A stretch of 64,000 bases of DNA from Candidatus Izemoplasmatales bacterium (lineage in GTDB: Bacteria; Bacillota_I; Bacilli_A; Izemoplasmatales; Hujiaoplasmataceae), in the NCBI GenBank assembly GCA_028691315.1, contig JAQUZN010000001.1, positions 57,238 through 121,237 on the forward strand, given 5' to 3'. Below are positions 1-64,000 of the stretch, piece after piece. Position 1 is the first letter of the stretch. Each line of letters opens with the position of its first letter. The position numbers were made by a program, and so were the translations under genes. The notes beneath the pieces were generated by a model. The model was not told the DNA's origin, searched no databases, and worked only from the letters and a program-made list of their open reading frames with translations.

Positions 1-328
1 TTGCATAGAATCTTACATAGTAATCTTCTAATCCATACCCTGTTACTTTCTTTTTTACATTTGGATCATTAGGGTCTGGTTCTGTAAATTCAATCAAAAT
101 ATCATAATAGAAATCTGAGATTTTCTCTGACGGTATTTTAATATAAGCAATATATCGTTTACCATCTTTATATAAATGGTTTTTAATATTCGCCATTCTA
201 CCAGCTTCTCGAACCATAATTTGATTTAGTTTATTGGTATATAATACGCGATACATTTCTCTATTAGAAATTACGGAATTAGCAACTCCCATAGGATTCT
301 GTATATATTGATTGAAATTCATACGCAT
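1..328 (-). CDS. Hypothetical protein, 3' end outside window
   Basis: The reading frame starts at an ATG (complement of 326-328) preceded by GGAGGTAAAGATT. It stays open for 109 codons to the window edge, so the C-terminus is missing. The visible protein begins MRMNFNQYIQNPMGVANSVI and contains many Lys, Tyr and Ile residues, with no motif I recognise. It is the downstream neighbour of the 93-aa acidic-tailed protein on the same strand, with a stem-loop between them. Its place beside the tail-fibre block suggests a virion or virion-assembly role, but this is inference only. Confidence 0.7.
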   Translation of the reverse strand, partial: MRMNFNQYIQNPMGVANSVISNREMYRVLYTNKLNQIMVREAGRMANIKNHLYKDGKRYIAYIKIPSEKISDFYYDILIEFTEPDPNDPNVKKKVTGYGLEDYYVRFYA

Positions 329-376
329 AATCTTTACCTCCGTGGTAATTCTTATTGCTATGTCGAATCAATATTT

Positions 377-413
377 TTAGTCAGTAAGATCATAATAAGA
401 CCTTACTGACTAA
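377..413 (-). terminator. Stem-loop between two - strand genes
   Basis: A perfect 12-bp inverted repeat (377-388 with 402-413, 13-nt loop) sits just after the stop of the 424-705 gene. There is no clean U-tract on the - strand, so it may be a processing or stability hairpin rather than a full intrinsic terminator. Confidence 0.5.
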
Positions 414-423
414 TTGTCTGTTA

Positions 424-705
424 TTACGGCTCAGTCGGTTCCTCAGGATCACCTTCACCCTCTTCAGGTTCTTCATCTTCTGCTTTTACCGTTTTATAAT
501 TCTCACGATTTAAAACTCTACCATCTTCGTCTGTGACGTTTGCAAACTGCATACAACGGAAGATTTCTCTCTCATTCAGTTCAAGTATTTCTTCTTCATC
601 TATACGATCTGGATATGGAACTTTAATATCAGAAATGAATCTCGGTTGTTTTGGTGTAACGGTAACCGTTCTCAATGTTCTTGGATCAACTTCGATATAT
701 GACAT
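424..705 (-). CDS. Small protein with REI-x-x-CM motif and acidic tail
   Basis: This 93-aa protein starts at an ATG with a good upstream GGAG (AAAGGAGAATTTAT-ATG). The middle reads LNEREIFRCMQFANV followed by a DEDGRV hairpin. The last 20 residues are almost all Glu, Asp, Pro and Gly (EEPEEGEGDPEEPTEP). The same LN-x-REI-x-x-CM core occurs in the 158-aa protein at 56516-56992, so the two are probably paralogues. No enzymatic motif is seen. It lies next to the tail-fibre block and is divergent from the gene at 856. A role as a small structural or assembly factor is a guess. Confidence 0.75.
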   Translation of the reverse strand: MSYIEVDPRTLRTVTVTPKQPRFISDIKVPYPDRIDEEEILELNEREIFRCMQFANVTDEDGRVLNRENYKTVKAEDEEPEEGEGDPEEPTEP

Positions 706-855
706 ATAAATTCTCCTTTCATTTTATCATTTACATAAATGTTATGCTCAGATCCGTCATTTGCTCTAGTTAGATAAATCCAAGCAAATTCCAACCTGTA
801 AACAATATATTAATTTATACCAATTCCTAAGAAAGAAGGGAGGAGGGAATATGAC

Positions 856-1401
856 ATGAGACAGATTAAAGTGTCAAAGTCCAAGCTTAAAATACGAGAT
901 ACACAGACAGGAGAATTTAAAGATGTAACGATTGGTACATCTGGCTCTGGCACGGGAGCAAACATTAACGACAATGTGGAATCAACAGAATCTACATGGA
1001 GTTCTGATAAATTAAAAAAAGAAATCACGCAATTAGCAAAAAAACTACAATTAACAGAAGAAGAATTAAGAAATTTGATAGGACAATCAAAACCTTTTAT
1101 TACACGAGTGAAATCTACTAACGGTACCTATGCAGAACATATGAACTATTCAACCGAATTAACAGTTCAATTGTTCTTTGGGTCTGAAGATGTAACGTAT
1201 TTATATGAAGATCGCAATTTTTATTGGAAACGATATACAAATGACGAAGAGAAAGATGATGCGTGGAATAACATCCATAATTATTGGTGTAAATCCATTT
1301 ATATTGATATCAATGACTTAGAACCTCAAACTGTCAACGACTTTGAATGTCAATTCTGGGTTGATGATGAGATGTTTAGTTCAAGTTTTGAAACTGAATA
1401 G
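856..1401 (+). CDS. Putative tail-associated protein
   Basis: The 181-aa protein starts at the ATG at 856, preceded by AGGGAGGAGGGAATATGAC. A competing ATG at 851 runs into a stop after two codons. Residues 1-35 look like a short beta region (TGEFKDVTIGTSGSGTG). They are followed by ESTWSSDKLKKEI, a phrase common in phage tail and baseplate fibre proteins just before a helical stretch, and then by a Lys/Glu helix (about residues 50-75). The C-terminal 100 residues are rich in Trp, Tyr and Asp. It is the first gene of a + strand run of fibre genes, 21 nt before the next one. Tail association is inferred from the motif and the neighbours; the precise role is unknown. Confidence 0.7.
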   Translation: MRQIKVSKSKLKIRDTQTGEFKDVTIGTSGSGTGANINDNVESTESTWSSDKLKKEITQLAKKLQLTEEELRNLIGQSKPFITRVKSTNGTYAEHMNYSTELTVQLFFGSEDVTYLYEDRNFYWKRYTNDEEKDDAWNNIHNYWCKSIYIDINDLEPQTVNDFECQFWVDDEMFSSSFETE

Positions 1402-1422
1402 ATACAAGGAGGAATTAACAAA

Positions 1423-4011
1423 ATGGCTGAAATGAAAAGCTATGGTAAAATTTCAATTTTAAATATGACAAAAGTCGGAACTCTGATTGTTAATCCGAGA
1501 TGTAATATGCCGTTAACAGTCGTAAGAGATCCTGATACTAATACTTATACTCCTACTTGGAGTGGTTCAAATGCTTTGGTTATTGATCCGTTGGTCACAT
1601 TTGATGGCGTCACCATCGCAAATACGAATGCAAATCTCGAAATTATTTATCAGAGACAGTTTGGTAACGATGCTGCGCAAAATGTAGTTTCTGGATCGGA
1701 TGGTGAAACAATTAATGCCAGTAAAGCTCTTGAGGTAAAAACAAATAAATTTGTTGGTGCTAGTTCAAAACTGTTGACGTATATTATGAGTGTCACATAT
1801 ACAGATCCAAAATCAAAAGTTCCAGTGAATGTGCAAGCTAGACTTACTTTTACCTTACTGGATAACCCTGGTATTGTAAAATACATTGCTCTTTCTGGCG
1901 AGAATGCCATACTTTACAATGCAAATCAAGAAGTCATCTCTGGTGCAACAATTACGATAACAGCAAATTTAACAAATGTAACAATGACTGGATGGCAATA
2001 TAAAGATGCATCTGATACTTGGAAAAAGTATCCAGGTTCCACGGATACGTCTGCAAGCTTAACAGTAAAACATGATGATCTTGATAATGGTGCCAGTGTA
2101 TTCGTAAACGATGTATTAACAGTTAAAGCAATTACTAATGTTGGTAGTGTATTTGATATACTTTCTATCTATAAAGTGCGAGATGGCGCTGCTGGCGGTA
2201 ACTCTCTTTCTATATCATTAACAAATGATAGTCATGTAATTCCTTGTGATTCAAACGGTGTGCCATCGACATACGAAGGTGCTGATACGAAAGTTACTAT
2301 TTATGAAGGCGGTATCGATGTTTCTGGAGATTATATGACAACTGTAACTCCAAATGTTACCGTAGGAGCATTAGATTATAATTTTGAAGATAATACGAAA
2401 GTTTTTAAATTAAATTCATGGACTGGATCTGCTACTGTAGCATATGTCACTTTCACTTGTACAGAGAAAGACCCAAATAATCCAAGTCAACCTGCAACTA
2501 ATGCAAGAGTTATTATTGCAAGAATGACATTCACAAAGATTAAATATGGTGCGGATGGAGCGCCTGCTGTTGTATATTCTTTGGTTCCTACTAACTATGC
2601 TTTGAATAGGAATATCAGCAATGTTCTTACTCCTAATAAAGTGACCTTTGCTTCCTATAGTAAAACTGGTTTAAATAGTAGGGTTCCATTTAATTGTAAA
2701 TTTAGAATAAAAACAACAACTTCTGCTACACCGGATATTGATGGGGTTACAGGATGGACTCAGACTTATCAATCAAGTTCTGTAGAAAGTTCTTATACTA
2801 TGACAAGTATTGGAACTACTGTGACTGCTATTAGAGCAGAAATGTATTTAGATGGTTCTTTTGACACTGCCAATTTATTAGACACACAAATGGTAATTAT
2901 TACCAAAGATGGTCAAACCGGACAGCCTGGTACAGATGGAGCTGGTGGAATTACTCCTACGATTGGAAATGACGCAGAATTGATTCCTTGTAATACAGAT
3001 GGTAAAGTCACAGCAACAAAAGATGTTGTCATTCCTTTCCGTGTATATATGGGAACAGAACGTATTGATGCTACTTTAGCAGCATCTGGTTTAGTAACTG
3101 GAATCACACAGCAATCTACTACAGCATCCACTACTACTGCGGATGGATCTCTTACTTTAAGATTTGCGGGTGCAAGTACATTGGGTGGCACCACTAGTGG
3201 ATCTGTTACCTTAACGTTCTCCTATACGGTTGCTGGAGTTGCCCAGACAGCCGTTCGTAAATTTGCTTGGTCGAAGAATATACGAGCGGCAGATGGTGTA
3301 AACCCAGTATTATTCCAAATTTATAATACTGGTACTGATACAATCTATAATGGTCAGAATAATGTAACATTGCAGACCCAGATGGTAGAAGGTGCAACAA
3401 TTGTTAATACTGCTACTTATCAATGGTCTAAACTGAATATAGAAACAAGCACTTATACTGTACTAACAGGAAAAACAGCAAGTAGTTTAGTTGTAGAAGC
3501 TAGTGATGTTGATGGGATGGCATACTTTAGATGTATAGCTACTTATAAAAGTATTGCTTATCCTGCGTATTACACCGTTTATGATAAAACGGATCCTTTC
3601 CAAGTATATCCCTATTCATCCCTTGGTACACAATTATTAAATCCAGGAGATTTTATGGGAGCTATCTTTACAAGGATTTATCGTGATGGAGTAGAAGCAG
3701 ATGTGTTAAAAAGTACAATTATGTCTACTACTGCACCTGCATCTCCAGCAGAAGGTGATTTTTACTATCATATCAGCAAGACTGCTGGTGTTGGTAAGAT
3801 TACTTTAAAAAAACGAGTTGGAACAAACTGGGTTGATCAAGCAACTCTAGGAAGTCCGGATAATATCACTTATAAATATTTTAAAATGGATATTGAGGGA
3901 AGTATTGTTGATATGACGACACCTTGGGCACAAGGGAAGGTTATTTATTTTGATCACGAAGATGCAAATCCTATATTAGATTTAACTGTTATGGTTACAG
4001 AAACAACTTAA
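1423..4011 (+). CDS. Ig-like repeat tail/fibre protein (862 aa)
   Basis: This large, Thr/Ser/Val/Asn-rich beta protein has several Ig-like or BppU-type modules. Modules end in phrases such as DGAAGGNSLSISLTNDSHVIPCDSNG and DGAGGITPTIGNDAELIPCN, each followed by a region that matches its counterpart in the other module, so the protein carries at least two homologous beta domains (about residues 255-370 and 500-625). DGQTGQPGTDGAGG is a short collagen-like linker. The N-terminus MAEMKSYGKISILN resembles the start of the next gene (MATQTSFGKIVITK), suggesting a shared virion-docking module. The start is supported by AAGGAGGAATTAACAAA-ATG. A strong terminator follows at 4026. It probably sits at the tail tip or side fibres; no enzymatic motif is visible. 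Confidence 0.8.
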   Translation: MAEMKSYGKISILNMTKVGTLIVNPRCNMPLTVVRDPDTNTYTPTWSGSNALVIDPLVTFDGVTIANTNANLEIIYQRQFGNDAAQNVVSGSDGETINASKALEVKTNKFVGASSKLLTYIMSVTYTDPKSKVPVNVQARLTFTLLDNPGIVKYIALSGENAILYNANQEVISGATITITANLTNVTMTGWQYKDASDTWKKYPGSTDTSASLTVKHDDLDNGASVFVNDVLTVKAITNVGSVFDILSIYKVRDGAAGGNSLSISLTNDSHVIPCDSNGVPSTYEGADTKVTIYEGGIDVSGDYMTTVTPNVTVGALDYNFEDNTKVFKLNSWTGSATVAYVTFTCTEKDPNNPSQPATNARVIIARMTFTKIKYGADGAPAVVYSLVPTNYALNRNISNVLTPNKVTFASYSKTGLNSRVPFNCKFRIKTTTSATPDIDGVTGWTQTYQSSSVESSYTMTSIGTTVTAIRAEMYLDGSFDTANLLDTQMVIITKDGQTGQPGTDGAGGITPTIGNDAELIPCNTDGKVTATKDVVIPFRVYMGTERIDATLAASGLVTGITQQSTTASTTTADGSLTLRFAGASTLGGTTSGSVTLTFSYTVAGVAQTAVRKFAWSKNIRAADGVNPVLFQIYNTGTDTIYNGQNNVTLQTQMVEGATIVNTATYQWSKLNIETSTYTVLTGKTASSLVVEASDVDGMAYFRCIATYKSIAYPAYYTVYDKTDPFQVYPYSSLGTQLLNPGDFMGAIFTRIYRDGVEADVLKSTIMSTTAPASPAEGDFYYHISKTAGVGKITLKKRVGTNWVDQATLGSPDNITYKYFKMDIEGSIVDMTTPWAQGKVIYFDHEDANPILDLTVMVTETT

Positions 4012-4025
4012 AGAAATACAATTCT

Positions 4026-4057
4026 ATACCCCAACAGTTTTTGTTGGGGTATTTTAT
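4026..4057 (+). terminator. Intrinsic terminator
   Basis: An 11-bp perfect stem (ATACCCCAACA with TGTTGGGGTAT, 6-nt loop) is followed by a T-rich tail. It separates the Ig-like fibre gene from the giant fibre gene and overlaps the upstream-extended reading frame of the latter. This supports placing the giant gene's start at 4086. Confidence 0.85.
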
Positions 4058-4085
4058 TAGTAAAGACTTAAATAGGAGGACTGAA

Positions 4086-7000
4086 ATGGCTACCCAAACA
4101 AGCTTTGGTAAAATCGTAATTACAAAGATTGAAGATGCTTTGAAAGTTAGTATTGAAACATCTTCTCAATTCTTTAAATCATCAAATGGGATTACATATA
4201 CTCCTAATGAAATCGTTTTAACTCCGAGTTTTACAGGAAAAGCAACTTTTAAGAATTGGCAAGTATCATCAGATGCTGGTGCTACATGGACAACTTTTGG
4301 AACTATAGATGGAATTTCTATTGCAACAGTTAATGGAGTTCCAAATTGTTTAAAAATTTTAAACACAAGCTCTATCTTTAATAATACGACAAAAATGGTA
4401 ATCTTTCGAGTGAATATCAATGAAGATATTAATATCTATGATGTCATGTCCATTGCTAAAATTACAGATGGAACAAATGGTGCTGATGGATATAACTCGC
4501 AAGTGCTTTATTTATATAAGAGATCAGTATCCATTCCTACAATAGATTGGTCTGGAAATCTCACTTTCAATTTTACAAATAATACACTTAGTCCAATACC
4601 GAGTGGATGGTCAAGAGAAATACCGGCAGAAAATGGTCAGGCATTATATGTGACAGTAGCAACTGCATATTCTACTTCATTAAGTGATACGATTGCTAAG
4701 AATGAATGGAGTGCACCTGTTCTTATGAATGTTGGTATTACTGGTGAAGAAATCACATATCAACAAAGTTCTTCTGGAACTATTGTGCCTACTAATACTT
4801 GGTTATTAACTATACCTGCTATAAATCCTGGTGAATATTTATGGACGAAAACAGTTATTGTTTATAGTGATGGTAAGAAATCATCACCAGCATATTCCGT
4901 AAGCCAAATGGGTAATACTGGTATTAGTGCCAAATCGGTTGATATTAGTACTTCTACACAGATATTTAAATCTACTGATGGAGGTATTACATTTGCCCCT
5001 GACACTATTGTTCTTAATCCAATCTTCCAAGGTGGAATTAGTTACAATATGTGGCAGTATAGTATTGATGGTGGATCTACATGGGTTAATATTACCTCCA
5101 ATAATACTGGTGGTACTGGTAATATGATGATTGCCAGTGGAGTATTGACTGTTAAGAAAGAGTGTGATTTATTTACAAACATAATTACTTCAATATCATT
5201 AAAATGTATTAGTAATGATACTAATATCAGCGATACGATCACTATTGTGAAATTATATGATGTGACTGATATCCAAATCGGTGGACGAAACTTAGTTATA
5301 AATTCTACTGGAAATTTAGGATCGACTATTAAATGGACCAATGCACCAAATTTAAATAGTGTTTCCGTTGTAACTGGTGGAGGTGTCAATGGTAATAACT
5401 CTATTAAATTAGTTTCTCCTTCAAGTGCTTCTGCTAGGGCTTATGTGAGTCAACCAATTATAAGCAGAATGAATCTTTCCACCATTTCATACATGACATT
5501 AGGTTTTTGGTATAAAGCATCGACCGATAACGATATATATGGCGTAGGTATGTTTCTTAGAATTACCAATAGCGCTATGTATGATACATTAAACACGACT
5601 TCAAAATTAGTGGTTGATAATCAATGGCATTATGCTACAATTACTCAGGATCTAAGTCAATTTAGAAACGACTCTGATGTGATATCAGCATCATTATTTA
5701 TATTTGCATATAAAGGGACTGTTGAATATTCATGCATTAAATTAGAAACTGGTAATAAGAATACTGATTGGACCCCTGCACCAGAAGATATCGATCAAGG
5801 TATTGCAGATGTAGCGATTCATCAGATATTATTATCAAATGAGAATCAATCAATTACTACTAATAGTAATGGAGCAACTACATCTAAAATTGATGTAAAA
5901 AGTGATATTACTTGTTATAAAGGAACAACTCAAGTTGCCGGTATTATTGGAACTTTAACTTGTAAAGATGCAAATGGAAATACAATTTCAACTGGTATTT
6001 CTTTAGCCAAGACAAATCCGACGGCTAGTGTAAGTGGAACCGTCACATTCACTATCAATTCTGGAACTAATTTAGCAACAGATTACGGAAGCGTTGTGAT
6101 ACCAATTACAGTCGAAGGAAAAACCTATACAAAATTATTATCTTGGTCTAAGTCTAAAACGGGTTTAACCGGTGATACGGGAGTTGGGGTTAGTGGTTCT
6201 GAAATCAAATATCAAAAGAGTTCGAGTGGTACAACCCCTCCAACGGGAACTTGGTCAGACTCTCCAGTGGCTCCAGATTTAGGTGGATATGTATGGGTTA
6301 GAACCACAACATTCTATACAAATGGTACCGAATCTGTTGCATATAATGTCAGTAGATCAGGAAGTAATGGAAGTGTAGGACAGAATGGTTTAAATGTAGC
6401 AACCGTTCAATTATTTAAACGTGTTTCTACGGATATTTCAAATCATAATACAACAAGCAACCCATCCACATTTCCTGATGTGGTTGTATATTACTTTAAC
6501 GATGTGGGCGCCAATAAAGCAGGAAGTGTGATTGGTACTACTAATGGATGGACTACAACTATTCCATCGGGATCAGATCCTGTCTATACCATTACCACTA
6601 CTGCGGCAGTACAATATCCAACAAATAGCGTATCAATACCAAGAGCAAGTTGGAGTGATGTTATACGATATGCTGAAAATGGTTCGATGATATTATTATC
6701 AAATGAATGTCAAACTTTTGAAGCTGATATGGATGGTAAAGCATTTGCTACTACATTCGATAGTTTTGTTTATGGATATATTGGAACCACATTAGCTGAT
6801 GTAGAAATTGGTAGTATCACGAAACCAACCGGAATGACGATAACGGTTAACCAAACGAAGACTGCCACTTATTCCGCTAAGTTAACATTTTCTATTAGTA
6901 ATGCTTTTGTATCACCAACGGGATCTATTAATATCCCAATCAAGATTGTAAATAATGGAGTTGAGACAATTAAACAATTCTCATACTCATTATCTAAAAA

Positions 7001-10000
7001 AGGTGATAAGGGTGATGCTGGTGTAGACTCTAAGTTAGTAACTATTAATTCATCCACTCAAGTATTTAAATCAATAGATGGTGGAATTACGTTTACTCCT
7101 AACACTATCGTATTAACTCCTAATTTCCAAGGTGGAATTAGTTATAGCTCTTGGCAATATAGTATCAATGGTGGATCTACCTGGGTTAATATTAGCTCTA
7201 ATTCTACTGGCGGTACTGGTAATATGATGATTGCCAGTAGTGTATTAACCATTAAGAAAGAATGTAATTTATTTACAACAGATCTTACTACACTATCTTT
7301 AAAATGTATTAGTAACAATTCTTCATATTTTGATATTGTTACCATAATGAAACTCTATGACGTGACTGATATTGCGATAGGTGGAGTTAACTTACTAAGA
7401 GACAGTGATTTTAATGTTTTAAATACCTCTTTTTGGAGAACAAGAGGTACGAATATGTATACACTGTCGATCGATTCTATAGAAACTTATAATGGAAGAA
7501 ATTCTTTAAAAATAGTATCAACTGTGGCTGGTTCTGAGGGTAATGATATGATGATAGGAACCACAGTGACCGCAAGTGCAGGAGAGAAATATATCTTATC
7601 TTTCTATGCAAAATCATCAGTTGCGACTGTATTCCGCATTCGATGGGGTTTTGTATCTAGTACCTTAAGAGCCGCATTAGATCTCACAACATCTTGGACA
7701 AGATATGAAGTTATTCTAGCAACAACTGGTATGTCACAAGCCCATAATTTCCTGTATGCTATTTCTGATAATGCTGGTACTATCTATCTTAATAGTCCAA
7801 AAATAGAAAGAGGAAATAAAGCTACTGATTATACGATAGCTCCTGAGGATTTAGATAAAAGAGTGACTGATATTAAAGTGGATGCGGATGCTACGAAAGG
7901 TCGTTTAGGATTAATCATTGCAAATAATTCGACTACTTCTAGTATCATCATGAAACCTGCTTTTATAGAAACTCTAACACCACAAATGGTTTATAAATCA
8001 CCAAATGATGATACAAAAACAATTATCGAAGGTGGTAAGTTTAAGACTCATGCCATTACTGCTGATATGATTGCTACGGATGCTCTTAAATCACTTAATT
8101 ATCAACCACCTATAGGTGATAGCGTATTTAGTACAGTAGGATCTTATTATGAATTGTCTACCGGTACTTTTCAGACACCATACTTTGCTGTCAATAATAC
8201 AGGAGCTTATATTGATGCTACGGTAACTATGAGAAGCGGTAAAATTGGTGATCTACTTACATCTTATTGGCAAGTAGAGACCGCTACAGATCGCAATGCT
8301 GTAAGTTATGCTTCAATAAGAGCTGTTGGCAATGCAATGATCTCTACAGGGAAATTGCAATTAACAGGGGATAAGTTAAGTTCTTATAATTATGGGAATT
8401 ATATCTTAAGAGGAAGTAACAATCGCTTTTATGATTTTGGTTTAAAAGTACCGGATGTGAATGCTGAAGATACAAGTATTCCAGCTAGTGTAAGAAATAA
8501 GTTTCTATATGTTAGACGTTCAAATAGTTCTACGATTCCATCGGCAGAAGTAGATTGGATTTATGATTTTGCTGTTGATGTAAATGATGGTATCATGGAA
8601 AATGGTGTATGGTTAAAAGATAAATATGCAAGTATTGATGGAGTGAATGGTACATATTTGCCACTTACGGGTGGTACAATCAGTGGTAGTTTAACGGTAC
8701 AAGGTGACTTGAATGCCAATGCTTCCTATGCTAAACAATTACTAAATAGCATTACGATTAATAATAAAGCATTTAATGGTTTAGAGAGTATTAATGTTGG
8801 TACAATAGGTGTTGGTTATGGTGGTACTGGTAAGACATCATGGACACAATATGGTATTGTATATGCATCTGCAAGTGGAACATTAGCGCAATTACCAGTC
8901 GGTACCAATAATCATGTATTAATTGGTAAAGGAAGTGCTGCTCCTGCGTGGATTGCGCAATCCGATTTAAGTGTTGGAATTGCAACAAAAGCCATTCAAG
9001 ATGAAGATGGTAATCCAATTAAAACCATGTATTTTAAGAATACTGGTGGAACTGTTGTTGGAGCTACTACTTTTGAAACTTCAGTGAATATCGATGATTT
9101 GACTAGTGGTAATCTATTAGTGCAAGGTAGTGCTCGATTTGTAAATGGGTTGATTGGTAATATTGATGGTTTAGCCACAAAAGCAACTCAAGATGCTTCT
9201 GGTAATATTATTACCGATACTTATATCAAAGGTTTAAGTATTTCTGGTAAAACTATTACTTATACTAGAGGTAATAATACCACTGGGACCATTGTTACAC
9301 AAGATACCACTTATGAAGCCGCAGGTGCAAACTTAGGTTTAATAAAAACCGGTGGAAATGTTAATGTATCTGGTGGAATTATTACAGTTCCAGATAATAG
9401 TCATAATCATACAATCGCAAATGTAACTAACTTACAAACCACTCTTGATGGTAAATCTCCATTAGCTGGCTCTCAATCATTAACTCAATTAGCTCAGACT
9501 ATCACATTAGGTGAAGGAAATGCAGCTACAATTTTACAGAATATGGGTAACATCCAACAAAAAATTGAAATAATAGATACTTCTACTGTTGGAGATCGTG
9601 TATTTACGTTTTCCCGATCTGTAAATAGCGGTACATCTTTTTCTACACTAATGGAAATTCGTAATGATGGGGTTGTATCTGCCAGTAATTTTTTAGGAAA
9701 CCTAATTGGTAACGCAGATACTGCCACGAAAGCTACACAAGATAGTGCTGGACAGCAGATTAATACTACTTATGTAAAAGAATTAAATTGGGTATCTAGT
9801 AAATTACAATATACAAAAGGTAATGGATCTAATGAAACGGTTACTATCCCCAATGCCACATCGTCTTCTGTTGGTTTAGTAAAAGCAAGTCCGAGCATAT
9901 CCGTCGATCCTGATGGACTTATGAATGTTAATGATGATGGTCATTATCATAATACTACAACAATAAAACCATTAATAGAAAAAACGTATACTGGTATTTA

Positions 10001-13000
10001 TGCATCAGTTTCTGATTTTAACAATGCTACCTTCTATTTTGGAGCTGTTAAACCTACGAATTGGGAGACACCATGGCATGTAAAATATAGAATTTTATCA
10101 TCAATACCAGGTCAACCAAATTATTCTGGTATGTTTATTGTCGATTTTTATGGTAATCAAGCAACTCGTGTTGCTTATAGTTGCTGGAATAATCATACTA
10201 ATACAAGTAATTTATCATTATATTATCATGTGTTATACAGTACAACTAGCACTGGAGTTACAAATGGGTATGGTCATCCAGTGGGTATAGGGCTTAGAAA
10301 TAGCACAAATCCCACAAACTCGGCTTATGCTAGAATATTTAAAATTGAAATTTTAGAAATTGATAATTGTAGTTTTGATAGTTTTGATACTATGAAATTA
10401 TACTCAGAAATTCCAGGATCAGGTTCTACTAATTATTCTGGATATACCGAATATGAAGGCTATGTTAATGGACTAAAAGAGAGTGGTGATGATAATACAT
10501 ATGATCGCTTAATTTTAAGTAATAATAGATTGATTGTTGGAGGAAGTGGCGTTGTTGGTACATCTCTAATAATGGAAGATGCGAATAATCAATGGCAATC
10601 TCTTGTTACTACTCGTAGTACCGGTACTACAAAAATCAAAAATACAATAGGATTCCACCCTCAACGTATTTATTATTATAATAGCGGAACGAATGTTGCA
10701 TCTGGAGATATGACAGCGACTTATACGGTATACAATTCTTATGTCGGTATTGATTTCCGGTATAACTCAAATTGCGGATCTACACTAGTTGCTTGGAAAC
10801 CAGTATACCTTAAAGGTGCCATGAACAATGGATTGTTTTATCTAGCCGATGTTTGGTATTCTCAAGAGCTACCAACAACAGATGATGGATTCGTATATAT
10901 ATATATCGGAGATGCATATAGTACAACTGCATGTAATTTTAACTCTACAAACCCAATCTATTGGTATAAAAATGGTTATGTGAGAATGTATCCAGAGACC
11001 GGAGTAAGCGTGACAGAGGATTATGTTCCTTCTGTTCGTGCCATTGCTGGAATTGATCTGGTAGATAATATTGCATCTACTGAATTAGTGAATGCATTAA
11101 AAGGAACAAGTGCTACTACATTATCAATTGGTAATCATGAGCATGGTTATACAAGTTCCATCCAGTTTGGCACAACCTCTGATATCTATGTTTCTAGTAA
11201 TAAAATTACAGTACCAAAAGTTACTTTAATTGATGCTATAGGCTTACCCACAGCAGATTCTTATGGATTATTTACACAAGCTGAGAAGGATAAATTGGCT
11301 AGTGTTGATGTTGGTAAGATTGGTATTAGTAGTGTCGCTGGTACATCACCTATTGTGACATCTACAGACTCTAATGGTAAAGCTACAATTGCTCATAGTA
11401 ATAGTGGAGTGATTGCTGGAGAATATGGTGCAACAATCACTGCGGATGAATTTGAAATTCCATCCTTTATAGTAAGCGCAACAGGTCATATTACAGCAAC
11501 CAATAAAGTTGCAATTAGTGCTGCTAATTTGGTAAATAGATTAGGAACCACTCCTGTAAACCGAGCAACTGCTGACGCATCTGGTAATGTTATTACTACA
11601 TATTATGCAAGAGTGAATGGTGCAAACGCTACTGGTACATGGGGGATAGGAATTTCCGGTAATGCAGCAACTGCCACTAAATGGGAGACAGCAAGCACTA
11701 TCACATTAACAGGCGCTGTGACCGGCAATGTAAGTATTGATGGTTCCGGCAATGTATCATTAGCAACAACAGTGAATCATACACATAATTATGTAAGCAC
11801 ATTGGCATTGGCGGGTGTTAATTTCAACGCTGCAAGTAACGTGATCACCGTTACCCGTGCAAATTTAGTAACAGCAATTGGTGTTGGAAATACAACAGAA
11901 ACAACTCCAGTAGCTATTGGTTTGATGACAGAAGCTGAACGAAATAAACTTGCAAATATCAATATTTCGGATATCGGCGTGATTGGAGCCAATACAATTA
12001 ATGGCGATGCACCTATCAATGTTGTTATAACACAACAAGGTATTGCAAATATCAGTCATAATAATAGTGGAGTATCAGTAGGAGCGTACGGGGCAACGCC
12101 AACCAATTATTTCCGTATTCCTAATATCACAGTAGATGCAAGAGGACATGTGACAGCTGCTACATATAATGATATTACGGCTGATAACTTGGTATCTCGT
12201 TTAGATATAACACCAGTAAATAGAGCAACTGCTGACGCATCTGGTAATGCTATTACCACATATTATGCAAGAGCTACTGGCACCAATGCAACTGGGACTT
12301 GGGATATTAGCATTACAGGCAATTCAGCAACTGCCACTAAATGGGCAACAGCAAGAACGATAACTCTTACTGGTGCTGTTACTGGATCGGTATCTATGGA
12401 TGGAACCGGTAATGTATCATTGGCAACAACGCTAACTACTCATACACATAATTATTTAAGCACTTTAACTTTAGCAGGTGTTAATTTTGACGTTGCAAGC
12501 AATGTAATTGCTATTACACAAGATAATTTAATCACTGCTATAGGAACTACTGGAACTGGGTTGATCTCATCAACTGAAAGGAGTAAGCTTGCTGGTATTG
12601 ATGTAGGTAAAATAGGGATTAGTAGTGTAGAAGGAACTGCTCCTATATCTACATCCACTGATACTAATGGTAAAGCTACCATTACTCATAATAATAGTGG
12701 AGTAACTGCTAATAGTTATGGCCCAAATTCCGAATATTTTTTCCGTATCCCCAATATCACAGTTGATGCAAGAGGGCATATTACATCTGCCACCTACTAT
12801 GATATTACATCTGCTAATATTGTAAGTAGATTGGGAGCCACTCCTGTAAATAGAGCGATTGCCGATGCTAGTGGTAATTATATCGAAAATACTTATTTAA
12901 AACTCGCTGGTGGAGAAATGACTGGACCTATTACATTGAATGGTCTTTATGCAAAGTCATTATCAAATATAACCACGGATTTTGATACCGTTGCTGATGG

Positions 13001-15050
13001 TATTTACCATACTTATACAGATAGTAATACTTCATCTAGAATTACAAATGCACCAATAAATAAAAGCCAAGTCTTGTTATCATTTATGCCATATTCATCT
13101 GGTTCTACTATTTATCGTACTCAAATGGTAATAGATTCAGAAGCTAATATGTTTTTACGAGGTAGTAGAGATAATAATACTTGGCGTACAATATTAACTT
13201 CTAAGAATTATGCGGCTTATACCGTGACTAAAACCGGTACAGGAGCAAGTGGCACATGGGGAATTGATATTAGTGGAAATGCCGCTACTGCTTCATCTGC
13301 TGTGAATGCAACAAGTGCAGGAAAAGCCACAAATGATTCTGATGGTAATCCTATTAATACCACATATCTAAAAAGAACAGGTGGAACAGTAACTGGAACC
13401 ACAACATTTGATACTCTTGTTGCTACTACTGGAACCATTACAAATTTAACAGTTTCTGGAACTTTGAATGCTACTTCCGATAAGGCATCTAAAGATGCTT
13501 TAGGAAATGTAATTGATACCACTTATACAAAAAGGGATGGGTCTAATGCTACAGGTACATGGGGAATTAATACTAGTGGTAATTCAGCAACTACCACTAA
13601 ATTTGCTACTACTCGTACCATTGCTATTTCTGGAGGTGCTACAGGGACTGCTACAGGATTCGATGGGACCTCAAATATATCAATTCCTATCACATCTTTA
13701 GATGCAGCTAAGTTAAGTGGAATTGCTACTATAAACACTACGGGAAGCGCTGCTAAATGGACAACACCAAGAACAGTCACGATTGGCGGTGGATTTACAG
13801 GTAATTTTAGCATAGATGGTTCTCAAAATGTAAATTTTGAATTGTTCAATTATTATGCTTGTGCTGTAGTTAATAATACGAATAACTATCCATTTCATCG
13901 AATAGCTAAAATCGATTTAGTTACGGCTGCTTACCGAGATTATAGTACAACACTATACATATCAAGAGATTATCAAGGCGGGTATTTTGGTATTGTTCGG
14001 ATTGCATTGAGAACCAATGGTGCAGGTCAACTTAGTGCAGTAGAAGCAAAGTGGTTGGTGTGTAGCGGATTTGACAAATCAGATCTTCAAATGGCTTGTT
14101 ATAATGTAAATGGAGAGACATACGTAGACGTATTTCTAAAAACTATTGGCGGTTATACGGGCGCAGTTATTAGAGATATTGGTTCAGGCAAAAGATCAAA
14201 TATTGTTGGTCGAGCGTGGGATTTAGTAGATTCAAATGAAAATAACAATACCACGTCAACTGATAAACTTTCATCTTATGAATGTTGGGCTAGTATTGAA
14301 GACGCTGGAATGGAATTGCATGGTCAACCATATTCTGTTATTCAAGAATCGACAGAAGCCGGAAAAGTCAATAATGCAAATACGGCTACTGATGCTACGA
14401 ATGTTATTGGTGGAACAGTTACAGCCAGTACATTAACCGTAAATAACACCTCTCAATTAAAAGGTGCTGTTACCATAACTGGAGCAACTACATTAAATAG
14501 CACATTAAATGTAACTGGATTGTCTACATTTACAGGTAAAACTACTCATAATGGAGGCTTACAATCCACTATTGGTCAATTCACTTCAACATTAGACGTA
14601 ACGGGGATCACTACGTTAAATAACACATTAAACGTAACTGGATTATCCACTTTTACAGGTAAAACTGTTCATAATAATGGAATAGAAGCTAAATACGTAG
14701 ATGCATATGATTATATATCGGCTAATCCGGCAACCGCTTCTTCATCTGGTGGTTTAGCATTATGGGGTAGAAATCCATTAAATAATGGTATTACTATGAG
14801 AATGAATACTGAACTTGGAACTCATGGATATATTAATCATACACATGCTATCTATATGATAAGTGGCACTTCTCATGCCACAAATAATATGGGATGGATA
14901 TTCAGAAGCTCAAATAAGGATATGAATATAGCATCAATATCCGATAAAGGAGATGCTCAATTCGATGGTAAAGTAAAAATAGGTGGAAACTCAGGAGTAG
15001 AATTAGTATATAATGAAATCACCAAGAGTTTAGACTTTGTATTTGCTTAA
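4086..15050 (+). CDS. Giant modular tail fibre (3,654 aa)
   Basis: The frame is open from 4041 (a TTG), but the supported start is the ATG at 4086 after TAGGAGGACTGAA; the longer form would begin inside a terminator hairpin. Order of modules: an N-terminal SFGKIVITK docking module; a beta module repeated at residues about 285-400 and 985-1100; an IGGRNL/IGGVNLL carbohydrate-binding-like jelly roll after each repeat, each ending in a (D)WTPAPEDID-type phrase; IYQ-x-S-SSGT Ig-like pieces; a GVGYGGTGKT fibre motif near residue 1,575; then many fibre repeats of the type ATADASGN-x-ITTYYAR and NATGTWGI-x-ISGNAATATK to the C-terminus. The end (about the last 110 residues) looks like a compact tip domain. 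This is a classic long receptor-binding fibre layout. Attachment to surface glycans is inferred from the jelly-roll modules. Confidence 0.88.
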   Translation: MATQTSFGKIVITKIEDALKVSIETSSQFFKSSNGITYTPNEIVLTPSFTGKATFKNWQVSSDAGATWTTFGTIDGISIATVNGVPNCLKILNTSSIFNNTTKMVIFRVNINEDINIYDVMSIAKITDGTNGADGYNSQVLYLYKRSVSIPTIDWSGNLTFNFTNNTLSPIPSGWSREIPAENGQALYVTVATAYSTSLSDTIAKNEWSAPVLMNVGITGEEITYQQSSSGTIVPTNTWLLTIPAINPGEYLWTKTVIVYSDGKKSSPAYSVSQMGNTGISAKSVDISTSTQIFKSTDGGITFAPDTIVLNPIFQGGISYNMWQYSIDGGSTWVNITSNNTGGTGNMMIASGVLTVKKECDLFTNIITSISLKCISNDTNISDTITIVKLYDVTDIQIGGRNLVINSTGNLGSTIKWTNAPNLNSVSVVTGGGVNGNNSIKLVSPSSASARAYVSQPIISRMNLSTISYMTLGFWYKASTDNDIYGVGMFLRITNSAMYDTLNTTSKLVVDNQWHYATITQDLSQFRNDSDVISASLFIFAYKGTVEYSCIKLETGNKNTDWTPAPEDIDQGIADVAIHQILLSNENQSITTNSNGATTSKIDVKSDITCYKGTTQVAGIIGTLTCKDANGNTISTGISLAKTNPTASVSGTVTFTINSGTNLATDYGSVVIPITVEGKTYTKLLSWSKSKTGLTGDTGVGVSGSEIKYQKSSSGTTPPTGTWSDSPVAPDLGGYVWVRTTTFYTNGTESVAYNVSRSGSNGSVGQNGLNVATVQLFKRVSTDISNHNTTSNPSTFPDVVVYYFNDVGANKAGSVIGTTNGWTTTIPSGSDPVYTITTTAAVQYPTNSVSIPRASWSDVIRYAENGSMILLSNECQTFEADMDGKAFATTFDSFVYGYIGTTLADVEIGSITKPTGMTITVNQTKTATYSAKLTFSISNAFVSPTGSINIPIKIVNNGVETIKQFSYSLSKKGDKGDAGVDSKLVTINSSTQVFKSIDGGITFTPNTIVLTPNFQGGISYSSWQYSINGGSTWVNISSNSTGGTGNMMIASSVLTIKKECNLFTTDLTTLSLKCISNNSSYFDIVTIMKLYDVTDIAIGGVNLLRDSDFNVLNTSFWRTRGTNMYTLSIDSIETYNGRNSLKIVSTVAGSEGNDMMIGTTVTASAGEKYILSFYAKSSVATVFRIRWGFVSSTLRAALDLTTSWTRYEVILATTGMSQAHNFLYAISDNAGTIYLNSPKIERGNKATDYTIAPEDLDKRVTDIKVDADATKGRLGLIIANNSTTSSIIMKPAFIETLTPQMVYKSPNDDTKTIIEGGKFKTHAITADMIATDALKSLNYQPPIGDSVFSTVGSYYELSTGTFQTPYFAVNNTGAYIDATVTMRSGKIGDLLTSYWQVETATDRNAVSYASIRAVGNAMISTGKLQLTGDKLSSYNYGNYILRGSNNRFYDFGLKVPDVNAEDTSIPASVRNKFLYVRRSNSSTIPSAEVDWIYDFAVDVNDGIMENGVWLKDKYASIDGVNGTYLPLTGGTISGSLTVQGDLNANASYAKQLLNSITINNKAFNGLESINVGTIGVGYGGTGKTSWTQYGIVYASASGTLAQLPVGTNNHVLIGKGSAAPAWIAQSDLSVGIATKAIQDEDGNPIKTMYFKNTGGTVVGATTFETSVNIDDLTSGNLLVQGSARFVNGLIGNIDGLATKATQDASGNIITDTYIKGLSISGKTITYTRGNNTTGTIVTQDTTYEAAGANLGLIKTGGNVNVSGGIITVPDNSHNHTIANVTNLQTTLDGKSPLAGSQSLTQLAQTITLGEGNAATILQNMGNIQQKIEIIDTSTVGDRVFTFSRSVNSGTSFSTLMEIRNDGVVSASNFLGNLIGNADTATKATQDSAGQQINTTYVKELNWVSSKLQYTKGNGSNETVTIPNATSSSVGLVKASPSISVDPDGLMNVNDDGHYHNTTTIKPLIEKTYTGIYASVSDFNNATFYFGAVKPTNWETPWHVKYRILSSIPGQPNYSGMFIVDFYGNQATRVAYSCWNNHTNTSNLSLYYHVLYSTTSTGVTNGYGHPVGIGLRNSTNPTNSAYARIFKIEILEIDNCSFDSFDTMKLYSEIPGSGSTNYSGYTEYEGYVNGLKESGDDNTYDRLILSNNRLIVGGSGVVGTSLIMEDANNQWQSLVTTRSTGTTKIKNTIGFHPQRIYYYNSGTNVASGDMTATYTVYNSYVGIDFRYNSNCGSTLVAWKPVYLKGAMNNGLFYLADVWYSQELPTTDDGFVYIYIGDAYSTTACNFNSTNPIYWYKNGYVRMYPETGVSVTEDYVPSVRAIAGIDLVDNIASTELVNALKGTSATTLSIGNHEHGYTSSIQFGTTSDIYVSSNKITVPKVTLIDAIGLPTADSYGLFTQAEKDKLASVDVGKIGISSVAGTSPIVTSTDSNGKATIAHSNSGVIAGEYGATITADEFEIPSFIVSATGHITATNKVAISAANLVNRLGTTPVNRATADASGNVITTYYARVNGANATGTWGIGISGNAATATKWETASTITLTGAVTGNVSIDGSGNVSLATTVNHTHNYVSTLALAGVNFNAASNVITVTRANLVTAIGVGNTTETTPVAIGLMTEAERNKLANINISDIGVIGANTINGDAPINVVITQQGIANISHNNSGVSVGAYGATPTNYFRIPNITVDARGHVTAATYNDITADNLVSRLDITPVNRATADASGNAITTYYARATGTNATGTWDISITGNSATATKWATARTITLTGAVTGSVSMDGTGNVSLATTLTTHTHNYLSTLTLAGVNFDVASNVIAITQDNLITAIGTTGTGLISSTERSKLAGIDVGKIGISSVEGTAPISTSTDTNGKATITHNNSGVTANSYGPNSEYFFRIPNITVDARGHITSATYYDITSANIVSRLGATPVNRAIADASGNYIENTYLKLAGGEMTGPITLNGLYAKSLSNITTDFDTVADGIYHTYTDSNTSSRITNAPINKSQVLLSFMPYSSGSTIYRTQMVIDSEANMFLRGSRDNNTWRTILTSKNYAAYTVTKTGTGASGTWGIDISGNAATASSAVNATSAGKATNDSDGNPINTTYLKRTGGTVTGTTTFDTLVATTGTITNLTVSGTLNATSDKASKDALGNVIDTTYTKRDGSNATGTWGINTSGNSATTTKFATTRTIAISGGATGTATGFDGTSNISIPITSLDAAKLSGIATINTTGSAAKWTTPRTVTIGGGFTGNFSIDGSQNVNFELFNYYACAVVNNTNNYPFHRIAKIDLVTAAYRDYSTTLYISRDYQGGYFGIVRIALRTNGAGQLSAVEAKWLVCSGFDKSDLQMACYNVNGETYVDVFLKTIGGYTGAVIRDIGSGKRSNIVGRAWDLVDSNENNNTTSTDKLSSYECWASIEDAGMELHGQPYSVIQESTEAGKVNNANTATDATNVIGGTVTASTLTVNNTSQLKGAVTITGATTLNSTLNVTGLSTFTGKTTHNGGLQSTIGQFTSTLDVTGITTLNNTLNVTGLSTFTGKTVHNNGIEAKYVDAYDYISANPATASSSGGLALWGRNPLNNGITMRMNTELGTHGYINHTHAIYMISGTSHATNNMGWIFRSSNKDMNIASISDKGDAQFDGKVKIGGNSGVELVYNEITKSLDFVFA
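4945..5300 (+). repeat. Fibre duplication, copy 1
   Basis: This segment aligns with 7045-7400 at a constant 2,100-nt offset with no gap. For example, GGTGGATCTAC at 5070-5080 recurs at 7170-7180. Both copies encode a module with QYSI-x-GGSTWVNI and TGGTGNMMIAS followed by an IGG-x-NL jelly-roll start. Confidence 0.85.
7045..7400 (+). repeat. Fibre duplication, copy 2
   Basis: This is the second copy of the module at 4945-5300, similar at the DNA level and in frame. Similarity falls away sharply after IGGVNLL, as it does after IGGRNL in copy 1, marking the module edge. Confidence 0.85.
11280..12900 (+). repeat. Tandem fibre-shaft modules (about 650 nt units)
   Basis: Three successive units share the phrases ISSV-x-GT-x-PI or a related opening, HNNSGV, FRIPNITVDARGH-x-T, RLG-x-TPVNRA-x-ADASGN and YYAR. 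The DNA phrases GCAACTGCTGACGCATCTGG and TATTATGCAAGAG recur exactly at about 11.57 and 12.23 kb. They are recombination-prone fibre-shaft repeats inside the giant fibre gene. Confidence 0.75.
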
Positions 15051-15082
15051 TAAGAATCTTAAAAGATAAACAAAGAAATAAT

Positions 15083-15117
15083 AAGGGGAGTGTATAAGCA
15101 CACTCTCCTTTTATTCT
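15083..15117 (+). terminator. Intrinsic terminator
   Basis: An 11-bp stem (15083-15093 with 15100-15110, one G-U pair) with loop ATAAGC is followed by TTTTATT. It closes the giant fibre transcript before the LamG gene. Confidence 0.88.
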
Positions 15118-15162
15118 ATGTATTTTTAATATATTCATATATAAAAGAATGGAGGTAAATAA

Positions 15163-18159
15163 ATGTCTTTACAAATATGGATGCCTTTAAATGGTAATTT
15201 AGATAATCAAGGATTGAGTGATTTTAGCGCTACTAATACGGGAGCAACTATAGATAATAATGGAAAAATAGGTAAATGTTATAGTTTTAATGGAAATAGT
15301 TCAAGAATCAGTGGAAATTACACGTTCGATGCTAGTCAATGGTCGGTTGCTTTTTGGATGAATCCGAATTTTATAAATCAAAATAACACATGTTACGCAT
15401 GTTGTTTGAATAAAGACACTGTAGATACAATGCAATTTTCAGTAGCAACTTTTTATAATGGTACTAATAATTATATTCAGTTGGGTTTAAACGGTTCAGC
15501 TACAATGACTACAATAACTGGTTTTACATATCAATCAAACAAATGGATGCATGTAGTTGTGGCTTATAATGGCACTAAAGCTATTATTTATTCTGACGGA
15601 GTGGCTGTGGCGGAACATGTTTCTACATACGTAAAAATACCGGATGCTACTAATTTCATGCTAGGTTGTAGAAGTAACAATATCAACGGATCGGGAATTG
15701 CTGGGACTTATGCGGGATTATTGAATGATTTTAGATTATATGACCATTGTTTAAGTCCTAAAGAAGTATCGGAACTATCAAAAGGATTGGTTCTACATCT
15801 ACCATTAAATCAATTAGATAAATCAAAAAATCTATTGAGGAATAGTAGTTTTCTTAATGATACTAGAGGCTGGTGGTGGTGGGAAAATGATAGTGCAGTA
15901 TTAACTATAATAAATGATATAAATAAAGGTAATGTTATGAAAATAGTGCCAACAAACACGACTACTTCAGGTGTATCGCAAAGTAGTTATTATGTTGCAG
16001 TAGTGCCAGAAGTTACGTATACATTAAGTATTTGGATGAAAGCTGATCAAGAAAGACCTATTGGTTTTGGGTTTGGTGCTCGTAGACAGATATTTAATTT
16101 AACAACAGAGTGGAAACCGTTTAGCGTCATTCAAGATGGACGCGATTTATCATTGACTGGTCATAACACATTCACAATCTTCTCTGGTGTTTCGTCTAAT
16201 ATGATACCTTTCTATATATGGCATCCAAAACTCGAAAAAGGTGCTAATTCAAATCCAAATTGGCTTCCAGCCACAGAAGACCTAGATGCATGGGATACCT
16301 CTATAGAATATGATACATCCGGTTATTGTAATAATGGGTCTACTACACCTACAACTTTGCCAGAATTCATAAGTGATAGCCCGAGGTATAATGGTTGTTA
16401 TAAATTCTCAGGTGCGCAATATTTAAAGTTTAAGAACCCTCTAAATATTTCAACTAATGAATTTACAATATCTGTAAGAGTGAAGTTTGATAATACAATG
16501 TCATCACATGGTATATTCTGCACTAGAATTGTATCGGGTGGTGGTATATATATATATATCAATGGTGATAGCAAAAGGTTGACATTAAGACTTGATTCGT
16601 TATCACTCCAATCTCCATCTTTAACTACTGATACTTGGTATCATATCTGTGTAACAAGATCGTTATCTGGTATATTTATGTATTTAGATGGGGAGCTTTC
16701 TATTAGCACAAGTGATGCTGGAACTCTAAACAATATCACCGAATATGGAACTATTGGGGTATTGTCTGGTAATAGTGGAACGACTGATTTCGGTAGTTAT
16801 TTACAAGGACAATTGTCAGATTTCCGCATATATGCTACTGCTTTATCTGCAACAGATATCTTAGCTTTATATAATAGACCTGCTAGTATTGCTGATAATG
16901 GTACTCTCTTACTTTCCGGCGAACTAATTGAGGGGGGGGGGTCTATAATGTCAGATTATATGAACCTAATACCCAATGCGGATTTAAGACAAGGTACAAA
17001 ATATTGGTCTGGAAACAATTTAAATATATCAAACGGGATTATTGATAATTATAGTAATCTAACTAATACACCATATATTCCCATAAACCCCAATGATGAT
17101 TATATAATTAGTTTTGATATCAAATTTAATACCATTGATAGTAATAATTTTTATATTGCACTAAAAACATATGATAGCGATAAGTCATTAATCACTATAG
17201 CATCAGTAAACAAAACACCAAATACTGAAACCACATTAGCACAGGAGTTGAAAAATGGTGATACAACTGTAACTTTAACAGATGGAACAAATTGGGATAG
17301 CACTCATCAATATCAACGTATCGGTATTTGTGATAACTTAGCTTGGTTTTATAATCGGAATACAAAACAATATACATATGCATCAAGGTCTGGTAATGTT
17401 ATCACTCTCACATCAGTGTGGACTGGTGGAACATATGCTGCTGGAACCAGAGTAGCAAATTTCAGAGCAGGCGCTGAATACTATTATCCAATATATATAA
17501 CACCAGCAAATCTTCCAACCGAATGGAAAACGTATTCTGTACAATTTAATGGTGGCGATACGAGATATAGTTGTCAATATATTCAATTTAGTACTTTAGG
17601 TTTTGAACATCAATACTCGATTCGCAATCTACGTTTAGAAAACATATCGTCTTATCAGATTTGCGATACTCCAGAGATTGCACCTCATATATTTAAGAAT
17701 GGTAATATATCAGCACTCTTACGAGAAACTGGTAAGAAAATCCGTTATATTCGAGACAGTACGAATGGTTCTAATGTGAATAGCGGGAATCATTGGGTGG
17801 AATTGCAAGCATATAATACGGTCGGTGCTAATGTAGCTTTTAATAAAGATGCATGGATTGATGATTATCCATCTCACATTAGGGAAAAAACCAGGGCTAC
17901 CGATGGAATTACAACTTCATTTCCATATTTTACTTCGCCAAGTTCGGTTTATAAAGTACTCATTGTTGATTTAGGTTTTGTTGAACGAATAGAATCTATA
18001 AAGGTTTGGCGTTATTGGTTAGATGGTAGAACTTATAAAGATCATAAGATTGAAGTCTCTATAGATGGCGAAAACTGGGAAACCGTGTATTTTGGCACTC
18101 ATCAAGAAACACAAGATGGATTTGAAGTGAAATTGTATAACGACAAAGTATCGATATAA
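15163..18159 (+). CDS. LamG/discoidin-type adhesin with internal G-tract
   Basis: The 998-aa protein starts after ATGGAGGTAAATAA-ATG. Residues about 1-210 form a concanavalin-A/LamG-like domain (IWMPLNGNLDNQG, FNGNSSRISG, MHVVVAYNGTKAIIYSDG, GLLNDFRLYDHCLSP). Then come a jelly-roll insert (NLLRNSSFLNDTRGW) and a second LamG domain at about 390-580. The C-terminal 140 residues resemble an F5/8 type C (discoidin) domain (GNHWVELQAYNTVGANVAFNKD, LIVDLGFVERIESIKVWRYW, EVSIDGENWETVYFG). All three fold types commonly bind glycans, so a host-surface adhesin is likely. Residues 590-593 (EGGG) are encoded by a run of ten G. One G fewer gives an immediate TAA overlapping the ATG at 16948 (TAATG), which would split the gene into two coupled reading frames. 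Confidence 0.82.
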   Translation: MSLQIWMPLNGNLDNQGLSDFSATNTGATIDNNGKIGKCYSFNGNSSRISGNYTFDASQWSVAFWMNPNFINQNNTCYACCLNKDTVDTMQFSVATFYNGTNNYIQLGLNGSATMTTITGFTYQSNKWMHVVVAYNGTKAIIYSDGVAVAEHVSTYVKIPDATNFMLGCRSNNINGSGIAGTYAGLLNDFRLYDHCLSPKEVSELSKGLVLHLPLNQLDKSKNLLRNSSFLNDTRGWWWWENDSAVLTIINDINKGNVMKIVPTNTTTSGVSQSSYYVAVVPEVTYTLSIWMKADQERPIGFGFGARRQIFNLTTEWKPFSVIQDGRDLSLTGHNTFTIFSGVSSNMIPFYIWHPKLEKGANSNPNWLPATEDLDAWDTSIEYDTSGYCNNGSTTPTTLPEFISDSPRYNGCYKFSGAQYLKFKNPLNISTNEFTISVRVKFDNTMSSHGIFCTRIVSGGGIYIYINGDSKRLTLRLDSLSLQSPSLTTDTWYHICVTRSLSGIFMYLDGELSISTSDAGTLNNITEYGTIGVLSGNSGTTDFGSYLQGQLSDFRIYATALSATDILALYNRPASIADNGTLLLSGELIEGGGSIMSDYMNLIPNADLRQGTKYWSGNNLNISNGIIDNYSNLTNTPYIPINPNDDYIISFDIKFNTIDSNNFYIALKTYDSDKSLITIASVNKTPNTETTLAQELKNGDTTVTLTDGTNWDSTHQYQRIGICDNLAWFYNRNTKQYTYASRSGNVITLTSVWTGGTYAAGTRVANFRAGAEYYYPIYITPANLPTEWKTYSVQFNGGDTRYSCQYIQFSTLGFEHQYSIRNLRLENISSYQICDTPEIAPHIFKNGNISALLRETGKKIRYIRDSTNGSNVNSGNHWVELQAYNTVGANVAFNKDAWIDDYPSHIREKTRATDGITTSFPYFTSPSSVYKVLIVDLGFVERIESIKVWRYWLDGRTYKDHKIEVSIDGENWETVYFGTHQETQDGFEVKLYNDKVSI
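16932..16941 (+). repeat. Ten-G homopolymer inside adhesin gene
   Basis: Ten consecutive G residues lie in a genome otherwise very poor in G runs. They fall exactly at the boundary between the second LamG domain and a new module beginning MSDYMNLIPNADLRQG. The tract lies 6 nt before an in-frame ATG at 16948 and could act as a ribosome site for it. Confidence 0.9.
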
Positions 18160-18209
18160 GATACTGGTTTTATTGAGTGTCGGGAAATGATAGAAGGTGG
18201 GGTGTAGTG

Positions 18210-18809
18210 ATGAAAGTTCCTATTACGAAATCAGGAAATTGTATTACTAACAATTTTTATGAATCGTCTGCTATACAAATAGCCTATAATCAAGAACAAG
18301 GAGATCGAGATAAACCATATGCTTATACTTTTAAACCATCCAGAAATAATAATTCAAGTATAAGTATATCTCCCGTTCATATTGATGGTAACACTGGTTT
18401 ATATCGTGTTATGCTGAAAGTGGAATGGGTTGGATTTGATACATCGAATACCGATGGCACGTTTGATATTTATTTTCAAGGTGATGTATGGAGATATAGC
18501 GTTGGTGCATGGAGTTGGTCGAGTGGTATGAGTAATTATATGATTAACCCATTACGTACACAACAAAATTTAAAAAATCTAGTACTATCTTCTGAATCTG
18601 GAAGTTATAACTTTAATACGACATTCAACGTATTGGATGCGGATTGTTATATGTTACGGCTTGGAATGAGATCTAATTATTCCAATGGTATGGGAACAAT
18701 TACAGTATCAGACATACAAGTAATGCCTGAAAAGTATTATACTGGAGGGAATGAAAAGTTGCGAGCAGGAGAGGATTATGTTGCTTGTAATAATTTTATT
18801 GAAATTTGA
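18210..18809 (+). CDS. Putative fibre/tail accessory protein (199 aa)
   Basis: The frame is open from a GTG at 18177, but the ATG at 18210 has the better ribosome site (GAAGGTGGGGTG) and is preferred. The product begins MKVPITKSGNCITNNFYESS and is a Ser/Tyr/Trp-rich beta protein. The stretch FDIYFQGDVWRYSVGAWSW in the middle recalls jelly-roll fibre domains. It lies between the LamG adhesin and a DUF4376-like protein on the same strand, with short gaps, so it probably belongs to the same adhesion operon. No family is recognised with confidence. Confidence 0.72.
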   Translation: MKVPITKSGNCITNNFYESSAIQIAYNQEQGDRDKPYAYTFKPSRNNNSSISISPVHIDGNTGLYRVMLKVEWVGFDTSNTDGTFDIYFQGDVWRYSVGAWSWSSGMSNYMINPLRTQQNLKNLVLSSESGSYNFNTTFNVLDADCYMLRLGMRSNYSNGMGTITVSDIQVMPEKYYTGGNEKLRAGEDYVACNNFIEI

Positions 18810-18827
18810 TATGATGGAGGTTATAGA

Positions 18828-19748
18828 ATGGCTTATACATTAAGAGTCAATGACGAACATATTTATTATTTAAGAGAATGGAATGCAAGTTCCTTCTCAT
18901 GCGATCATCAATTAATTTTACTTACAACAGAATTCTCAAAAGTAAGAGATGAGTTAGCAGATATTAAGAAAATTGAAATTTATGATAATCTAGTATCTGT
19001 TTATGTATCAACTTTATTTGATACTTTTTCTGATTTTGCGTTATTAAAATCAGCTTATGTGAATAATGAAGGTATGGTAAGTGATTGCTTACGCGTATCG
19101 CTTTCTTTGAAAACTGATATTGTAGATAGGATTTCATCTTTATTGGATGATAAAGCGAATCCGATTATTGATATTTCTAAAATGACAATCGAAGATTTAA
19201 AAAAATATATCTTAAAGCAAGTCGGTACAGCTTGTCAAGATGATATCTTTGCTGGTATGAGTATCCCGTTATCCGATGGATTAAAATACTTTACTTTTAA
19301 TTTAGAAGATCAACAGAATTTAACCACAGCAATGGCAACTGTAAAAGCTTGTGCTACTGCTGGTATCGGTGTTCCCTATCATGCTTCTGGAGAGAAATGT
19401 AAACTATTTCCAGTTCCAGATATTTTAACCATTTATTTTACATTGCAACTTATGTTAACCAGAAAAACAACGTATTGTAATATGTTGAATATTCATATCA
19501 GAAGTCTAAATACTAGAGAAGAGTTGATGGAATGTTGTTATGGCATGGATTTACCAGAAGATCTTCAAAACGATTTTAATGAAATAGTGGCAGCGTCTAT
19601 GGTAATTGTAAATACCAACTTAGCAGAATATATGCCACCAACTCAACCCGAAGAACCTGAAGATCCCGAAGAACCAATAGAAAATCCTGGGGATCTTTCT
19701 GATCCTGAGGAAGAGGAAACACCACCAGAAACAGAGCCGGAAGAATGA
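18828..19748 (+). CDS. DUF4376-like tail-fibre-associated protein
   Basis: The 306-aa protein starts after ATGGAGGTTATAGA-ATG. Residues about 135-260 read DGLKYFTFNLEDQQNLTTA, then IGVPYHASGEKC, KTTYCNMLNIHIRSLNTREE and CYGMDLPEDL. This order of phrases is typical of the DUF4376-type proteins found beside tail-fibre genes. The last 35 residues are a disordered Pro/Glu/Asp tail. Family members are usually taken to be fibre-assembly or fibre-tip proteins, which fits the neighbourhood. The assignment comes from remembered family patterns, not a search. Confidence 0.68.
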   Translation: MAYTLRVNDEHIYYLREWNASSFSCDHQLILLTTEFSKVRDELADIKKIEIYDNLVSVYVSTLFDTFSDFALLKSAYVNNEGMVSDCLRVSLSLKTDIVDRISSLLDDKANPIIDISKMTIEDLKKYILKQVGTACQDDIFAGMSIPLSDGLKYFTFNLEDQQNLTTAMATVKACATAGIGVPYHASGEKCKLFPVPDILTIYFTLQLMLTRKTTYCNMLNIHIRSLNTREELMECCYGMDLPEDLQNDFNEIVAASMVIVNTNLAEYMPPTQPEEPEDPEEPIENPGDLSDPEEEETPPETEPEE

Positions 19749-19780
19749 TAGATGGAAACTAAGAAACGAGGTGATTAATT

Positions 19781-22597
19781 TTGGCTGAATTATCAAATCT
19801 TTTAAGTAAAGGTCAAAATCGATTTATACAACCAATACTTGCAAGAGATATTATATCTTCTGGTAAAGTTACTGCTACCGACCGTAGTAGTTTTTCAGGT
19901 GGTCTTGATGTAGGAAATACTCTAATAGCAACTTCTATTTCAACTACGAATGCGATTGTTGCTCCTAGTTGGTTAAATGCTAGTGGTGTTGGATTAACCG
20001 TTAATGGTGCTAATTATATTACAAATACTAGTAGTAATGGGTTACAGTTAACGCAACCATTATATCTAGGAACCAATAGAAGCTTCTATTTTAATACAGC
20101 TGGCGATATTCTAGCGAATAATATAGTAGCTGGTAATGTCAATGCGACAAATGGAAATTTTACAAATGTAGATGTAAAAGAAACATTATCTGCATATAAG
20201 TATGAGCTTCACAATATTATGAATCTTGGTGGAGAGTTTATTGTTGCTCCTACTATAAGATTTACTCCTAGAGTTGGTTCTGTTGGCTCCACTGCTACCA
20301 TTATATCAAAAAGTGGAAATAATATTCAAATAACAATATTAGATACTGCTACAATACAGAATTCTGCGATTGCTGGTGTTACTTGGTCTCAAAACTCTAA
20401 AATTAAATTTTCTGCTAAATTAAAGAGACCTAATAATGCTGGTACTATTACCATTACCAATGTAGATGGAACTATTAATACTACGATGCATACTACAGGG
20501 TTTTTAAATAGACTTAATATTGTCATCACAGTAGCGGATACGGCACCTTATGTTGTTAATGAAGTATGTGATGTCGAAGAAGCAGAAGTCATGATGTATC
20601 AATTATATGGTACAAGTGCTGAAACCGGAGTGTCAAAAGCAAGAGATGTTGGTATAAGATTAATTAGTTATGGAACAAATAAGACATCCGCAATTGATCT
20701 TAGTACAGGTCTACAGGATACCCCAAATACGAGAATCGGTCTTTTAACTGGTTTACCGGCTATTAATGGGAGAACCCCATCTGGATGGGGTATTTATACC
20801 GATAATGGGTATTTTAATGGTGTCGTAGTTAGTAATCTTGGTAATATCGGTGGATATAAAATATCAGAAACCGCTATTTATACAGGAGAACATTCGACTT
20901 GGAATGCTAATAATGAAGGTATTTATCTTGGTAGCGGTATTGGTGATTCAACTACTAAATATTTATCATTTGGTTCTGGTGGGGTTACTTATTTTACCCA
21001 TACTGGGACTGGTAAAATTGGTGCATGGTTAGTTAGTGCTTCATCTATCTATAGAACAACAAATGCTCTTGGTACAGAAGCTAGTGCTAATAGTCATATA
21101 TATTTAGGTACCGCTGGATTTTCTATTGGGAATAAATTTATATATAATTCTGATACAGGAAATCTAATAGTAAATGGTAGTGGAACTTTTAGTGGAACTA
21201 TCACTGCTAATGATGGTGACATAGGTCCTTGGAAGATTACATCTACTTCTATATATAAAGGTGTTAATACATTAGGAACTACTGGAAATAATAATATTTA
21301 TTTAGGTAATAATGGATTCTCATTATCAAATAAATTTATCTTTGATTCATTAACAGGCAATCTAACTGTAAATGGATCTGGAACTTTTAATGGAACGATT
21401 ACCGCTAATGACGGTGCTATTGGGCCTTGGAATATATCAACTACTTCAATATATAAAGTTTCTAATCTTCTTGGTACCTCATCCAGTGCAAGTGATCATA
21501 TTTACTTAGGTGATAGTGGATTATCTCTGGGACCCAATTTCATATATAATGCTTCAAATGGGAATTTAGAGTTAAAAGGTAAAGTAACAGCAACCGATGG
21601 TGAGTTTACGGGTAAGATAACTTCTACCACTGGTATTATTGGACCTTGGAATATCACAGAAACTTCAATCTATAAGGGTTCTAATATGATTGGAAGTGGA
21701 ACGAAAGGTCACATTTATCTTGGAAATGACGGATTCTCATTAGCAGATAAATTAGTATATCGAATTGATGGGTCTAATAATTCATTAACCTTTGATGGTA
21801 AAATCATTTCAACAGAAGGATCAATTGGCGGTTGGACGATAGAATCTAATAAACTAAGTTCTGGGACAGCTCCAAATAACGTAATTATTTCATCTGCTGG
21901 TTTTAGTACAACTATACTTGGTGAGATACTCAATGATATGAGATTTACGGTTGGAAATCAATTTGGTATAAATAGTGAAGGTAAAGCCTATATGGGCGGA
22001 GCTTTGATTGCCGGAGATACAGTTATAACCGGCAATACCACTATTGAAGCTTCAAGCATCAAACTCAGAAGTGTTGGTGATAATCAAGAGACGATAGAAG
22101 ATATTGATCTTGCAACTACTTTCAATAGAATCAATGACGGATTAGCCGAAACAAGTATGTTATTAAATGAAAAGGTTGATGCTGAAGCTGTTCTCAATAT
22201 GTTTAATAATATGATTGAAACTGCGGTATCTAGTGGTGCTGGTAAATCAATTATGACTCAAACCGATGAAGGTTGGGTTTTTAATATGTCAGAAATAGAC
22301 AATTCTCTTACTGACATAACGGAAAGAACCGCATATATTCATATGCAGACTGATGAGAATGGTACTCCTTATATTGAACTAGGAGGATCGGAAAACAACT
22401 TTAAAGTTCGTATTACAAATGAATCTATTGATTTCATGGAAAGTACTGAAGATGGTGATTCACGTATAGCATATATGAGCAATCAAATTATGTTTATCAA
22501 AAGAGCTGTAATAGAAGATGAGTTGCAGGTCGGAGAAGAAACAGGATTTATATGGAAACGTAGAGCGAATGGTAACATGGGACTACGTTGGGTATAA
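19781..22597 (+). CDS. Repetitive tail fibre (938 aa), TTG start
   Basis: Translation appears to start at a TTG at 19781, preceded by ACGAGGTGATTAATT; no ATG lies close to this ribosome site. The middle (about residues 350-720) contains five copies of a roughly 75-aa unit: IGPWKI-x-STSIYK-x-xN-x-LGT, then IYLG-x-xGFSL, NKFI-x-NS-x-TGNL and GSGTF-x-GTITANDG. The N-terminal 250 residues are beta-rich. The end has a helical part (TFNRINDGLAETSMLLNEKVDAEAVL) and a short tip FIWKRRANGNMGLRWV. Such G-x-IG-x-W-x-I repeats are common in minor structural and fibre proteins of Gram-positive phages. It is probably a host-specificity fibre. Confidence 0.82.
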   Translation: MAELSNLLSKGQNRFIQPILARDIISSGKVTATDRSSFSGGLDVGNTLIATSISTTNAIVAPSWLNASGVGLTVNGANYITNTSSNGLQLTQPLYLGTNRSFYFNTAGDILANNIVAGNVNATNGNFTNVDVKETLSAYKYELHNIMNLGGEFIVAPTIRFTPRVGSVGSTATIISKSGNNIQITILDTATIQNSAIAGVTWSQNSKIKFSAKLKRPNNAGTITITNVDGTINTTMHTTGFLNRLNIVITVADTAPYVVNEVCDVEEAEVMMYQLYGTSAETGVSKARDVGIRLISYGTNKTSAIDLSTGLQDTPNTRIGLLTGLPAINGRTPSGWGIYTDNGYFNGVVVSNLGNIGGYKISETAIYTGEHSTWNANNEGIYLGSGIGDSTTKYLSFGSGGVTYFTHTGTGKIGAWLVSASSIYRTTNALGTEASANSHIYLGTAGFSIGNKFIYNSDTGNLIVNGSGTFSGTITANDGDIGPWKITSTSIYKGVNTLGTTGNNNIYLGNNGFSLSNKFIFDSLTGNLTVNGSGTFNGTITANDGAIGPWNISTTSIYKVSNLLGTSSSASDHIYLGDSGLSLGPNFIYNASNGNLELKGKVTATDGEFTGKITSTTGIIGPWNITETSIYKGSNMIGSGTKGHIYLGNDGFSLADKLVYRIDGSNNSLTFDGKIISTEGSIGGWTIESNKLSSGTAPNNVIISSAGFSTTILGEILNDMRFTVGNQFGINSEGKAYMGGALIAGDTVITGNTTIEASSIKLRSVGDNQETIEDIDLATTFNRINDGLAETSMLLNEKVDAEAVLNMFNNMIETAVSSGAGKSIMTQTDEGWVFNMSEIDNSLTDITERTAYIHMQTDENGTPYIELGGSENNFKVRITNESIDFMESTEDGDSRIAYMSNQIMFIKRAVIEDELQVGEETGFIWKRRANGNMGLRWV

Positions 22598-22621
22598 ATA
22601 TAAGAAAGGAGAATATTAGAT

Positions 22622-24340
22622 ATGGCAAGTTGGAGTTCAGCTTCTGGTACTAGACCTTATATAACATTAACTGTTAATGAGAGTGGAAGTACCTCAACAG
22701 TTGCAAAATTAGCATATTCTTTAGTTTTAACATGTCCTTATCGACCAAGTGCTGGTAGCAATAGAACATGGAATATAAATATAGCTGGACAAACTCGATC
22801 TGGTTCTGTTAATATTAATATTACGGGTTCTGCGACATTGGCGACTGGCACGGTAAATGTGACAAAAGGACCATCCGCTACTAATGTTAACGTTTCTGCT
22901 TCACTTAATTTTGATCTTACTTGGAGTGGTGTTGCTATGGGTACATCGACTGTTGGCGGCACCTTTCCTATTCCAGCAACAACACAAACTTATACTGTCA
23001 CTTATTGGGGGAATAATGGGACTGGAGTTTCCGGAATACCAGCAAAACAAACAAAAACTCACGGAGTAACATTAAAACTTTCTAGTTCAGTACCCAGTAA
23101 ACCAGAACAGAATGACATTGCTTATACATTCTTGGAATGGCGAACTAATAATGATGGTACTGGAACTAAATATGACCCAGGACAAAATTATACCGCAAAC
23201 GCCAATTTAACTCTATACGGTAAATGGAGAACTATATGGTTCGTTTATTATGATGCAAATGAAGGGACTGGTGGTCCACAAATACGACAAGCTATTAGAA
23301 GTGATGAAACAACTACATTATGGAAATCAGATCCAACCCGAACGGGTTATAGTTTCACAGGTTGGAATACCAAACAAAATGGTACTGGAACTAATTATGT
23401 GGGTGGGCAAACTGTTCCGAAAGGGGCATCTATTACATTATATGCACAATGGCAACTTCTTTATACGAAACCAAGAATCACTAAAGTTAGTGCTTTCAGA
23501 AGTGATAATTCAAATAATAGACTTGACGATGGAACCTACGCAAATGTTAAATTTACTTGGGATACAGATGATAATGTAACTGAAGTGAAAATAGAATGGA
23601 AGAAAATAACAGATAGCACCTGGTCATCCAAGGTTTTATCAAGAACTGGCAAAACAGGTGTTGAGTCCGAAAATATAGGATCCGGATTATTAGATCCCGA
23701 GATCATTTATAATATTAGAATTAGTGTTGCTGATGGGACTGGTGAAACGAAAACCAGCACCTCAACAATCAATATACCAGCAATGACTTATATTATCGAT
23801 TTCCTTAGTGGGGGTGAAGATGGAACTGCTCGAATGGGCGTTGCTTTCGGAGGACCTGCTGTCACTGAGAAAACAGTAGAATTCTTTATTCCACAAAAAT
23901 TATCATATTCTTTACCAGTTACCGATAATCTAGTCACAAGACCGTTATTTGTAGATAGTAATAATAAAGTTGTTACTGATGATACTGGATGGGTAACTGC
24001 TAATCTTGCTGCATCCGGAGCTGATAATTTTAATTTATATGGAGCAACCCCAGTAAGATATCGAAAAGTTGGGAGAAAATGTTATGTTGATGGAATTGTG
24101 ACTCCAAAAAACGCAATTGATGGATCAGCCACAGTGATACCAATTTTTATTTTACCATCAATTATGTCACCAACTTATACAAAATATTCTTTATGTCAAG
24201 GTACTGGATCGAATAAGTGGTTACTATCAATTACTGCTTCAAATGGGGTGGTAGGATTTTCACGTTATGGTTCAACAAATTATGCCATCTGTTCACCAGG
24301 AGCCTGGCTACCATTTTATCTTGAATTTGATATTGATTAA
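22622..24340 (+). CDS. DUF859-like tail protein with InlB-type repeats
   Basis: The 572-aa protein starts after AAGGAGAATATTAGAT-ATG. The N-terminal 120 residues are a beta-sandwich of the type seen in siphophage DUF859 proteins. Residues about 125-285 hold two InlB B-repeat (Listeria-Bacteroides repeat) units with the signatures YTFLEWRTNNDGTGTKYDPG and YSFTGWNTKQNGTGTNYVGG, each ending LTLYGKW or ITLYAQW. A fibronectin-like section (KVTWD-type, KIEWKKITDSTWSSKV) follows. The last 150 residues are a DUF859-type tip with MTYIIDFLSGGEDGTARMGVAFG. It is a host-adhesion protein by architecture. Confidence 0.8.
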   Translation: MASWSSASGTRPYITLTVNESGSTSTVAKLAYSLVLTCPYRPSAGSNRTWNINIAGQTRSGSVNINITGSATLATGTVNVTKGPSATNVNVSASLNFDLTWSGVAMGTSTVGGTFPIPATTQTYTVTYWGNNGTGVSGIPAKQTKTHGVTLKLSSSVPSKPEQNDIAYTFLEWRTNNDGTGTKYDPGQNYTANANLTLYGKWRTIWFVYYDANEGTGGPQIRQAIRSDETTTLWKSDPTRTGYSFTGWNTKQNGTGTNYVGGQTVPKGASITLYAQWQLLYTKPRITKVSAFRSDNSNNRLDDGTYANVKFTWDTDDNVTEVKIEWKKITDSTWSSKVLSRTGKTGVESENIGSGLLDPEIIYNIRISVADGTGETKTSTSTINIPAMTYIIDFLSGGEDGTARMGVAFGGPAVTEKTVEFFIPQKLSYSLPVTDNLVTRPLFVDSNNKVVTDDTGWVTANLAASGADNFNLYGATPVRYRKVGRKCYVDGIVTPKNAIDGSATVIPIFILPSIMSPTYTKYSLCQGTGSNKWLLSITASNGVVGFSRYGSTNYAICSPGAWLPFYLEFDID

Positions 24341-24361
24341 TTAAAAGGAGGTATTTATATT

Positions 24362-24835
24362 ATGACTACTTATGGTAAAAAACATCATATTTTTAAATTT
24401 TTAGCTTTATTTATTGTAGGATTTAATTTCTACATATCGATTGAAACTTGTTTTAGAGGGTACTCTTATCCAGCTATGGGGTTGATGGGAGCTGTAGCAT
24501 TTATTTTGATCGATGCCATTAATTCTAAAATTTCATGGGATATTCCATTCGCTGTACAAGCAATTATTGGCAGTTTGATTGTCACCTTATTGGAATTGAT
24601 AGTTGGTATATTTTTATTAAAAGTATTCAATGTACGGATGTGGGATTATAGTAATCTATGGGGGAATTATCTTGGATTAATATCTCCGTTGTTTACTTTC
24701 TTATGGTTTTTATTATCATTCTTCTGTATTTTATTATCAGATACCATTAACTATTATATTTTTAATGAACAGCCAAGACCGTTTTATAGATCAATTACAG
24801 GAAAGATATTATTCAAATTACCAGAGCGTTATTAA
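24362..24835 (+). CDS. CmpB-like (putative ABC transporter type IV) membrane protein
   Basis: The 157-aa protein starts after AAGGAGGTATTTATATT-ATG and has four predicted membrane spans (about residues 12-30, 38-52, 60-85 and 98-125). The phrase FNVRMWDYSNLWGNYLGLI is the hallmark of the CmpB-like family (putative ABC-transporter type IV, PF06541), found in many Firmicutes. That family has no established function in phages. Here it closes the + strand fibre operon and is followed by a strong terminator. Possible roles include a holin-like pore, superinfection exclusion or envelope modification; the sequence does not decide between them. Confidence 0.65.
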   Translation: MTTYGKKHHIFKFLALFIVGFNFYISIETCFRGYSYPAMGLMGAVAFILIDAINSKISWDIPFAVQAIIGSLIVTLLELIVGIFLLKVFNVRMWDYSNLWGNYLGLISPLFTFLWFLLSFFCILLSDTINYYIFNEQPRPFYRSITGKILFKLPERY

Positions 24836-24917
24836 ATAATATTAATTCTATAATGACCTGATAAGATACTCTAATAAATGCAATAATTTGATTAAACGCA
24901 AATTTTCAACAACACTG

Positions 24918-24952
24918 GCCAGATATAGGGAAATTCCTATATCTGGCTTTTT
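24918..24952. terminator. Strong bidirectional terminator
   Basis: A perfect 12-bp stem (GCCAGATATAGG with CCTATATCTGGC) with a 6-nt loop is followed by CTTTTTGTT on the + strand. It lies between convergent genes. Confidence 0.9.
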
Positions 24953-24953
24953 G

Positions 24954-25496
24954 TTATAAAGAATCGTAATCAACCTTGATTATTTTATCATATTCTGTTT
25001 TGATGCCTTTGATTAAACCATTCCCTCCACATTCAAAATAATTTTCAAATAACTTATCTAGATTTTCTTTATCAGTGGGTGTAATCGTGTCATCATTCTG
25101 TTTCATTTCTTTAAAAGCACGAATAATTTCATTTCTTAAAATCGCTTGATTCATCTTCGATGTTCGATCATATTCACGATCCATAGAAGCTTTTAATTGT
25201 TGAATTGTTTCTCTCAATTCTTTGTTTGTAATTTCTGTTTCGCAATAAATCTTTTTAATGTCTTCCCGATGTATTTCTTGTAAAGCATATACATCACTTT
25301 GAAGTTTCTTAATATCTTTCTCTATCGTTTCGTCCTTTGTGTCGATTCCTCTTTTAGTATGGTAAAGTTTCATAAATACTTTAATAAGCAGATTTATAAA
25401 CAATACGATCATGGTAATATATGCGGTCACAATAAATAGAGCACGGAGGATATTTTCTCCGGATACATATTCTGCTAGTGCTATGATTTCCCCCAT
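24954..25496 (-). CDS. Membrane-anchored coiled-coil protein
   Basis: The 180-aa protein has an N-terminal membrane segment (residues about 18-43, ALFIVTAYITMIVLFINLLI) and a long charged coiled coil (about 55-140). The C-terminal motif FENYFECGGNGLIKGIKTEYDKI resembles the YxxYxxxGGNGxI ending of several Firmicute phage membrane and holin-region proteins. The start is preceded by AAGGAGAATATGGGTCT. It is a lone - strand gene between two + strand blocks. It could be a spanin- or holin-accessory-like factor or an anchor at the membrane; this is inference from topology. Confidence 0.7.
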   Translation of the reverse strand: MGEIIALAEYVSGENILRALFIVTAYITMIVLFINLLIKVFMKLYHTKRGIDTKDETIEKDIKKLQSDVYALQEIHREDIKKIYCETEITNKELRETIQQLKASMDREYDRTSKMNQAILRNEIIRAFKEMKQNDDTITPTDKENLDKLFENYFECGGNGLIKGIKTEYDKIIKVDYDSL

Positions 25497-25648
25497 AGAC
25501 CCATATTCTCCTTTATTTAATTATAGACTTTATTAAAATGTTAATACCCATCTTTCAAGGGGTCATCACAAAAAATATGTAAAATGATGTCTAAGAAGAT
25601 CTGTTTAGGATACCGCTGTATTTTTCTTTTTTAAATAAGCCAAAACTT

Positions 25649-25654
25649 TATAAT
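25649..25654 (+). promoter_or_regulatory. Possible -10 box of the nrdJ gene
   Basis: TATAAT within ACTTTATAATAACC lies 28 nt before the nrdJ start in an otherwise empty 185-bp leader. It resembles the other TATAAT-containing promoter-like sites in the window. No convincing -35 or cobalamin riboswitch is visible. Confidence 0.35.
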
Positions 25655-25681
25655 AACCAAAATATATATACCAGGAGGTTT

Positions 25682-28600
25682 ATGATTAATATGAGAGAAA
25701 TTAAATCAGTAAGAGATTGGGTTGGCGTTGACGATCCAATGTGCGAAATCATTGTAGATAAAAAATATCTAGCAAGTGCAGATGTTATGGGAGAAAAAGA
25801 AGAAGTTTATGAAATGTTAAAACGAATTTCAATGAATGATATTGATTATTATCCACTTATCGTTGATTGTTATTTTATTCCAGCGGGAAGAATCATTGCT
25901 AATTTAGGTTTATGGAATTATGGTATTAAAGTTACCATGTCAAATTGCTACGTATTAGAAGGACCAGAAGATAACATTGAGTCTATTTATGAAGTAGCAA
26001 AACAAATGGCTCGTACATTCTCATATGGCGGTGGTGTTGGAATTGATATTTCTAAGTTAGCTCCTAAGAATGCAAAAGTGAGAAATTCAGCAGTAAAGAC
26101 GACAGGTGCAGTTTCATTCTGTGAAACGTTTAGTAATGTAAGTACTTCTATCGGACAAGCTGGTAGACGTGGTGCTCTTATGATATGTATCAATGATGAT
26201 CATCCAGATTTAGAAGAATTCATCACTCATAAATCTGATCTTGAATTAACGACAGGTGCAAATATGTCAGTTAAGATGTCAGATGCTTTCTTTAAACAAT
26301 TAGCAATTAGAATGAATAATCAAAATGAAATATTTGATTCTAACAGAGAAGGATGGAAATTACAATTCCACCGTCCAGAAACAAATGAAACAATTGAAAA
26401 GATTGTTGATCCATTAGAAATTATGAAATTAATTGCTAAGACAGCATGGAATTACGGGGAACCAGGAATTCTTTATTGGGATACTATCAATGATTATTGC
26501 TTATTAGGAAAAGATCCAGACTTTAGATTTGATGCTACAAATCCTTGTGGAGAAGAACCATTACCTGCTGGTGGCGCATGTGTACTCGGTGCTCTTAATC
26601 TTTCTAAGTACGTAACAAAAGAAAACATCCAGGTCGATGAAGATCATTTTGCTTTATTTCAAGATGAAAGAGAAATCTTAGATATTGATCAGGAAGCAAT
26701 ATACACTCCAGAGATAAATAGATATTATTTTAAAGAAGAGACATTAAAGAAATTCGAACATGATATTTATATTGCTATTCGATATTTAGATGATATTCTC
26801 ACTCTAAATTCCAATCTTCATCCATTACAAATTCAGAGAGATGCTTCTACTAAATATCGTGCAATTGGTCTTGGTATCATGGGATTGGCAGACGCTTTCA
26901 TTAATTGTGAGATTGGTTATGGAAGTGTAGAAAGTCTTATACTCAGTGATTATCTTGGTTCTATTATGGCATTCAATGCTATTGAAACTTCTTGTGAATT
27001 AGCAAGAAAACGTGGTAAATTCGATACCTGTATACCGGAGTATATTATTGAGAGTGACTACTTCATTGAGAATGTCAATAACAATAAATACATAGATGAA
27101 GATCGAATTCATGCTTTAATAGAAAAAGTTAAAAAATATGGATTAAGAAATGCTCAATTGTTGACAGTTGCACCTACGGGAACCACTTCGACTATATTAA
27201 ATGTCTCTGGTGGGATAGAGCCTATATTCTCTAATCATTATACAAGAGTCACAAAGACAATTGATGAGAATGGAGATAAGTCATTTGAAGTTTATCCAGA
27301 AGTAGTAAAAGACTATGCAAAGAAATATCCAGAAGTTTATAATGAAGACGGTATTATTGATATAGAAAAACTTCCTTATTACTTTATGACATCAAAAGAA
27401 GTGAATTATCGTGATAAGATTAGAGTACAGGCTGCATGGCAAAGACATATTGATAGCTCTATTTCCTCGACTGTTAACTTACCGGAATATACAACAGAAG
27501 AAGAAGTTATGGATCTTTATATCTATGCGCATAAGAAAGGTTTAAAAGGAATTACTGTATTTAGAGAAGGCTGTAAACGTGCAGGTATTCTTTATGATAA
27601 ATCAAAATCAAGGAAAGAAGAAAAATCTGTTAAACCCGAAAAAGAAGAAAAGCAAAACACAGGTTCCATTATAGATCCAAAAACTATTAAAAATGGTAAC
27701 ATTGGTTATAACCCAATTGCGTTGGTTGATAGAAGAGTATTTAAAGATGCTTCAATAGACAAAGATGCAACAAAGATCGATTTTTCAAAATTAGAAAAAC
27801 CAATTATTATACAACCAGGTCAAAGAGTAAAAGATTTCTATGATAAAATTTCTATTCCATCTGATGCTATTAAAACTGATACAATAACAATTAAAACCCC
27901 AAAGATTAAGAAAAACCAAGAGGGGCTTATTACAAGAGAACAGCTTGGAAAACGTTTAGATGCTGCTGTTTATTATGCTAGTATTGCATGTGGACACATC
28001 TATATTGTGATTTCAAGAGATGAAAACGATAATTTAGTAGAAGCTTTCATGGCATCATCTAAATCTGGTGGTTGCTCTGCTAATGCAGAATGTTTAGGAC
28101 GTTATGCTTCTGCATGTATGAGAAATGGTATGAGTATTGATACTATTGTCGATATTACAAAAGGTGTTAAATGTCCAGCATGTTTAAATCTTAAAGGGAA
28201 AGGTCAAGCTTTAGATGGTTTAAGTTGTGGTGATGCCTTAGCAAGAATTATTAAAGAAGAAGAAGAATATGTAGAAAAGTATATTCGATCAAGCAAAGCA
28301 AAATTAAAAAAGAACGATGATTCAGAAAGCATGGTCGATATTATAAAAAGAAACGATGCTTTAGATGCTCAGATATATGCGTTAAACATTCTTGCAGATA
28401 TGAATAAAGAAGATACTGATAAAAAAATAAATAAACATTTAAATTCATCAGATGAAAATACGAAAACTTCTTTAAAAGGAACAGTCAGTGATTTCAAAAT
28501 TACGGATAAAGAATTATCACCAGAAGAAATATATAATGAATATAAGAAAAACTATAATGACACAAAAGATATAGAAAATTTAGAGAAATTATCAGGTATC

Positions 28601-28756
28601 AAATCAAGCAAAAAGAAATCGGAAGATAAATATGATTTCACTCAATATTCAGATGATGAGAATATACAGAATGGCGTATGCCCAGAATGTGGAACCTCGT
28701 TATTACGTTCTGAAGGATGTTTGAAATGTATGAATTGTTGGTTCTCTAAGTGTTAA
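25682..28756 (+). CDS. nrdJ: Class II (B12-dependent) ribonucleotide reductase
   Basis: The 1,024-aa enzyme would reduce ribonucleotides to deoxyribonucleotides for phage DNA synthesis using adenosylcobalamin. Cys89 (SNCYVLEG) and Cys300 fit the substrate-reducing cysteine pair. Cys289 within NPCGEEPL fits the thiyl-radical cysteine, with Asn287 and Glu291 as active-site partners. A TSCPD domain occupies about residues 760-840 (HIYIVISRDENDNLVEAFM, SGGCSANAE, CPACLNLKG). The C-terminus is a zinc-ribbon-like tail (CPECGTS...CLKCMNCWFSKC), which in this family passes electrons from thioredoxin. A charged, low-complexity linker at about 860-990 makes it longer than many relatives. The first ATG (25682) is only 3 nt after AGGAGG; the ATG at 25691 has a longer but usable spacing. 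No separate small subunit is needed. Confidence 0.93.
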   Translation: MINMREIKSVRDWVGVDDPMCEIIVDKKYLASADVMGEKEEVYEMLKRISMNDIDYYPLIVDCYFIPAGRIIANLGLWNYGIKVTMSNCYVLEGPEDNIESIYEVAKQMARTFSYGGGVGIDISKLAPKNAKVRNSAVKTTGAVSFCETFSNVSTSIGQAGRRGALMICINDDHPDLEEFITHKSDLELTTGANMSVKMSDAFFKQLAIRMNNQNEIFDSNREGWKLQFHRPETNETIEKIVDPLEIMKLIAKTAWNYGEPGILYWDTINDYCLLGKDPDFRFDATNPCGEEPLPAGGACVLGALNLSKYVTKENIQVDEDHFALFQDEREILDIDQEAIYTPEINRYYFKEETLKKFEHDIYIAIRYLDDILTLNSNLHPLQIQRDASTKYRAIGLGIMGLADAFINCEIGYGSVESLILSDYLGSIMAFNAIETSCELARKRGKFDTCIPEYIIESDYFIENVNNNKYIDEDRIHALIEKVKKYGLRNAQLLTVAPTGTTSTILNVSGGIEPIFSNHYTRVTKTIDENGDKSFEVYPEVVKDYAKKYPEVYNEDGIIDIEKLPYYFMTSKEVNYRDKIRVQAAWQRHIDSSISSTVNLPEYTTEEEVMDLYIYAHKKGLKGITVFREGCKRAGILYDKSKSRKEEKSVKPEKEEKQNTGSIIDPKTIKNGNIGYNPIALVDRRVFKDASIDKDATKIDFSKLEKPIIIQPGQRVKDFYDKISIPSDAIKTDTITIKTPKIKKNQEGLITREQLGKRLDAAVYYASIACGHIYIVISRDENDNLVEAFMASSKSGGCSANAECLGRYASACMRNGMSIDTIVDITKGVKCPACLNLKGKGQALDGLSCGDALARIIKEEEEYVEKYIRSSKAKLKKNDDSESMVDIIKRNDALDAQIYALNILADMNKEDTDKKINKHLNSSDENTKTSLKGTVSDFKITDKELSPEEIYNEYKKNYNDTKDIENLEKLSGIKSSKKKSEDKYDFTQYSDDENIQNGVCPECGTSLLRSEGCLKCMNCWFSKC

Positions 28757-28769
28757 TATAATAAAAGAT

Positions 28770-28805
28770 ATATGTGTAAGGAAGATTATACTTCCTTACA
28801 CATAT
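28770..28805. terminator. Bidirectional terminator
   Basis: A perfect 15-bp stem (28770-28784 with 28791-28805, loop ATTATA) lies between the convergent nrdJ and guanylate-kinase genes, followed by TTATT. Confidence 0.9.
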
Positions 28806-28812
28806 TTATTGT

Positions 28813-29430
28813 TTACATAATATCATTAGGGTTAATAATACCATAATCTAGTAAAAAGGTTCTAATTGCGTAAACACATTCTACTTGACTTTTATTCTTG
28901 AATATATGAGGATCAACTTCAGCAATCTTTTCGGCTGAGAAGTCATCCTCATCCGCAAGGAATCTTCTACATATTTCTTTATAGTTTGGATCACCATTAT
29001 TACGTTCTCTACTAATAGAGCGTAATAGACGATCACCTTCATCTGGAACTTGTATGTATATCGGAATGATACTATCCTTTCCATAATGTTTTACTAAGGA
29101 ATGATAAGAAATCAATGTTCCAATTCCCATATAACTATGGTTCTCTAGATTAATCGCATCTTTAGAAGTATAATAAGACCAATCGCCATATATTGTACTA
29201 TAAGATCTTAACTCTAGGATCTTATCAGAGTCTTTATCTTCTCTAAATTGCTCTTGAGTGACAAAAAAATAATCTTTACCTTCTTTTTCACCATCTCTCA
29301 TTGGTCGAGTAGTATTCATAATGATATTCTTAAAGATATTCTTATTTTTCATAATACCTAAAAGCATATCATAAATTGAATTCTTTCCTACTCCACTCTT
29401 CCCCATAATATATACAATTTTATTTTCCAT
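28813..29430 (-). CDS. Guanylate-kinase-like P-loop nucleotide kinase
   Basis: The 205-aa protein has a P-loop at residues 10-17 (GKSGVGKNS) and the guanylate-kinase nucleotide-binding signature TTRPMRDGEKEGKDYFFVT at about 40-58. These predict phosphorylation of GMP or dGMP to the diphosphate. That would feed nucleotide pools together with the neighbouring NrdJ. The length matches the family (about 200 aa). It starts after CTGGAGTAAACGAT-ATG and lies 5 nt downstream of the chaperonin gene on the same strand. The C-terminal half diverges (many Asp, Glu and Asn), so a different nucleotide substrate is possible. Confidence 0.85.
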   Translation of the reverse strand: MENKIVYIMGKSGVGKNSIYDMLLGIMKNKNIFKNIIMNTTRPMRDGEKEGKDYFFVTQEQFREDKDSDKILELRSYSTIYGDWSYYTSKDAINLENHSYMGIGTLISYHSLVKHYGKDSIIPIYIQVPDEGDRLLRSISRERNNGDPNYKEICRRFLADEDDFSAEKIAEVDPHIFKNKSQVECVYAIRTFLLDYGIINPNDIM

Positions 29431-29435
29431 ATCGT

Positions 29436-31196
29436 TTACTCCAGATATTTATTATGCTGAGGATTTAATAGTAACACTTGATTAGCTGTAGCCATAGGAA
29501 TGATAACTTTCTTAATAGCATCTAAGATTGTGATATCGCTATCAATACTACAAAGAACTTTTTCTCCATCTCGATTACCTGTTCTTAAATTAACAGGACT
29601 TCCCTGTTTAAAATTATCTTCTATTAAAGAATCAACATTGCCACCATAATTTAATGCATATAAATTATAAATCACTTCTTCATATGCAGCATACATGATA
29701 TGAACACAATTTAAATAGAGATCTTTCCGTTCATCATCTTCATACATCATCGCATCATATTTATCATATAATTCATCAGTCGCACGAAATCCTTCAAAAT
29801 TACTACCATAACCAACACCATTCTTAGCCGCTGATCTACAATTTAATACTGCATCTTCCGCTAAGTCTTTCATAGAATCTCTATCAATAACAGAAATTCC
29901 ACCGATCAAATAGTCTACCATATTGGCTTTCAAACTATTCAATCTTCTACGAAGATTTCCAATAACTCCAACACTTTCACTATTCTTAATAGAGTATTCC
30001 AATTCTTTCTCTAAGAAGTTTAATAACCCTTCATAAGCAGAGCTATATTTCCGATTACCATCTTCATCAATCTCATCAGAAAACATATCTTTTGGATTGA
30101 TAAACTTTGTTTTCATATTATCACAAATAATTTGGTCGCAAGTACCATACCATTCTGATATATTTTCGATAGAAGGAGCTTTACCATCTTCAATATCTTT
30201 CTGCTGAACAACAGGATCAATATATTTATTGATTGTACGTCCACCACAAAGATTTACAATGTCATGATATTGATCAATCTGTTTATTTAATCCAGCAATA
30301 ATTAATACTGGTGGTTTCATATTCTCTGGTACAGAATACAAAATCTTCTCTAATTCTGTTAATAAAGCATTTGCATCTCTCGATACACTTGGAGCCATAA
30401 TAACAGTTGGAATATAACCACTTGGATTTTGCTCACTAAATGGAAGAATGATATTTTCATATAGAATCTTTTCCATATAGCTAATCATCTCTGGAGTATC
30501 AACTGGATCTGTAAAGGTGTATAATCTAGGTTTACGAATATCGACAACACCATCTTCACTATTAATATATGCAGGTGAAGTATAACCTCTTTCTAAGGTC
30601 AAACCATCATATGCTTTTACTTTATTTTCTGAATCATTTGACGTTTGAATGGTTATAAAGACGTTTTTACCGAATTCTTGATAGATTGTAGCGATGTCGT
30701 CACTAATCTCTTTATTTCCATTTGTAGAGATCATACAGATGTCTCTTACGCTGTCCACAGAAAACTCTTGTTTATGAGAAAGTATCATTTCTTTGATTTC
30801 TTCAATGATTTTATCCATAGTTCTCACAAATTGAAATACTGGAACTTCTTCATTCTCTTTGAGATAATTACAAATCTTTTCAAATACACTTGCACACATC
30901 ATAACGGTTGAAGTGGTTCCATCACCCACTGTTTTCACAATATGTTCTGTTACTTCAACCAATTGTGTTTGAATGGATTTCTCTAAGGGATTAAAGAAAT
31001 CGATATGAGATAATACTTTATGACCATCTTTTGTATAAGTATCTGGTTTACCCTGACCTGGATCTCCTAAGATAATGGTATTATTACCATAAGGTCCAGC
31101 TGTCATTGCTAGTGTTTCTGATATTTTCTTTAAAGTCATTAACTGCACATTTCTTAAATTATCCTGATCTACTATGTTTGAGAATAAGTCTTTCAT
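29436..31196 (-). CDS. Divergent phage GroEL-type chaperonin (586 aa)
   Basis: The protein shows the group I chaperonin equatorial-domain signatures. GPYGNNTII (34-42) corresponds to the GPKGRNV loop, and GDGTTST (91-97) is the ATP-hydrolysis motif. SLKANMVDYLIGGISVIDRD-SMKDLAEDAVLNCRSAAKNGVGYG (about 421-464) matches the GroEL segment around its catalytic aspartate, here Asp448. The apical part (about 200-340) is poorly conserved. No GroES is visible in the window. The gene overlaps the upstream 31193-31906 gene by 4 nt (ATGA), so the two are translationally coupled. Phage chaperonins are known to fold virion proteins without a co-chaperonin. Its likely clients are the large capsid and fibre proteins encoded nearby. 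Confidence 0.9.
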   Translation of the reverse strand: MKDLFSNIVDQDNLRNVQLMTLKKISETLAMTAGPYGNNTIILGDPGQGKPDTYTKDGHKVLSHIDFFNPLEKSIQTQLVEVTEHIVKTVGDGTTSTVMMCASVFEKICNYLKENEEVPVFQFVRTMDKIIEEIKEMILSHKQEFSVDSVRDICMISTNGNKEISDDIATIYQEFGKNVFITIQTSNDSENKVKAYDGLTLERGYTSPAYINSEDGVVDIRKPRLYTFTDPVDTPEMISYMEKILYENIILPFSEQNPSGYIPTVIMAPSVSRDANALLTELEKILYSVPENMKPPVLIIAGLNKQIDQYHDIVNLCGGRTINKYIDPVVQQKDIEDGKAPSIENISEWYGTCDQIICDNMKTKFINPKDMFSDEIDEDGNRKYSSAYEGLLNFLEKELEYSIKNSESVGVIGNLRRRLNSLKANMVDYLIGGISVIDRDSMKDLAEDAVLNCRSAAKNGVGYGSNFEGFRATDELYDKYDAMMYEDDERKDLYLNCVHIMYAAYEEVIYNLYALNYGGNVDSLIEDNFKQGSPVNLRTGNRDGEKVLCSIDSDITILDAIKKVIIPMATANQVLLLNPQHNKYLE

Positions 31197-31906
31197 GCTT
31201 CTTCCTCTTCCTCACTTTCATTGAAATTGATTTTTTGCTGATAAATATATTCTAGTCTCTCTTTATTAGGAGCAAACAATGTCACAAATTTAAAGGTATT
31301 GTCCATCATATGTTCCATCGTTTCTGGAGTGATATTCGGAATCATTTTACCATTAACAATTAATTTATTAAAAAAATAATCACCAATGTAAATATTCTTA
31401 CCATGGACTTCATGCCCTTCTAAATCTTCAATATACTTAATATAGAAACTATCATGAGTCGACATGAGTTCTTCATCGAAGATATCACCAATAACAATTC
31501 GATGAGCCTTTCCTTCCCGCTCTTTAAATAGTTTCTCTTGTTGTTCATCTTTACAAACAACTGTGAAATTTAATGCTTCATTCGTATCTGCTATCATTAG
31601 CAGTCGAAACAAATCAGTCCTTGGAGATAAATTCAGTATCTGCTGATAATACTTATCAAAGAATTGTTGATGCATATCAATCATCATATCAATTGATATT
31701 TTATCTCGATTTAAAAGAATCGATAACGGATTTCTCAAATCTCTTTCTGATAAATATAATTTAGTCAAATCATCAGTACCCAAAGCACTAAGGTTAAATA
31801 GCTCATCACGAAACTCGAATTCAATCAGTTTCATCAAACCCATTTCTGGATCTATGATCATATCAAATGGAATTAGCACATCTAATCTAAAAACATTTTG
31901 ATCCAT
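31193..31906 (-). CDS. Chaperonin-coupled protein of unknown function
   Basis: The frame is open from 31918, but that ATG overlaps the ribosome site (AAAAGGATG). The ATG at 31906 (MDQNVFRLDVLIPFDM) has better spacing, giving 237 aa. The stop overlaps the chaperonin start by 4 nt. The protein is acidic, ends in a run of Glu (SEEEEEA) and has no motif I recognise. The stretch HGKNIYIGDYFFNKLIVNGKMIP resembles a beta-hairpin-rich domain. Tight coupling to the chaperonin suggests a partner such as a substrate adaptor or lid protein, but nothing in the sequence identifies a GroES mobile loop. Confidence 0.75.
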   Translation of the reverse strand: MDQNVFRLDVLIPFDMIIDPEMGLMKLIEFEFRDELFNLSALGTDDLTKLYLSERDLRNPLSILLNRDKISIDMMIDMHQQFFDKYYQQILNLSPRTDLFRLLMIADTNEALNFTVVCKDEQQEKLFKEREGKAHRIVIGDIFDEELMSTHDSFYIKYIEDLEGHEVHGKNIYIGDYFFNKLIVNGKMIPNITPETMEHMMDNTFKFVTLFAPNKERLEYIYQQKINFNESEEEEEA

Positions 31907-31926
31907 TATGATAACCATCCTTTTAA

Positions 31927-31962
31927 ATATCTGGGTTTATAATAAGCTATAAACCCAGATAT
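31927..31962 (-). terminator. Stem-loop between SSB-like and chaperonin operons
   Basis: A perfect 15-bp stem (31927-31941 with 31948-31962, loop ATAAGC) follows the stop of the 31970-32791 gene. The - strand U-tract is short (TTTAAAAGG), so termination may be partial and allow read-through into the chaperonin operon. Confidence 0.7.
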
Positions 31963-31969
31963 GTTTTTA

Positions 31970-32791
31970 TTATTCGTACTGCTCGTCCTCAATATCATCC
32001 AAAGAACGATTCTGGAATTTATCAGAAGATCCCGCAGTTCCGCCGTTTAAGGCTGCTCCTCCACCACTCTGTTGTCCACCATTGAAGAAACCGCCTTCTC
32101 GTTTTGCATAATTACTCTTATTCTGTACACCAAGCTTTGCAGCCACAGCAGACATCATCTTATACTGTGCATCATCGGTAAATCTATTATAATACTGATT
32201 TGCATAAGCATAAGCGCCATGAATTGATTTTGAATATGTTTCCAAAACATCTAGCAATCCATTTACTTCGATATTTGGTAACACATTCTTTTCATATTTC
32301 TTTGTGCTTGGATCAAAGTTAACAATAGATGCATAACGATCTGATGGAAATTCATAGCAATAAGATTGTTGAACACCACCATCCGTATTAAGCTTCATAA
32401 TAACCAATACAAAGTTTTCTGTACCATAATCAGTTCCATATCCGAAATTAATTAAGGTGTCGTCTTTGGTTGCCACTCCAACCATTTTCAAGATACTCGG
32501 ATTTCCCACTTCAATCAGTCTTCTCATTTCTTGTGAAAGAATCAAAGCATGAGTGTAACTCAACCAAATTGAAATCTTCTTTTCATAATCATAATTAATA
32601 TAATCTCCAGTATTATCTTCTTTCTTTGGAGAGATATTAATACTTAACAATCCATACATAAATTGAACATTTAATGCTACTGGGTCCACCTGTGATTGCG
32701 GATTTCTCAGTTTAAAATCAGAATAAACATACGGATCTCTTACCTCACTTTTATTTATTCCCCGTGAATTATTATCGTATCCCATACTCAT
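31970..32791 (-). CDS. Putative single-stranded DNA-binding protein
   Basis: The 273-aa protein has a folded N-terminal part (about residues 20-215). A Gly/Ser/Gln-rich linker (GGFFNGGQQSGGGAALNGGTAGSSDK) and a very acidic C-terminal tail (SLDDIEDEQYE) follow. This layout of core, glycine-rich linker and acidic tip is that of replicative SSBs, whose tip recruits replication proteins. The core has no clear bacterial OB-fold motif, so the assignment rests on architecture. The start follows AGGAGGATGTAAGGCAT. It is the first gene of a - strand run that continues to the chaperonin. Confidence 0.45.
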   Translation of the reverse strand: MSMGYDNNSRGINKSEVRDPYVYSDFKLRNPQSQVDPVALNVQFMYGLLSINISPKKEDNTGDYINYDYEKKISIWLSYTHALILSQEMRRLIEVGNPSILKMVGVATKDDTLINFGYGTDYGTENFVLVIMKLNTDGGVQQSYCYEFPSDRYASIVNFDPSTKKYEKNVLPNIEVNGLLDVLETYSKSIHGAYAYANQYYNRFTDDAQYKMMSAVAAKLGVQNKSNYAKREGGFFNGGQQSGGGAALNGGTAGSSDKFQNRSLDDIEDEQYE

Positions 32792-32943
32792 ATGCCTTAC
32801 ATCCTCCTAAATAAATATATTTGATTACTTTCTTGTTGCACAATTAATAAATTATAAAATATTCACCTCCTAGCTCAAAGTAATAATATACAATCAATAT
32901 AGACATTCTATTAAGAATATAATATAGATATTGGAGGAATAAT

Positions 32944-33390
32944 ATGTCTAAAAAACCACACGTAATCGATATCAATACAAAATCAAAAAGAGATATCTTT
33001 TTCGTAGCAAAGAACAACACAGAGGCGACATGTATCTTTAAAACACAAGATTTTGATGCTGCAATGAATCGTGCAAATCAAGCGAAAGGAACTTACTATG
33101 TATATAATAGTAAGGGTCAGATCATGTATGTCTCAGATTCAAAAAGTGCGCAAAAAGAGGTCGAGAGCCTTAATATTCATGAGGGCCTATCTATCTCTGC
33201 GAAAGGTATTAATGTTTACTCTATTTCAAGTAACACAATCCCAGATAGTGCATATCACGGCATCTTACATATCGATAGTCCTGTCATGATGTGTGATAAA
33301 TATAAAGTACGTACAGAAGAAGAATATCCAAGATATTTATGGTGTAAAAAGTGTGACATCGAACGATATCTTTTAAGTCATAAAAAATAA
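32944..33390 (+). CDS. Hypothetical protein with C-terminal Cys cluster
   Basis: The 148-aa protein starts after TTGGAGGAATAAT-ATG. Residues 20-75 are rich in Asp, Asn and Lys, and VYNSKGQIMYVSDSK looks like a beta-hairpin. The C-terminal 40 residues hold four Cys or His candidates (MMCDKYKV...YLWCKKCDIERYLL), hinting at a small zinc site. It is a single + strand gene between - strand runs, with its own terminator. No family is recognised. Confidence 0.72.
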   Translation: MSKKPHVIDINTKSKRDIFFVAKNNTEATCIFKTQDFDAAMNRANQAKGTYYVYNSKGQIMYVSDSKSAQKEVESLNIHEGLSISAKGINVYSISSNTIPDSAYHGILHIDSPVMMCDKYKVRTEEEYPRYLWCKKCDIERYLLSHKK

Positions 33391-33396
33391 ACAAAG

Positions 33397-33436
33397 AATA
33401 CTGTATAGGAGTTATTTCCTATACAGTATTTTTATT
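33397..33436. terminator. Bidirectional terminator
   Basis: A perfect 14-bp stem (33397-33410 with 33417-33430, loop GTTATT) is followed by TTTATT. It lies between convergent genes and overlaps the end of the DUF5662 gene. Confidence 0.9.
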
Positions 33437-34037
33437 ATAGTTTTCTTGTAGAACCATCCGTATTATAATACTCGTAATAGAGTGCTAATACTTTGATGAC
33501 AGTTTCTTCTTGTTTCTTACCAAGCTTGATTTTATGTTTATTTTTTTCATACCATTCGATTGCATTTTCTTTGTTATCATGCTCTTGATAAAAATGCATA
33601 CTCATAGCAATCCAGTCTGCACACATTTCTAAAACAAAACTGATAGGCATTGTTTCTCTATGACCATTATCAGCCCACCAATCCCAATGATGCATGTTGT
33701 GATTTTTATGATGATCCCAAGCTTTCTCAAAATTCTGTACATTGTCTTCTTTTTCAGCATCATCTATCGGAAAGAAGTTTTTCCGATAAGATTCAAATTC
33801 AGCTTTTGAGAATTTAGATGAATCGTGTTCCATTACTTGAGAGCTTGTTGTGTTGAGAATATTCATCACTTCATCTAACGTAAATTTATGAATTTCCGTC
33901 AATACGCTTTTCAGTTTATCAATAGCATGAAGATTTCTCCATACGAATTGCACATTCTTAATATGATTATTTATGTAGATACGATATTCATCTCGTTTTC
34001 TTACTGCTTGTAGTTCTAATTCTCTTGATGTGGCCAT
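33435..34037 (-). CDS. DUF5662 (HD-like) protein
   Basis: The 200-aa protein starts after TTAGGAGGATTTC-ATG. It has the DUF5662 pattern: an N-terminal helix with HIKNVQFVWRNL, then MEHDSSKFS (about residues 89-97), HHKNHNMHHWDWW (about 128-140) and CADWIAMSMHF. The His/Asp arrangement (HD, HHxxH, D) resembles metal-dependent HD-domain phosphohydrolases, so nucleotide or phosphate-ester hydrolysis is plausible. The family is frequent in Firmicute phages, but its substrate is not established. Confidence 0.75.
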   Translation of the reverse strand: MATSRELELQAVRKRDEYRIYINNHIKNVQFVWRNLHAIDKLKSVLTEIHKFTLDEVMNILNTTSSQVMEHDSSKFSKAEFESYRKNFFPIDDAEKEDNVQNFEKAWDHHKNHNMHHWDWWADNGHRETMPISFVLEMCADWIAMSMHFYQEHDNKENAIEWYEKNKHKIKLGKKQEETVIKVLALYYEYYNTDGSTRKL

Positions 34038-34153
34038 GAAATCCTCCTAAGTAACCTTTTTAACTCAAAAAATAAAAACTTAAATACTGAGTATTTAGAA
34101 CTTTTATTTATATTGAGATATCCAGCTTCTTTCATGTAATTATAACCTTCCTT

Positions 34154-34468
34154 TTAGCAGGCTTCATCTTTCTCAACGATAAGATCCATTTCATATTGAT
34201 GAGCACACATATTCTCAATCAGGCATCCTCTTGCATCTTTCCACCCCTCTGCAAAATATACAACATCAGCAGTAGACATCAACGCTAATGACTGAGATAA
34301 ATACCACAATGGTTTAGATTCTGCTGGAACACCCTGTATAAAAGATTCAATTACTTCAACTTCTTCTCCGATATATTCAGTTGCTCTCTTAATTGCTCTT
34401 TCTCTAACCTCTAAAATTTCCTCGTCTGTTTTACCTTTCATTGGTTGTGAAATATAAAGTTTTTTCAT
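34154..34468 (-). CDS. DUF4406 (nucleoside deoxyribosyltransferase-like) protein
   Basis: The 104-aa protein begins MKKLYISQPMKGKTDEEI and carries DVVYFAEGWKDARGCLIE near residues 70-88. Both are diagnostic of DUF4406, a small Rossmann-like family related to nucleoside 2-deoxyribosyltransferases. Its length is normal for the family. It may act in nucleotide salvage or base modification; no substrate can be inferred. It starts after GAAAGGATAATACAGAAT-ATG, with a promoter-like motif at 34505-34524. Confidence 0.75.
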   Translation of the reverse strand: MKKLYISQPMKGKTDEEILEVRERAIKRATEYIGEEVEVIESFIQGVPAESKPLWYLSQSLALMSTADVVYFAEGWKDARGCLIENMCAHQYEMDLIVEKDEAC

Positions 34469-34504
34469 ATTCTGTATTATCCTTTCTTTCCCTTATTGGG
34501 AGAT

Positions 34505-34524
34505 CTAAATTTATTATATTGTAA
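34505..34524 (-). promoter_or_regulatory. Promoter-like motif upstream of DUF4406 gene
   Basis: On the - strand it reads TTACAATATAATAAATTTAG, 37 nt before the start codon. It matches the recurrent ACAATATARTAAWTT motif seen before other phage genes in this window. Confidence 0.5.
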
Positions 34525-34548
34525 TATCATTTATAAATGATAAAATAC

Positions 34549-34576
34549 CCGCTATGAACCATAAAGCTCATAGCGG
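34549..34576 (-). terminator. Intrinsic terminator of the holin gene
   Basis: A perfect 9-bp GC-rich stem (34549-34557 with 34568-34576) is followed on the - strand by GTATTTTATC, just after the holin stop. Confidence 0.85.
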
Positions 34577-34596
34577 AATATTATACAAAAAATAAA

Positions 34597-34935
34597 CTAT
34601 TCGTCTTTTGTTTCGTCTTCTTTCTTCCCTAAGAACTTATCGGCAAAAGAAGAAGCAAATGTGCCATTTGCAAAGATGTTTCTACCAGCAGAATGAATAC
34701 CTACTGCGGTAATAGCACTTGCAAGACCTTCAATCAATGTGACAATGATATTATCACTTGATATCGGATAGCTAATAACAATAGCACAAATAATACCAAT
34801 TACAATTAAGATAACTGGAATAATTTCATTTGCTACTTTATCAAGAAATTTCAGATGTTTAATAGCTGCACCTACTAGCAGCAGTAAGATTACTACCTGG
34901 ATATTAAGCGCGATGTCAATACTCCCAAACGTCAT
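34597..34935 (-). CDS. Putative holin
   Basis: The 112-aa protein has three likely membrane spans (about residues 10-27, 36-55 and 60-85). IIPVILIVIGIICAIVI and EGLASAITAVGIHSAGRNIF match the pattern of clostridial phage holins of the Phage_holin_5_2 type, and the C-terminal tail is charged (LGKKEDETKDE). It would permeabilise the cell membrane to release the endolysin, which is encoded far away at 48871. The ribosome site AAAGGAGG is paired inside a 12-bp hairpin (34944-34988), suggesting translational control of lysis timing. The 36-bp-period repeat array lies directly upstream on the same strand. Confidence 0.7.
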   Translation of the reverse strand: MTFGSIDIALNIQVVILLLLVGAAIKHLKFLDKVANEIIPVILIVIGIICAIVISYPISSDNIIVTLIEGLASAITAVGIHSAGRNIFANGTFASSFADKFLGKKEDETKDE

Positions 34936-34943
34936 TTAAATTC

Positions 34944-34988
34944 TACCTCCTTTAATATGTAAGATTTACTCTAATGTTAAAGGAGGTA
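34944..34988 (-). promoter_or_regulatory. Hairpin sequestering the holin ribosome site
   Basis: TACCTCCTTTAA (34944-34955) and TTAAAGGAGGTA (34977-34988) form a perfect 12-bp inverted repeat with a 21-nt loop. On the - strand mRNA, the 3' arm is the Shine-Dalgarno of the holin, 9-10 nt before its ATG. The 5' arm is an anti-SD, so folding would block translation. Confidence 0.75.
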
Positions 34989-35044
34989 CTTCTTAACTTA
35001 AAAAAGTTTTATCATTAGTCCAATTGATATAAATAGTATTCTGT

Positions 35045-35528
35045 GATTCTTTAACAATGTTTGAAATATTATTCAATTCTGAATCTTTTTCTTCGTCTGA
35101 AATTTTAGTAAAGCTTGAATCTTTACTTCCCTATGAAATAATAATGAGTATTGAATCTTTTTCTATAGGTGAAATTTTAGTTTTATGTGAATCTTTATTT
35201 GTTGTTGAAATTATAGGTGTTAGTGAATCATTATCCGCTTCTGAAATATTTTAAAAACCAGATTCTTTTTGTCTCTATGAAAAATTGATGGGTTTGAATC
35301 TTTATGTTGGTATGAAAATTTAAATAATCACGAATCATTTAATTCGCTTGAAATTTTATAATATCATGGTTCGTTCCCTCCTTTGAAATATTAAGTTTCT
35401 ATAACTCTTTACGCCTCATTGAAATTTTAGTTATAGATGAATCTTTACCTACTCCAGAAATTTTAAATAATGTTGAATCTTTAACTATTGGTGAAATATT
35501 ATCCACTATTGAATCGTTCGACTGTAAG
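35045..35528 (-). repeat. TIGR-like array: 36-bp units with two alternating 9-nt motifs
   Basis: On the + strand, box A (consensus GAATCTTTA) starts at 35045, 35081, 35117, 35153, 35189, 35225, 35261, 35296, 35332, 35368, 35403, 35439, 35475 and 35511. Box B (consensus GAAATTTTA) starts at 35063, 35099, 35135, 35171, 35207, 35243, 35279, 35314, 35350, 35385, 35421, 35457 and 35493. Of 26 successive intervals, 24 are exactly 18 nt and two are 17. The first eight bases of box A are exact in 7 of 14 copies; all 13 box B copies start GAAA. The 9-nt stretches between boxes are different in every unit. Read as RNA from the - strand, the unit is TAAAGATTC, 9-nt spacer, TAAAATTTC, 9-nt spacer. Copies near 35368 and 35403 are the most decayed. 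The - strand is preferred because a promoter-like element lies just upstream. The layout equals that described for tandem interspaced guide RNA arrays (36-nt guides with two spacers). Protein-binding iterons are the main alternative. Confidence 0.8.
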
Positions 35529-35548
35529 TGGATTAGTTATTACACTAT

Positions 35549-35567
35549 TATAATATATCATTGAAAA
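35549..35567 (-). promoter_or_regulatory. Promoter-like element reading into the repeat array
   Basis: The 15-mer CAATGATATATTATA on the - strand (35549-35563) is identical to one at 46602-46616, which lies 29 nt before a - strand gene. It also fits the wider ACAATATARTA motif family. It sits 21 nt upstream of the last array unit, with a terminator for the preceding gene just before it. Confidence 0.55.
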
Positions 35568-35574
35568 ATATAAT

Positions 35575-35609
35575 AATTCCTACTTCCCATAATCAGAGAA
35601 GTAGGAATT
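35575..35609 (-). terminator. Intrinsic terminator upstream of the array
   Basis: A perfect 12-bp stem (35575-35586 with 35598-35609) is followed on the - strand by ATTATATTTTTC. It ends the 35615-36805 transcript and insulates the array from it. Confidence 0.88.
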
Positions 35610-35614
35610 TTAGT

Positions 35615-36805
35615 TTAATAGTAAGTATTCATCGTCGTATTATTTTGAGACATCTGTTGTAATGCATTATAGTCAACGAATAACCCATACATCTTTCTAA
35701 TGTAAACAGATTTTTCAGATAAATCTTCACGAAGTTTTGAGTATTTATCAAATACAGATTCCCAACGTTTTCTTTCTTTATCTGATAAATCATCATTCTC
35801 CATTAGATAAGCATCTAAGATACCCATACGACTATTGATCTGTCTCATTAATAACAATGCATCATTTTGAGTTTCAATATTACGAATTCTCATCTTATAT
35901 TCATAAAGATCATCTTCAATAGATTTCAATCCATCTAATTTAATCTTTGTGAAGAATCCAGGTTTTGTAGATTCTGTTGCATAGGTATCTACAAAGTTCC
36001 AGAAAGCTCCTTCAATATTACTAATTACTAAAGAGAGTTTTCTCTTAAATAATTTAGAAGTACTATATGAAACTGACTTCTTTAACATGATAATCGTAGA
36101 ACGATCCTTATCAAGAGAACGATAGATATTTAAATACCATTGCAGTAGGAGGCATTTAAAATCCCCAACTTTAGTATCCATTTCAGGAATCGCTTTCTGA
36201 ATTTGAAGTAAAGCATCTTCTACACCATTTGTAACATATCCACCAAACTCTTTACAGAAGATGCTATTGTTATATCTCATAGTTTCAAACATAACAAATT
36301 CGAACAATGCTTTACATTTATCATAAGAACTCTGATCAAAGGTATCATCCTTTTCGTAAACAAAATAATTTAATTGGTTGATAAATTCTTCAATCGGTTT
36401 AACTCCTGTATAATTATTTACTTCTTCCACAATGATATTTGTAATATCAAGCGCACATAATCCAATCATTGGATCAAATAGCTTATCATCAATTTCTAAA
36501 TAGAATTTATCAAATGGCTGTAAAACAGTTTCTGGATTAAATAAAACACCATCTATCTTATTTGAATCATTAAAAAATGGATATATTCTAGTTCCAAAAA
36601 ATTCACTGTCTGTATTCTCTGTGATCATAACATCTAAGCATCGGAATCTAGGAAATAATTCTGTCAACTCTTTCTGTATCGTATCACAGACCAATCTCAT
36701 TTTCTCTTTTGGCCTTTCTTCATCATTCACCACAAACATCAATTGCTGTGTCATATTATCTATATGATTCTGTCCATCTTCACGACCAATCATAATAGGT
36801 TCCAT
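35615..36805 (-). CDS. Protein of unknown function between capsid gene and array
   Basis: The frame is open from 36811, but that ATG is only 2 nt after the ribosome site (AAAGGAGAT). The ATG at 36805 (MEPIMIGREDGQ) fits better, giving 396 aa. The first half is mixed alpha/beta. PMIGLCALDITNIIVEEVNNYTG (about 115-137) aligns by eye with zincin-like LTxxEITAIILHEIGH helices, but without the HExxH metal ligands. The second half is helical with a coiled coil (GLKSIEDDLYEYKMRIRN to SEKSVYIRKMYGLFVDY). Position after the major capsid gene suggests a virion protein. It is also the nearest protein to the repeat array on the same strand, so a divergent array partner cannot be excluded. No Nop-domain signature was recognised. 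Confidence 0.72.
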   Translation of the reverse strand: MEPIMIGREDGQNHIDNMTQQLMFVVNDEERPKEKMRLVCDTIQKELTELFPRFRCLDVMITENTDSEFFGTRIYPFFNDSNKIDGVLFNPETVLQPFDKFYLEIDDKLFDPMIGLCALDITNIIVEEVNNYTGVKPIEEFINQLNYFVYEKDDTFDQSSYDKCKALFEFVMFETMRYNNSIFCKEFGGYVTNGVEDALLQIQKAIPEMDTKVGDFKCLLLQWYLNIYRSLDKDRSTIIMLKKSVSYSTSKLFKRKLSLVISNIEGAFWNFVDTYATESTKPGFFTKIKLDGLKSIEDDLYEYKMRIRNIETQNDALLLMRQINSRMGILDAYLMENDDLSDKERKRWESVFDKYSKLREDLSEKSVYIRKMYGLFVDYNALQQMSQNNTTMNTYY

Positions 36806-36826
36806 ATTCATATCTCCTTTCGGTCA

Positions 36827-36845
36827 TTTACATTACTAATATGTT
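36827..36845 (-). promoter_or_regulatory. Promoter-like motif upstream of the 35615-36805 gene
   Basis: The - strand reads AACATATTAGTAATGTAAA, 22 nt before the start. It shares the TAGTAAT(n)TAAA half with the motifs at 43708 and 59002. Confidence 0.45.
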
Positions 36846-36874
36846 TCCGAATGTAAGGAAAAAGAGGCAATAAA

Positions 36875-36908
36875 ATATGGAGAGCAGGTCTAAGCCCACT
36901 CTCCATAT
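36875..36908 (-). terminator. Terminator of the major capsid gene
   Basis: A 10-bp stem (ATATGGAGAG, 36875-36884, with CTCTCCATAT, 36899-36908) is followed on the - strand by TTTTATTG. Confidence 0.85.
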
Positions 36909-36922
36909 CATAAGTACGTTTA

Positions 36923-38695
36923 TTAAGAAATAGCTTTGGTCTGGATGAAGTTGTATCTCTCCGGACGAATTCCAGAAGGATTCAAGATCTTAACACGACC
37001 CTGTACCGGTGTATACTCTACAAATTTCCATCTTTCGAAGGAATGAATTGCAGGCAGTGCCGGATTATCTGCATTACGAATCTCATTGCTGATATATAGC
37101 TGATAATCGTAAATACGATACATAATTCTTTCTGTTCCACGAGGATTCAGAACAACAATAAACTCATCTGTTCCACGAAGTTTATCAGAACCAATAAACT
37201 GATATACTCTTCTAGAAGAAGATACAACAGTTCTTGTATAGTCCAGTTCAACCGGACCAATGTTTGCAGGTGTCTGATAGGTCCATGCCGTAGGAGTAAT
37301 CTTACGAACCATATCCGGATCACCATAAACAGAAATAACAACGTTCGGATCATTCAGTTTCTGGATAAGATCAGTCGCAAAACTCTCAAAGTAGTCAAGG
37401 AATGTCTTATATCTCCATTCTACATGATCCAGTGCATAACCTTCCCTCGGTGCATAATCGAACTGACCGTATTCAGAATTACTAGAATCCATTCCACGGA
37501 AAGAGGTATCGAGATGCTGACGGATTTTATCATCTTTATAGTTAGCCATAACAGTCTTAGTCATAGACATGATTTTGGTAACCTGGTTTACATTATACAT
37601 AGCAGAGATATCTTTTACTTCTTCCGGAGTAACGGTTGTGTTAATCGGGATAGCGTTCGGGATCTCAACGATATCAGTTACTTCTTTCCATTTTACATGA
37701 GTTGTTGTAGCTCTTGCATTGGAAGTATCCAATCTGGAAGTAACACGAACTGCTGCAACTTTACCCTTCAGAGCAAAGATATTTAGACGGTTATTTTCCA
37801 TTGTACCTGTGAAAATTTCTTTTACTGTCGTAACAACAACATCTGAAGCCGGTTTGGATTTGTGCTGATACTCAAATGTATACATCAGAGCACGCTCAGT
37901 TTTGCCATAAACCGGAGTAAACGGTACATTTACACGTACCCATACATCATGCGTTTCACCATCAGCAGTTGTACAGATTGACCCATCGTATTCAACGAAT
38001 CCGGCTGCGTTAGGAAGGATATCACCTTTTTCAAAGAATACATCAGCAACTTTAACAGCAGAAATAGCAGTTTCAATCGACAGATTGTCTGCACCTGCAA
38101 GACCACCAAGCTTGTCATGAACAATTTCAATGTCATCTGTCAAAGGCAGAGTAACATCAAATGTAGTCAGAGCAGCCGTAGCATCGATTGCAGCCGTCAG
38201 TTTATTCTGATCTTTGAAGAAATCCAACTCATTACCCTGAGTATCAACCAAAATACGATACTGCATAGAGATCGGGAATTTCGGCTGCTGAGCAACGAAC
38301 TTCGGAATGGAACCTTTATCAAATACCATGTTCATCAGGATCCATTTGTGCATTGGGAATGCCATACCTACCATCGGAGCAATGCTTGCACCGTTTGTAT
38401 GCTCAAGCAGAGCCTCACGGTCATTCTCAAACAGAGCCTCCATATCAGTAATATGTTCCTGATAAGCTTCAGGTGTCATACCTTCTGGATCTGCGGATTC
38501 GTTAACAAAGAATTCTTTCAGAGCCTCCAGAGAAGCTTTCTTATTCATTGCACGAGCAGGATCCATGTAAAAATCGACTGCGGCTTCACTATATACGTTC
38601 TGAATAGTATTCAGATAAGACTCGCAGAATGGTTTCATCGGATTATTGCTATAACCAGAAGCAATATTTTTAATTGGTCTTTCGCCAGCTAACAT
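36923..38695 (-). CDS. Major capsid protein (probable)
   Basis: The 590-aa protein starts after AAAGGAGAAATAAAT-ATG. Its codon use is clearly richer in G and C (many CCG, GTA and ACC codons) than its neighbours, as expected for the most abundant virion protein. The N-terminal region is helical and charged (about 1-110, a possible scaffold-interacting delta domain). Then come long beta-rich stretches with FPISMQYRILVDTQGNELDFF, VYGDPDMVRKITPTAWTYQTP and SSRRVYQFIGSDKLRGTDEFIVVLNPRGTERIMYRIYDYQLYISNEI, which fits the P-domain and A-domain of an HK97-fold shell protein. It has its own promoter-like motif and terminator. The prohead protease and the acidic scaffold-like protein lie within 7 kb. 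Confidence 0.75.
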   Translation of the reverse strand: MLAGERPIKNIASGYSNNPMKPFCESYLNTIQNVYSEAAVDFYMDPARAMNKKASLEALKEFFVNESADPEGMTPEAYQEHITDMEALFENDREALLEHTNGASIAPMVGMAFPMHKWILMNMVFDKGSIPKFVAQQPKFPISMQYRILVDTQGNELDFFKDQNKLTAAIDATAALTTFDVTLPLTDDIEIVHDKLGGLAGADNLSIETAISAVKVADVFFEKGDILPNAAGFVEYDGSICTTADGETHDVWVRVNVPFTPVYGKTERALMYTFEYQHKSKPASDVVVTTVKEIFTGTMENNRLNIFALKGKVAAVRVTSRLDTSNARATTTHVKWKEVTDIVEIPNAIPINTTVTPEEVKDISAMYNVNQVTKIMSMTKTVMANYKDDKIRQHLDTSFRGMDSSNSEYGQFDYAPREGYALDHVEWRYKTFLDYFESFATDLIQKLNDPNVVISVYGDPDMVRKITPTAWTYQTPANIGPVELDYTRTVVSSSRRVYQFIGSDKLRGTDEFIVVLNPRGTERIMYRIYDYQLYISNEIRNADNPALPAIHSFERWKFVEYTPVQGRVKILNPSGIRPERYNFIQTKAIS

Positions 38696-38745
38696 TATTT
38701 ATTTCTCCTTTCAGATATAATAATTTTCATATTTAATGGGTATTA

Positions 38746-38765
38746 AATATTTTATTATATTGTTA
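38746..38765 (-). promoter_or_regulatory. Promoter-like motif upstream of the capsid gene
   Basis: The - strand reads TAACAATATAATAAAATATT, 51 nt before the capsid start. It is a member of the recurrent ACAATATARTAAWTT family. Confidence 0.5.
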
Positions 38766-38845
38766 GAAAACCCACTCTATCTAGTATGGATAATATAGGA
38801 TATTCTTTGAAAAAAGTCCTTAAAATGGTAAATATAGAAAAGAAA

Positions 38846-38878
38846 ATACACTAACTGAAAATATCTCAGTTAGTGTAT
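38846..38878 (-). terminator. Terminator of the PARG-like gene
   Basis: A perfect 13-bp stem (38846-38858 with 38866-38878) is followed on the - strand by TTTTCTTTTC. Confidence 0.88.
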
Positions 38879-38888
38879 AAGGTAAACA

Positions 38889-39755
38889 TTAGAAAAAATG
38901 ATCAAATAAAATAGGATTTGATTGAATATTGGATAGAGTTTCTTTAAAAGCTATGAAATTATAATCCATCATTCCATTTGGTATTGCAAAAACAATATGT
39001 TTTATATTGCTAATCCAATGAGTGGTTTTTAATATATTTTTAAAAATTTCAGCCACTTCATATGGGTTTTGCCCAAATACTCCGCATCCATAAGCTCCCA
39101 ATATAAGAGTTCTTACATTATTACAATCAGCAATACTCAAAACAAATCTAACTCTATCATACATCACTTGATAATTTTCTTCATTAGAAACTTTACAGTA
39201 TTTCTGCGCTGCTTTTTTGTTTGGTGCTGCACAAGTGATAATATCACATAAACAATCATCACGAAATATGATATCCGGTGAATATAAAGCTCGATTTAAG
39301 TACAATGCTCTGTTTAGATGATGCCTATTAAATTCATAATAACTATTATCAAAATAATTTAATACGTTAAATAGATAAGAATCTATACATAAAGCTTCTT
39401 CTTGAGCAGTTGATCCATCTAAAAATCTACCTCCAGGATTTTTAAATGATGCAAAATTTAATGCAGCTATTTTACCGAATTCAGGTTTGTAAAAATGTTG
39501 AATTGCAGTTACCGTATCCATATTAACTATTTCAATAGTTGGGAATTGATAATATGGCTCGCATGATAAAAAATCATTTGATATTAATCCCATACAACGA
39601 TTCCATTCTCTCGATAACTTTTTATCATCAAAAAACAACGTATTTTTTATAGATTGTTCTATATGATACTGATATCTTTCTTGCATAATACCAGTATGAA
39701 AAATCGCTCGCGTTTTTCTATCTATAGGGTTTAATTGATATTCATTATCTTTCAT
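38889..39755 (-). CDS. PARG/macrodomain-type ADP-ribosyl hydrolase (TIGR02452-like)
   Basis: The 288-aa protein has the microbial poly(ADP-ribose) glycohydrolase layout: an N-terminal helical part (DUF2263-like), then ALNFASFKNPGGRFLDGSTAQEEALC (residues 98-123) with the PARG QEE catalytic pair (Glu119 and Glu120), YSPDIIFRDD (158-167), CAAPNKKAA (175-183) and LGAYGCGVFGQNPYEVAEIF (219-238). The usual PGGG loop reads PGGR here (Arg110), a change in the ADP-ribose-binding loop. It would remove ADP-ribose from proteins or nucleic acids. In phages this could reverse DarT-like or other ADP-ribosylating defences, which is inference. A LNRALY repeat occurs twice in a row (147-158). It sits as a single-gene unit between the capsid gene and the 39846-43686 operon. 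Confidence 0.82.
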   Translation of the reverse strand: MKDNEYQLNPIDRKTRAIFHTGIMQERYQYHIEQSIKNTLFFDDKKLSREWNRCMGLISNDFLSCEPYYQFPTIEIVNMDTVTAIQHFYKPEFGKIAALNFASFKNPGGRFLDGSTAQEEALCIDSYLFNVLNYFDNSYYEFNRHHLNRALYLNRALYSPDIIFRDDCLCDIITCAAPNKKAAQKYCKVSNEENYQVMYDRVRFVLSIADCNNVRTLILGAYGCGVFGQNPYEVAEIFKNILKTTHWISNIKHIVFAIPNGMMDYNFIAFKETLSNIQSNPILFDHFF

Positions 39756-39811
39756 ATTTTTGTTATTCTCCTATATTATATTTACCCCTATGTAAAAGAG
39801 TTAATAAATAA

Positions 39812-39839
39812 GCACATTAGCCATCATAGACTAATGTGC
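39812..39839 (-). terminator. Terminator downstream of 39846-40274
   Basis: A perfect 9-bp stem (39812-39820 with 39831-39839) is followed on the - strand by TTATTTATT. Confidence 0.8.
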
Positions 39840-39845
39840 CATTAT

Positions 39846-40274
39846 TTATTTCTTCTTTACTTCTGCTTTCTTTTTGTTAATCATAGATTTCAAAGGACCT
39901 TTCAACCAAGAAAGATAACTTTGTAAAGCAGCTCGATTCTTTTTCTGATCTGGACCAAACACTGCTTTCCATTTTTTATATTGAACATCTTTCTCGTAGT
40001 CATCTGATTGTTGTTTGCTAAGTAGTTTCAGCATGTTTCCAAAAATTACAACACTATCTTCAATACCAACATTCTGTTCAAATTTAGCGACATCTCCGGC
40101 ATCTTTACAATTCTCTAATAATCCAGTCAATCTTTCTCTCAAACCATCAAAATCACATTTAAACATTAAGTTCTTTCCTAAAGACCATTTTATACTTTTT
40201 ATCATTGATGCAAAACTATAAGAAAGACTCTCTTCAATAATTCCATGTTTCATTGCGTGTTCAAATAAAGCCAT
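39846..40274 (-). CDS. Basic protein coupled to the scaffold-like gene
   Basis: The 142-aa, Lys-rich protein begins MALFEHAMKHGIIEESLSYS. Its start codon overlaps the stop of the upstream acidic gene (TAATG), so the two are translationally coupled. It ends with a run of Lys (KAEVKKK). It is mostly helical with no recognised motif. A basic protein paired with a very acidic one in the capsid region suggests a head-core or scaffold component. Confidence 0.72.
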   Translation of the reverse strand: MALFEHAMKHGIIEESLSYSFASMIKSIKWSLGKNLMFKCDFDGLRERLTGLLENCKDAGDVAKFEQNVGIEDSVVIFGNMLKLLSKQQSDDYEKDVQYKKWKAVFGPDQKKNRAALQSYLSWLKGPLKSMINKKKAEVKKK

Positions 40275-41152
40275 TATTTGTTATCCTCCTCTTTTTCATC
40301 TTGGTTTTTAATTTCCTGAAAGATAGCATGAATTGAATCAAAGATTGCTAAGAATTTCTGGAAATTCACATTATTTTGTATATAGGTTCTATTGTCATAC
40401 ATAGTTAAGACATAATCACTCATATAAGTTTTCAAGTCCATTAATGTATTTAATATATAGTCAATTACTTTTGTTGTTTCATCTGTTTTAGAAATCTCTT
40501 GTGTTAATTTGAAGATATCATCCGACTTCACAACTAAATTGGTATACAGCTTCTTCAATTCAACTTTCTTAGCAATCTTTTCATCTTCGGATAATTGATC
40601 AAAGATTTCAGCTTCTAATTCTTTCAATTTCTGATGAGGATCGCTCATTTCTCCTTCAGTGGAATCAGAATCTCCATCAAAATTGCTTTCACCTTCTTCT
40701 CCACTACCATCATCAGAATTACTATCTTCCTCATCTGATTCCATGCCATCATTATCACCATCGATAGTTTCTAATTCTTCATCGTCGGATCCTTCTGGGT
40801 TTTCTTCTCCTGTTTCATCTCCTCCAATATCTTCCTCTCCGTCTGACGAAGTATCATCAATTGTCTCAAACTCTTCGCTATCATCGGTCTCTCCTCCATC
40901 TTGGTTGTCGGTCTCATCATTATCAGGTTCTTCAATCGGTTCAGCACTTGCTACCTCCTCGTCATCTATTGTATCCAATTGATCTTCCTCATCAGGTTCT
41001 TCTGGAGTGTCATCATCTTCTGGTTCATCCGTACCTTCATCATCAATGGTTTCTAATTCATCATCAGTTTCATCGGGTGTCGAACCATCTCCAGCATCAA
41101 ATTCTGTAAATATATCTAAGAAATTACTATTTATATGATCAAATACAGCCAT
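40274..41152 (-). CDS. Acidic scaffold-like head protein
   Basis: The frame opens at 41158, but that ATG is only 2 nt from the ribosome site (AGGAGGAA). The ATG at 41152 (MAVFDHINSNFLDIF) is preferred, giving 292 aa. Residues about 20-170 are an almost uninterrupted run of Asp, Glu, Ser and Gly with repeats of ETIDD and EELETIDD. The C-terminal 120 residues are a charged helical domain (KLKELEAEIFDQLSEDEKIAKK). Acidic linker plus helical domain, next to the capsid and protease genes, fits a head scaffold or prohead core protein. The gene is coupled to the downstream basic protein. Confidence 0.65.
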   Translation of the reverse strand: MAVFDHINSNFLDIFTEFDAGDGSTPDETDDELETIDDEGTDEPEDDDTPEEPDEEDQLDTIDDEEVASAEPIEEPDNDETDNQDGGETDDSEEFETIDDTSSDGEEDIGGDETGEENPEGSDDEELETIDGDNDGMESDEEDSNSDDGSGEEGESNFDGDSDSTEGEMSDPHQKLKELEAEIFDQLSEDEKIAKKVELKKLYTNLVVKSDDIFKLTQEISKTDETTKVIDYILNTLMDLKTYMSDYVLTMYDNRTYIQNNVNFQKFLAIFDSIHAIFQEIKNQDEKEEDNK

Positions 41153-41169
41153 TATCATTTCCTCCTATA

Positions 41170-43686
41170 TTAATCATCATGTCTTTCTATCGAACGTGGA
41201 ATTGGTTGTCCAGCTGTGGTCATACCATATTTAATACGTTGTCTTTCCCTGGCTAATTTCTTTTGATATTGTAATAAGAAACGATATTGTTTCATATCAC
41301 CATCATTCTCAGCCATCTGAATCTGTTTTTCTACCACTTTCAATTCAGTTTCTATCTCATCATAGATTAATTTCTTTTCTCTATTGTTTAATGCTTTTGA
41401 TGTGGCAAGATAACCCATAGCAGATATTAAACCAGCGACTGGATTGATAACAGTCACAACTCCACCAACAAGTGCTAATTTTAAGACACGAGAAAAAGAA
41501 GGAATCAAAGATCCTTTGATAATAGCCTCTCTACGATCAGATCGAATCGCTAATTGTAAATTCCGAATAAAACCACTGGCATGAGCATCTATCGATTGAC
41601 AAACAGCTTTTTCTTTTGTCGATAAATCTTTCATTTTTGATTTCATTTTCATTAATCCAAGTTTTAGATTATTAATACTAAACCCTTCATGGATAACGCT
41701 TTCTAAGGCATTAATATATTCAGATTCAATGATAACATTTCTCATTAGACCAGCTTCTATTTTTTCTTCTCGAATATTATTTAAAATAGATTCTGCTTCT
41801 TGACATCCTAAAGAATCCATACTAACAGATCCATTAGAATAACAATAGTCTTTAACCGTCTCTACAAACCAATTATAATCAATTGCAATAGGACAGTTGA
41901 CAACCAAACGAGCAGTATGAGATAATGTATTAGACACTTCTTCTATGTTTCGATAGATGAAATCTTGAATCTTATCTTTTTTATTCAAGATATTCTCAAA
42001 AGCTTCTTGATAAATTGCGTATTCTAAGAAAGATTCATTGATATCAACCGTAATAGATTCCTGTAAAGAGATATGAGATTTTTTATCTTTATTGATATAG
42101 GATTCTAAACCGAAATCCATATCTCCAAAGTCAAATTCATCATCGTTATTATCATCAAACTCATCCATTTCAGAAGAACGATAATCACTGACTTTTTTGA
42201 TACTCTTATCAAGTTCTTTGATATATTGATCCATCTTCTTCTTTTTATCTCCATCCAGACTTTCTAATTTCTCTTCTGCTTTTTCTTTCTTTAAACCTTT
42301 CAGAAGTTTTTCTGACTGTTTATTATTAATATGAAGAGAAATTAATTTATCCACAACTGCATTTGTCATAACTAAGATAGGACCTACCGCCGGTATCGCT
42401 ATTGGAGAAAAAATAAAAATAGCTCTTACGATGCCAAATAAGTGAGGCATCCCATCAACAATTTCTTGCGGTGTTTTTGCATAAAGACGATTCATCATTC
42501 GGCGGAACCATTTCTCATCTTTATTTTGCTCTGCTTTGTATTTCTTAAAGAAATCTACAATATCATCATCTTTTAATTCAGATTCTAATATTTGAGAAAT
42601 CATTGTATTGTCTTCATATACTTGAGACCATTCTAAGAAATGAAGACCTCTTAATCCATCTGCATATTGTTTCAGAGATTGATCAAGGAATCCTTTCATT
42701 TTAACATTCTCTTCTTTTAATAACGATGAATAATTAATAAGCTGAGCTTCCATAAATGAAGTAGGAATATTAATAGCCAATGGCAATGCTAATAAAGTAT
42801 CCATATATTCTGATATTGGATCTAAATCATTTACTCCTTCTTCAATATGATGTAATTCTTTAAAGATGAAATCAGATACTTTGCTTTCTGTATTAAAATT
42901 CTTTAGTAGAGTTCCCTCTTCTAAATTGAGATGCTTTTCTATTAAATCACCAAAATGATTCGTATCATTCATAATATAAGAATGAGTTTCATCATATGCT
43001 TCCGAGAAATATGATTGACGAATAACATTTCTCATTTTTCTCATATAAGAATCGGTAAGCACTGATTCTCTCATAAGAAAATACTCGGAAACATATTCCA
43101 ATATTTCCGATAAGTTAGTTTCGATTAAACCATTTCTTTTAATAGCATAAGGAATATTCTCCAACGCAAGATTTAACTTTGCTTCTGTTCCAATATTATA
43201 TGTATCAATAAATTCACATAATTTTGATACCACTTCCGAGGTTTCAAGATCTAAATTACTTTCAATAAAACGATCCATATTAAATCTTCGATTAATAATA
43301 GTATCATTCTTAAGTATACGGTCACAATCCATATATCTTTTAATCGTATAAGTAAATGGATGAAGCTCTGGTTTTCCTCTTGTATAATCATCCAGATGTT
43401 TTAAATTCTCATATCTTGGAATAATATTCTGATTGATCATATTTTGTATCTTGGTTATATAAGCCGGATTGTTTTCATTATCTTTGGCAAATATTGAATA
43501 TTTATCAAAGATTTTTGTCCCATAAGTATTGACATCAACAGAATTGTTAATTGTGGTTAGAAACATTTCCATCATTGTTAAACTAATTGGACTTTTTAGA
43601 TTATTGATATTTAGACTATTGCTCATAGTCGTTGATTCTAATAATCTCTTTCTTTTTTTTATAAATTCCAATGAAGTGATAGACAT
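41170..43686 (-). CDS. Large putative virion protein (838 aa)
   Basis: The protein is long and helix-rich. Two hydrophobic segments (about residues 424-445, AIFIFSPIAIPAVGPILVMT, and about 745-770, LALVGGVVTVINPVAGLISAMG) lie beside Lys/Glu-rich coiled coils (GLKKEKAEEKLESLDGDKKK and ELKVVEKQIQMAENDGD). It lies upstream of the acidic scaffold-like gene, 17 nt away on the same strand, and is divergent from the prohead protease. It starts after GGGAGGAAGGGGCGTTT-ATG. I do not recognise it. Given its neighbours it may be a portal-region, inner-head or injected protein whose hydrophobic segments contact membranes. Confidence 0.7.
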   Translation of the reverse strand: MSITSLEFIKKRKRLLESTTMSNSLNINNLKSPISLTMMEMFLTTINNSVDVNTYGTKIFDKYSIFAKDNENNPAYITKIQNMINQNIIPRYENLKHLDDYTRGKPELHPFTYTIKRYMDCDRILKNDTIINRRFNMDRFIESNLDLETSEVVSKLCEFIDTYNIGTEAKLNLALENIPYAIKRNGLIETNLSEILEYVSEYFLMRESVLTDSYMRKMRNVIRQSYFSEAYDETHSYIMNDTNHFGDLIEKHLNLEEGTLLKNFNTESKVSDFIFKELHHIEEGVNDLDPISEYMDTLLALPLAINIPTSFMEAQLINYSSLLKEENVKMKGFLDQSLKQYADGLRGLHFLEWSQVYEDNTMISQILESELKDDDIVDFFKKYKAEQNKDEKWFRRMMNRLYAKTPQEIVDGMPHLFGIVRAIFIFSPIAIPAVGPILVMTNAVVDKLISLHINNKQSEKLLKGLKKEKAEEKLESLDGDKKKKMDQYIKELDKSIKKVSDYRSSEMDEFDDNNDDEFDFGDMDFGLESYINKDKKSHISLQESITVDINESFLEYAIYQEAFENILNKKDKIQDFIYRNIEEVSNTLSHTARLVVNCPIAIDYNWFVETVKDYCYSNGSVSMDSLGCQEAESILNNIREEKIEAGLMRNVIIESEYINALESVIHEGFSINNLKLGLMKMKSKMKDLSTKEKAVCQSIDAHASGFIRNLQLAIRSDRREAIIKGSLIPSFSRVLKLALVGGVVTVINPVAGLISAMGYLATSKALNNREKKLIYDEIETELKVVEKQIQMAENDGDMKQYRFLLQYQKKLARERQRIKYGMTTAGQPIPRSIERHDD

Positions 43687-43707
43687 AAACGCCCCTTCCT
43701 CCCTTTA

Positions 43708-43726
43708 TTTAAATTACTATATTGTT
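43708..43726 (-). promoter_or_regulatory. Promoter-like motif, - strand
   Basis: AACAATATAGTAATTTAAA on the - strand, 22 nt before the 838-aa gene. The same 19 bases occur at 59002-59020 in front of another - strand virion gene. Confidence 0.6.
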
Positions 43727-43752
43727 ATAGGTATATGTAATTAGGGATATAG

Positions 43753-43772
43753 AACATTTATAGTAATAAAGA
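43753..43772 (+). promoter_or_regulatory. Promoter-like motif, + strand
   Basis: GAACATTTATAGTAATAAAG lies 28 nt before the prohead protease gene. It shares AACA and TATAGTAAT with the divergent motif at 43708, so both operons leaving this gap would be driven by the same element. Confidence 0.5.
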
Positions 43773-43799
43773 CACCTAGAGACGGAGGAATAACCTATT

Positions 43800-44615
43800 A
43801 TGATTAATCAAAATATCGGTTATGTTATCATAGAAACCGCTACTACATCACAAGAATATAAACCAACTGTTGTTTACCAGAATAACAGATATGCAGTTGC
43901 TGAATGTATTTTACAAGAAGCGAATGAAACAAACAGAAATAAAAGGTTTTATGCTTCAGAAGAACTATTTCCACAATTAACTTCTCCTCGTACTGTTGAG
44001 CTTTTAACAAGGGGAGAATTAAGAGCTGAAAATGGACATCCTTTATCAAAGGATATTGTTCGTCAGAGTCAAATCGATCCTAATAATACCGTTGCTATCT
44101 TCTTAAAATTATGGGCAGATGATAATTTTGTAAAAGCGCATGTTCGTGGAACTAATAATGCAAAAGGAGAAGAATTCAATAGAGATCTATTAGATGGTTT
44201 CAAACCAGCTTGGTCATTACGTGCATTGGGTTCTATTCAAAATACGCAAAGAGGTGCAGAAGTAAAAGGATTAAAAGTGATTACTTGGGATCGTGTTATT
44301 TATCCAAGTCATCCAAGAGCATATACGCAAGGTTTAGTTACCGAAGGATGTTCTGGGGTATTGGAACAAAAAGATCCAGGTATGCTGATTCCTATTACGA
44401 ATGAAAGTGTTATTGATTATATCAAAACAGAATCTGCTAATTATAAAAACATCTTAGAGACCTTTGAGTTAGAATATGATAATATCGAATTAATTCGAAA
44501 TGGTCTTCAAGTAAAATTAACAGGAAACGATGGAAGTATCTACGTTGTTAATACGGAGAGTTATATTCAACGTGAAATCCAAGATGCTTGCTTTAAACTG
44601 AAAGAAATGAAATAA
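43800..44615 (+). CDS. Prohead protease (T4 gp21-like serine protease)
   Basis: The 271-aa protein has the phage prohead protease layout. RTVELLTRGELRAENGHPL (64-82) carries the probable catalytic His80. FKPAWSLRALGSI (134-146) carries the probable nucleophile Ser139. VKGLKVITWDRVIYPSHPRAY (155-175) follows, with Asp164 as the probable third residue. Such enzymes cleave scaffold and capsid proteins during head maturation, matching the nearby scaffold-like and capsid genes. The N-terminal 60 residues are a variable cap and the C-terminal 70 an accessory domain. It starts after GACGGAGGAATAACCTATT-ATG. Confidence 0.85.
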   Translation: MINQNIGYVIIETATTSQEYKPTVVYQNNRYAVAECILQEANETNRNKRFYASEELFPQLTSPRTVELLTRGELRAENGHPLSKDIVRQSQIDPNNTVAIFLKLWADDNFVKAHVRGTNNAKGEEFNRDLLDGFKPAWSLRALGSIQNTQRGAEVKGLKVITWDRVIYPSHPRAYTQGLVTEGCSGVLEQKDPGMLIPITNESVIDYIKTESANYKNILETFELEYDNIELIRNGLQVKLTGNDGSIYVVNTESYIQREIQDACFKLKEMK

Positions 44616-44632
44616 GAAGAGGGTGACAAGTT

Positions 44633-45400
44633 ATGGCTTTTTCTAATAATATGACAAAGCTTTTAAACAAGATTGAACGTAGATTAGGGACTAGGCCATT
44701 AAACCTTCCTAAGCATCTACAAAAAGATGAATGGGTAACAGTAATTGAAGAAGAAACAATTGTTACGTATTCTCGTTATTACCCATTTCAATTAAAATAT
44801 AATATAACTCCTGATACTCCCATTAAAGATGGATGGTATCTATTGGATGAAGATGTATTAGATGGTGTGACCATTATTGGAGTTAAAGATATTTCATGGG
44901 AAGACTTTGCAACTTCTTCTGTAACTCAACAACAGAACGCTGGTTATGGAGTCTATGATATGTTTACCAATCAATATGGATTATCTGATATCATGATGTA
45001 TCAAGTACATGCAGACTTAATGAGTTTGTATAATAACGGTATCTATCCAAACTTTGAACCACCAAATATGTTAAAGTTAGAAAATGCAGTAGGATCTAAC
45101 CTACAAGGCTCTTATAAAAACTTTAATATTTATCTTCTAATAGAACATAGTAAAAGTTTAACTACCATCACACCAACACAAATGGAAACCTTTGAGAATC
45201 TTGCTGTTTGTGATGTTGCTAGTTTCTTATATGAAGAATTAAAGTTATTCGAAGGAGTCGAAACCGTATATGCAAATATTGATTTAAAACTCAATGATTT
45301 ACAAGATAAAGCAAATAAAAGAGAAGATGTTATTAACTATATTAAAGAGAGTTATGTATCAGCTTCTAATAAAAATCAACCTATGATTATGACCATCTAA
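44633..45400 (+). CDS. Putative head-completion/neck protein
   Basis: The 255-aa protein begins MAFSNNMTKLLNKIERRLGTRPLNLPKHL, then WVTVIEEETIVTYSRYYPFQ. This opening is typical of virion neck and head-tail proteins of large phages. The second half is beta/helical with a C-terminal coiled region (LKLNDLQDKANKREDVINYI). It follows the prohead protease by 17 nt in the same operon. The assignment is by context and by general resemblance; it is not a firm family match. Confidence 0.68.
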   Translation: MAFSNNMTKLLNKIERRLGTRPLNLPKHLQKDEWVTVIEEETIVTYSRYYPFQLKYNITPDTPIKDGWYLLDEDVLDGVTIIGVKDISWEDFATSSVTQQQNAGYGVYDMFTNQYGLSDIMMYQVHADLMSLYNNGIYPNFEPPNMLKLENAVGSNLQGSYKNFNIYLLIEHSKSLTTITPTQMETFENLAVCDVASFLYEELKLFEGVETVYANIDLKLNDLQDKANKREDVINYIKESYVSASNKNQPMIMTI

Positions 45401-45411
45401 CAAAAAATAAA

Positions 45412-45446
45412 TTATCAGAGTAATCATCATTCGATTACTCTGATAA
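45412..45446 (-). terminator. Terminator between convergent genes
   Basis: A perfect 14-bp stem (45412-45425 with 45433-45446) is followed on the - strand by TTTATTTTTTG and only weakly on the + strand. Confidence 0.88.
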
Positions 45447-46097
45447 CTATTTGAAAAATCTTCCACCTTGATTACTAGGTGTTTCATCATTTCTAAAACT
45501 TGTTTGATTTGTTCCAAAGTCTGGTCTACCTAGATAATTCACCATATTGGATGCCATTGAAAACATGTCTATAGTATCAAATAAATATTTCATACCATAG
45601 AAGTTATCAATAGGAATATCAATAAAACAAGAATCATATAAGTTTAACCGAACTCCCATAATCTGTACTTGATTCTCTCTTACAATAATAATCGGATTGA
45701 ACGCCAACCATTTCTTTTCTAATAAACCGTCAATGACAATTGGCTCTTTCTTTCTCTGTATGTATAACTCATCATTTTTAATCCCAAACGTTCCTGATTG
45801 AAACCATTTTTCTACCCTTTCCAAATGTGCTCTAATTAATAATATCTCATTTGCTGTAATCATAACATATTCTTTATCGTAAGTTTTGTTAATCGTTAAG
45901 AAGAAATTATATTTCCTACTTATCGAACTTAGATTATCTTGGTTCTTTGTGTATGCGTATTCATGATGAAAACTTGTTCTCATACCATTTTTATCAGGAC
46001 TAGATAATTGGACAACCATTCTTATGATTCCCCCATTACCTATCCATAATAGATCATCTGTAATTTTGTCATATTCATACCATATCGGAGTGCTCAT
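45447..46097 (-). CDS. Hypothetical protein (216 aa)
   Basis: The protein begins MSTPIWYEYDKITDDLLWIGNGG and is rich in Trp, Tyr, Asn and Ile with few charges; it looks like a beta-barrel or sandwich fold. It ends in a disordered SNQGGRFFK tail. The start is 12 nt after GAAGGAG. It lies downstream of the 46148-46573 gene on the same strand. No motif is recognised; a role in the virion or in host takeover cannot be told apart. Confidence 0.7.
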   Translation of the reverse strand: MSTPIWYEYDKITDDLLWIGNGGIIRMVVQLSSPDKNGMRTSFHHEYAYTKNQDNLSSISRKYNFFLTINKTYDKEYVMITANEILLIRAHLERVEKWFQSGTFGIKNDELYIQRKKEPIVIDGLLEKKWLAFNPIIIVRENQVQIMGVRLNLYDSCFIDIPIDNFYGMKYLFDTIDMFSMASNMVNYLGRPDFGTNQTSFRNDETPSNQGGRFFK

Positions 46098-46147
46098 TCA
46101 ATACATAAACTCCTTCCATAACTTAATCTTTAGTTCCTCAAATTTTA

Positions 46148-46573
46148 TTATTTAAAAATTCTAAGATTCCCATCTCGACGTTCTATGATGATCTCACCAT
46201 CATATTTCCCATAACGGTCAACTGAAATGAAAACAAAATTGATAAGATTCGTATATGAACTTAAAGAAGCATCATATAGTTTCAACTTAAATTTTCTTTT
46301 TATTTTTCTTCTGAGTCTTATAATTATGGGTATCAATTCTCTAACTGTTGGTTCGATTACTTGATAGATATACTCTGGATAGAATTGATTTATTTTTAAT
46401 ATAAAATAAGATTCAAATTCTATCGGTAATGATCGACCATTTACAAAAGTATCTAATTCTTGATCATTTGCTATAATCTCAGATATCTTATAAGGTTGAT
46501 CAATCCTAGTTAATATTATCTGTCGTTCTTTTCGTTTCTTTGGTAGACTCCACAATTCTTTTTTGTCTAACAT
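46148..46573 (-). CDS. Hypothetical basic protein (141 aa)
   Basis: The frame opens at 46594, where the apparent residues KGGTYP are encoded by the ribosome site itself (AAAGGAGG). The ATG at 46573 (MLDKKELWSLPKKRK) is therefore the start. The protein is Lys/Arg-rich, including LRRKIKRKFKLKLYDAS, and has a beta-rich C-terminus. No family is recognised. A promoter-like motif at 46602-46620 lies 29 nt upstream. Confidence 0.72.
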   Translation of the reverse strand: MLDKKELWSLPKKRKERQIILTRIDQPYKISEIIANDQELDTFVNGRSLPIEFESYFILKINQFYPEYIYQVIEPTVRELIPIIIRLRRKIKRKFKLKLYDASLSSYTNLINFVFISVDRYGKYDGEIIIERRDGNLRIFK

Positions 46574-46601
46574 TGGATAAGTTCCTCCTTTCATTCATAG
46601 A

Positions 46602-46620
46602 TATAATATATCATTGTAAG
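46602..46620 (-). promoter_or_regulatory. Promoter-like motif sharing a 15-mer with the array upstream region
   Basis: The - strand reads CTTACAATGATATATTATA. Bases 46602-46616 are identical to 35549-35563 upstream of the repeat array. Confidence 0.55.
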
Positions 46621-46631
46621 AAAAGAGAAAA

Positions 46632-46659
46632 CCAGTATAGAAGATTAATCCTATACTGG
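46632..46659 (-). terminator. Terminator of the helicase gene
   Basis: A perfect 9-bp stem (46632-46640 with 46651-46659) is followed on the - strand by TTTTCTCTTTTC. Confidence 0.85.
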
Positions 46660-46667
46660 CTATGTAT

Positions 46668-48218
46668 TTAATCGTAAAAAGTGATTGGATATATTCGCTT
46701 TTCTAATTTACGAATAATCCGATCATATCTTGCGTGTAATTCATTATCTGTAACTTCTGTTTGTTGACATTCTTTTGCGTATTTATTGAATACTGGTTTC
46801 TTACGTTGATAATACTTTTTACAATGATAAAAACCGGTATCAACCACTTCGATATAATACGTATTATTATCTCGTAATCTACCTAAAGTTTGTCTTGCTA
46901 ATACTTCTGATACAAAAGGTTCATTCAATAAGATTACTACTTTCAATCCAAAAATATCTACACATGCAGATGCTGATTTTGTGGTAGTAATAATAAACCT
47001 CTTATTCTTTGCTCTTTCTTTTTCTTCTGAATCTACAATGGATGTAAAGATACCAATATCATCTTTCATTTCTGGATATACTTCTGTTATCTTCTCAATA
47101 AAAGTCTCAATCGCATTGTTGGTTCCAATATAGATCATACATTTATCTTTATAAGTTCCTTCTGTTTTCATGATATTCATAGCTAAATCTAATGCTATCA
47201 CGGCTATCTCAAAGAAGTTCTCATTATTTGCGGCATATGAAATATAACGGTTCCTATCTAAGCCGTATTGGTTCTTACAGGAGCTAATAATCTGCGGAGT
47301 TGGTCTGCTATTATATAATAAAGCCCAATAATCTGAATGTGGATCATGCTCTGGATCAAATAGATCGATTGCCAATACGTTCTTAAAACTTGTTTGATAA
47401 ATTTGATTTTCTCTTTGGTCCGATCTTTGATCTGTTGCTGTTAGATAATATGTCTTATAAACATTGGTATAGAAATCAATCATTAGCATGTTTGTAAAAT
47501 TCAAATGTGCTTCATCAAATACCTTAATACCAATCTTTAATTTCCTAAATATCTCGCCAACTTCTCTCCATCCATAACGATCTCCAAAACTCTTAATTGT
47601 TCCATGAGTTACTAAGAATATCTTATATTGTTTAATATCCTGATCATTCATTCTCTTAAGACGAAATAGCATATTAGAACTATTGATAAAACAAATCTCT
47701 CGTTCTTGAAGATTTGTGTATTCTAACGTTTTTTCTTTCCATTGTAATAACCAATTCGTTGCATACGTGATAATCATCGTTTTAATACCAGTATATGCAA
47801 ACGTTGCCACCGTTATATAAGTTTTACCTTTTCCGGTATTAAGATTTACAGATAACTGTGATTTCGTAGCAGTATTTTTATACTCGTTTTTACCAAGCAT
47901 AAATCGCAACGCTTCTTTCTGCAAATCATCTCTCGGTAGTGTTTTAATTTTAATATCTTGATAATGATCATATGAATTATATTGATCTTTTTCTATATAC
48001 GCTTTTACTCCTAAAGCTTTCTCGACATACCAGACATCAATTCCTCTAGGAAGGTACAAAATTTCCATATTTTCATCATAATAAAGTCCTAAATAGTTCA
48101 CTTGATGTCTTGTAGGATCAAAGACACTAAAGACATTTTCAAGTTTCGGACAAGAACCAAATTTATAATAATGAACTTGAATGCTACTGTTCTTGACAAT
48201 TATTTCCGGTTTTTGCAT
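46668..48218 (-). CDS. Superfamily II DNA/RNA helicase
   Basis: The 516-aa protein has the SF2 motifs in order: TGKGKT Walker A (128-133), DEAH box (235-238), LTAT (motif III, 259-262) and the C-terminal helicase domain with motif VI-like QTLGRLRDN (about 445-453). The N-terminal 95 residues are a separate domain, as in T4 UvsW-like phage helicases. These act in recombination-dependent replication and fork restart, a plausible role here. The final 70 residues are strongly basic. The start follows AAAGGACGTAATGTAA-ATG. Confidence 0.88.
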   Translation of the reverse strand: MQKPEIIVKNSSIQVHYYKFGSCPKLENVFSVFDPTRHQVNYLGLYYDENMEILYLPRGIDVWYVEKALGVKAYIEKDQYNSYDHYQDIKIKTLPRDDLQKEALRFMLGKNEYKNTATKSQLSVNLNTGKGKTYITVATFAYTGIKTMIITYATNWLLQWKEKTLEYTNLQEREICFINSSNMLFRLKRMNDQDIKQYKIFLVTHGTIKSFGDRYGWREVGEIFRKLKIGIKVFDEAHLNFTNMLMIDFYTNVYKTYYLTATDQRSDQRENQIYQTSFKNVLAIDLFDPEHDPHSDYWALLYNSRPTPQIISSCKNQYGLDRNRYISYAANNENFFEIAVIALDLAMNIMKTEGTYKDKCMIYIGTNNAIETFIEKITEVYPEMKDDIGIFTSIVDSEEKERAKNKRFIITTTKSASACVDIFGLKVVILLNEPFVSEVLARQTLGRLRDNNTYYIEVVDTGFYHCKKYYQRKKPVFNKYAKECQQTEVTDNELHARYDRIIRKLEKRIYPITFYD

Positions 48219-48254
48219 TTACATTACGTCCTTTATCGTACTTTTTAATCCATT

Positions 48255-48307
48255 GTATATACTTTTCTAAAAAAGTATATACCAGATACAGATTACTCCA
48301 TATCTGG
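48255..48307. other. Tandem hairpins
   Basis: GTATATACTTTT/AAAAGTATATAC (48255-48266 with 48271-48282, loop CTAA) is followed directly by CCAGATA/TATCTGG (48282-48288 with 48301-48307). They lie between the helicase start and the 44-aa gene and could serve as a terminator or as mRNA end protection. Confidence 0.6.
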
Positions 48308-48316
48308 CATATATCA

Positions 48317-48451
48317 TTAATTTTCAATCTCGATATAAGTATATTCTTCTAAATATCGGTCAATCTCAGGTTTATACTCTGGATACATTCTAACAGCATC
48401 CTCATAATTAATCCGTCCTGTTCTCACTTGTTCACCTAAGTATTCTCCCAT
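48317..48451 (-). CDS. Small protein of 44 aa
   Basis: The product begins MGEYLGEQVRTGRINYEDAVRMYPEYKPEI and ends YLEEYTYIEIEN. The ATG is 12 nt after AAAGGAG. It follows the 48457-48759 gene closely on the same strand. It is acidic and helical. The composition is sensible for a real gene rather than chance. Function unknown. Confidence 0.65.
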   Translation of the reverse strand: MGEYLGEQVRTGRINYEDAVRMYPEYKPEIDRYLEEYTYIEIEN

Positions 48452-48456
48452 GATGA

Positions 48457-48759
48457 TTACATATCTCCTTTCATTTGATTGATTAATATTGCATTAATGG
48501 CTTTCTCCATTAACTCTACACGTTTTTCAGTTTTCAAAGGAACCGTTTCATATTTATAATAAACAGAATTGGTATCTGGATTATACATAGGAATCGCTCT
48601 TTGACCAAGTGGTGTATTTGGTTCTGGAATACTAGAAACAAATTTACCTTGTTGATCTAATTCCTCTCTACTCATTCCTAACCCCTCCCTCGGATCGAAG
48701 GGGGTAGTGTTGATAAATTCTACTACATTTGATTTATTGATACGGATATAAGTTTCCAC
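48457..48759 (-). CDS. Small tail-associated-like protein, GTG start
   Basis: Translation starts at a GTG (complement of 48757-48759), 7 nt after AAAGGAG. The 100-aa product has TPFDPREGLGMSREELDQQG and PNTPLGQRAIPMYNPDTNSVYYKYE, followed by a C-terminal helix (KRVELMEKAINAILINQMKGDM). This pattern resembles small proteins encoded beside tail and lysis genes of Firmicute phages. It is divergent from the endolysin gene. Function unknown. Confidence 0.72.
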   Translation of the reverse strand: METYIRINKSNVVEFINTTPFDPREGLGMSREELDQQGKFVSSIPEPNTPLGQRAIPMYNPDTNSVYYKYETVPLKTEKRVELMEKAINAILINQMKGDM

Positions 48760-48870
48760 TATGATTCTCCTTTCATATGATCTCTTAATTAAATGTTTTC
48801 CTTAATAATAATTCACAGAATTGACCAGGAGAACATTCAAATAATATAAAAAAGGAGGTTATAAGATTAT

Positions 48871-50073
48871 ATGGCTAATATGAAAGCTTTTTTAGATGTA
48901 CTTGCTAGTTGGTATGGATACAATGAAGCAAATGGTACGGATGATATTATTATTAAAATTTATAATGATCAGAGACCAGCCGGTACATATAAAATGAATA
49001 TGAGAGATGCTTGGTGTCAAGCAACAATCTCTGCGGCAGCATATAAATCCGGCAATAAAGGATATCTTCCAAATACCTGTGCTTGTGTAGTAGGTGTTCA
49101 ATGGTTCAAAGATAGAGGAAGATGGGTTGGACGTTATCAATCTAATTATAATCCGATTGTCGGAGATATTATCTATTATGATTGGGATGGTAATAGACTC
49201 AGTGAACATGTAGGAGCCGTCGTTAAAGTATCCGGAAGCAATCTGACCGTAAGAGAAGGTAATAAGAATGATCGCTTAGAAGATCGTGTAATTTCCAAGA
49301 ACAGTTCTTTGATTCTTGGTTATGGTAGACCGAATTGGGACTCTGCCACAGCACCTGTAAATCCAGTTGGTACAAATACTAACCCAATGGCAAAAGGTTG
49401 GTTGACAACAGGTGATAAGGGAGATCAAGTAAAAGATCTTCAGACAAAACTTAATAAAGTTGGATTTGATTGTGGTAATGTAGATGGAGATTTCGGTGCT
49501 AAAACATTAGCAGCAGTAAAAGCTTTCCAGAAAACATATGCTCTTACAGTAGATGGCATGGCTGGTGAACTTACACTTGCTAAGCTGAACTCTGTATATG
49601 CTTCTCTTGGTTATAAACCTTGGGTTGGAGAGATCAGTGTTGATTGCACGGTCTATAGTAAAGCAGATAGCACAAGCACTGCATTACCTGGATATCCAAA
49701 ACTTAATAAGACCAATCTTGTTGATGTTGTTGGAGAAGTTTCTGACGGTAAAGGTAATACATACTTTAAAATCATGATTGCTAAACTCCATACAGGTTAT
49801 GTACTTCAGTCTAAGATGAAGATGACTGGTACTAATAGTGTAGCCACGAAATATAAAGAATGGGTTGGAGAAGTTACAGCAAGCGCTCTCAATGTAAGAG
49901 AGAATGCTGGTGTAGAATATAACCTGATTAAAGAATATCCGCAACTTGCTAAGACTAATTTAGTTAGTGTTATTGGTGAGAAGAAAGCTTCAGATAATGT
50001 TGTTTGGTATTATGTCGCTATTGCAGGCAAATTCAAAGGTTATTGTAGTTCGAAACATATTAAAAGAAGATAA
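48871..50073 (+). CDS. Endolysin: CHAP-like amidase with PG-binding and SH3 domains
   Basis: The 400-aa protein has an N-terminal cysteine peptidase/amidase domain (about 1-160) with Cys49 (RDAWCQATISAA) and His113 (SEHVGAVVKV) as likely catalytic residues. It is followed by a peptidoglycan-binding domain (about 174-245, GDKGDQVKDLQTKLNKVGFD to LTVDGMAGELTLAKL). Two SH3-like repeats follow (about 255-325 and 335-400, both opening KPWVGEI or KEWVGEV). There is no signal peptide, so export depends on the holin. The start is 12 nt after AAAAGGAGG. It is closed by its own terminator and has codon use somewhat richer in G and C than its neighbours. Confidence 0.9.
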   Translation: MANMKAFLDVLASWYGYNEANGTDDIIIKIYNDQRPAGTYKMNMRDAWCQATISAAAYKSGNKGYLPNTCACVVGVQWFKDRGRWVGRYQSNYNPIVGDIIYYDWDGNRLSEHVGAVVKVSGSNLTVREGNKNDRLEDRVISKNSSLILGYGRPNWDSATAPVNPVGTNTNPMAKGWLTTGDKGDQVKDLQTKLNKVGFDCGNVDGDFGAKTLAAVKAFQKTYALTVDGMAGELTLAKLNSVYASLGYKPWVGEISVDCTVYSKADSTSTALPGYPKLNKTNLVDVVGEVSDGKGNTYFKIMIAKLHTGYVLQSKMKMTGTNSVATKYKEWVGEVTASALNVRENAGVEYNLIKEYPQLAKTNLVSVIGEKKASDNVVWYYVAIAGKFKGYCSSKHIKRR

Positions 50074-50080
50074 TACGAAT

Positions 50081-50121
50081 ATTACAGATACCCTTTTTAT
50101 AGGGTATCTGTAATTCTTTTT
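50081..50121 (+). terminator. Terminator of the endolysin gene
   Basis: A perfect 13-bp stem (50081-50093 with 50102-50114) is followed by TCTTTTTG. Confidence 0.88.
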
Positions 50122-50196
50122 GTTTCTGATTGCATATTATTACTGTGATATAGTAAGGTAATCATAAAAATACAATCAGAAAAAGGAGAAAAGAGT

Positions 50197-51249
50197 ATGT
50201 TCTATTTTAACTTATCAGAAAGAAAAATCAACGAGTTACATGATATCCTGTATGGGGTGACACAAGTGAGATATGGGAAACCCTGCATCAATGATTTTAT
50301 CAAGAGTTCAAATGATAATCGAGTCTACGCAACAAATACAAAATTGAAAGTTATGAAACCTGATTTGAGATTGAGAATCGTGAAGGATAAGGAGGGAAAA
50401 GAATTCATGATTGTTATCAATCCACAATCTGAAAACACGTTTGATGATTGTTCGGATGCTTGGACAAGAGTATTAGGGTATTTAAAATATAAGATTGTAA
50501 CTTTCAAGAATGATCAAGGCATGACAGTAAAAAGTATCTATCTTTTGAATAGCGATACTTGTATATTCCCATTTGAATTTGATGGTCAAATATGCAAAGT
50601 GTTGGATATGGAAAACTTTGCTAAGAAGAAGAAAAGTAAAGTTGTAAAGCTTATGGTGGATGAAACAAAATCACCGAAAACAGATGTGAATATTCTACAA
50701 GAAGAAGCAGAAGATATTTATGATGCAATACAAGCAACTACTGAATGTAATCGTATTGAAAGAGTTAATTTGATGGAAGCGATTCATAATCAGATTAACT
50801 CTAAACTTGAAGAGAATGATATTGTAATTTCAGTAAGTGATTTACATAATGAAACTCTTGAAACTTTGAAAGATTATTTTCAAAATACCCACGTCACTCG
50901 TTTAAAAAGGGAATACATTCCTTTACATCAAAGAGAATTTATAAACAAAGCAGAGGACTTGATTGGATGGAGACCAAAAGTAAAATCATATGATGACGGT
51001 ACATTTGGTTTTAAATGTGGGTTGCAAGTCCAGATACCAATCGCTCATTATGATATGAGTATCGAAGAAACAGGTAGAGAGATTTCCAGGTTTCGAGATC
51101 AATTTGTTGAATGGGGTTATAGCCTTGCAAAGAAATATAACAATCGTTCTTGTACTCCTGGAATTAAAATGATATTCAATCGTATGATCCTTACGAATGA
51201 TTATGTTCTAGAACTCGATTACTTATATGACATTGTTAACCAAATCTAA
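50197..51249 (+). CDS. Hypothetical protein (350 aa)
   Basis: The protein starts after AAAAAGGAGAAAAGAGT-ATG and begins MFYFNLSERKINELHDIL. It is rich in Asn, Asp and Lys and has alternating alpha/beta character. VKLMVDETKSPKTDVNILQEEAEDIYDAI is a central linker and LQVQIPIAHYDMSIEETGREIS a later beta region. It is the first gene of the 50.2-53.9 kb + strand run of small proteins and the primase. No family is recognised; a DNA-metabolism role is possible only by context. Confidence 0.72.
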   Translation: MFYFNLSERKINELHDILYGVTQVRYGKPCINDFIKSSNDNRVYATNTKLKVMKPDLRLRIVKDKEGKEFMIVINPQSENTFDDCSDAWTRVLGYLKYKIVTFKNDQGMTVKSIYLLNSDTCIFPFEFDGQICKVLDMENFAKKKKSKVVKLMVDETKSPKTDVNILQEEAEDIYDAIQATTECNRIERVNLMEAIHNQINSKLEENDIVISVSDLHNETLETLKDYFQNTHVTRLKREYIPLHQREFINKAEDLIGWRPKVKSYDDGTFGFKCGLQVQIPIAHYDMSIEETGREISRFRDQFVEWGYSLAKKYNNRSCTPGIKMIFNRMILTNDYVLELDYLYDIVNQI

Positions 51250-51262
51250 AAGGAGAAAGATT

Positions 51263-51559
51263 ATGTATGATAATATAAGGTATACATTTGATACTAATGG
51301 AAGAATAATACAAAGTGAAAAACCAGGAGAGAAAGAGAAATATTACTGGTATGAGAATGAATCTGATTCTTTAGTTAGGAGAATAAGTTCAGCGGGACGG
51401 GAAGATATCTTATGCGAATATGATAAGATGCTTCGTATTACAATGAGACCAAGTAATACGGATGAATGTATTGATCATATCATATGGATCAATGAAATGA
51501 ATGCTCGTGCTATACTTACAAAAATCATAGAAAATGGGACTTATATCAAAAAGATATAA
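51263..51559 (+). CDS. Hypothetical protein (98 aa)
   Basis: The frame opens at 51227, but the ATG at 51263 follows AAAGGAGAAAGATT and is the likely start. The product (MYDNIRYTFDTNGRIIQSEK) is a small charged alpha/beta protein ending ILTKIIENGTYIKKI. It has no recognised motif and belongs to a run of small genes. Confidence 0.7.
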   Translation: MYDNIRYTFDTNGRIIQSEKPGEKEKYYWYENESDSLVRRISSAGREDILCEYDKMLRITMRPSNTDECIDHIIWINEMNARAILTKIIENGTYIKKI

Positions 51560-51590
51560 GTCTTATTATTTCACAAAGGAGGAAAATACA

Positions 51591-51824
51591 ATGACTGAAT
51601 TGGGAGTATTAAAGATAAATAAGGGAGAAGTTACTGAGGAAGAGATAAATAAGGAACTTCATAAGTTAAAAGAAGAAGGATTTCTTGCAACGTATCTCAC
51701 AGAAGATACAGAATGTAAGGTATATTTCCTTGAAAGAGGAGAAGATAAGCAAGAACGGAAAGAAGTTGAAAATAGACATAGATTACATATCTATGCCACC
51801 TATTTAGAAAGAAGAGGAAAATAA
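51591..51824 (+). CDS. Small protein, member of local paralogue group (77 aa)
   Basis: The ATG at 51591 follows AAAGGAGGAAAATACA and is preferred over the upstream open frame from 51534. The protein contains EEGFLATYLTEDTECKVYFLERGED, a beta-hairpin-like phrase. Similar G/Y-x-x-x-x-x-x-(E)D-x-x-x-V/I-x-F phrases occur in the next two genes. Its stop overlaps the next start by one base (TAATG). Confidence 0.72.
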   Translation: MTELGVLKINKGEVTEEEINKELHKLKEEGFLATYLTEDTECKVYFLERGEDKQERKEVENRHRLHIYATYLERRGK

Positions 51825-52075
51825 TGATTAAAAAAGTATTAATATTTGGGAAAGATCACAATAAAGCGGATATACGTACACAGATCTGTCGAATGGAAAA
51901 GGATAGATATGTGGTGACTGATGTGCAAGAAACCGAAGACGGTAAGAACTATGTATTTGAGAAAGCAGAAACTGGAAAAGAAGCTGATGATCTCATGGAA
52001 ATTCGTGAGCGTCGATTAATTGAAATTAGGGCTAGAAGGGAGAAGAAATATGATGATCGCAAAAGAGAAAAATGA
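51824..52075 (+). CDS. Small basic protein, paralogue group (83 aa)
   Basis: It starts at the ATG overlapping the previous stop (TAATG), so it is translationally coupled. It contains KDRYVVTDVQETEDGKNYVFEKAET, then a highly charged helix (ADDLMEIRERRLIEIRARREKKYDDRKREK). The N-terminus (MIKKVLIFGKDHN) is compact. It may bind nucleic acid through the basic helix, but nothing more can be said. Confidence 0.72.
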   Translation: MIKKVLIFGKDHNKADIRTQICRMEKDRYVVTDVQETEDGKNYVFEKAETGKEADDLMEIRERRLIEIRARREKKYDDRKREK

Positions 52076-52220
52076 AAGAACTTTACCGCTGAATGACTTA
52101 TCACTTATTGAGTCAAGTTACAAGTTTTTAGTTTTACAGACAGAAGGTTTTAAATTATCTGAAACTGTAGAAGATAATAACGGTGATTCCATTTTATTCT
52201 TCAGAAAAGAAAACCAGTAA
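52050..52220 (+). CDS. Small protein, paralogue group (56 aa)
   Basis: The ATG at 52050 follows GGGAGAAGAAAT and gives MMIAKEKNERTLPLNDLSL. The frame overlaps the end of the previous gene by 26 nt. It contains SYKFLVLQTEGFKLSETVEDNNGDSILFFRKE, similar in arrangement to the hairpin phrases of the two preceding genes. Function unknown. Confidence 0.62.
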   Translation: MMIAKEKNERTLPLNDLSLIESSYKFLVLQTEGFKLSETVEDNNGDSILFFRKENQ

Positions 52221-52269
52221 GAAATCAATAAGCCGTTAACAAAAGATAAATAAAGAGAGGTTTATAAAA

Positions 52270-53307
52270 ATGATTTCAGCTGATTTGTTTAGACAATATC
52301 TCAAAGATAATTTAAAACCTTGGGCTAGGGACGCGGGTGGATATAAAGAAATATTAACTCGTTGCCCTTATTGCCCAGATTCAAAAGACCCAAATAAGGG
52401 ACACATGTATATTAGTGTCCCTTTTGATGAAAAGCTTTCTTTTTTTAATTGTGCTAAATGTAATACGCATGGTGTATTGACTCCCACAAAACTAATCGAA
52501 TGGGGAATTACGGATGTAAACTTCATGTCAGATTTATCGTCCTATAATAAGAAAGTTTCTAACCTTCCACAAAACAAAATGCTATATAAAGAAGGTATGA
52601 AATTTAATGTGAATCATTCCTTTATTACAGATGATAAATTAAGTAGGTATAAATTAAAATATTTGAATGATAGACTAGGAGCAAATCTAACGTTAGATGA
52701 TTGTAAGCAGTTAAAAATCATCTTAAATTTATCAGATCTGTTTAAAGTTAATTCATTAAAACCAACTAGAGATGAAACAATCATGAGCCAATTAGATTAT
52801 AATTTTATGGGATTTTTATCCATTGATAATGCTTTTGTTAATCTAAGAAATTTAGAGATTCAGAAGAATATTTATCAAGGAATTAATCGAAGATATATTA
52901 ATTATGATCTATTTGGTAAGTATGATAATTCTCAACGGTTTTATACAATGCCAGCAAATATAGATCTCACAAGACCAGTTACGTTACACATTGCAGAGGG
53001 GAGTTTTGATATTTTATCGATTTATCTAAATCTTCCTAATAATACTGGTAATGATATCTATACATCAATTAGTGGTAAAGGATATAAAGGTATTATCCGA
53101 TATTTTATATCACAAAAGAAACTACCATGGTTAAATATCCATATATATCCAGATAATGATATCACTAGAAAGGAAATATGGGATGTTGTAGAATCGTTCA
53201 AAGTCTTCAATTTTCCAATTTCTATTCATCGGAATCTATCATCCGGACAAAAGGATTTCGGTGTAGATCCCAAACATATTCAAGAAGTTATAGAGAAAAT
53301 AAACTAA
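52270..53307 (+). CDS. DnaG-type DNA primase
   Basis: The 345-aa protein has an N-terminal zinc ribbon with Cys32, Cys35, Cys61 and Cys64 (RCPYCPD...FFNCAKC). This is followed by a TOPRIM-type region with the phrases VTLHIAEGSFDILSIYL (about 238-254) and WLNIHIYPDNDITRKEIW. Such proteins synthesise RNA primers for lagging-strand replication. No helicase domain is fused, so a separate replicative helicase is expected elsewhere. The start follows AAAGAGAGGTTTATAAAA-ATG. It follows the group of small genes in the same run. Confidence 0.85.
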   Translation: MISADLFRQYLKDNLKPWARDAGGYKEILTRCPYCPDSKDPNKGHMYISVPFDEKLSFFNCAKCNTHGVLTPTKLIEWGITDVNFMSDLSSYNKKVSNLPQNKMLYKEGMKFNVNHSFITDDKLSRYKLKYLNDRLGANLTLDDCKQLKIILNLSDLFKVNSLKPTRDETIMSQLDYNFMGFLSIDNAFVNLRNLEIQKNIYQGINRRYINYDLFGKYDNSQRFYTMPANIDLTRPVTLHIAEGSFDILSIYLNLPNNTGNDIYTSISGKGYKGIIRYFISQKKLPWLNIHIYPDNDITRKEIWDVVESFKVFNFPISIHRNLSSGQKDFGVDPKHIQEVIEKIN

Positions 53308-53320
53308 TGGAGGATAAGAA

Positions 53321-53422
53321 ATGTTTAACAATAGAGGGCAATTAAGTTGCATGTTGGCGGTGTTAATAAACGAACAGAATTGTCGTAGAATGGGTCATGA
53401 ACCAGAAGAAACTTATATCTAG
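53321..53422 (+). CDS. Small protein of 33 aa
   Basis: The reading frame MFNNRGQLSCMLAVLINEQN to EETYI starts 6 nt after TGGAGG, 13 nt beyond the primase stop. The stop (TAG) is immediately followed by the ATG of the next gene. The good ribosome site suggests real translation, perhaps to couple primase and the next gene. Confidence 0.5.
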   Translation: MFNNRGQLSCMLAVLINEQNCRRMGHEPEETYI

Positions 53423-53959
53423 ATGGAAGAAATTATGACAGATATAGAAAAAGAGATGGAAGACATTGATAACCATTATGAGAAATACGGAGATAATAAA
53501 TTACTTGCTTATCTTACTTATTACGGATCTTTTGAGAATGATATCTTCCGAGTTTCCCTTGATGGAGAATGGGATGGAAAAGAAGACATTATCACAATTC
53601 ACCCAAAGATCTATGGTAAAAGTAAGAGGTATGATATCTCCGCTCCAACTCAAGAAGAGTTAAAAGATCTTATATATTCACAAGGTTTTGGTCCTGAAGT
53701 TCATCATGATCTCAGATTCTGTTCTTGGTGTGGGTCACCTATGATGGATGGCTATACGGATGAAGATATGTATTTATGTTCTTCTTCTGAATTCACTCAT
53801 TATATGAATCAGTTATATGGAGATAGGAATTGGAGAGGCACAACTCAAGAAGAACAAGAGTTGAATATGTATGAAAATGTCAATTATGTGGAACTCGCAG
53901 ATGATGAAAATGGAGAAGAAGTCCTTATTCCATTAGCATGGTATTGGACGGAATGGTAA
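53423..53959 (+). CDS. Putative zinc-ribbon protein (178 aa)
   Basis: The protein begins MEEIMTDIEKEMEDIDNHYEKYG. It has a Cys cluster at about 93-114 (FCSWCGSPMMDGYTDEDMYLCSSSEF) that looks like a single small zinc site, embedded in an acidic alpha/beta chain rich in Trp, Tyr, Glu and Asp. There is no Shine-Dalgarno in front, so translation may be coupled to the upstream 33-aa frame. It ends in a strong terminator. No family is recognised. Confidence 0.7.
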   Translation: MEEIMTDIEKEMEDIDNHYEKYGDNKLLAYLTYYGSFENDIFRVSLDGEWDGKEDIITIHPKIYGKSKRYDISAPTQEELKDLIYSQGFGPEVHHDLRFCSWCGSPMMDGYTDEDMYLCSSSEFTHYMNQLYGDRNWRGTTQEEQELNMYENVNYVELADDENGEEVLIPLAWYWTEW

Positions 53960-53966
53960 TAACCAT

Positions 53967-54003
53967 AAGGGTATAGATTGATTTCTATACCCTTTTTATT
54001 TTT
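53967..54003 (+). terminator. Intrinsic terminator
   Basis: A perfect 11-bp stem (53967-53977 with 53984-53994, loop TTGATT) is followed by TTTATTTTTTG. It closes the primase operon. Confidence 0.9.
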
Positions 54004-54124
54004 TGTAAAAGTATGAAATAATAATCATATATTATTAAAGTGATATAAAGAATAGATTAATACATAATAATCTTATATATCAAACTACTATTTCAAATTA
54101 AAAAGTCTATAGGAGGACTAAATT

Positions 54125-54307
54125 ATGACAACAATATTTGCAGATTCTAAAGTGAGAATAACAAAGAACCATCGAGACGGAATGAAAGAAATTGAAGACA
54201 CTTTAAAAAGAATCAAAGCCAATAATGAGGCTATTGAAAGAGATCAAAAAGAAATCAATCAAATGTTAGAAGGTATTGGTTCTGATTTAGAAGAATTGTT
54301 AAAGTAA
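54125..54307 (+). CDS. Small coiled-coil protein (60 aa)
   Basis: It starts after TAGGAGGACTAAATT-ATG. The product (MTTIFADSKVRITKNHRDGM) is an almost continuous helix with heptad-like spacing (MKEIEDTLKRIKANNEAIERDQKEINQMLEGIG). The short length and perfect ribosome site make it a likely real gene. It is probably an oligomeric accessory or regulatory factor. Confidence 0.72.
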   Translation: MTTIFADSKVRITKNHRDGMKEIEDTLKRIKANNEAIERDQKEINQMLEGIGSDLEELLK

Positions 54308-54361
54308 TAGTTATAATGGGGGTTTTATAACTTCCATTTTTCTATATCATTTGTTCTTAGC

Positions 54362-54410
54362 TGAGGGATTAGTTTGAAACTCTAATCCCTCAACTCCTTT
54401 TTATTTTTTG
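54362..54410 (+). terminator. Intrinsic terminator
   Basis: A perfect 11-bp stem (54362-54372 with 54382-54392) is followed by TTTTTATTTTTTG. It ends the transcript of the 60-aa gene. Confidence 0.9.
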
Positions 54411-54432
54411 TTATGATACCTTAATCCACAAC

Positions 54433-54452
54433 ATTACAATAATATAATGAAT
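54433..54452 (+). promoter_or_regulatory. Promoter-like motif, + strand
   Basis: ATTACAATAATATAATGAAT lies 18 nt before the 54471 gene. It resembles the ACAATATARTAAWTT family with one extra base. Confidence 0.45.
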
Positions 54453-54470
54453 ACTTGAAAGGAGAACCAG

Positions 54471-55685
54471 ATGGCTGGAAGATTCTCTAATACCACATAT
54501 AAAGATACTGTCACCAGTATTGTTGGTAGTGCGAAAGAAATGATTAATAATCCATATTATATATGGGCAAATAAAACCCCAACAGAAGTGGATTATTATA
54601 ATATCAATATAAAAGCTTCTACACTAGATGAAGGAAGCAGTTTAGAATACGCAACTTATGGTCCTAATTCACCTTTAAAATTTAATCGAGTGAAAGGACT
54701 AATGGTCTATGGATTAGAACAGATACAAATCAGTTTAACACATGATGATTTTGGTTTGCAAGGAGACATGATTACAGGAGATGGATTTGTTCTTCCCAAT
54801 ACAGTAGTTCCCGTTTCAGGCGATTACTTTGCGATCACCTATATCAATGAACGTCATATCTTCCATGTGGTTGATGTTTCTTTTGATACATTAGATACTG
54901 GGGCCAATATGTATAAATTTACATATGAACTTAGTTCTGTTACCATTGATGATATTGAATGTAACGTTATAGAAGATTATACATTTATTATACAAAATAT
55001 GGGTACTGATTTCAATCCTGTAATTAGAGATTCTATCTTTGATCATATTAAAAAGATTGATAAATTAGCTGAGACTTTAAAAGAGTATTTCATCTCTTTG
55101 TATTATAACGAGAGAGTTCAAACTTTCACATTTCAGTTTTTACAGCATAATTTCTACGATCCTTATATGATTCAATTCTTAATGGATAATGATGTCATTA
55201 ATTATAATGGAGCCAGTTATGTTTATATTGGACATCAAACCCCTATTAAACATGATTTCCCTTTATTGTATCGAGAGACATTCTTTCGAGCATTAGAGAA
55301 GAAAGATAAAGAGCATCTTAGAAGTTATGAGACGCAAGCTATGGGAACTCAAATTAAACACCGTATGTCTACCTTCTATAATCGACCAGAGGTATTCTTT
55401 GAATTGACTTATCAATCGCCAGTAAAGGATTGGGGTGTTGTTCCAACGTTCTTTAATGAATTACTTGACCACATAGAATCCGGTGAATTATTTGAAGAGT
55501 CAGAAGGTAATTTTTATATCTACAACATTATCATAAAATACTTTAATGATAAACCGATCAATTCGATTGATTTGGATCTTGTTGAACGGTTTAACTTTAA
55601 AAGACATCATATGTTATTTTATGCAATTCCGGCAGTGATATTCTGCCTAAACTGTAAATTGAATGATTTGATGGAGAAGGAATAA
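54471..55685 (+). CDS. Putative virion structural protein (404 aa)
   Basis: The protein begins MAGRFSNTTYKDTVTSIVGSAKE. It has a beta-rich first half with SLTHDDFGLQGDMITGDGFVLPN and VSGDYFAITYINERHIFHVVDVSFD, then a mainly helical second half (KKIDKLAETLKEYFISLYYNERVQTFTFQFLQHNF). The alternation of a beta barrel with a long helical domain is typical of tail or baseplate wedge proteins of large phages. It starts 7 nt after GAAAGGAG, behind a promoter-like motif. The assignment is by pattern and context only. Confidence 0.68.
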   Translation: MAGRFSNTTYKDTVTSIVGSAKEMINNPYYIWANKTPTEVDYYNINIKASTLDEGSSLEYATYGPNSPLKFNRVKGLMVYGLEQIQISLTHDDFGLQGDMITGDGFVLPNTVVPVSGDYFAITYINERHIFHVVDVSFDTLDTGANMYKFTYELSSVTIDDIECNVIEDYTFIIQNMGTDFNPVIRDSIFDHIKKIDKLAETLKEYFISLYYNERVQTFTFQFLQHNFYDPYMIQFLMDNDVINYNGASYVYIGHQTPIKHDFPLLYRETFFRALEKKDKEHLRSYETQAMGTQIKHRMSTFYNRPEVFFELTYQSPVKDWGVVPTFFNELLDHIESGELFEESEGNFYIYNIIIKYFNDKPINSIDLDLVERFNFKRHHMLFYAIPAVIFCLNCKLNDLMEKE

Positions 55686-55728
55686 TGCAACATATTAGTA
55701 AATCCATGGAATAAGGAGTGTACTCAAA

Positions 55729-55881
55729 ATGGATAAATTTATGACTGCAATAGCAGAAGAGATGAGAGCGGATTTTGAGGATTCTCTCATTGACGATGAA
55801 ATGGAGGAAGCATTCTGCTTTCTTACAGGATCTAAAAGTAGCTATGAATTATTAGACGAATGTCAAGAGGAGGAACAATAA
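55729..55881 (+). CDS. Small acidic protein of 50 aa
   Basis: The frame starts after ATAAGGAGTGTACTCAAA-ATG. It gives MDKFMTAIAEEMRADFEDSL with an acidic end (SSYELLDECQEEEQ). Its stop is directly followed by the start of the next gene. The next gene's ribosome site (AGAGGAGG) lies within its last codons, so the two are coupled. Confidence 0.6.
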   Translation: MDKFMTAIAEEMRADFEDSLIDDEMEEAFCFLTGSKSSYELLDECQEEEQ

Positions 55882-56487
55882 ATGTTATTTGAAGAAAAAG
55901 ATATTTTTGTTGATGAAGACGAAATAGAAAAAGATGAAGATAGATTTGATGATCCGGTAGGTATCAAAGAGGTAGATGAAGTCGATATTGAAGAGAGTGA
56001 TGTTGATGATGTTCTTGATCCTTCTACTGACTATGCAGATATCGAAGGTGAAGAGGAAGAGCCAGTATCTGAGAATGAAGATCCGGAAGCTGATGATATT
56101 GAACTCTCTGATGATGATGTAGAATCTGTTGAAGAAGCTATGATTTTTGACGATGAAGACTTGGAGTTATATGAGTCGGTTGCTGATAGAGAAATCTGCG
56201 ATATTGATTCTTATGAAAAAGATAAAGCAGATGCTTTCGAAAACGATGATGATGACGACGAAGTTGATTCTATGATCGATGATGTTCTTGATACGAATGT
56301 ATCAAACGTTGTTCCAGACACCTTAGATATTCTTGGCGTTAATAACGATGATATTTTTGTTGAGGATGATGACACTGATGAAGAAGAGGATTGTGATGAA
56401 GAGGATTGTGATCCAGAAGAACTCATCGATGATGAGGAAGAAGATATCATGGACGATGTTGAAGAGTCATTTGATCTATTTGTTTAA
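55882..56487 (+). CDS. Extremely acidic protein (201 aa)
   Basis: The product is rich in Asp, Glu, Val and Ser throughout, with repeated blocks such as DEDEIEKDEDRFDD, DDDDDEVDSMIDDVLD and EEDCDEEDCDPEELIDDEEED. It has no hydrophobic core and is probably disordered. Such proteins in phages act as scaffold, histone-mimic (DNA mimic) or host-protein sequestering factors; none of these can be chosen from the sequence. It lies between a small acidic gene and the REI-motif protein, in one operon. Confidence 0.7.
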   Translation: MLFEEKDIFVDEDEIEKDEDRFDDPVGIKEVDEVDIEESDVDDVLDPSTDYADIEGEEEEPVSENEDPEADDIELSDDDVESVEEAMIFDDEDLELYESVADREICDIDSYEKDKADAFENDDDDDEVDSMIDDVLDTNVSNVVPDTLDILGVNNDDIFVEDDDTDEEEDCDEEDCDPEELIDDEEEDIMDDVEESFDLFV

Positions 56488-56515
56488 TTAAACAACTGAA
56501 GGAGAGTCATTTACT

Positions 56516-56992
56516 ATGCTTAAATGTGTTGTTATCCCAGCACCAGGAAGGGAAATACCTGGTATTTTACCTAACAACAGAAGAATTTCTGAGGAGATGA
56601 CACTGTGTTTAAATAAGAGAGAAATTCTGAAATGTATGAAACATGGAACCGTTTATGGAATTGCTTATGATGGTTCTAGAGTAATACTGACAGATAATGA
56701 TTCTATTAATCATGTCATTATGGATAAAGTTGAAGAGAAAAAAGAACAGTTTCAAGCTCAACAAACAACATCTGTTCTTGACAATGCTGGAATCACCAGA
56801 CAAGAAAAACGAGATATTGTTCATAATGTAGAACAGGTGAAACCTGTACAGAATAACAATAATCAGAATAGAAATAAAAATAATCGCAATCAACAAAGAC
56901 AAAATTATCCGGTAAATAATACGCCGAATACCGTTACTCCAGAAGTAACAAATTCTATTGTTGAAGAGAAAAAAGATGATACTCAGAGTTAA
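56516..56992 (+). CDS. REI-x-x-CM motif protein with disordered tail (158 aa)
   Basis: It starts after TGAAGGAGAGTCATTTACT-ATG. The N-terminal 75 residues contain LNKREILKCMKHGTVYGIAYDGSRV, matching LNEREIFRCMQFANV-x-DEDGRV in the 93-aa protein at 424-705. The rest is an Asn/Gln-rich low-complexity region (QNNNNQNRNKNNRNQQRQN) and a charged tail. The shared core suggests a conserved small fold with different tails, perhaps a binding partner of the same target. It ends with a strong terminator. Confidence 0.75.
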   Translation: MLKCVVIPAPGREIPGILPNNRRISEEMTLCLNKREILKCMKHGTVYGIAYDGSRVILTDNDSINHVIMDKVEEKKEQFQAQQTTSVLDNAGITRQEKRDIVHNVEQVKPVQNNNNQNRNKNNRNQQRQNYPVNNTPNTVTPEVTNSIVEEKKDDTQS

Positions 56993-56998
56993 AACTTG

Positions 56999-57029
56999 AT
57001 CTAATGGGGCAATGCCCCATTAGATTTTT
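56999..57029 (+). terminator. Intrinsic terminator
   Basis: A perfect 12-bp stem (56999-57010 with 57014-57025, loop AAT) is followed by TTTT. It closes the acidic-protein operon. Confidence 0.9.
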
Positions 57030-57049
57030 CCTTTTGTAATTTTGAAATT

Positions 57050-57250
57050 TTACTTATCAATCTCTTGTGTATGGTCACGAATCTGTAGCTTTTTCTTCAC
57101 GCATCCTAAGTTCATTGCAATAGAAGTTGCGATGCTTGTACAAGAATTAGATCCAACTAGTATTGGTTCCATTTTCCTGATTAGCACCAAATCCTCTTCA
57201 TCATCAATATACCCTACTGTCTTTTCTGTTACTTCTTTTTGTGATTTCAT
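57050..57250 (-). CDS. Small protein of 66 aa
   Basis: It starts 7 nt after GGAGG (CAGGAGGAATTAA-ATG). The product (MKSQKEVTEKTVGYIDDEED) contains EPILVGSNSCTSIATSIAMNLG and a basic end (VKKKLQIRDHTQEIDK). The second segment recalls the glycine/serine-rich first helix of small Alba-like nucleic-acid-binding proteins, but this is a weak resemblance. A frame of similar length on the other strand (57042-57254) lacks a ribosome site and is rejected. Confidence 0.62.
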   Translation of the reverse strand: MKSQKEVTEKTVGYIDDEEDLVLIRKMEPILVGSNSCTSIATSIAMNLGCVKKKLQIRDHTQEIDK

Positions 57251-57288
57251 TTAATTCCTCCTGTGTGTTTTAGTGAGTTTTTAAAACG

Positions 57289-57324
57289 GGAATACCAGTA
57301 TACAACTCCTAGTATACCGGTATT
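57289..57324 (-). terminator. Terminator of the - strand fibre block
   Basis: A 14-bp stem with one mismatch (57289-57302 with 57311-57324, 8-nt loop) is followed on the - strand by CCGTTTTAAAAAC. It lies after the 57371-58981 gene. Confidence 0.75.
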
Positions 57325-57370
57325 CATCTATATAATATATAATTTCACGTATGAAAATTAACATAACTTA

Positions 57371-58981
57371 TCAAATATATAAATCAGAATCATCTTGGAT
57401 AACTTTTAATATAGAATTGTCAGTTTGAGCTACATCAACTAAAGGTAATGTATAAAGATTAATATCAATCTCTCCATCTTCTCCTTCTGTTACTCCAATT
57501 AAGAGTCTCGAATGACCAACTCTAGCCATACCAACAAATGGATACATTTCTGCATCTAGATCACCAAAGTCAATATCTTCAACACAATCTAAATATTTAG
57601 TTATTTGAAGAGAAGAATAATTATCTACTATGACATTACTATTTGACCATTTTGTTGTGACTTTAATTTTATCAGTTGTATTTAATCTCATTGTGACTTG
57701 ACCAGTAGAATAGGTCATCTTAAAACCTTCTGACAATGTAATCTGAGTAGATAGATCTTCTATCTTTGCAGAATTTACATAAACATTCATTTCTAATACA
57801 GATGGTCCATCTCCTATAGTGATTGTGTTTCCTTGTTTTAATGATATTGCATAGTAACCATCTTTTGATACACTTACGGTTCCATCATCATTGATAATTA
57901 AGAACATTAGTGAAGTATCAATCAAACGGATAAGCATCGCTTGCAATTGTGTTTCATTTTTACTCACTGTAGATGATGTATTAAACGTAACAGAATTAAA
58001 TTTAAAATCTAAGTCCGTTTTGACGATTGCTGTTTCTATTGCTTCCAATCTTTTAATGATTGGATATTGAGCGTTAATATTTTCTTTTACTCTTTCTCCT
58101 ATTGTATCAATTAAGTTTGTCACATCTTGATTTATATTAATAGAACCATGATTCATAAACTTTGCTTGATAACCAGTAATAATGTGACTCATGTTTTCTG
58201 GAGCTTTATCCGAAGATAAAGAGAAAGATCGATTAATAAGTACAGAATTAATTTTATCGATGTCAACCCAAAGATTTACTGTTCCTGTAAGGCTCTTAGT
58301 ACAGTAGATCTTGGCTACCGTTTTATCAAGAGACGCGTTATTTGATAAGTCACTACAAGTTAGTATGATAGAGTCATTTATAAGCTCTCCTGCCACAAAA
58401 AGACACTCAAAGTGTACTTTATTATATTTAGAATATACATGACCATCTGATACATGATTTACTAAATGTAAATCAAATGTTTCATTTACATAAACATTAC
58501 TCACAATATCTTCTATTTCAAACGTGCATATTTTTAGATACTTATTCGAAGCTTCATTGATAAAATAATGATCCGGAAATAATAACCCCGATACATCATT
58601 TCTTCCAGTTTGCATATAATAACGAATGCCTTCATTATCTTCCATAATCGCATCATATAATCTTTCTATATTCTGCTCAGATAATGTCAGATAAAAATGA
58701 CCTTCAATTCGTTCCTCATATGGAATTGTTTGTCCTGGTCTTATAATATGAATGCAACTAGCAGCATTTAATGCGGTAATATCAATATTGTCATCATCAT
58801 TACCAACAAATCTACTTGCAAAGTATCCCAATATGCCATCCACAGAAACCCTATAGGTAACGGTTCCATCATCGATTAGAAATTCTTCTCTGCCAGTAAG
58901 ACTTGATAGATTTTCTAATTCATGAATTTGTCTTGTATTCAACTGATCAATCAATGCAGTTGAATTATTATTATTCGGCAT
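57371..58981 (-). CDS. Tail-fibre/baseplate-associated beta protein (536 aa)
   Basis: The protein begins MPNNNNSTALIDQLNTRQIHELENLSSLTGREEFLIDDGTVTYRVSVDGILGYFASRF. This N-terminus is typical of virion-attachment modules of fibre proteins. The body is beta-rich and ends with SVSKDGYYAISLKQGNTITIGDG and KIKVTTKWSNSNVIVDN, which look like a beta-sandwich tip domain. It is the last gene of the - strand fibre block and has a promoter-like motif at 59002. Receptor binding is plausible; no enzymatic motif is seen. Confidence 0.75.
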   Translation of the reverse strand: MPNNNNSTALIDQLNTRQIHELENLSSLTGREEFLIDDGTVTYRVSVDGILGYFASRFVGNDDDNIDITALNAASCIHIIRPGQTIPYEERIEGHFYLTLSEQNIERLYDAIMEDNEGIRYYMQTGRNDVSGLLFPDHYFINEASNKYLKICTFEIEDIVSNVYVNETFDLHLVNHVSDGHVYSKYNKVHFECLFVAGELINDSIILTCSDLSNNASLDKTVAKIYCTKSLTGTVNLWVDIDKINSVLINRSFSLSSDKAPENMSHIITGYQAKFMNHGSININQDVTNLIDTIGERVKENINAQYPIIKRLEAIETAIVKTDLDFKFNSVTFNTSSTVSKNETQLQAMLIRLIDTSLMFLIINDDGTVSVSKDGYYAISLKQGNTITIGDGPSVLEMNVYVNSAKIEDLSTQITLSEGFKMTYSTGQVTMRLNTTDKIKVTTKWSNSNVIVDNYSSLQITKYLDCVEDIDFGDLDAEMYPFVGMARVGHSRLLIGVTEGEDGEIDINLYTLPLVDVAQTDNSILKVIQDDSDLYI

Positions 58982-59001
58982 ATGGCAATTCCTACCTTTC
59001 C

Positions 59002-59020
59002 TTTAAATTACTATATTGTT
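59002..59020 (-). promoter_or_regulatory. Promoter-like motif, - strand
   Basis: AACAATATAGTAATTTAAA on the - strand lies 21 nt before the 57371-58981 gene. It is identical over 19 bases to the motif at 43708-43726. Confidence 0.6.
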
Positions 59021-59039
59021 CTAGATAGTGGAAATAAGA

Positions 59040-59064
59040 GGTAAAGTGAATGTTCCACTTTACC
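59040..59064 (-). terminator. Terminator of the FnIII protein gene
   Basis: A 9-bp stem (59040-59048 with 59056-59064) is followed on the - strand by TCTTATTTCC. Confidence 0.7.
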
Positions 59065-59074
59065 CCATTATATT

Positions 59075-60193
59075 TTATATTGTTCTTCTAATATTTCCTT
59101 TACCAGTTCCAACCCAAACAACAGCTCTTCGTGCGACTTTCTTTACTCCCACATAAACTTTAGCTCTTCTTGGTATCTTATTAATTCCAATATGAGCAGT
59201 CTTTGCATTTCCTGTTAATAATAAAACTCCTTTTACAGTATGCTCATAATTCTGAGAACCTTTACAAACAACTGTTAGTTTTATATTAGCAGTATTCTTT
59301 CTAGTAAACAACTTATACATTTTGTCTAATTCTGCTTGCGTAAATTGTAAAGTATAAGTATTCGCAATATTCCCTTTCTTTGTGATCAATATATCATTGA
59401 CATAGAAAAAAATATCATCTTTAAAAGTAGTTGCGTTAGTCTTTTTAATTGGCAGATTAGAACCAAAGATCAAATCAGCAGATGATGTAATCTTTGTCGT
59501 ATCGATCGTTTTCGCACTTAAACTTTTGGCAGGACTATATCGATTAGCAACCGATTGTCCTTCTATTTTAAACGTGTATGAAGTATTAGGTTTTAGATTA
59601 TCTATTTTAATGGTTCCACTCTTAGCATTACTAACAGTAAATGATCGATTAGTATTACCATACTTACATCTTATACTTTTACACGGAATATTAGATTTCC
59701 AAGAAACCGAAACATATTCAGCATTTCGCTCTTTTATTGATACGGTAATTGTGGGAACTAAATCAATCTTAGTGACAGCATAAGTTCCTTCTACTGATAC
59801 TGGACTTAACCACCATTTATGGCTAATCAATATATTAGAATAATCATAAAAACCTTTAACTTTAAGATTCAATGAACCATCACTTGTATGATTAACCCAT
59901 GTGGTAATTGTACATATACGTTTATTGTATGCACCACCATCGCCATCATAAGCAGCCAAATCTGTGAATCCTGACACTATTCTCTTCCAACCAGAACCAT
60001 TATCAATGTCAATATAACCAAGTCTTCCCCTAAACTCAAGATCCCATGTATATTCCGATCTAGCTCTTAGATCAAAAAATATAAGAGATCTATTATTATC
60101 TGGATCTTTCTGTATCTCTTCTACAATAACATCAATCCAATATCTCGTATTAGGATGAGCAACTCCGGATGAATAAACTCTTCTGTTTGCCAT
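59075..60193 (-). CDS. FnIII-containing tail protein (372 aa)
   Basis: The N-terminal 145 residues are a DUF859-like beta-sandwich (SSGVAHPNTRYWIDVIVEEIQ, IDIDNGSGWKRIVSGFTDLAAYDGDGG). Residues about 150-235 match a fibronectin type III domain (TITVSIKERNAEYVSVSWKS...LKPNTSYTFKIEGQSVANRYSPAKSLSAKT). The C-terminal part is a beta region ending in a basic repeat (RRAKVYVGVKKVARRAVVWVG). It starts after TAAGGAGCGTGATTTAA-ATG, 15 nt from the upstream coiled-coil fibre gene. It is probably a tail or host-adhesion protein. Confidence 0.78.
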   Translation of the reverse strand: MANRRVYSSGVAHPNTRYWIDVIVEEIQKDPDNNRSLIFFDLRARSEYTWDLEFRGRLGYIDIDNGSGWKRIVSGFTDLAAYDGDGGAYNKRICTITTWVNHTSDGSLNLKVKGFYDYSNILISHKWWLSPVSVEGTYAVTKIDLVPTITVSIKERNAEYVSVSWKSNIPCKSIRCKYGNTNRSFTVSNAKSGTIKIDNLKPNTSYTFKIEGQSVANRYSPAKSLSAKTIDTTKITSSADLIFGSNLPIKKTNATTFKDDIFFYVNDILITKKGNIANTYTLQFTQAELDKMYKLFTRKNTANIKLTVVCKGSQNYEHTVKGVLLLTGNAKTAHIGINKIPRRAKVYVGVKKVARRAVVWVGTGKGNIRRTI

Positions 60194-60207
60194 TTAAATC
60201 ACGCTCC

Positions 60208-61326
60208 TTAAATGAAATATTGAAGATATATTTGACCAGTTTCCAAATTGGTTGGAACTTCTGTGCCATAGATGATATCTTTTGTCGTTAATATCCTAGC
60301 CCATTCTGTCCAATTTCCAGCCATCCTTGTTCGGATAAAAATATGATGGTCATTTACATTCATAGTACCATATCGATAGAATAACTGTTTAATCGGACCA
60401 TCATTAAAATTGATGGTGTGTAATACACCATTAACAGCAGTAGATGGAATATTAAGAAGCTCTGCGCTTAGTGTAAAGAAGATAAAACCATCTTCCGTAT
60501 AATTATTAGCATCGTGACGATTACCATCAACATCTGTAGGAGAAGAAACAATTTTTACACTAATTCTATTATAAATATCTTGTAAGAATTGATCAATCTC
60601 TTCTTTATTATAATAATTATTAGTAACCGATTCACCAATATCATCAACCCTATTTTCCAATTCAATAATACGATCTTCTAATTCCGTATCTTTTGCTCTT
60701 AGAGTTGCATACATATTGTTCACAAGAGTTCTTAAATCATCAATCGAATTCTGAAGCACATTAAACATTTGAGCTGAGATATCTCCGCCTTCTTGAATTT
60801 GATTAAACAAATCATGGAACTGCTGCTCAATATATTCACGAAGTTCAGCATCCGCTAACTTATAATCATTCTCAACTTGAATCACTTTATTATTGATAGT
60901 AACACATTCCTGTGCTAATTGATTACATCGTTCATCGATAATAGCTTGTAGTTTATTTTCCAAATCTCTTAACTTCGGATCAATACCATTCACAATCTTC
61001 TCAAAAGATTTAATGGAAGTATCAATCTTTGTTTTCATCTCTTCAATCATTTCCGTGAATTCATCAAAATAAGCATCCATATCACGAATTGATTGATAAA
61101 TCTCTGACATCTTTGAATTTAGATATGTTGTACTGTAGAATTTATATTCACTGTTAGAATCGTTATTATCTCCACTCATCATCTTAATCATAGATAATAA
61201 GTTTACTTTTCTTGTAATATTGTCCATACTAACAAGAAAGAAGGAGGATTCATCTTCTAAGATTAAAGTCTCTTCCAATTTCTCAATTGGCTTTCCTTGT
61301 TCTTGATCAAAATACTCGATAGCCAT
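60208..61326 (-). CDS. Coiled-coil fibre protein with pyocin-knob-like end (372 aa)
   Basis: The N-terminal 55 residues (AIEYFDQEQGKPIEKLEETLILEDESSFFLVSMD) look like a virion-docking module. Residues about 75-245 are a long coiled coil with heptads. The C-terminal 110 residues resemble a pyocin-knob domain (DANNYTEDGFIFFTLSAE, NFNDGPIKQLFYRYGTM, FIRTRMAGNWTEWARI). This is the normal layout of a trimeric side fibre that displays a tip. It is preceded by AAGGAGGAATATATAA-ATG. Confidence 0.82.
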   Translation of the reverse strand: MAIEYFDQEQGKPIEKLEETLILEDESSFFLVSMDNITRKVNLLSMIKMMSGDNNDSNSEYKFYSTTYLNSKMSEIYQSIRDMDAYFDEFTEMIEEMKTKIDTSIKSFEKIVNGIDPKLRDLENKLQAIIDERCNQLAQECVTINNKVIQVENDYKLADAELREYIEQQFHDLFNQIQEGGDISAQMFNVLQNSIDDLRTLVNNMYATLRAKDTELEDRIIELENRVDDIGESVTNNYYNKEEIDQFLQDIYNRISVKIVSSPTDVDGNRHDANNYTEDGFIFFTLSAELLNIPSTAVNGVLHTINFNDGPIKQLFYRYGTMNVNDHHIFIRTRMAGNWTEWARILTTKDIIYGTEVPTNLETGQIYLQYFI

Positions 61327-61344
61327 TTATATATTCCTCCTTAT

Positions 61345-62970
61345 TTATATTAATAAAAGAACCCATAGACCATTAACACATTTAAACTTCATTGGAATTA
61401 ATGGATCCATTGCTTCTTTAAATGATCTCTCTGGCTCTTCTGGATATAATACGATATTTCCACCACTAGAAATTTCTTGTTCAATTGAAGATCTGATCAA
61501 AAGAATCTGACCTTCAAATCCTTTGATATTTTTCAATACAAGATCTCCAGTCCAATCGTATCTTGTATTATATAAACTATTTACTTTCAATTCAGTAGAA
61601 GTGTTTGAATAGTAGACTTGCTCTACCTCTAATTCTGGCATATTAGCTACTCTTAAAGATCCATCAATACTGGCATCAGGAGATACTATATCATATCGAT
61701 CTTTGTTTATTATATCAGCTTGATTATAGAGACTGCTAAACATATTCTTTACTACAACATATTTTGGAATGGTATCAGATCCTAAATAATTATGCAATCC
61801 TTTTAATACAATAGCATGATCATCCATAAGACTATTCAAATCAAAGATATATCGATTATCATAAACTTCTAGATCTTCAATGATCAAAGACCCCGTAGTT
61901 TCACTCGAAGTATGTAAAAAAGAATCGACATTTGTAGACACAAACCCTTCAATTGTCACTTTACGGAATGTGCTATTGATATAAAAAGCTGTGCTCAAAT
62001 TATTGCCAGATAACATATCATTTTCGAACTTACAAGATTTAATTGTGATATCAGTGGTTTCATCTTCATAAGCAATCTTACAGAATGCATCCAAATCATA
62101 TGCTTTCACATCATTAATGATGATTGATCTTTGTTTATTCTGTGTGTCATTTGAAAATAACTGAATGGCAGTTCCATTATATGCGTCATCATTCACCCCA
62201 TAAATATATCCATGATCAGCAGTAAACCCTTCACAAGAATCTAGCACCAATCCTTTATTATTCGAATGAATACCATAGAATCTAAAATTAGATAAATGGA
62301 TATTTTTTGTATAACTAGTGGTATTAATTCCACTGCCACCATTATTACATCTTATAACCAAGTCATTTAATGTGATATTATGAGTTTCATTAGACTCTTC
62401 ACCAGATATGTTAATCGCATAACAATTATAGGGAACAAGAGTCGCTTGATTAAAATTAATCACTTGACCTGTTCTAGTTAATCGCAATGGGGAAGTAATC
62501 TTATAGGTTTTTCCACAAGTGAAATTTACTTCCATACCAGTATCGATTGCTCTTTGAATTGCTTTGGTATCATCTTTTGATCCATCACCATAAGCGCCAA
62601 ATTGATGCACGTTTACCTTATTATCTAATAGTAACATTCTGGCTCTTAACGTATTAGAAGATGATAAATTGACTGTTAACCCACCATCTTGAATGGCAGT
62701 TGGTTCGTAGATGATTGTATAGATTGCCCCACCACCATCATTTACAGTACGATACCCAGACGTAAAACAGATATCTCCTTCTTCAAATTCATTTATTTTC
62801 ATATTATCAAGCGTAGGATATACCTGACTTGCATAAAATAAGTTTTTTACAGAATTAATGGGAAATAGTTTCGTTCCCGTTTCTGATTCTCCAACCAAAA
62901 AATCTTTATTTTTTGGATTTTGAGATCTTTTGAGATTTCTTACATAAATCTCTTGTGATACATTACTCAT
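61345..62970 (-). CDS. Pectate-lyase-type tailspike, possible polysaccharide depolymerase
   Basis: The protein has an N-terminal docking region (QEIYVRNLKRSQNPKNKDFLVGE). Then, from about residue 125, comes the pectate-lyase-superfamily opening VHQFGAYGDGSKDDTKAIQRAIDTG, followed by a right-handed beta-helix of short repeats up to about residue 430 and a C-terminal beta domain. Such tailspikes usually degrade or bind capsular or cell-wall polysaccharides. The catalytic residues cannot be placed by eye. The 541-aa length fits. It starts after AAAGGAGATAGAAACT-ATG. Confidence 0.82.
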   Translation of the reverse strand: MSNVSQEIYVRNLKRSQNPKNKDFLVGESETGTKLFPINSVKNLFYASQVYPTLDNMKINEFEEGDICFTSGYRTVNDGGGAIYTIIYEPTAIQDGGLTVNLSSSNTLRARMLLLDNKVNVHQFGAYGDGSKDDTKAIQRAIDTGMEVNFTCGKTYKITSPLRLTRTGQVINFNQATLVPYNCYAINISGEESNETHNITLNDLVIRCNNGGSGINTTSYTKNIHLSNFRFYGIHSNNKGLVLDSCEGFTADHGYIYGVNDDAYNGTAIQLFSNDTQNKQRSIIINDVKAYDLDAFCKIAYEDETTDITIKSCKFENDMLSGNNLSTAFYINSTFRKVTIEGFVSTNVDSFLHTSSETTGSLIIEDLEVYDNRYIFDLNSLMDDHAIVLKGLHNYLGSDTIPKYVVVKNMFSSLYNQADIINKDRYDIVSPDASIDGSLRVANMPELEVEQVYYSNTSTELKVNSLYNTRYDWTGDLVLKNIKGFEGQILLIRSSIEQEISSGGNIVLYPEEPERSFKEAMDPLIPMKFKCVNGLWVLLLI

Positions 62971-62984
62971 AGTTTCTATCTCCT

Positions 62985-64000
62985 TTAATAAAGACTATTC
63001 AATCGATTGAATAACATGGTGGCAAACATATCATGTCCTTTTGTATTAAAATAAAGACCATCAGTCAACCAATGAGAACAATTATATTTATTTACTAAAC
63101 CTTCATTCATCATATCCAATACAGGAATATGATTTAATTTGGCAATATCAATAATTGCATTACTATAATCATTTAGATATCTAGCATTGATTTGTGTTAC
63201 ATCACTATTTCTCTTATCTCCGGAATCTATTCGATCCCGATAAAGAGGCGTAATCAATAATAAACGTGATGATGGATTCTTATCCATAATAGCTTTAATT
63301 GTTAAGTTTAAAGAACCTTTGAATGTAGTATCTTTCATATCTGCATTATTACCAATTGGACAAGATCCATTCTTAAAGTCATTTGTGCCAGCAAATACGA
63401 TAACTAAATCATTCTCTTCAAATGTTGTATTTTGTATCTGGGTTAATACTGATCTTTCTTCTATGGTTTTTACATTATAATTCCCTATTGTGGCATCATT
63501 CAGTGCATGGTTAAACACTCTAAAACCATACTTAGAAAAAAGAAGCTGAGTATAATTACTATCCTTTGTACTATCATTCACTCCATAACCATAAGCAATT
63601 CCATCACCAAAAATATGAATCTTCTGATTATCAAATTTAGATTTATTGGAGTTTGTAGTTTTAAACCAATCCGTTGCTATGGTTATACCATATTCATTCT
63701 GATGAACATAAGTATGATAAATCACACAAGAGTTGATAGAATTTAACTTAGCTTCGTATACATGATAATCACCATACTTTGATACTCTTACAAAATAGGT
63801 ATCATTATTTGTAGGCATATTATCGACACCTGGATAAACTTTATATGTTCCTTCAGCAGTATAATCAAAGATATTACCTTCTGTGATATCTGGCCTATCT
63901 GTAATATTCTCTCCAATTAAACTAGAATTGATTTTAAATTTATCTGTTACCGTATAATGCCTTACAAAAGGCATACCAGAAAGATTTAAATGCTTCCCTT
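62985..64000 (-). CDS. SGNH-like fibre protein with altered catalytic residues, 5' end outside window
   Basis: The frame is open to the window end; the internal Met at 63974 has no ribosome site, and the preceding codons (GKHLNLSG) read through, so the gene is 5'-truncated. The first visible part is knob-like (GNIFDYTAEGTYKVYPGVDNM). From about residue 130 after that Met, an SGNH/GDSL hydrolase fold follows: IHIFGDGIAYGYGV (block I), FAGTNDFKN (block III) and WLTDGLYFNTKGHDMFA (block V). The block I nucleophile Ser is Gly (GDG instead of GDS), and the usual block V DxxH reads DGLY. The enzyme therefore looks catalytically impaired and may be a glycan-binding derivative. Confidence 0.8.
   Translation of the reverse strand, partial: GKHLNLSGMPFVRHYTVTDKFKINSSLIGENITDRPDITEGNIFDYTAEGTYKVYPGVDNMPTNNDTYFVRVSKYGDYHVYEAKLNSINSCVIYHTYVHQNEYGITIATDWFKTTNSNKSKFDNQKIHIFGDGIAYGYGVNDSTKDSNYTQLLFSKYGFRVFNHALNDATIGNYNVKTIEERSVLTQIQNTTFEENDLVIVFAGTNDFKNGSCPIGNNADMKDTTFKGSLNLTIKAIMDKNPSSRLLLITPLYRDRIDSGDKRNSDVTQINARYLNDYSNAIIDIAKLNHIPVLDMMNEGLVNKYNCSHWLTDGLYFNTKGHDMFATMLFNRLNSLY

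Follow-up and report, generated by a model that had tools for sequence, protein, structure and literature searches.

The closest described relatives of the locus reported here are the TIGR-TasA, TIGR-TasR and TIGR-TasH systems. According to the main text of PMC12045711 (Faure et al. 2025), their Tas proteins carry 36-nt RNAs with two spacers, each pairing with a different strand of a single site, and the array adjoins tas on the upstream or downstream side, a usual rather than definitional layout, some arrays being divided into subarrays with about 450 nt between them. The present locus is like these systems in its two alternating repeats of ~10 nt, short spacers and 36-nt unit, as well as in a box C-like repeat end, a predicted Nop-fold Tas protein encoded in the same genome and a phage setting. 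It differs in having four separate arrays that lie 56-99 kb from tas instead of adjacent to it, in repeats that end in UCA where published TIGR repeats end in CCA, and in a ~145-residue helical insertion in its Tas protein. The TIGR-TasH system of Salicola phage CGphi29 (NC_020844; PDB 21kl) likewise has 10-nt repeats, 8-nt spacers and a 36-nt period, and its TasH and the Tas protein described here both fall in PHROG family 4285. In CGphi29, however, the array lies directly downstream of tas, and TasH has an N-terminal HNH nuclease, whereas none was recognised here. IS110 bridge-RNA recombinases (IS621, ISCro4) use one bridge RNA where this locus has guide arrays. CRISPR arrays also combine regular repeats with variable spacers but have a single repeat of 25-36 nt, in contrast to the two alternating 10-nt repeats and Nop-fold effector found here; no single repeat of that length is present in the four arrays, and a CRISPR identity was rejected.

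The window, the whole 64,000-nt stretch that was analysed, corresponds to C189:57238-121237, where C189 is a contig within a 2.42-Mb metagenome bin. The contig is 246,077 bp long with a GC content of 0.318, and because its two ends are identical over 127 bases it was read as a 245,950-bp circle. Judged from its sequence, C189 is a large phage genome; it encodes an RNA polymerase beta subunit of 1690 aa (phrog_3148, E 2e-136) together with a major head protein, a holin, a ribonucleotide reductase and a chaperonin-like protein. The ATP synthase beta gene of the bin is closest to an Acholeplasmataceae genome (82%), though co-binning is no proof of the phage host. Elsewhere in the genome, a divergent, phage-encoded chaperonin-like protein (Cpn60_TCP1, E 4e-15) occupies window positions 29436-31196, and positions 38889-39755 encode a protein in which Pfam recognises a microbial PARG (poly(ADP-ribose) glycohydrolase) domain (PF10021, E 1.3e-23); a counter-defence role for the latter would be a guess. 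Two very long open frames, at window positions 4041-15050 (3669 aa) and at C189:169147-180453 (3768 aa), perhaps encode virion or tail proteins.

Four arrays with repeats in common were found at four sites on C189, with 43 units in total:

Array A1: window 35044..35519, 13 units
Array A2: C189:187930-188590, 18 units
Array A3: C189:181515-181850, 9 units
Array A4: C189:145307-145406, 3 units, the third degenerate

The arrays retained were those fitted by a chain fit and supported by a search for the edge-N8-loop pattern. With up to two mismatches allowed, this pattern had 33 matches in the whole assembly, 31 of them inside A1-A4, one at another site of C189 and the last on contig C205, compared to 1 match for the reversed-pattern control. 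Extra clusters from a first profile scan were discarded as false, the scan having drifted. A2 has the RNA polymerase beta gene on one side and a convergent 168-aa gene on the other; A3 lies after a gene with a PemK/MazF-like domain.

In array A1, 14 box A elements (TGAATCTTTA-like) alternate strictly with 13 box B elements (TGAAATTTTA-like), with start-to-start intervals of 18 nt in 24 of 26 cases and 17 nt in the remaining two. GAAA is present in 13/13 box B elements and GAATCTTT in 7/14 box A elements. All of these figures had been given in a first-pass annotation of this DNA and were reproduced on recounting. The same annotation had counted 26 guide segments, corresponding to the 26 spacers of 13 dual-spacer units, and had noted repeat decay at two edges, which we see at 35367 and 35402. 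Its 36-nt, two-repeat layout likewise stood, but its division into 9-nt repeats and 9-nt spacers did not, since conservation in A1 gives 10-nt repeats and 8-nt spacers, with two spacers of 7 nt. The 36-nt self-similarity, calculated over a 360-nt span, was 0.547 at 35092, compared to a maximum of 0.406 and a mean of 0.374 in 100 simulated first-order Markov windows of 64 kb each, and Tandem Repeats Finder reported a period of 36 at A1. The chain fit returned 29 elements for A1, the first two of which (35008, 35026) were removed as poor matches. A 65-aa frame inside the repeats (35057-35254, plus strand) was regarded as spurious, and Rfam at the gathering threshold gave 0 matches in 33000-37000. 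The features of A1 and its surroundings, in window coordinates and in the order of the guide strand, are as follows:

36923..38695, minus strand: major head protein gene, upstream of the 398-aa gene (phrog_20655, E 1.3e-27)
35615..36811, minus strand: gene for a 398-aa protein, the upstream neighbour of A1 on the guide strand (no PHROG match; Pfam matches below threshold only)
35575..35609, minus strand: terminator-like hairpin separating the 398-aa gene from A1 (14 pairs, loop 7)
35044..35519, minus strand (likely, from the array grammar of relatives): TIGR array A1, with 14 edges TAAAGATTCA and 13 loops TAAWATTTCA
35510..35519, minus strand (likely): first A1 edge on the guide strand, with a degenerate 5' half (GAACGATTCA)
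35044..35053, minus strand (likely): last A1 edge on the guide strand (TAAAGAATCA)
34597..34935, minus strand: holin gene, the first gene downstream of A1 on the guide strand (PF16079, E 1.7e-8; phrog_1129, E 6.9e-11)
34548..34577, minus strand: terminator-like hairpin after the holin gene

Our scan of the guide strand found no terminator-like site in the interval between A1 and the holin gene; after A3, inspection by eye showed a T-run hairpin. A comparable arrangement occurs in L022, a 15-kb phage fragment from a distant relative in which no tas was found: a homologue of the 398-aa protein (28% identity), one small unrelated gene and then a period-36 array lie in this order on the same strand.

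The tas gene is an open 487-aa frame on C189, the same circular contig as the arrays. A match to PHROG family 4285 was obtained at C189:244826-245998 (E 2.1e-32), and this family also matches the structurally solved TasH of CGphi29. Since the family carries the label 'transposase' and has matches in 3 of 14 control genomes, the match alone is no proof of a Tas protein. An AlphaFold2 model of the 487-aa protein had TasR and TasH as its best structural matches, with modest Foldseek TM-scores (0.20-0.38 by query, 0.35-0.66 by target). Searching the whole assembly with the Pfam Nop family (PF01798) found nothing, while PF02371 matched at three places, one IS110-like on contig C6, one at tas below the cut-off and one sub-threshold on contig C119. 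On C119, which belongs to the bin but is separate from the phage contig, a sub-threshold Transposase_20 match spans positions 9321-9449. No HNH or RuvC nuclease was recognised at the N-terminus of the Tas protein (P0123), for which Pfam yielded only a sub-threshold Transposase_20 match. The part aligned with the Nop-type fold is preceded by 57 residues, the first 48 of them modelled with low confidence, and the helical insertion (~residues 175-320) lies inside this fold, is common to the long relatives and is absent from TasH. We considered and rejected an IS110 transposase identity: the alignment starts at residue 125 of IS621 and at residue 58 of Tas, and the 57 residues before the common fold are therefore too short for the N-terminal RuvC-like DEDD domain of IS110. 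We thus predict from the model that the 487-aa protein is a Nop-fold Tas of the nuclease-less TasA subtype and, because no N-terminal nuclease was recognised, that it most likely acts by guided binding rather than cutting. The Tas or Nop protein on which the first-pass annotation had made its proposal of a TIGR array depend is present on C189, as indicated by PHROG 4285 and the AlphaFold2 model. The proposal gains support from this protein on the same contig and from arrays of the same type beside the tas genes of relatives, and a TIGR-TasA system on C189 is well supported.

Relatives of TasA were obtained by alignment searches of IMG/VR, which returned 4 loci and then 456 relatives, of which 80 were kept. 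A single-sequence search of IMG/VR, a search of INPHARED and an alignment search of GTDB contigs found no TasA relatives. The strict array pattern had no match in IMG/VR, only the phage's own genome matched among 396 related genomes, and the collections searched held no close relative of the C189 phage. Across 83 TasA-relative loci, which include several duplicates, a clear array with a period of 35 to 37 was present at 71 and lay within 1.5 kb of tas at 62, as judged by an autocorrelation screen that gives false positives (for example, L057) and misses L038 and L053, which carry units. On C189, the distance from tas is 56 kb for A2, 63 kb for A3, about 92 kb around the circle for A1 and 99 kb for A4. 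Seven other large, tas-bearing phage contigs of 53-194 kb were read over almost their entire length, and four of the seven have an array more than 5 kb from tas, at distances of about 7-51 kb:

G397: array at 74-76 kb, tas at 87 kb
G398: array at 80 kb, tas at 104 kb
G400: a further array some 7 kb along
G401: array at 49 kb, weaker, tas at 100 kb

At the threshold used, G396, G399 and G403 showed no array more than 5 kb from tas. An autocorrelation signal at G398:1680 came from a coding repeat and was set aside. As stated in its main text, the mining in PMC12045711 extended 5 kb to either side of tas, so distal arrays would be invisible to that step. The words jumbo, huge phage and orphan do not occur in that main text, and we found no description of distal TIGR arrays in the text of PMC12045711 or PMC12385481 or in searches of the journal literature.

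The repeat grammar of arrays in other phages makes the minus strand the likely guide strand of A1. Read in the direction of tas, the repeats of relatives end mostly in CCA, CCG or UCA. Edges of the GAGCGAGCC type were found at 56 of 87 relative loci scanned on both strands, 5 of the 56 being duplicates, and all 56 ran in the tas direction; counting box C triplets, a cruder approach, placed 41 loci in sense and 2 in antisense, with 19 ties (n=62). The edge repeat of L024 is AAAAGATTCA, and by eye a T-run hairpin follows the last edge in L024, L029 and L047, read in the tas direction, and in L022, read in the sense of the neighbouring gene. Edge and loop repeats of A1-A4 have the box C end in common: the CA or CG end is kept in 39/43 edges and 40/43 loops (79/86 repeats), and an A stands at repeat position 2 in 42/43 edges and 43/43 loops. 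A Watson-Crick pair between positions 3 and 8 occurs in 50 of the relatives' 56 consensus repeats, a set drawn from 27 of 32 loci tried (the other 5 gave none) that retains both of the out-of-register repeats from L072. This pair is present in 39/43 edges but in just 25/43 loops of A1-A4, which fits the grammar less well. The first-pass annotation had read the array on the plus strand. Terminators and truncated repeats were ambiguous as evidence for that reading, because features are similar on both strands and hairpins lie on both sides of the arrays, and it was abandoned when the relatives indicated the minus strand, which the repeat grammar fits.

First spacers of the 43 units are all unique except for one duplicated unit. 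Among the second spacers there are 5 identical pairs, compared to a mean of 0.05 and a maximum of 2 in 2000 shuffled runs, and 4 of these 5 pairs have different first spacers. The purine fraction in A1-A3 is 0.61-0.72 for second spacers and 0.46-0.49 for first spacers, while in A4 it is 0.50 for both; the two differ little over 51 distinct relatives (0.553 second, 0.527 first). The target sought was spacer A and then spacer B in reverse complement, with gaps of 0-2, and since this geometry is our own deduction from the cut sites and overhangs given in the main text of PMC12045711, both spacer orders were run. In the phage's own genome, the best matches of the 43 units did not exceed those of shuffled spacer pairs. 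With 40 guides, after two with 7-nt spacers and one duplicate were dropped, no exact match was obtained in either bin loci (603,626 bases; 1 and 0 for shuffled pairs) or other phage loci (2,000,842 bases; 0 for shuffled pairs), and one-mismatch matches in bin and other phage DNA were no more numerous than shuffled ones. The search of spacer pairs against possible targets that the first-pass annotation had suggested yielded no target in the three sequence sets covered.

Short, AT-rich, regularly spaced repeats in an intergenic array, with partial re-use of spacers, are also what would be expected of protein-binding iterons, that is, operator or partition DNA sites of a phage protein with no guide RNA involved. 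We regard this as highly improbable, given that the same contig encodes a Tas protein, that two-repeat 36-nt arrays adjoin tas at most of the 83 loci and that the majority of spacers differ both within and between arrays. Another explanation takes the distant arrays to be decaying, disused relics of a locus that was once adjacent to tas, a history that would account for the two decayed edges in A1, the degenerate third unit in A4 and the distance to tas. However, the CA or CG end is retained in 79/86 repeats, tas is still an open 487-aa frame, and distal arrays are also kept in G397, G398 and, more weakly, G401, making decay improbable.

It is somewhat easier to imagine, though still unlikely, that true TIGR arrays are aimed mainly at the phage's own genome and serve an RNA-guided regulator or genome organiser. 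With no recognised N-terminal nuclease in TasA, binding to the phage's own DNA need not kill, and A1 adjoins head and holin genes; the real guides, however, have no closer matches in the phage genome than shuffled pairs do, in either order at gaps of 0-2.

We are confident, short of certainty, that A1 is a phage TIGR array, with the minus strand as the likely source of 36-nt dual-spacer RNAs that would be cut from its transcript and would guide the phage's own predicted nuclease-less TasA to DNA. The new aspect is the layout, in which several arrays are scattered over a giant phage genome with one remote tas, so that scattered guide banks would serve a single TasA. The arrays would be expressed, A1 perhaps alongside the genes for the head protein or the holin, and their transcripts would be cut within edge repeats to give 36-nt dual-spacer RNAs. 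TasA dimers may then collect guides in trans from all four loci. As has been shown for TasR, each spacer of a guide would pair with a different strand of a single 16-bp site. The nuclease-less complex might block or bend the target DNA and so repress either a gene or a competing element's replication. More tentatively, and with doubt slightly outweighing belief, giant phages may maintain a distributed TIGR network in which arrays behind unrelated genes load one TasA in trans and grow by half-guide swaps via the loop repeat, a form of growth proposed because second spacers are re-used with different first spacers.

Such re-use of half-guides touches a question posed in the main text of PMC12045711, namely the origin and growth of TIGR arrays. 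Repeats of 10 nt that mostly end in CA, with a 36-nt period and read in the tas direction, offer a handle for further searches. If arrays work tens of kilobases from tas, surveys that cover a few kilobases around tas would miss part of the guide repertoire, and an array that lacks tas in its vicinity would still deserve consideration.
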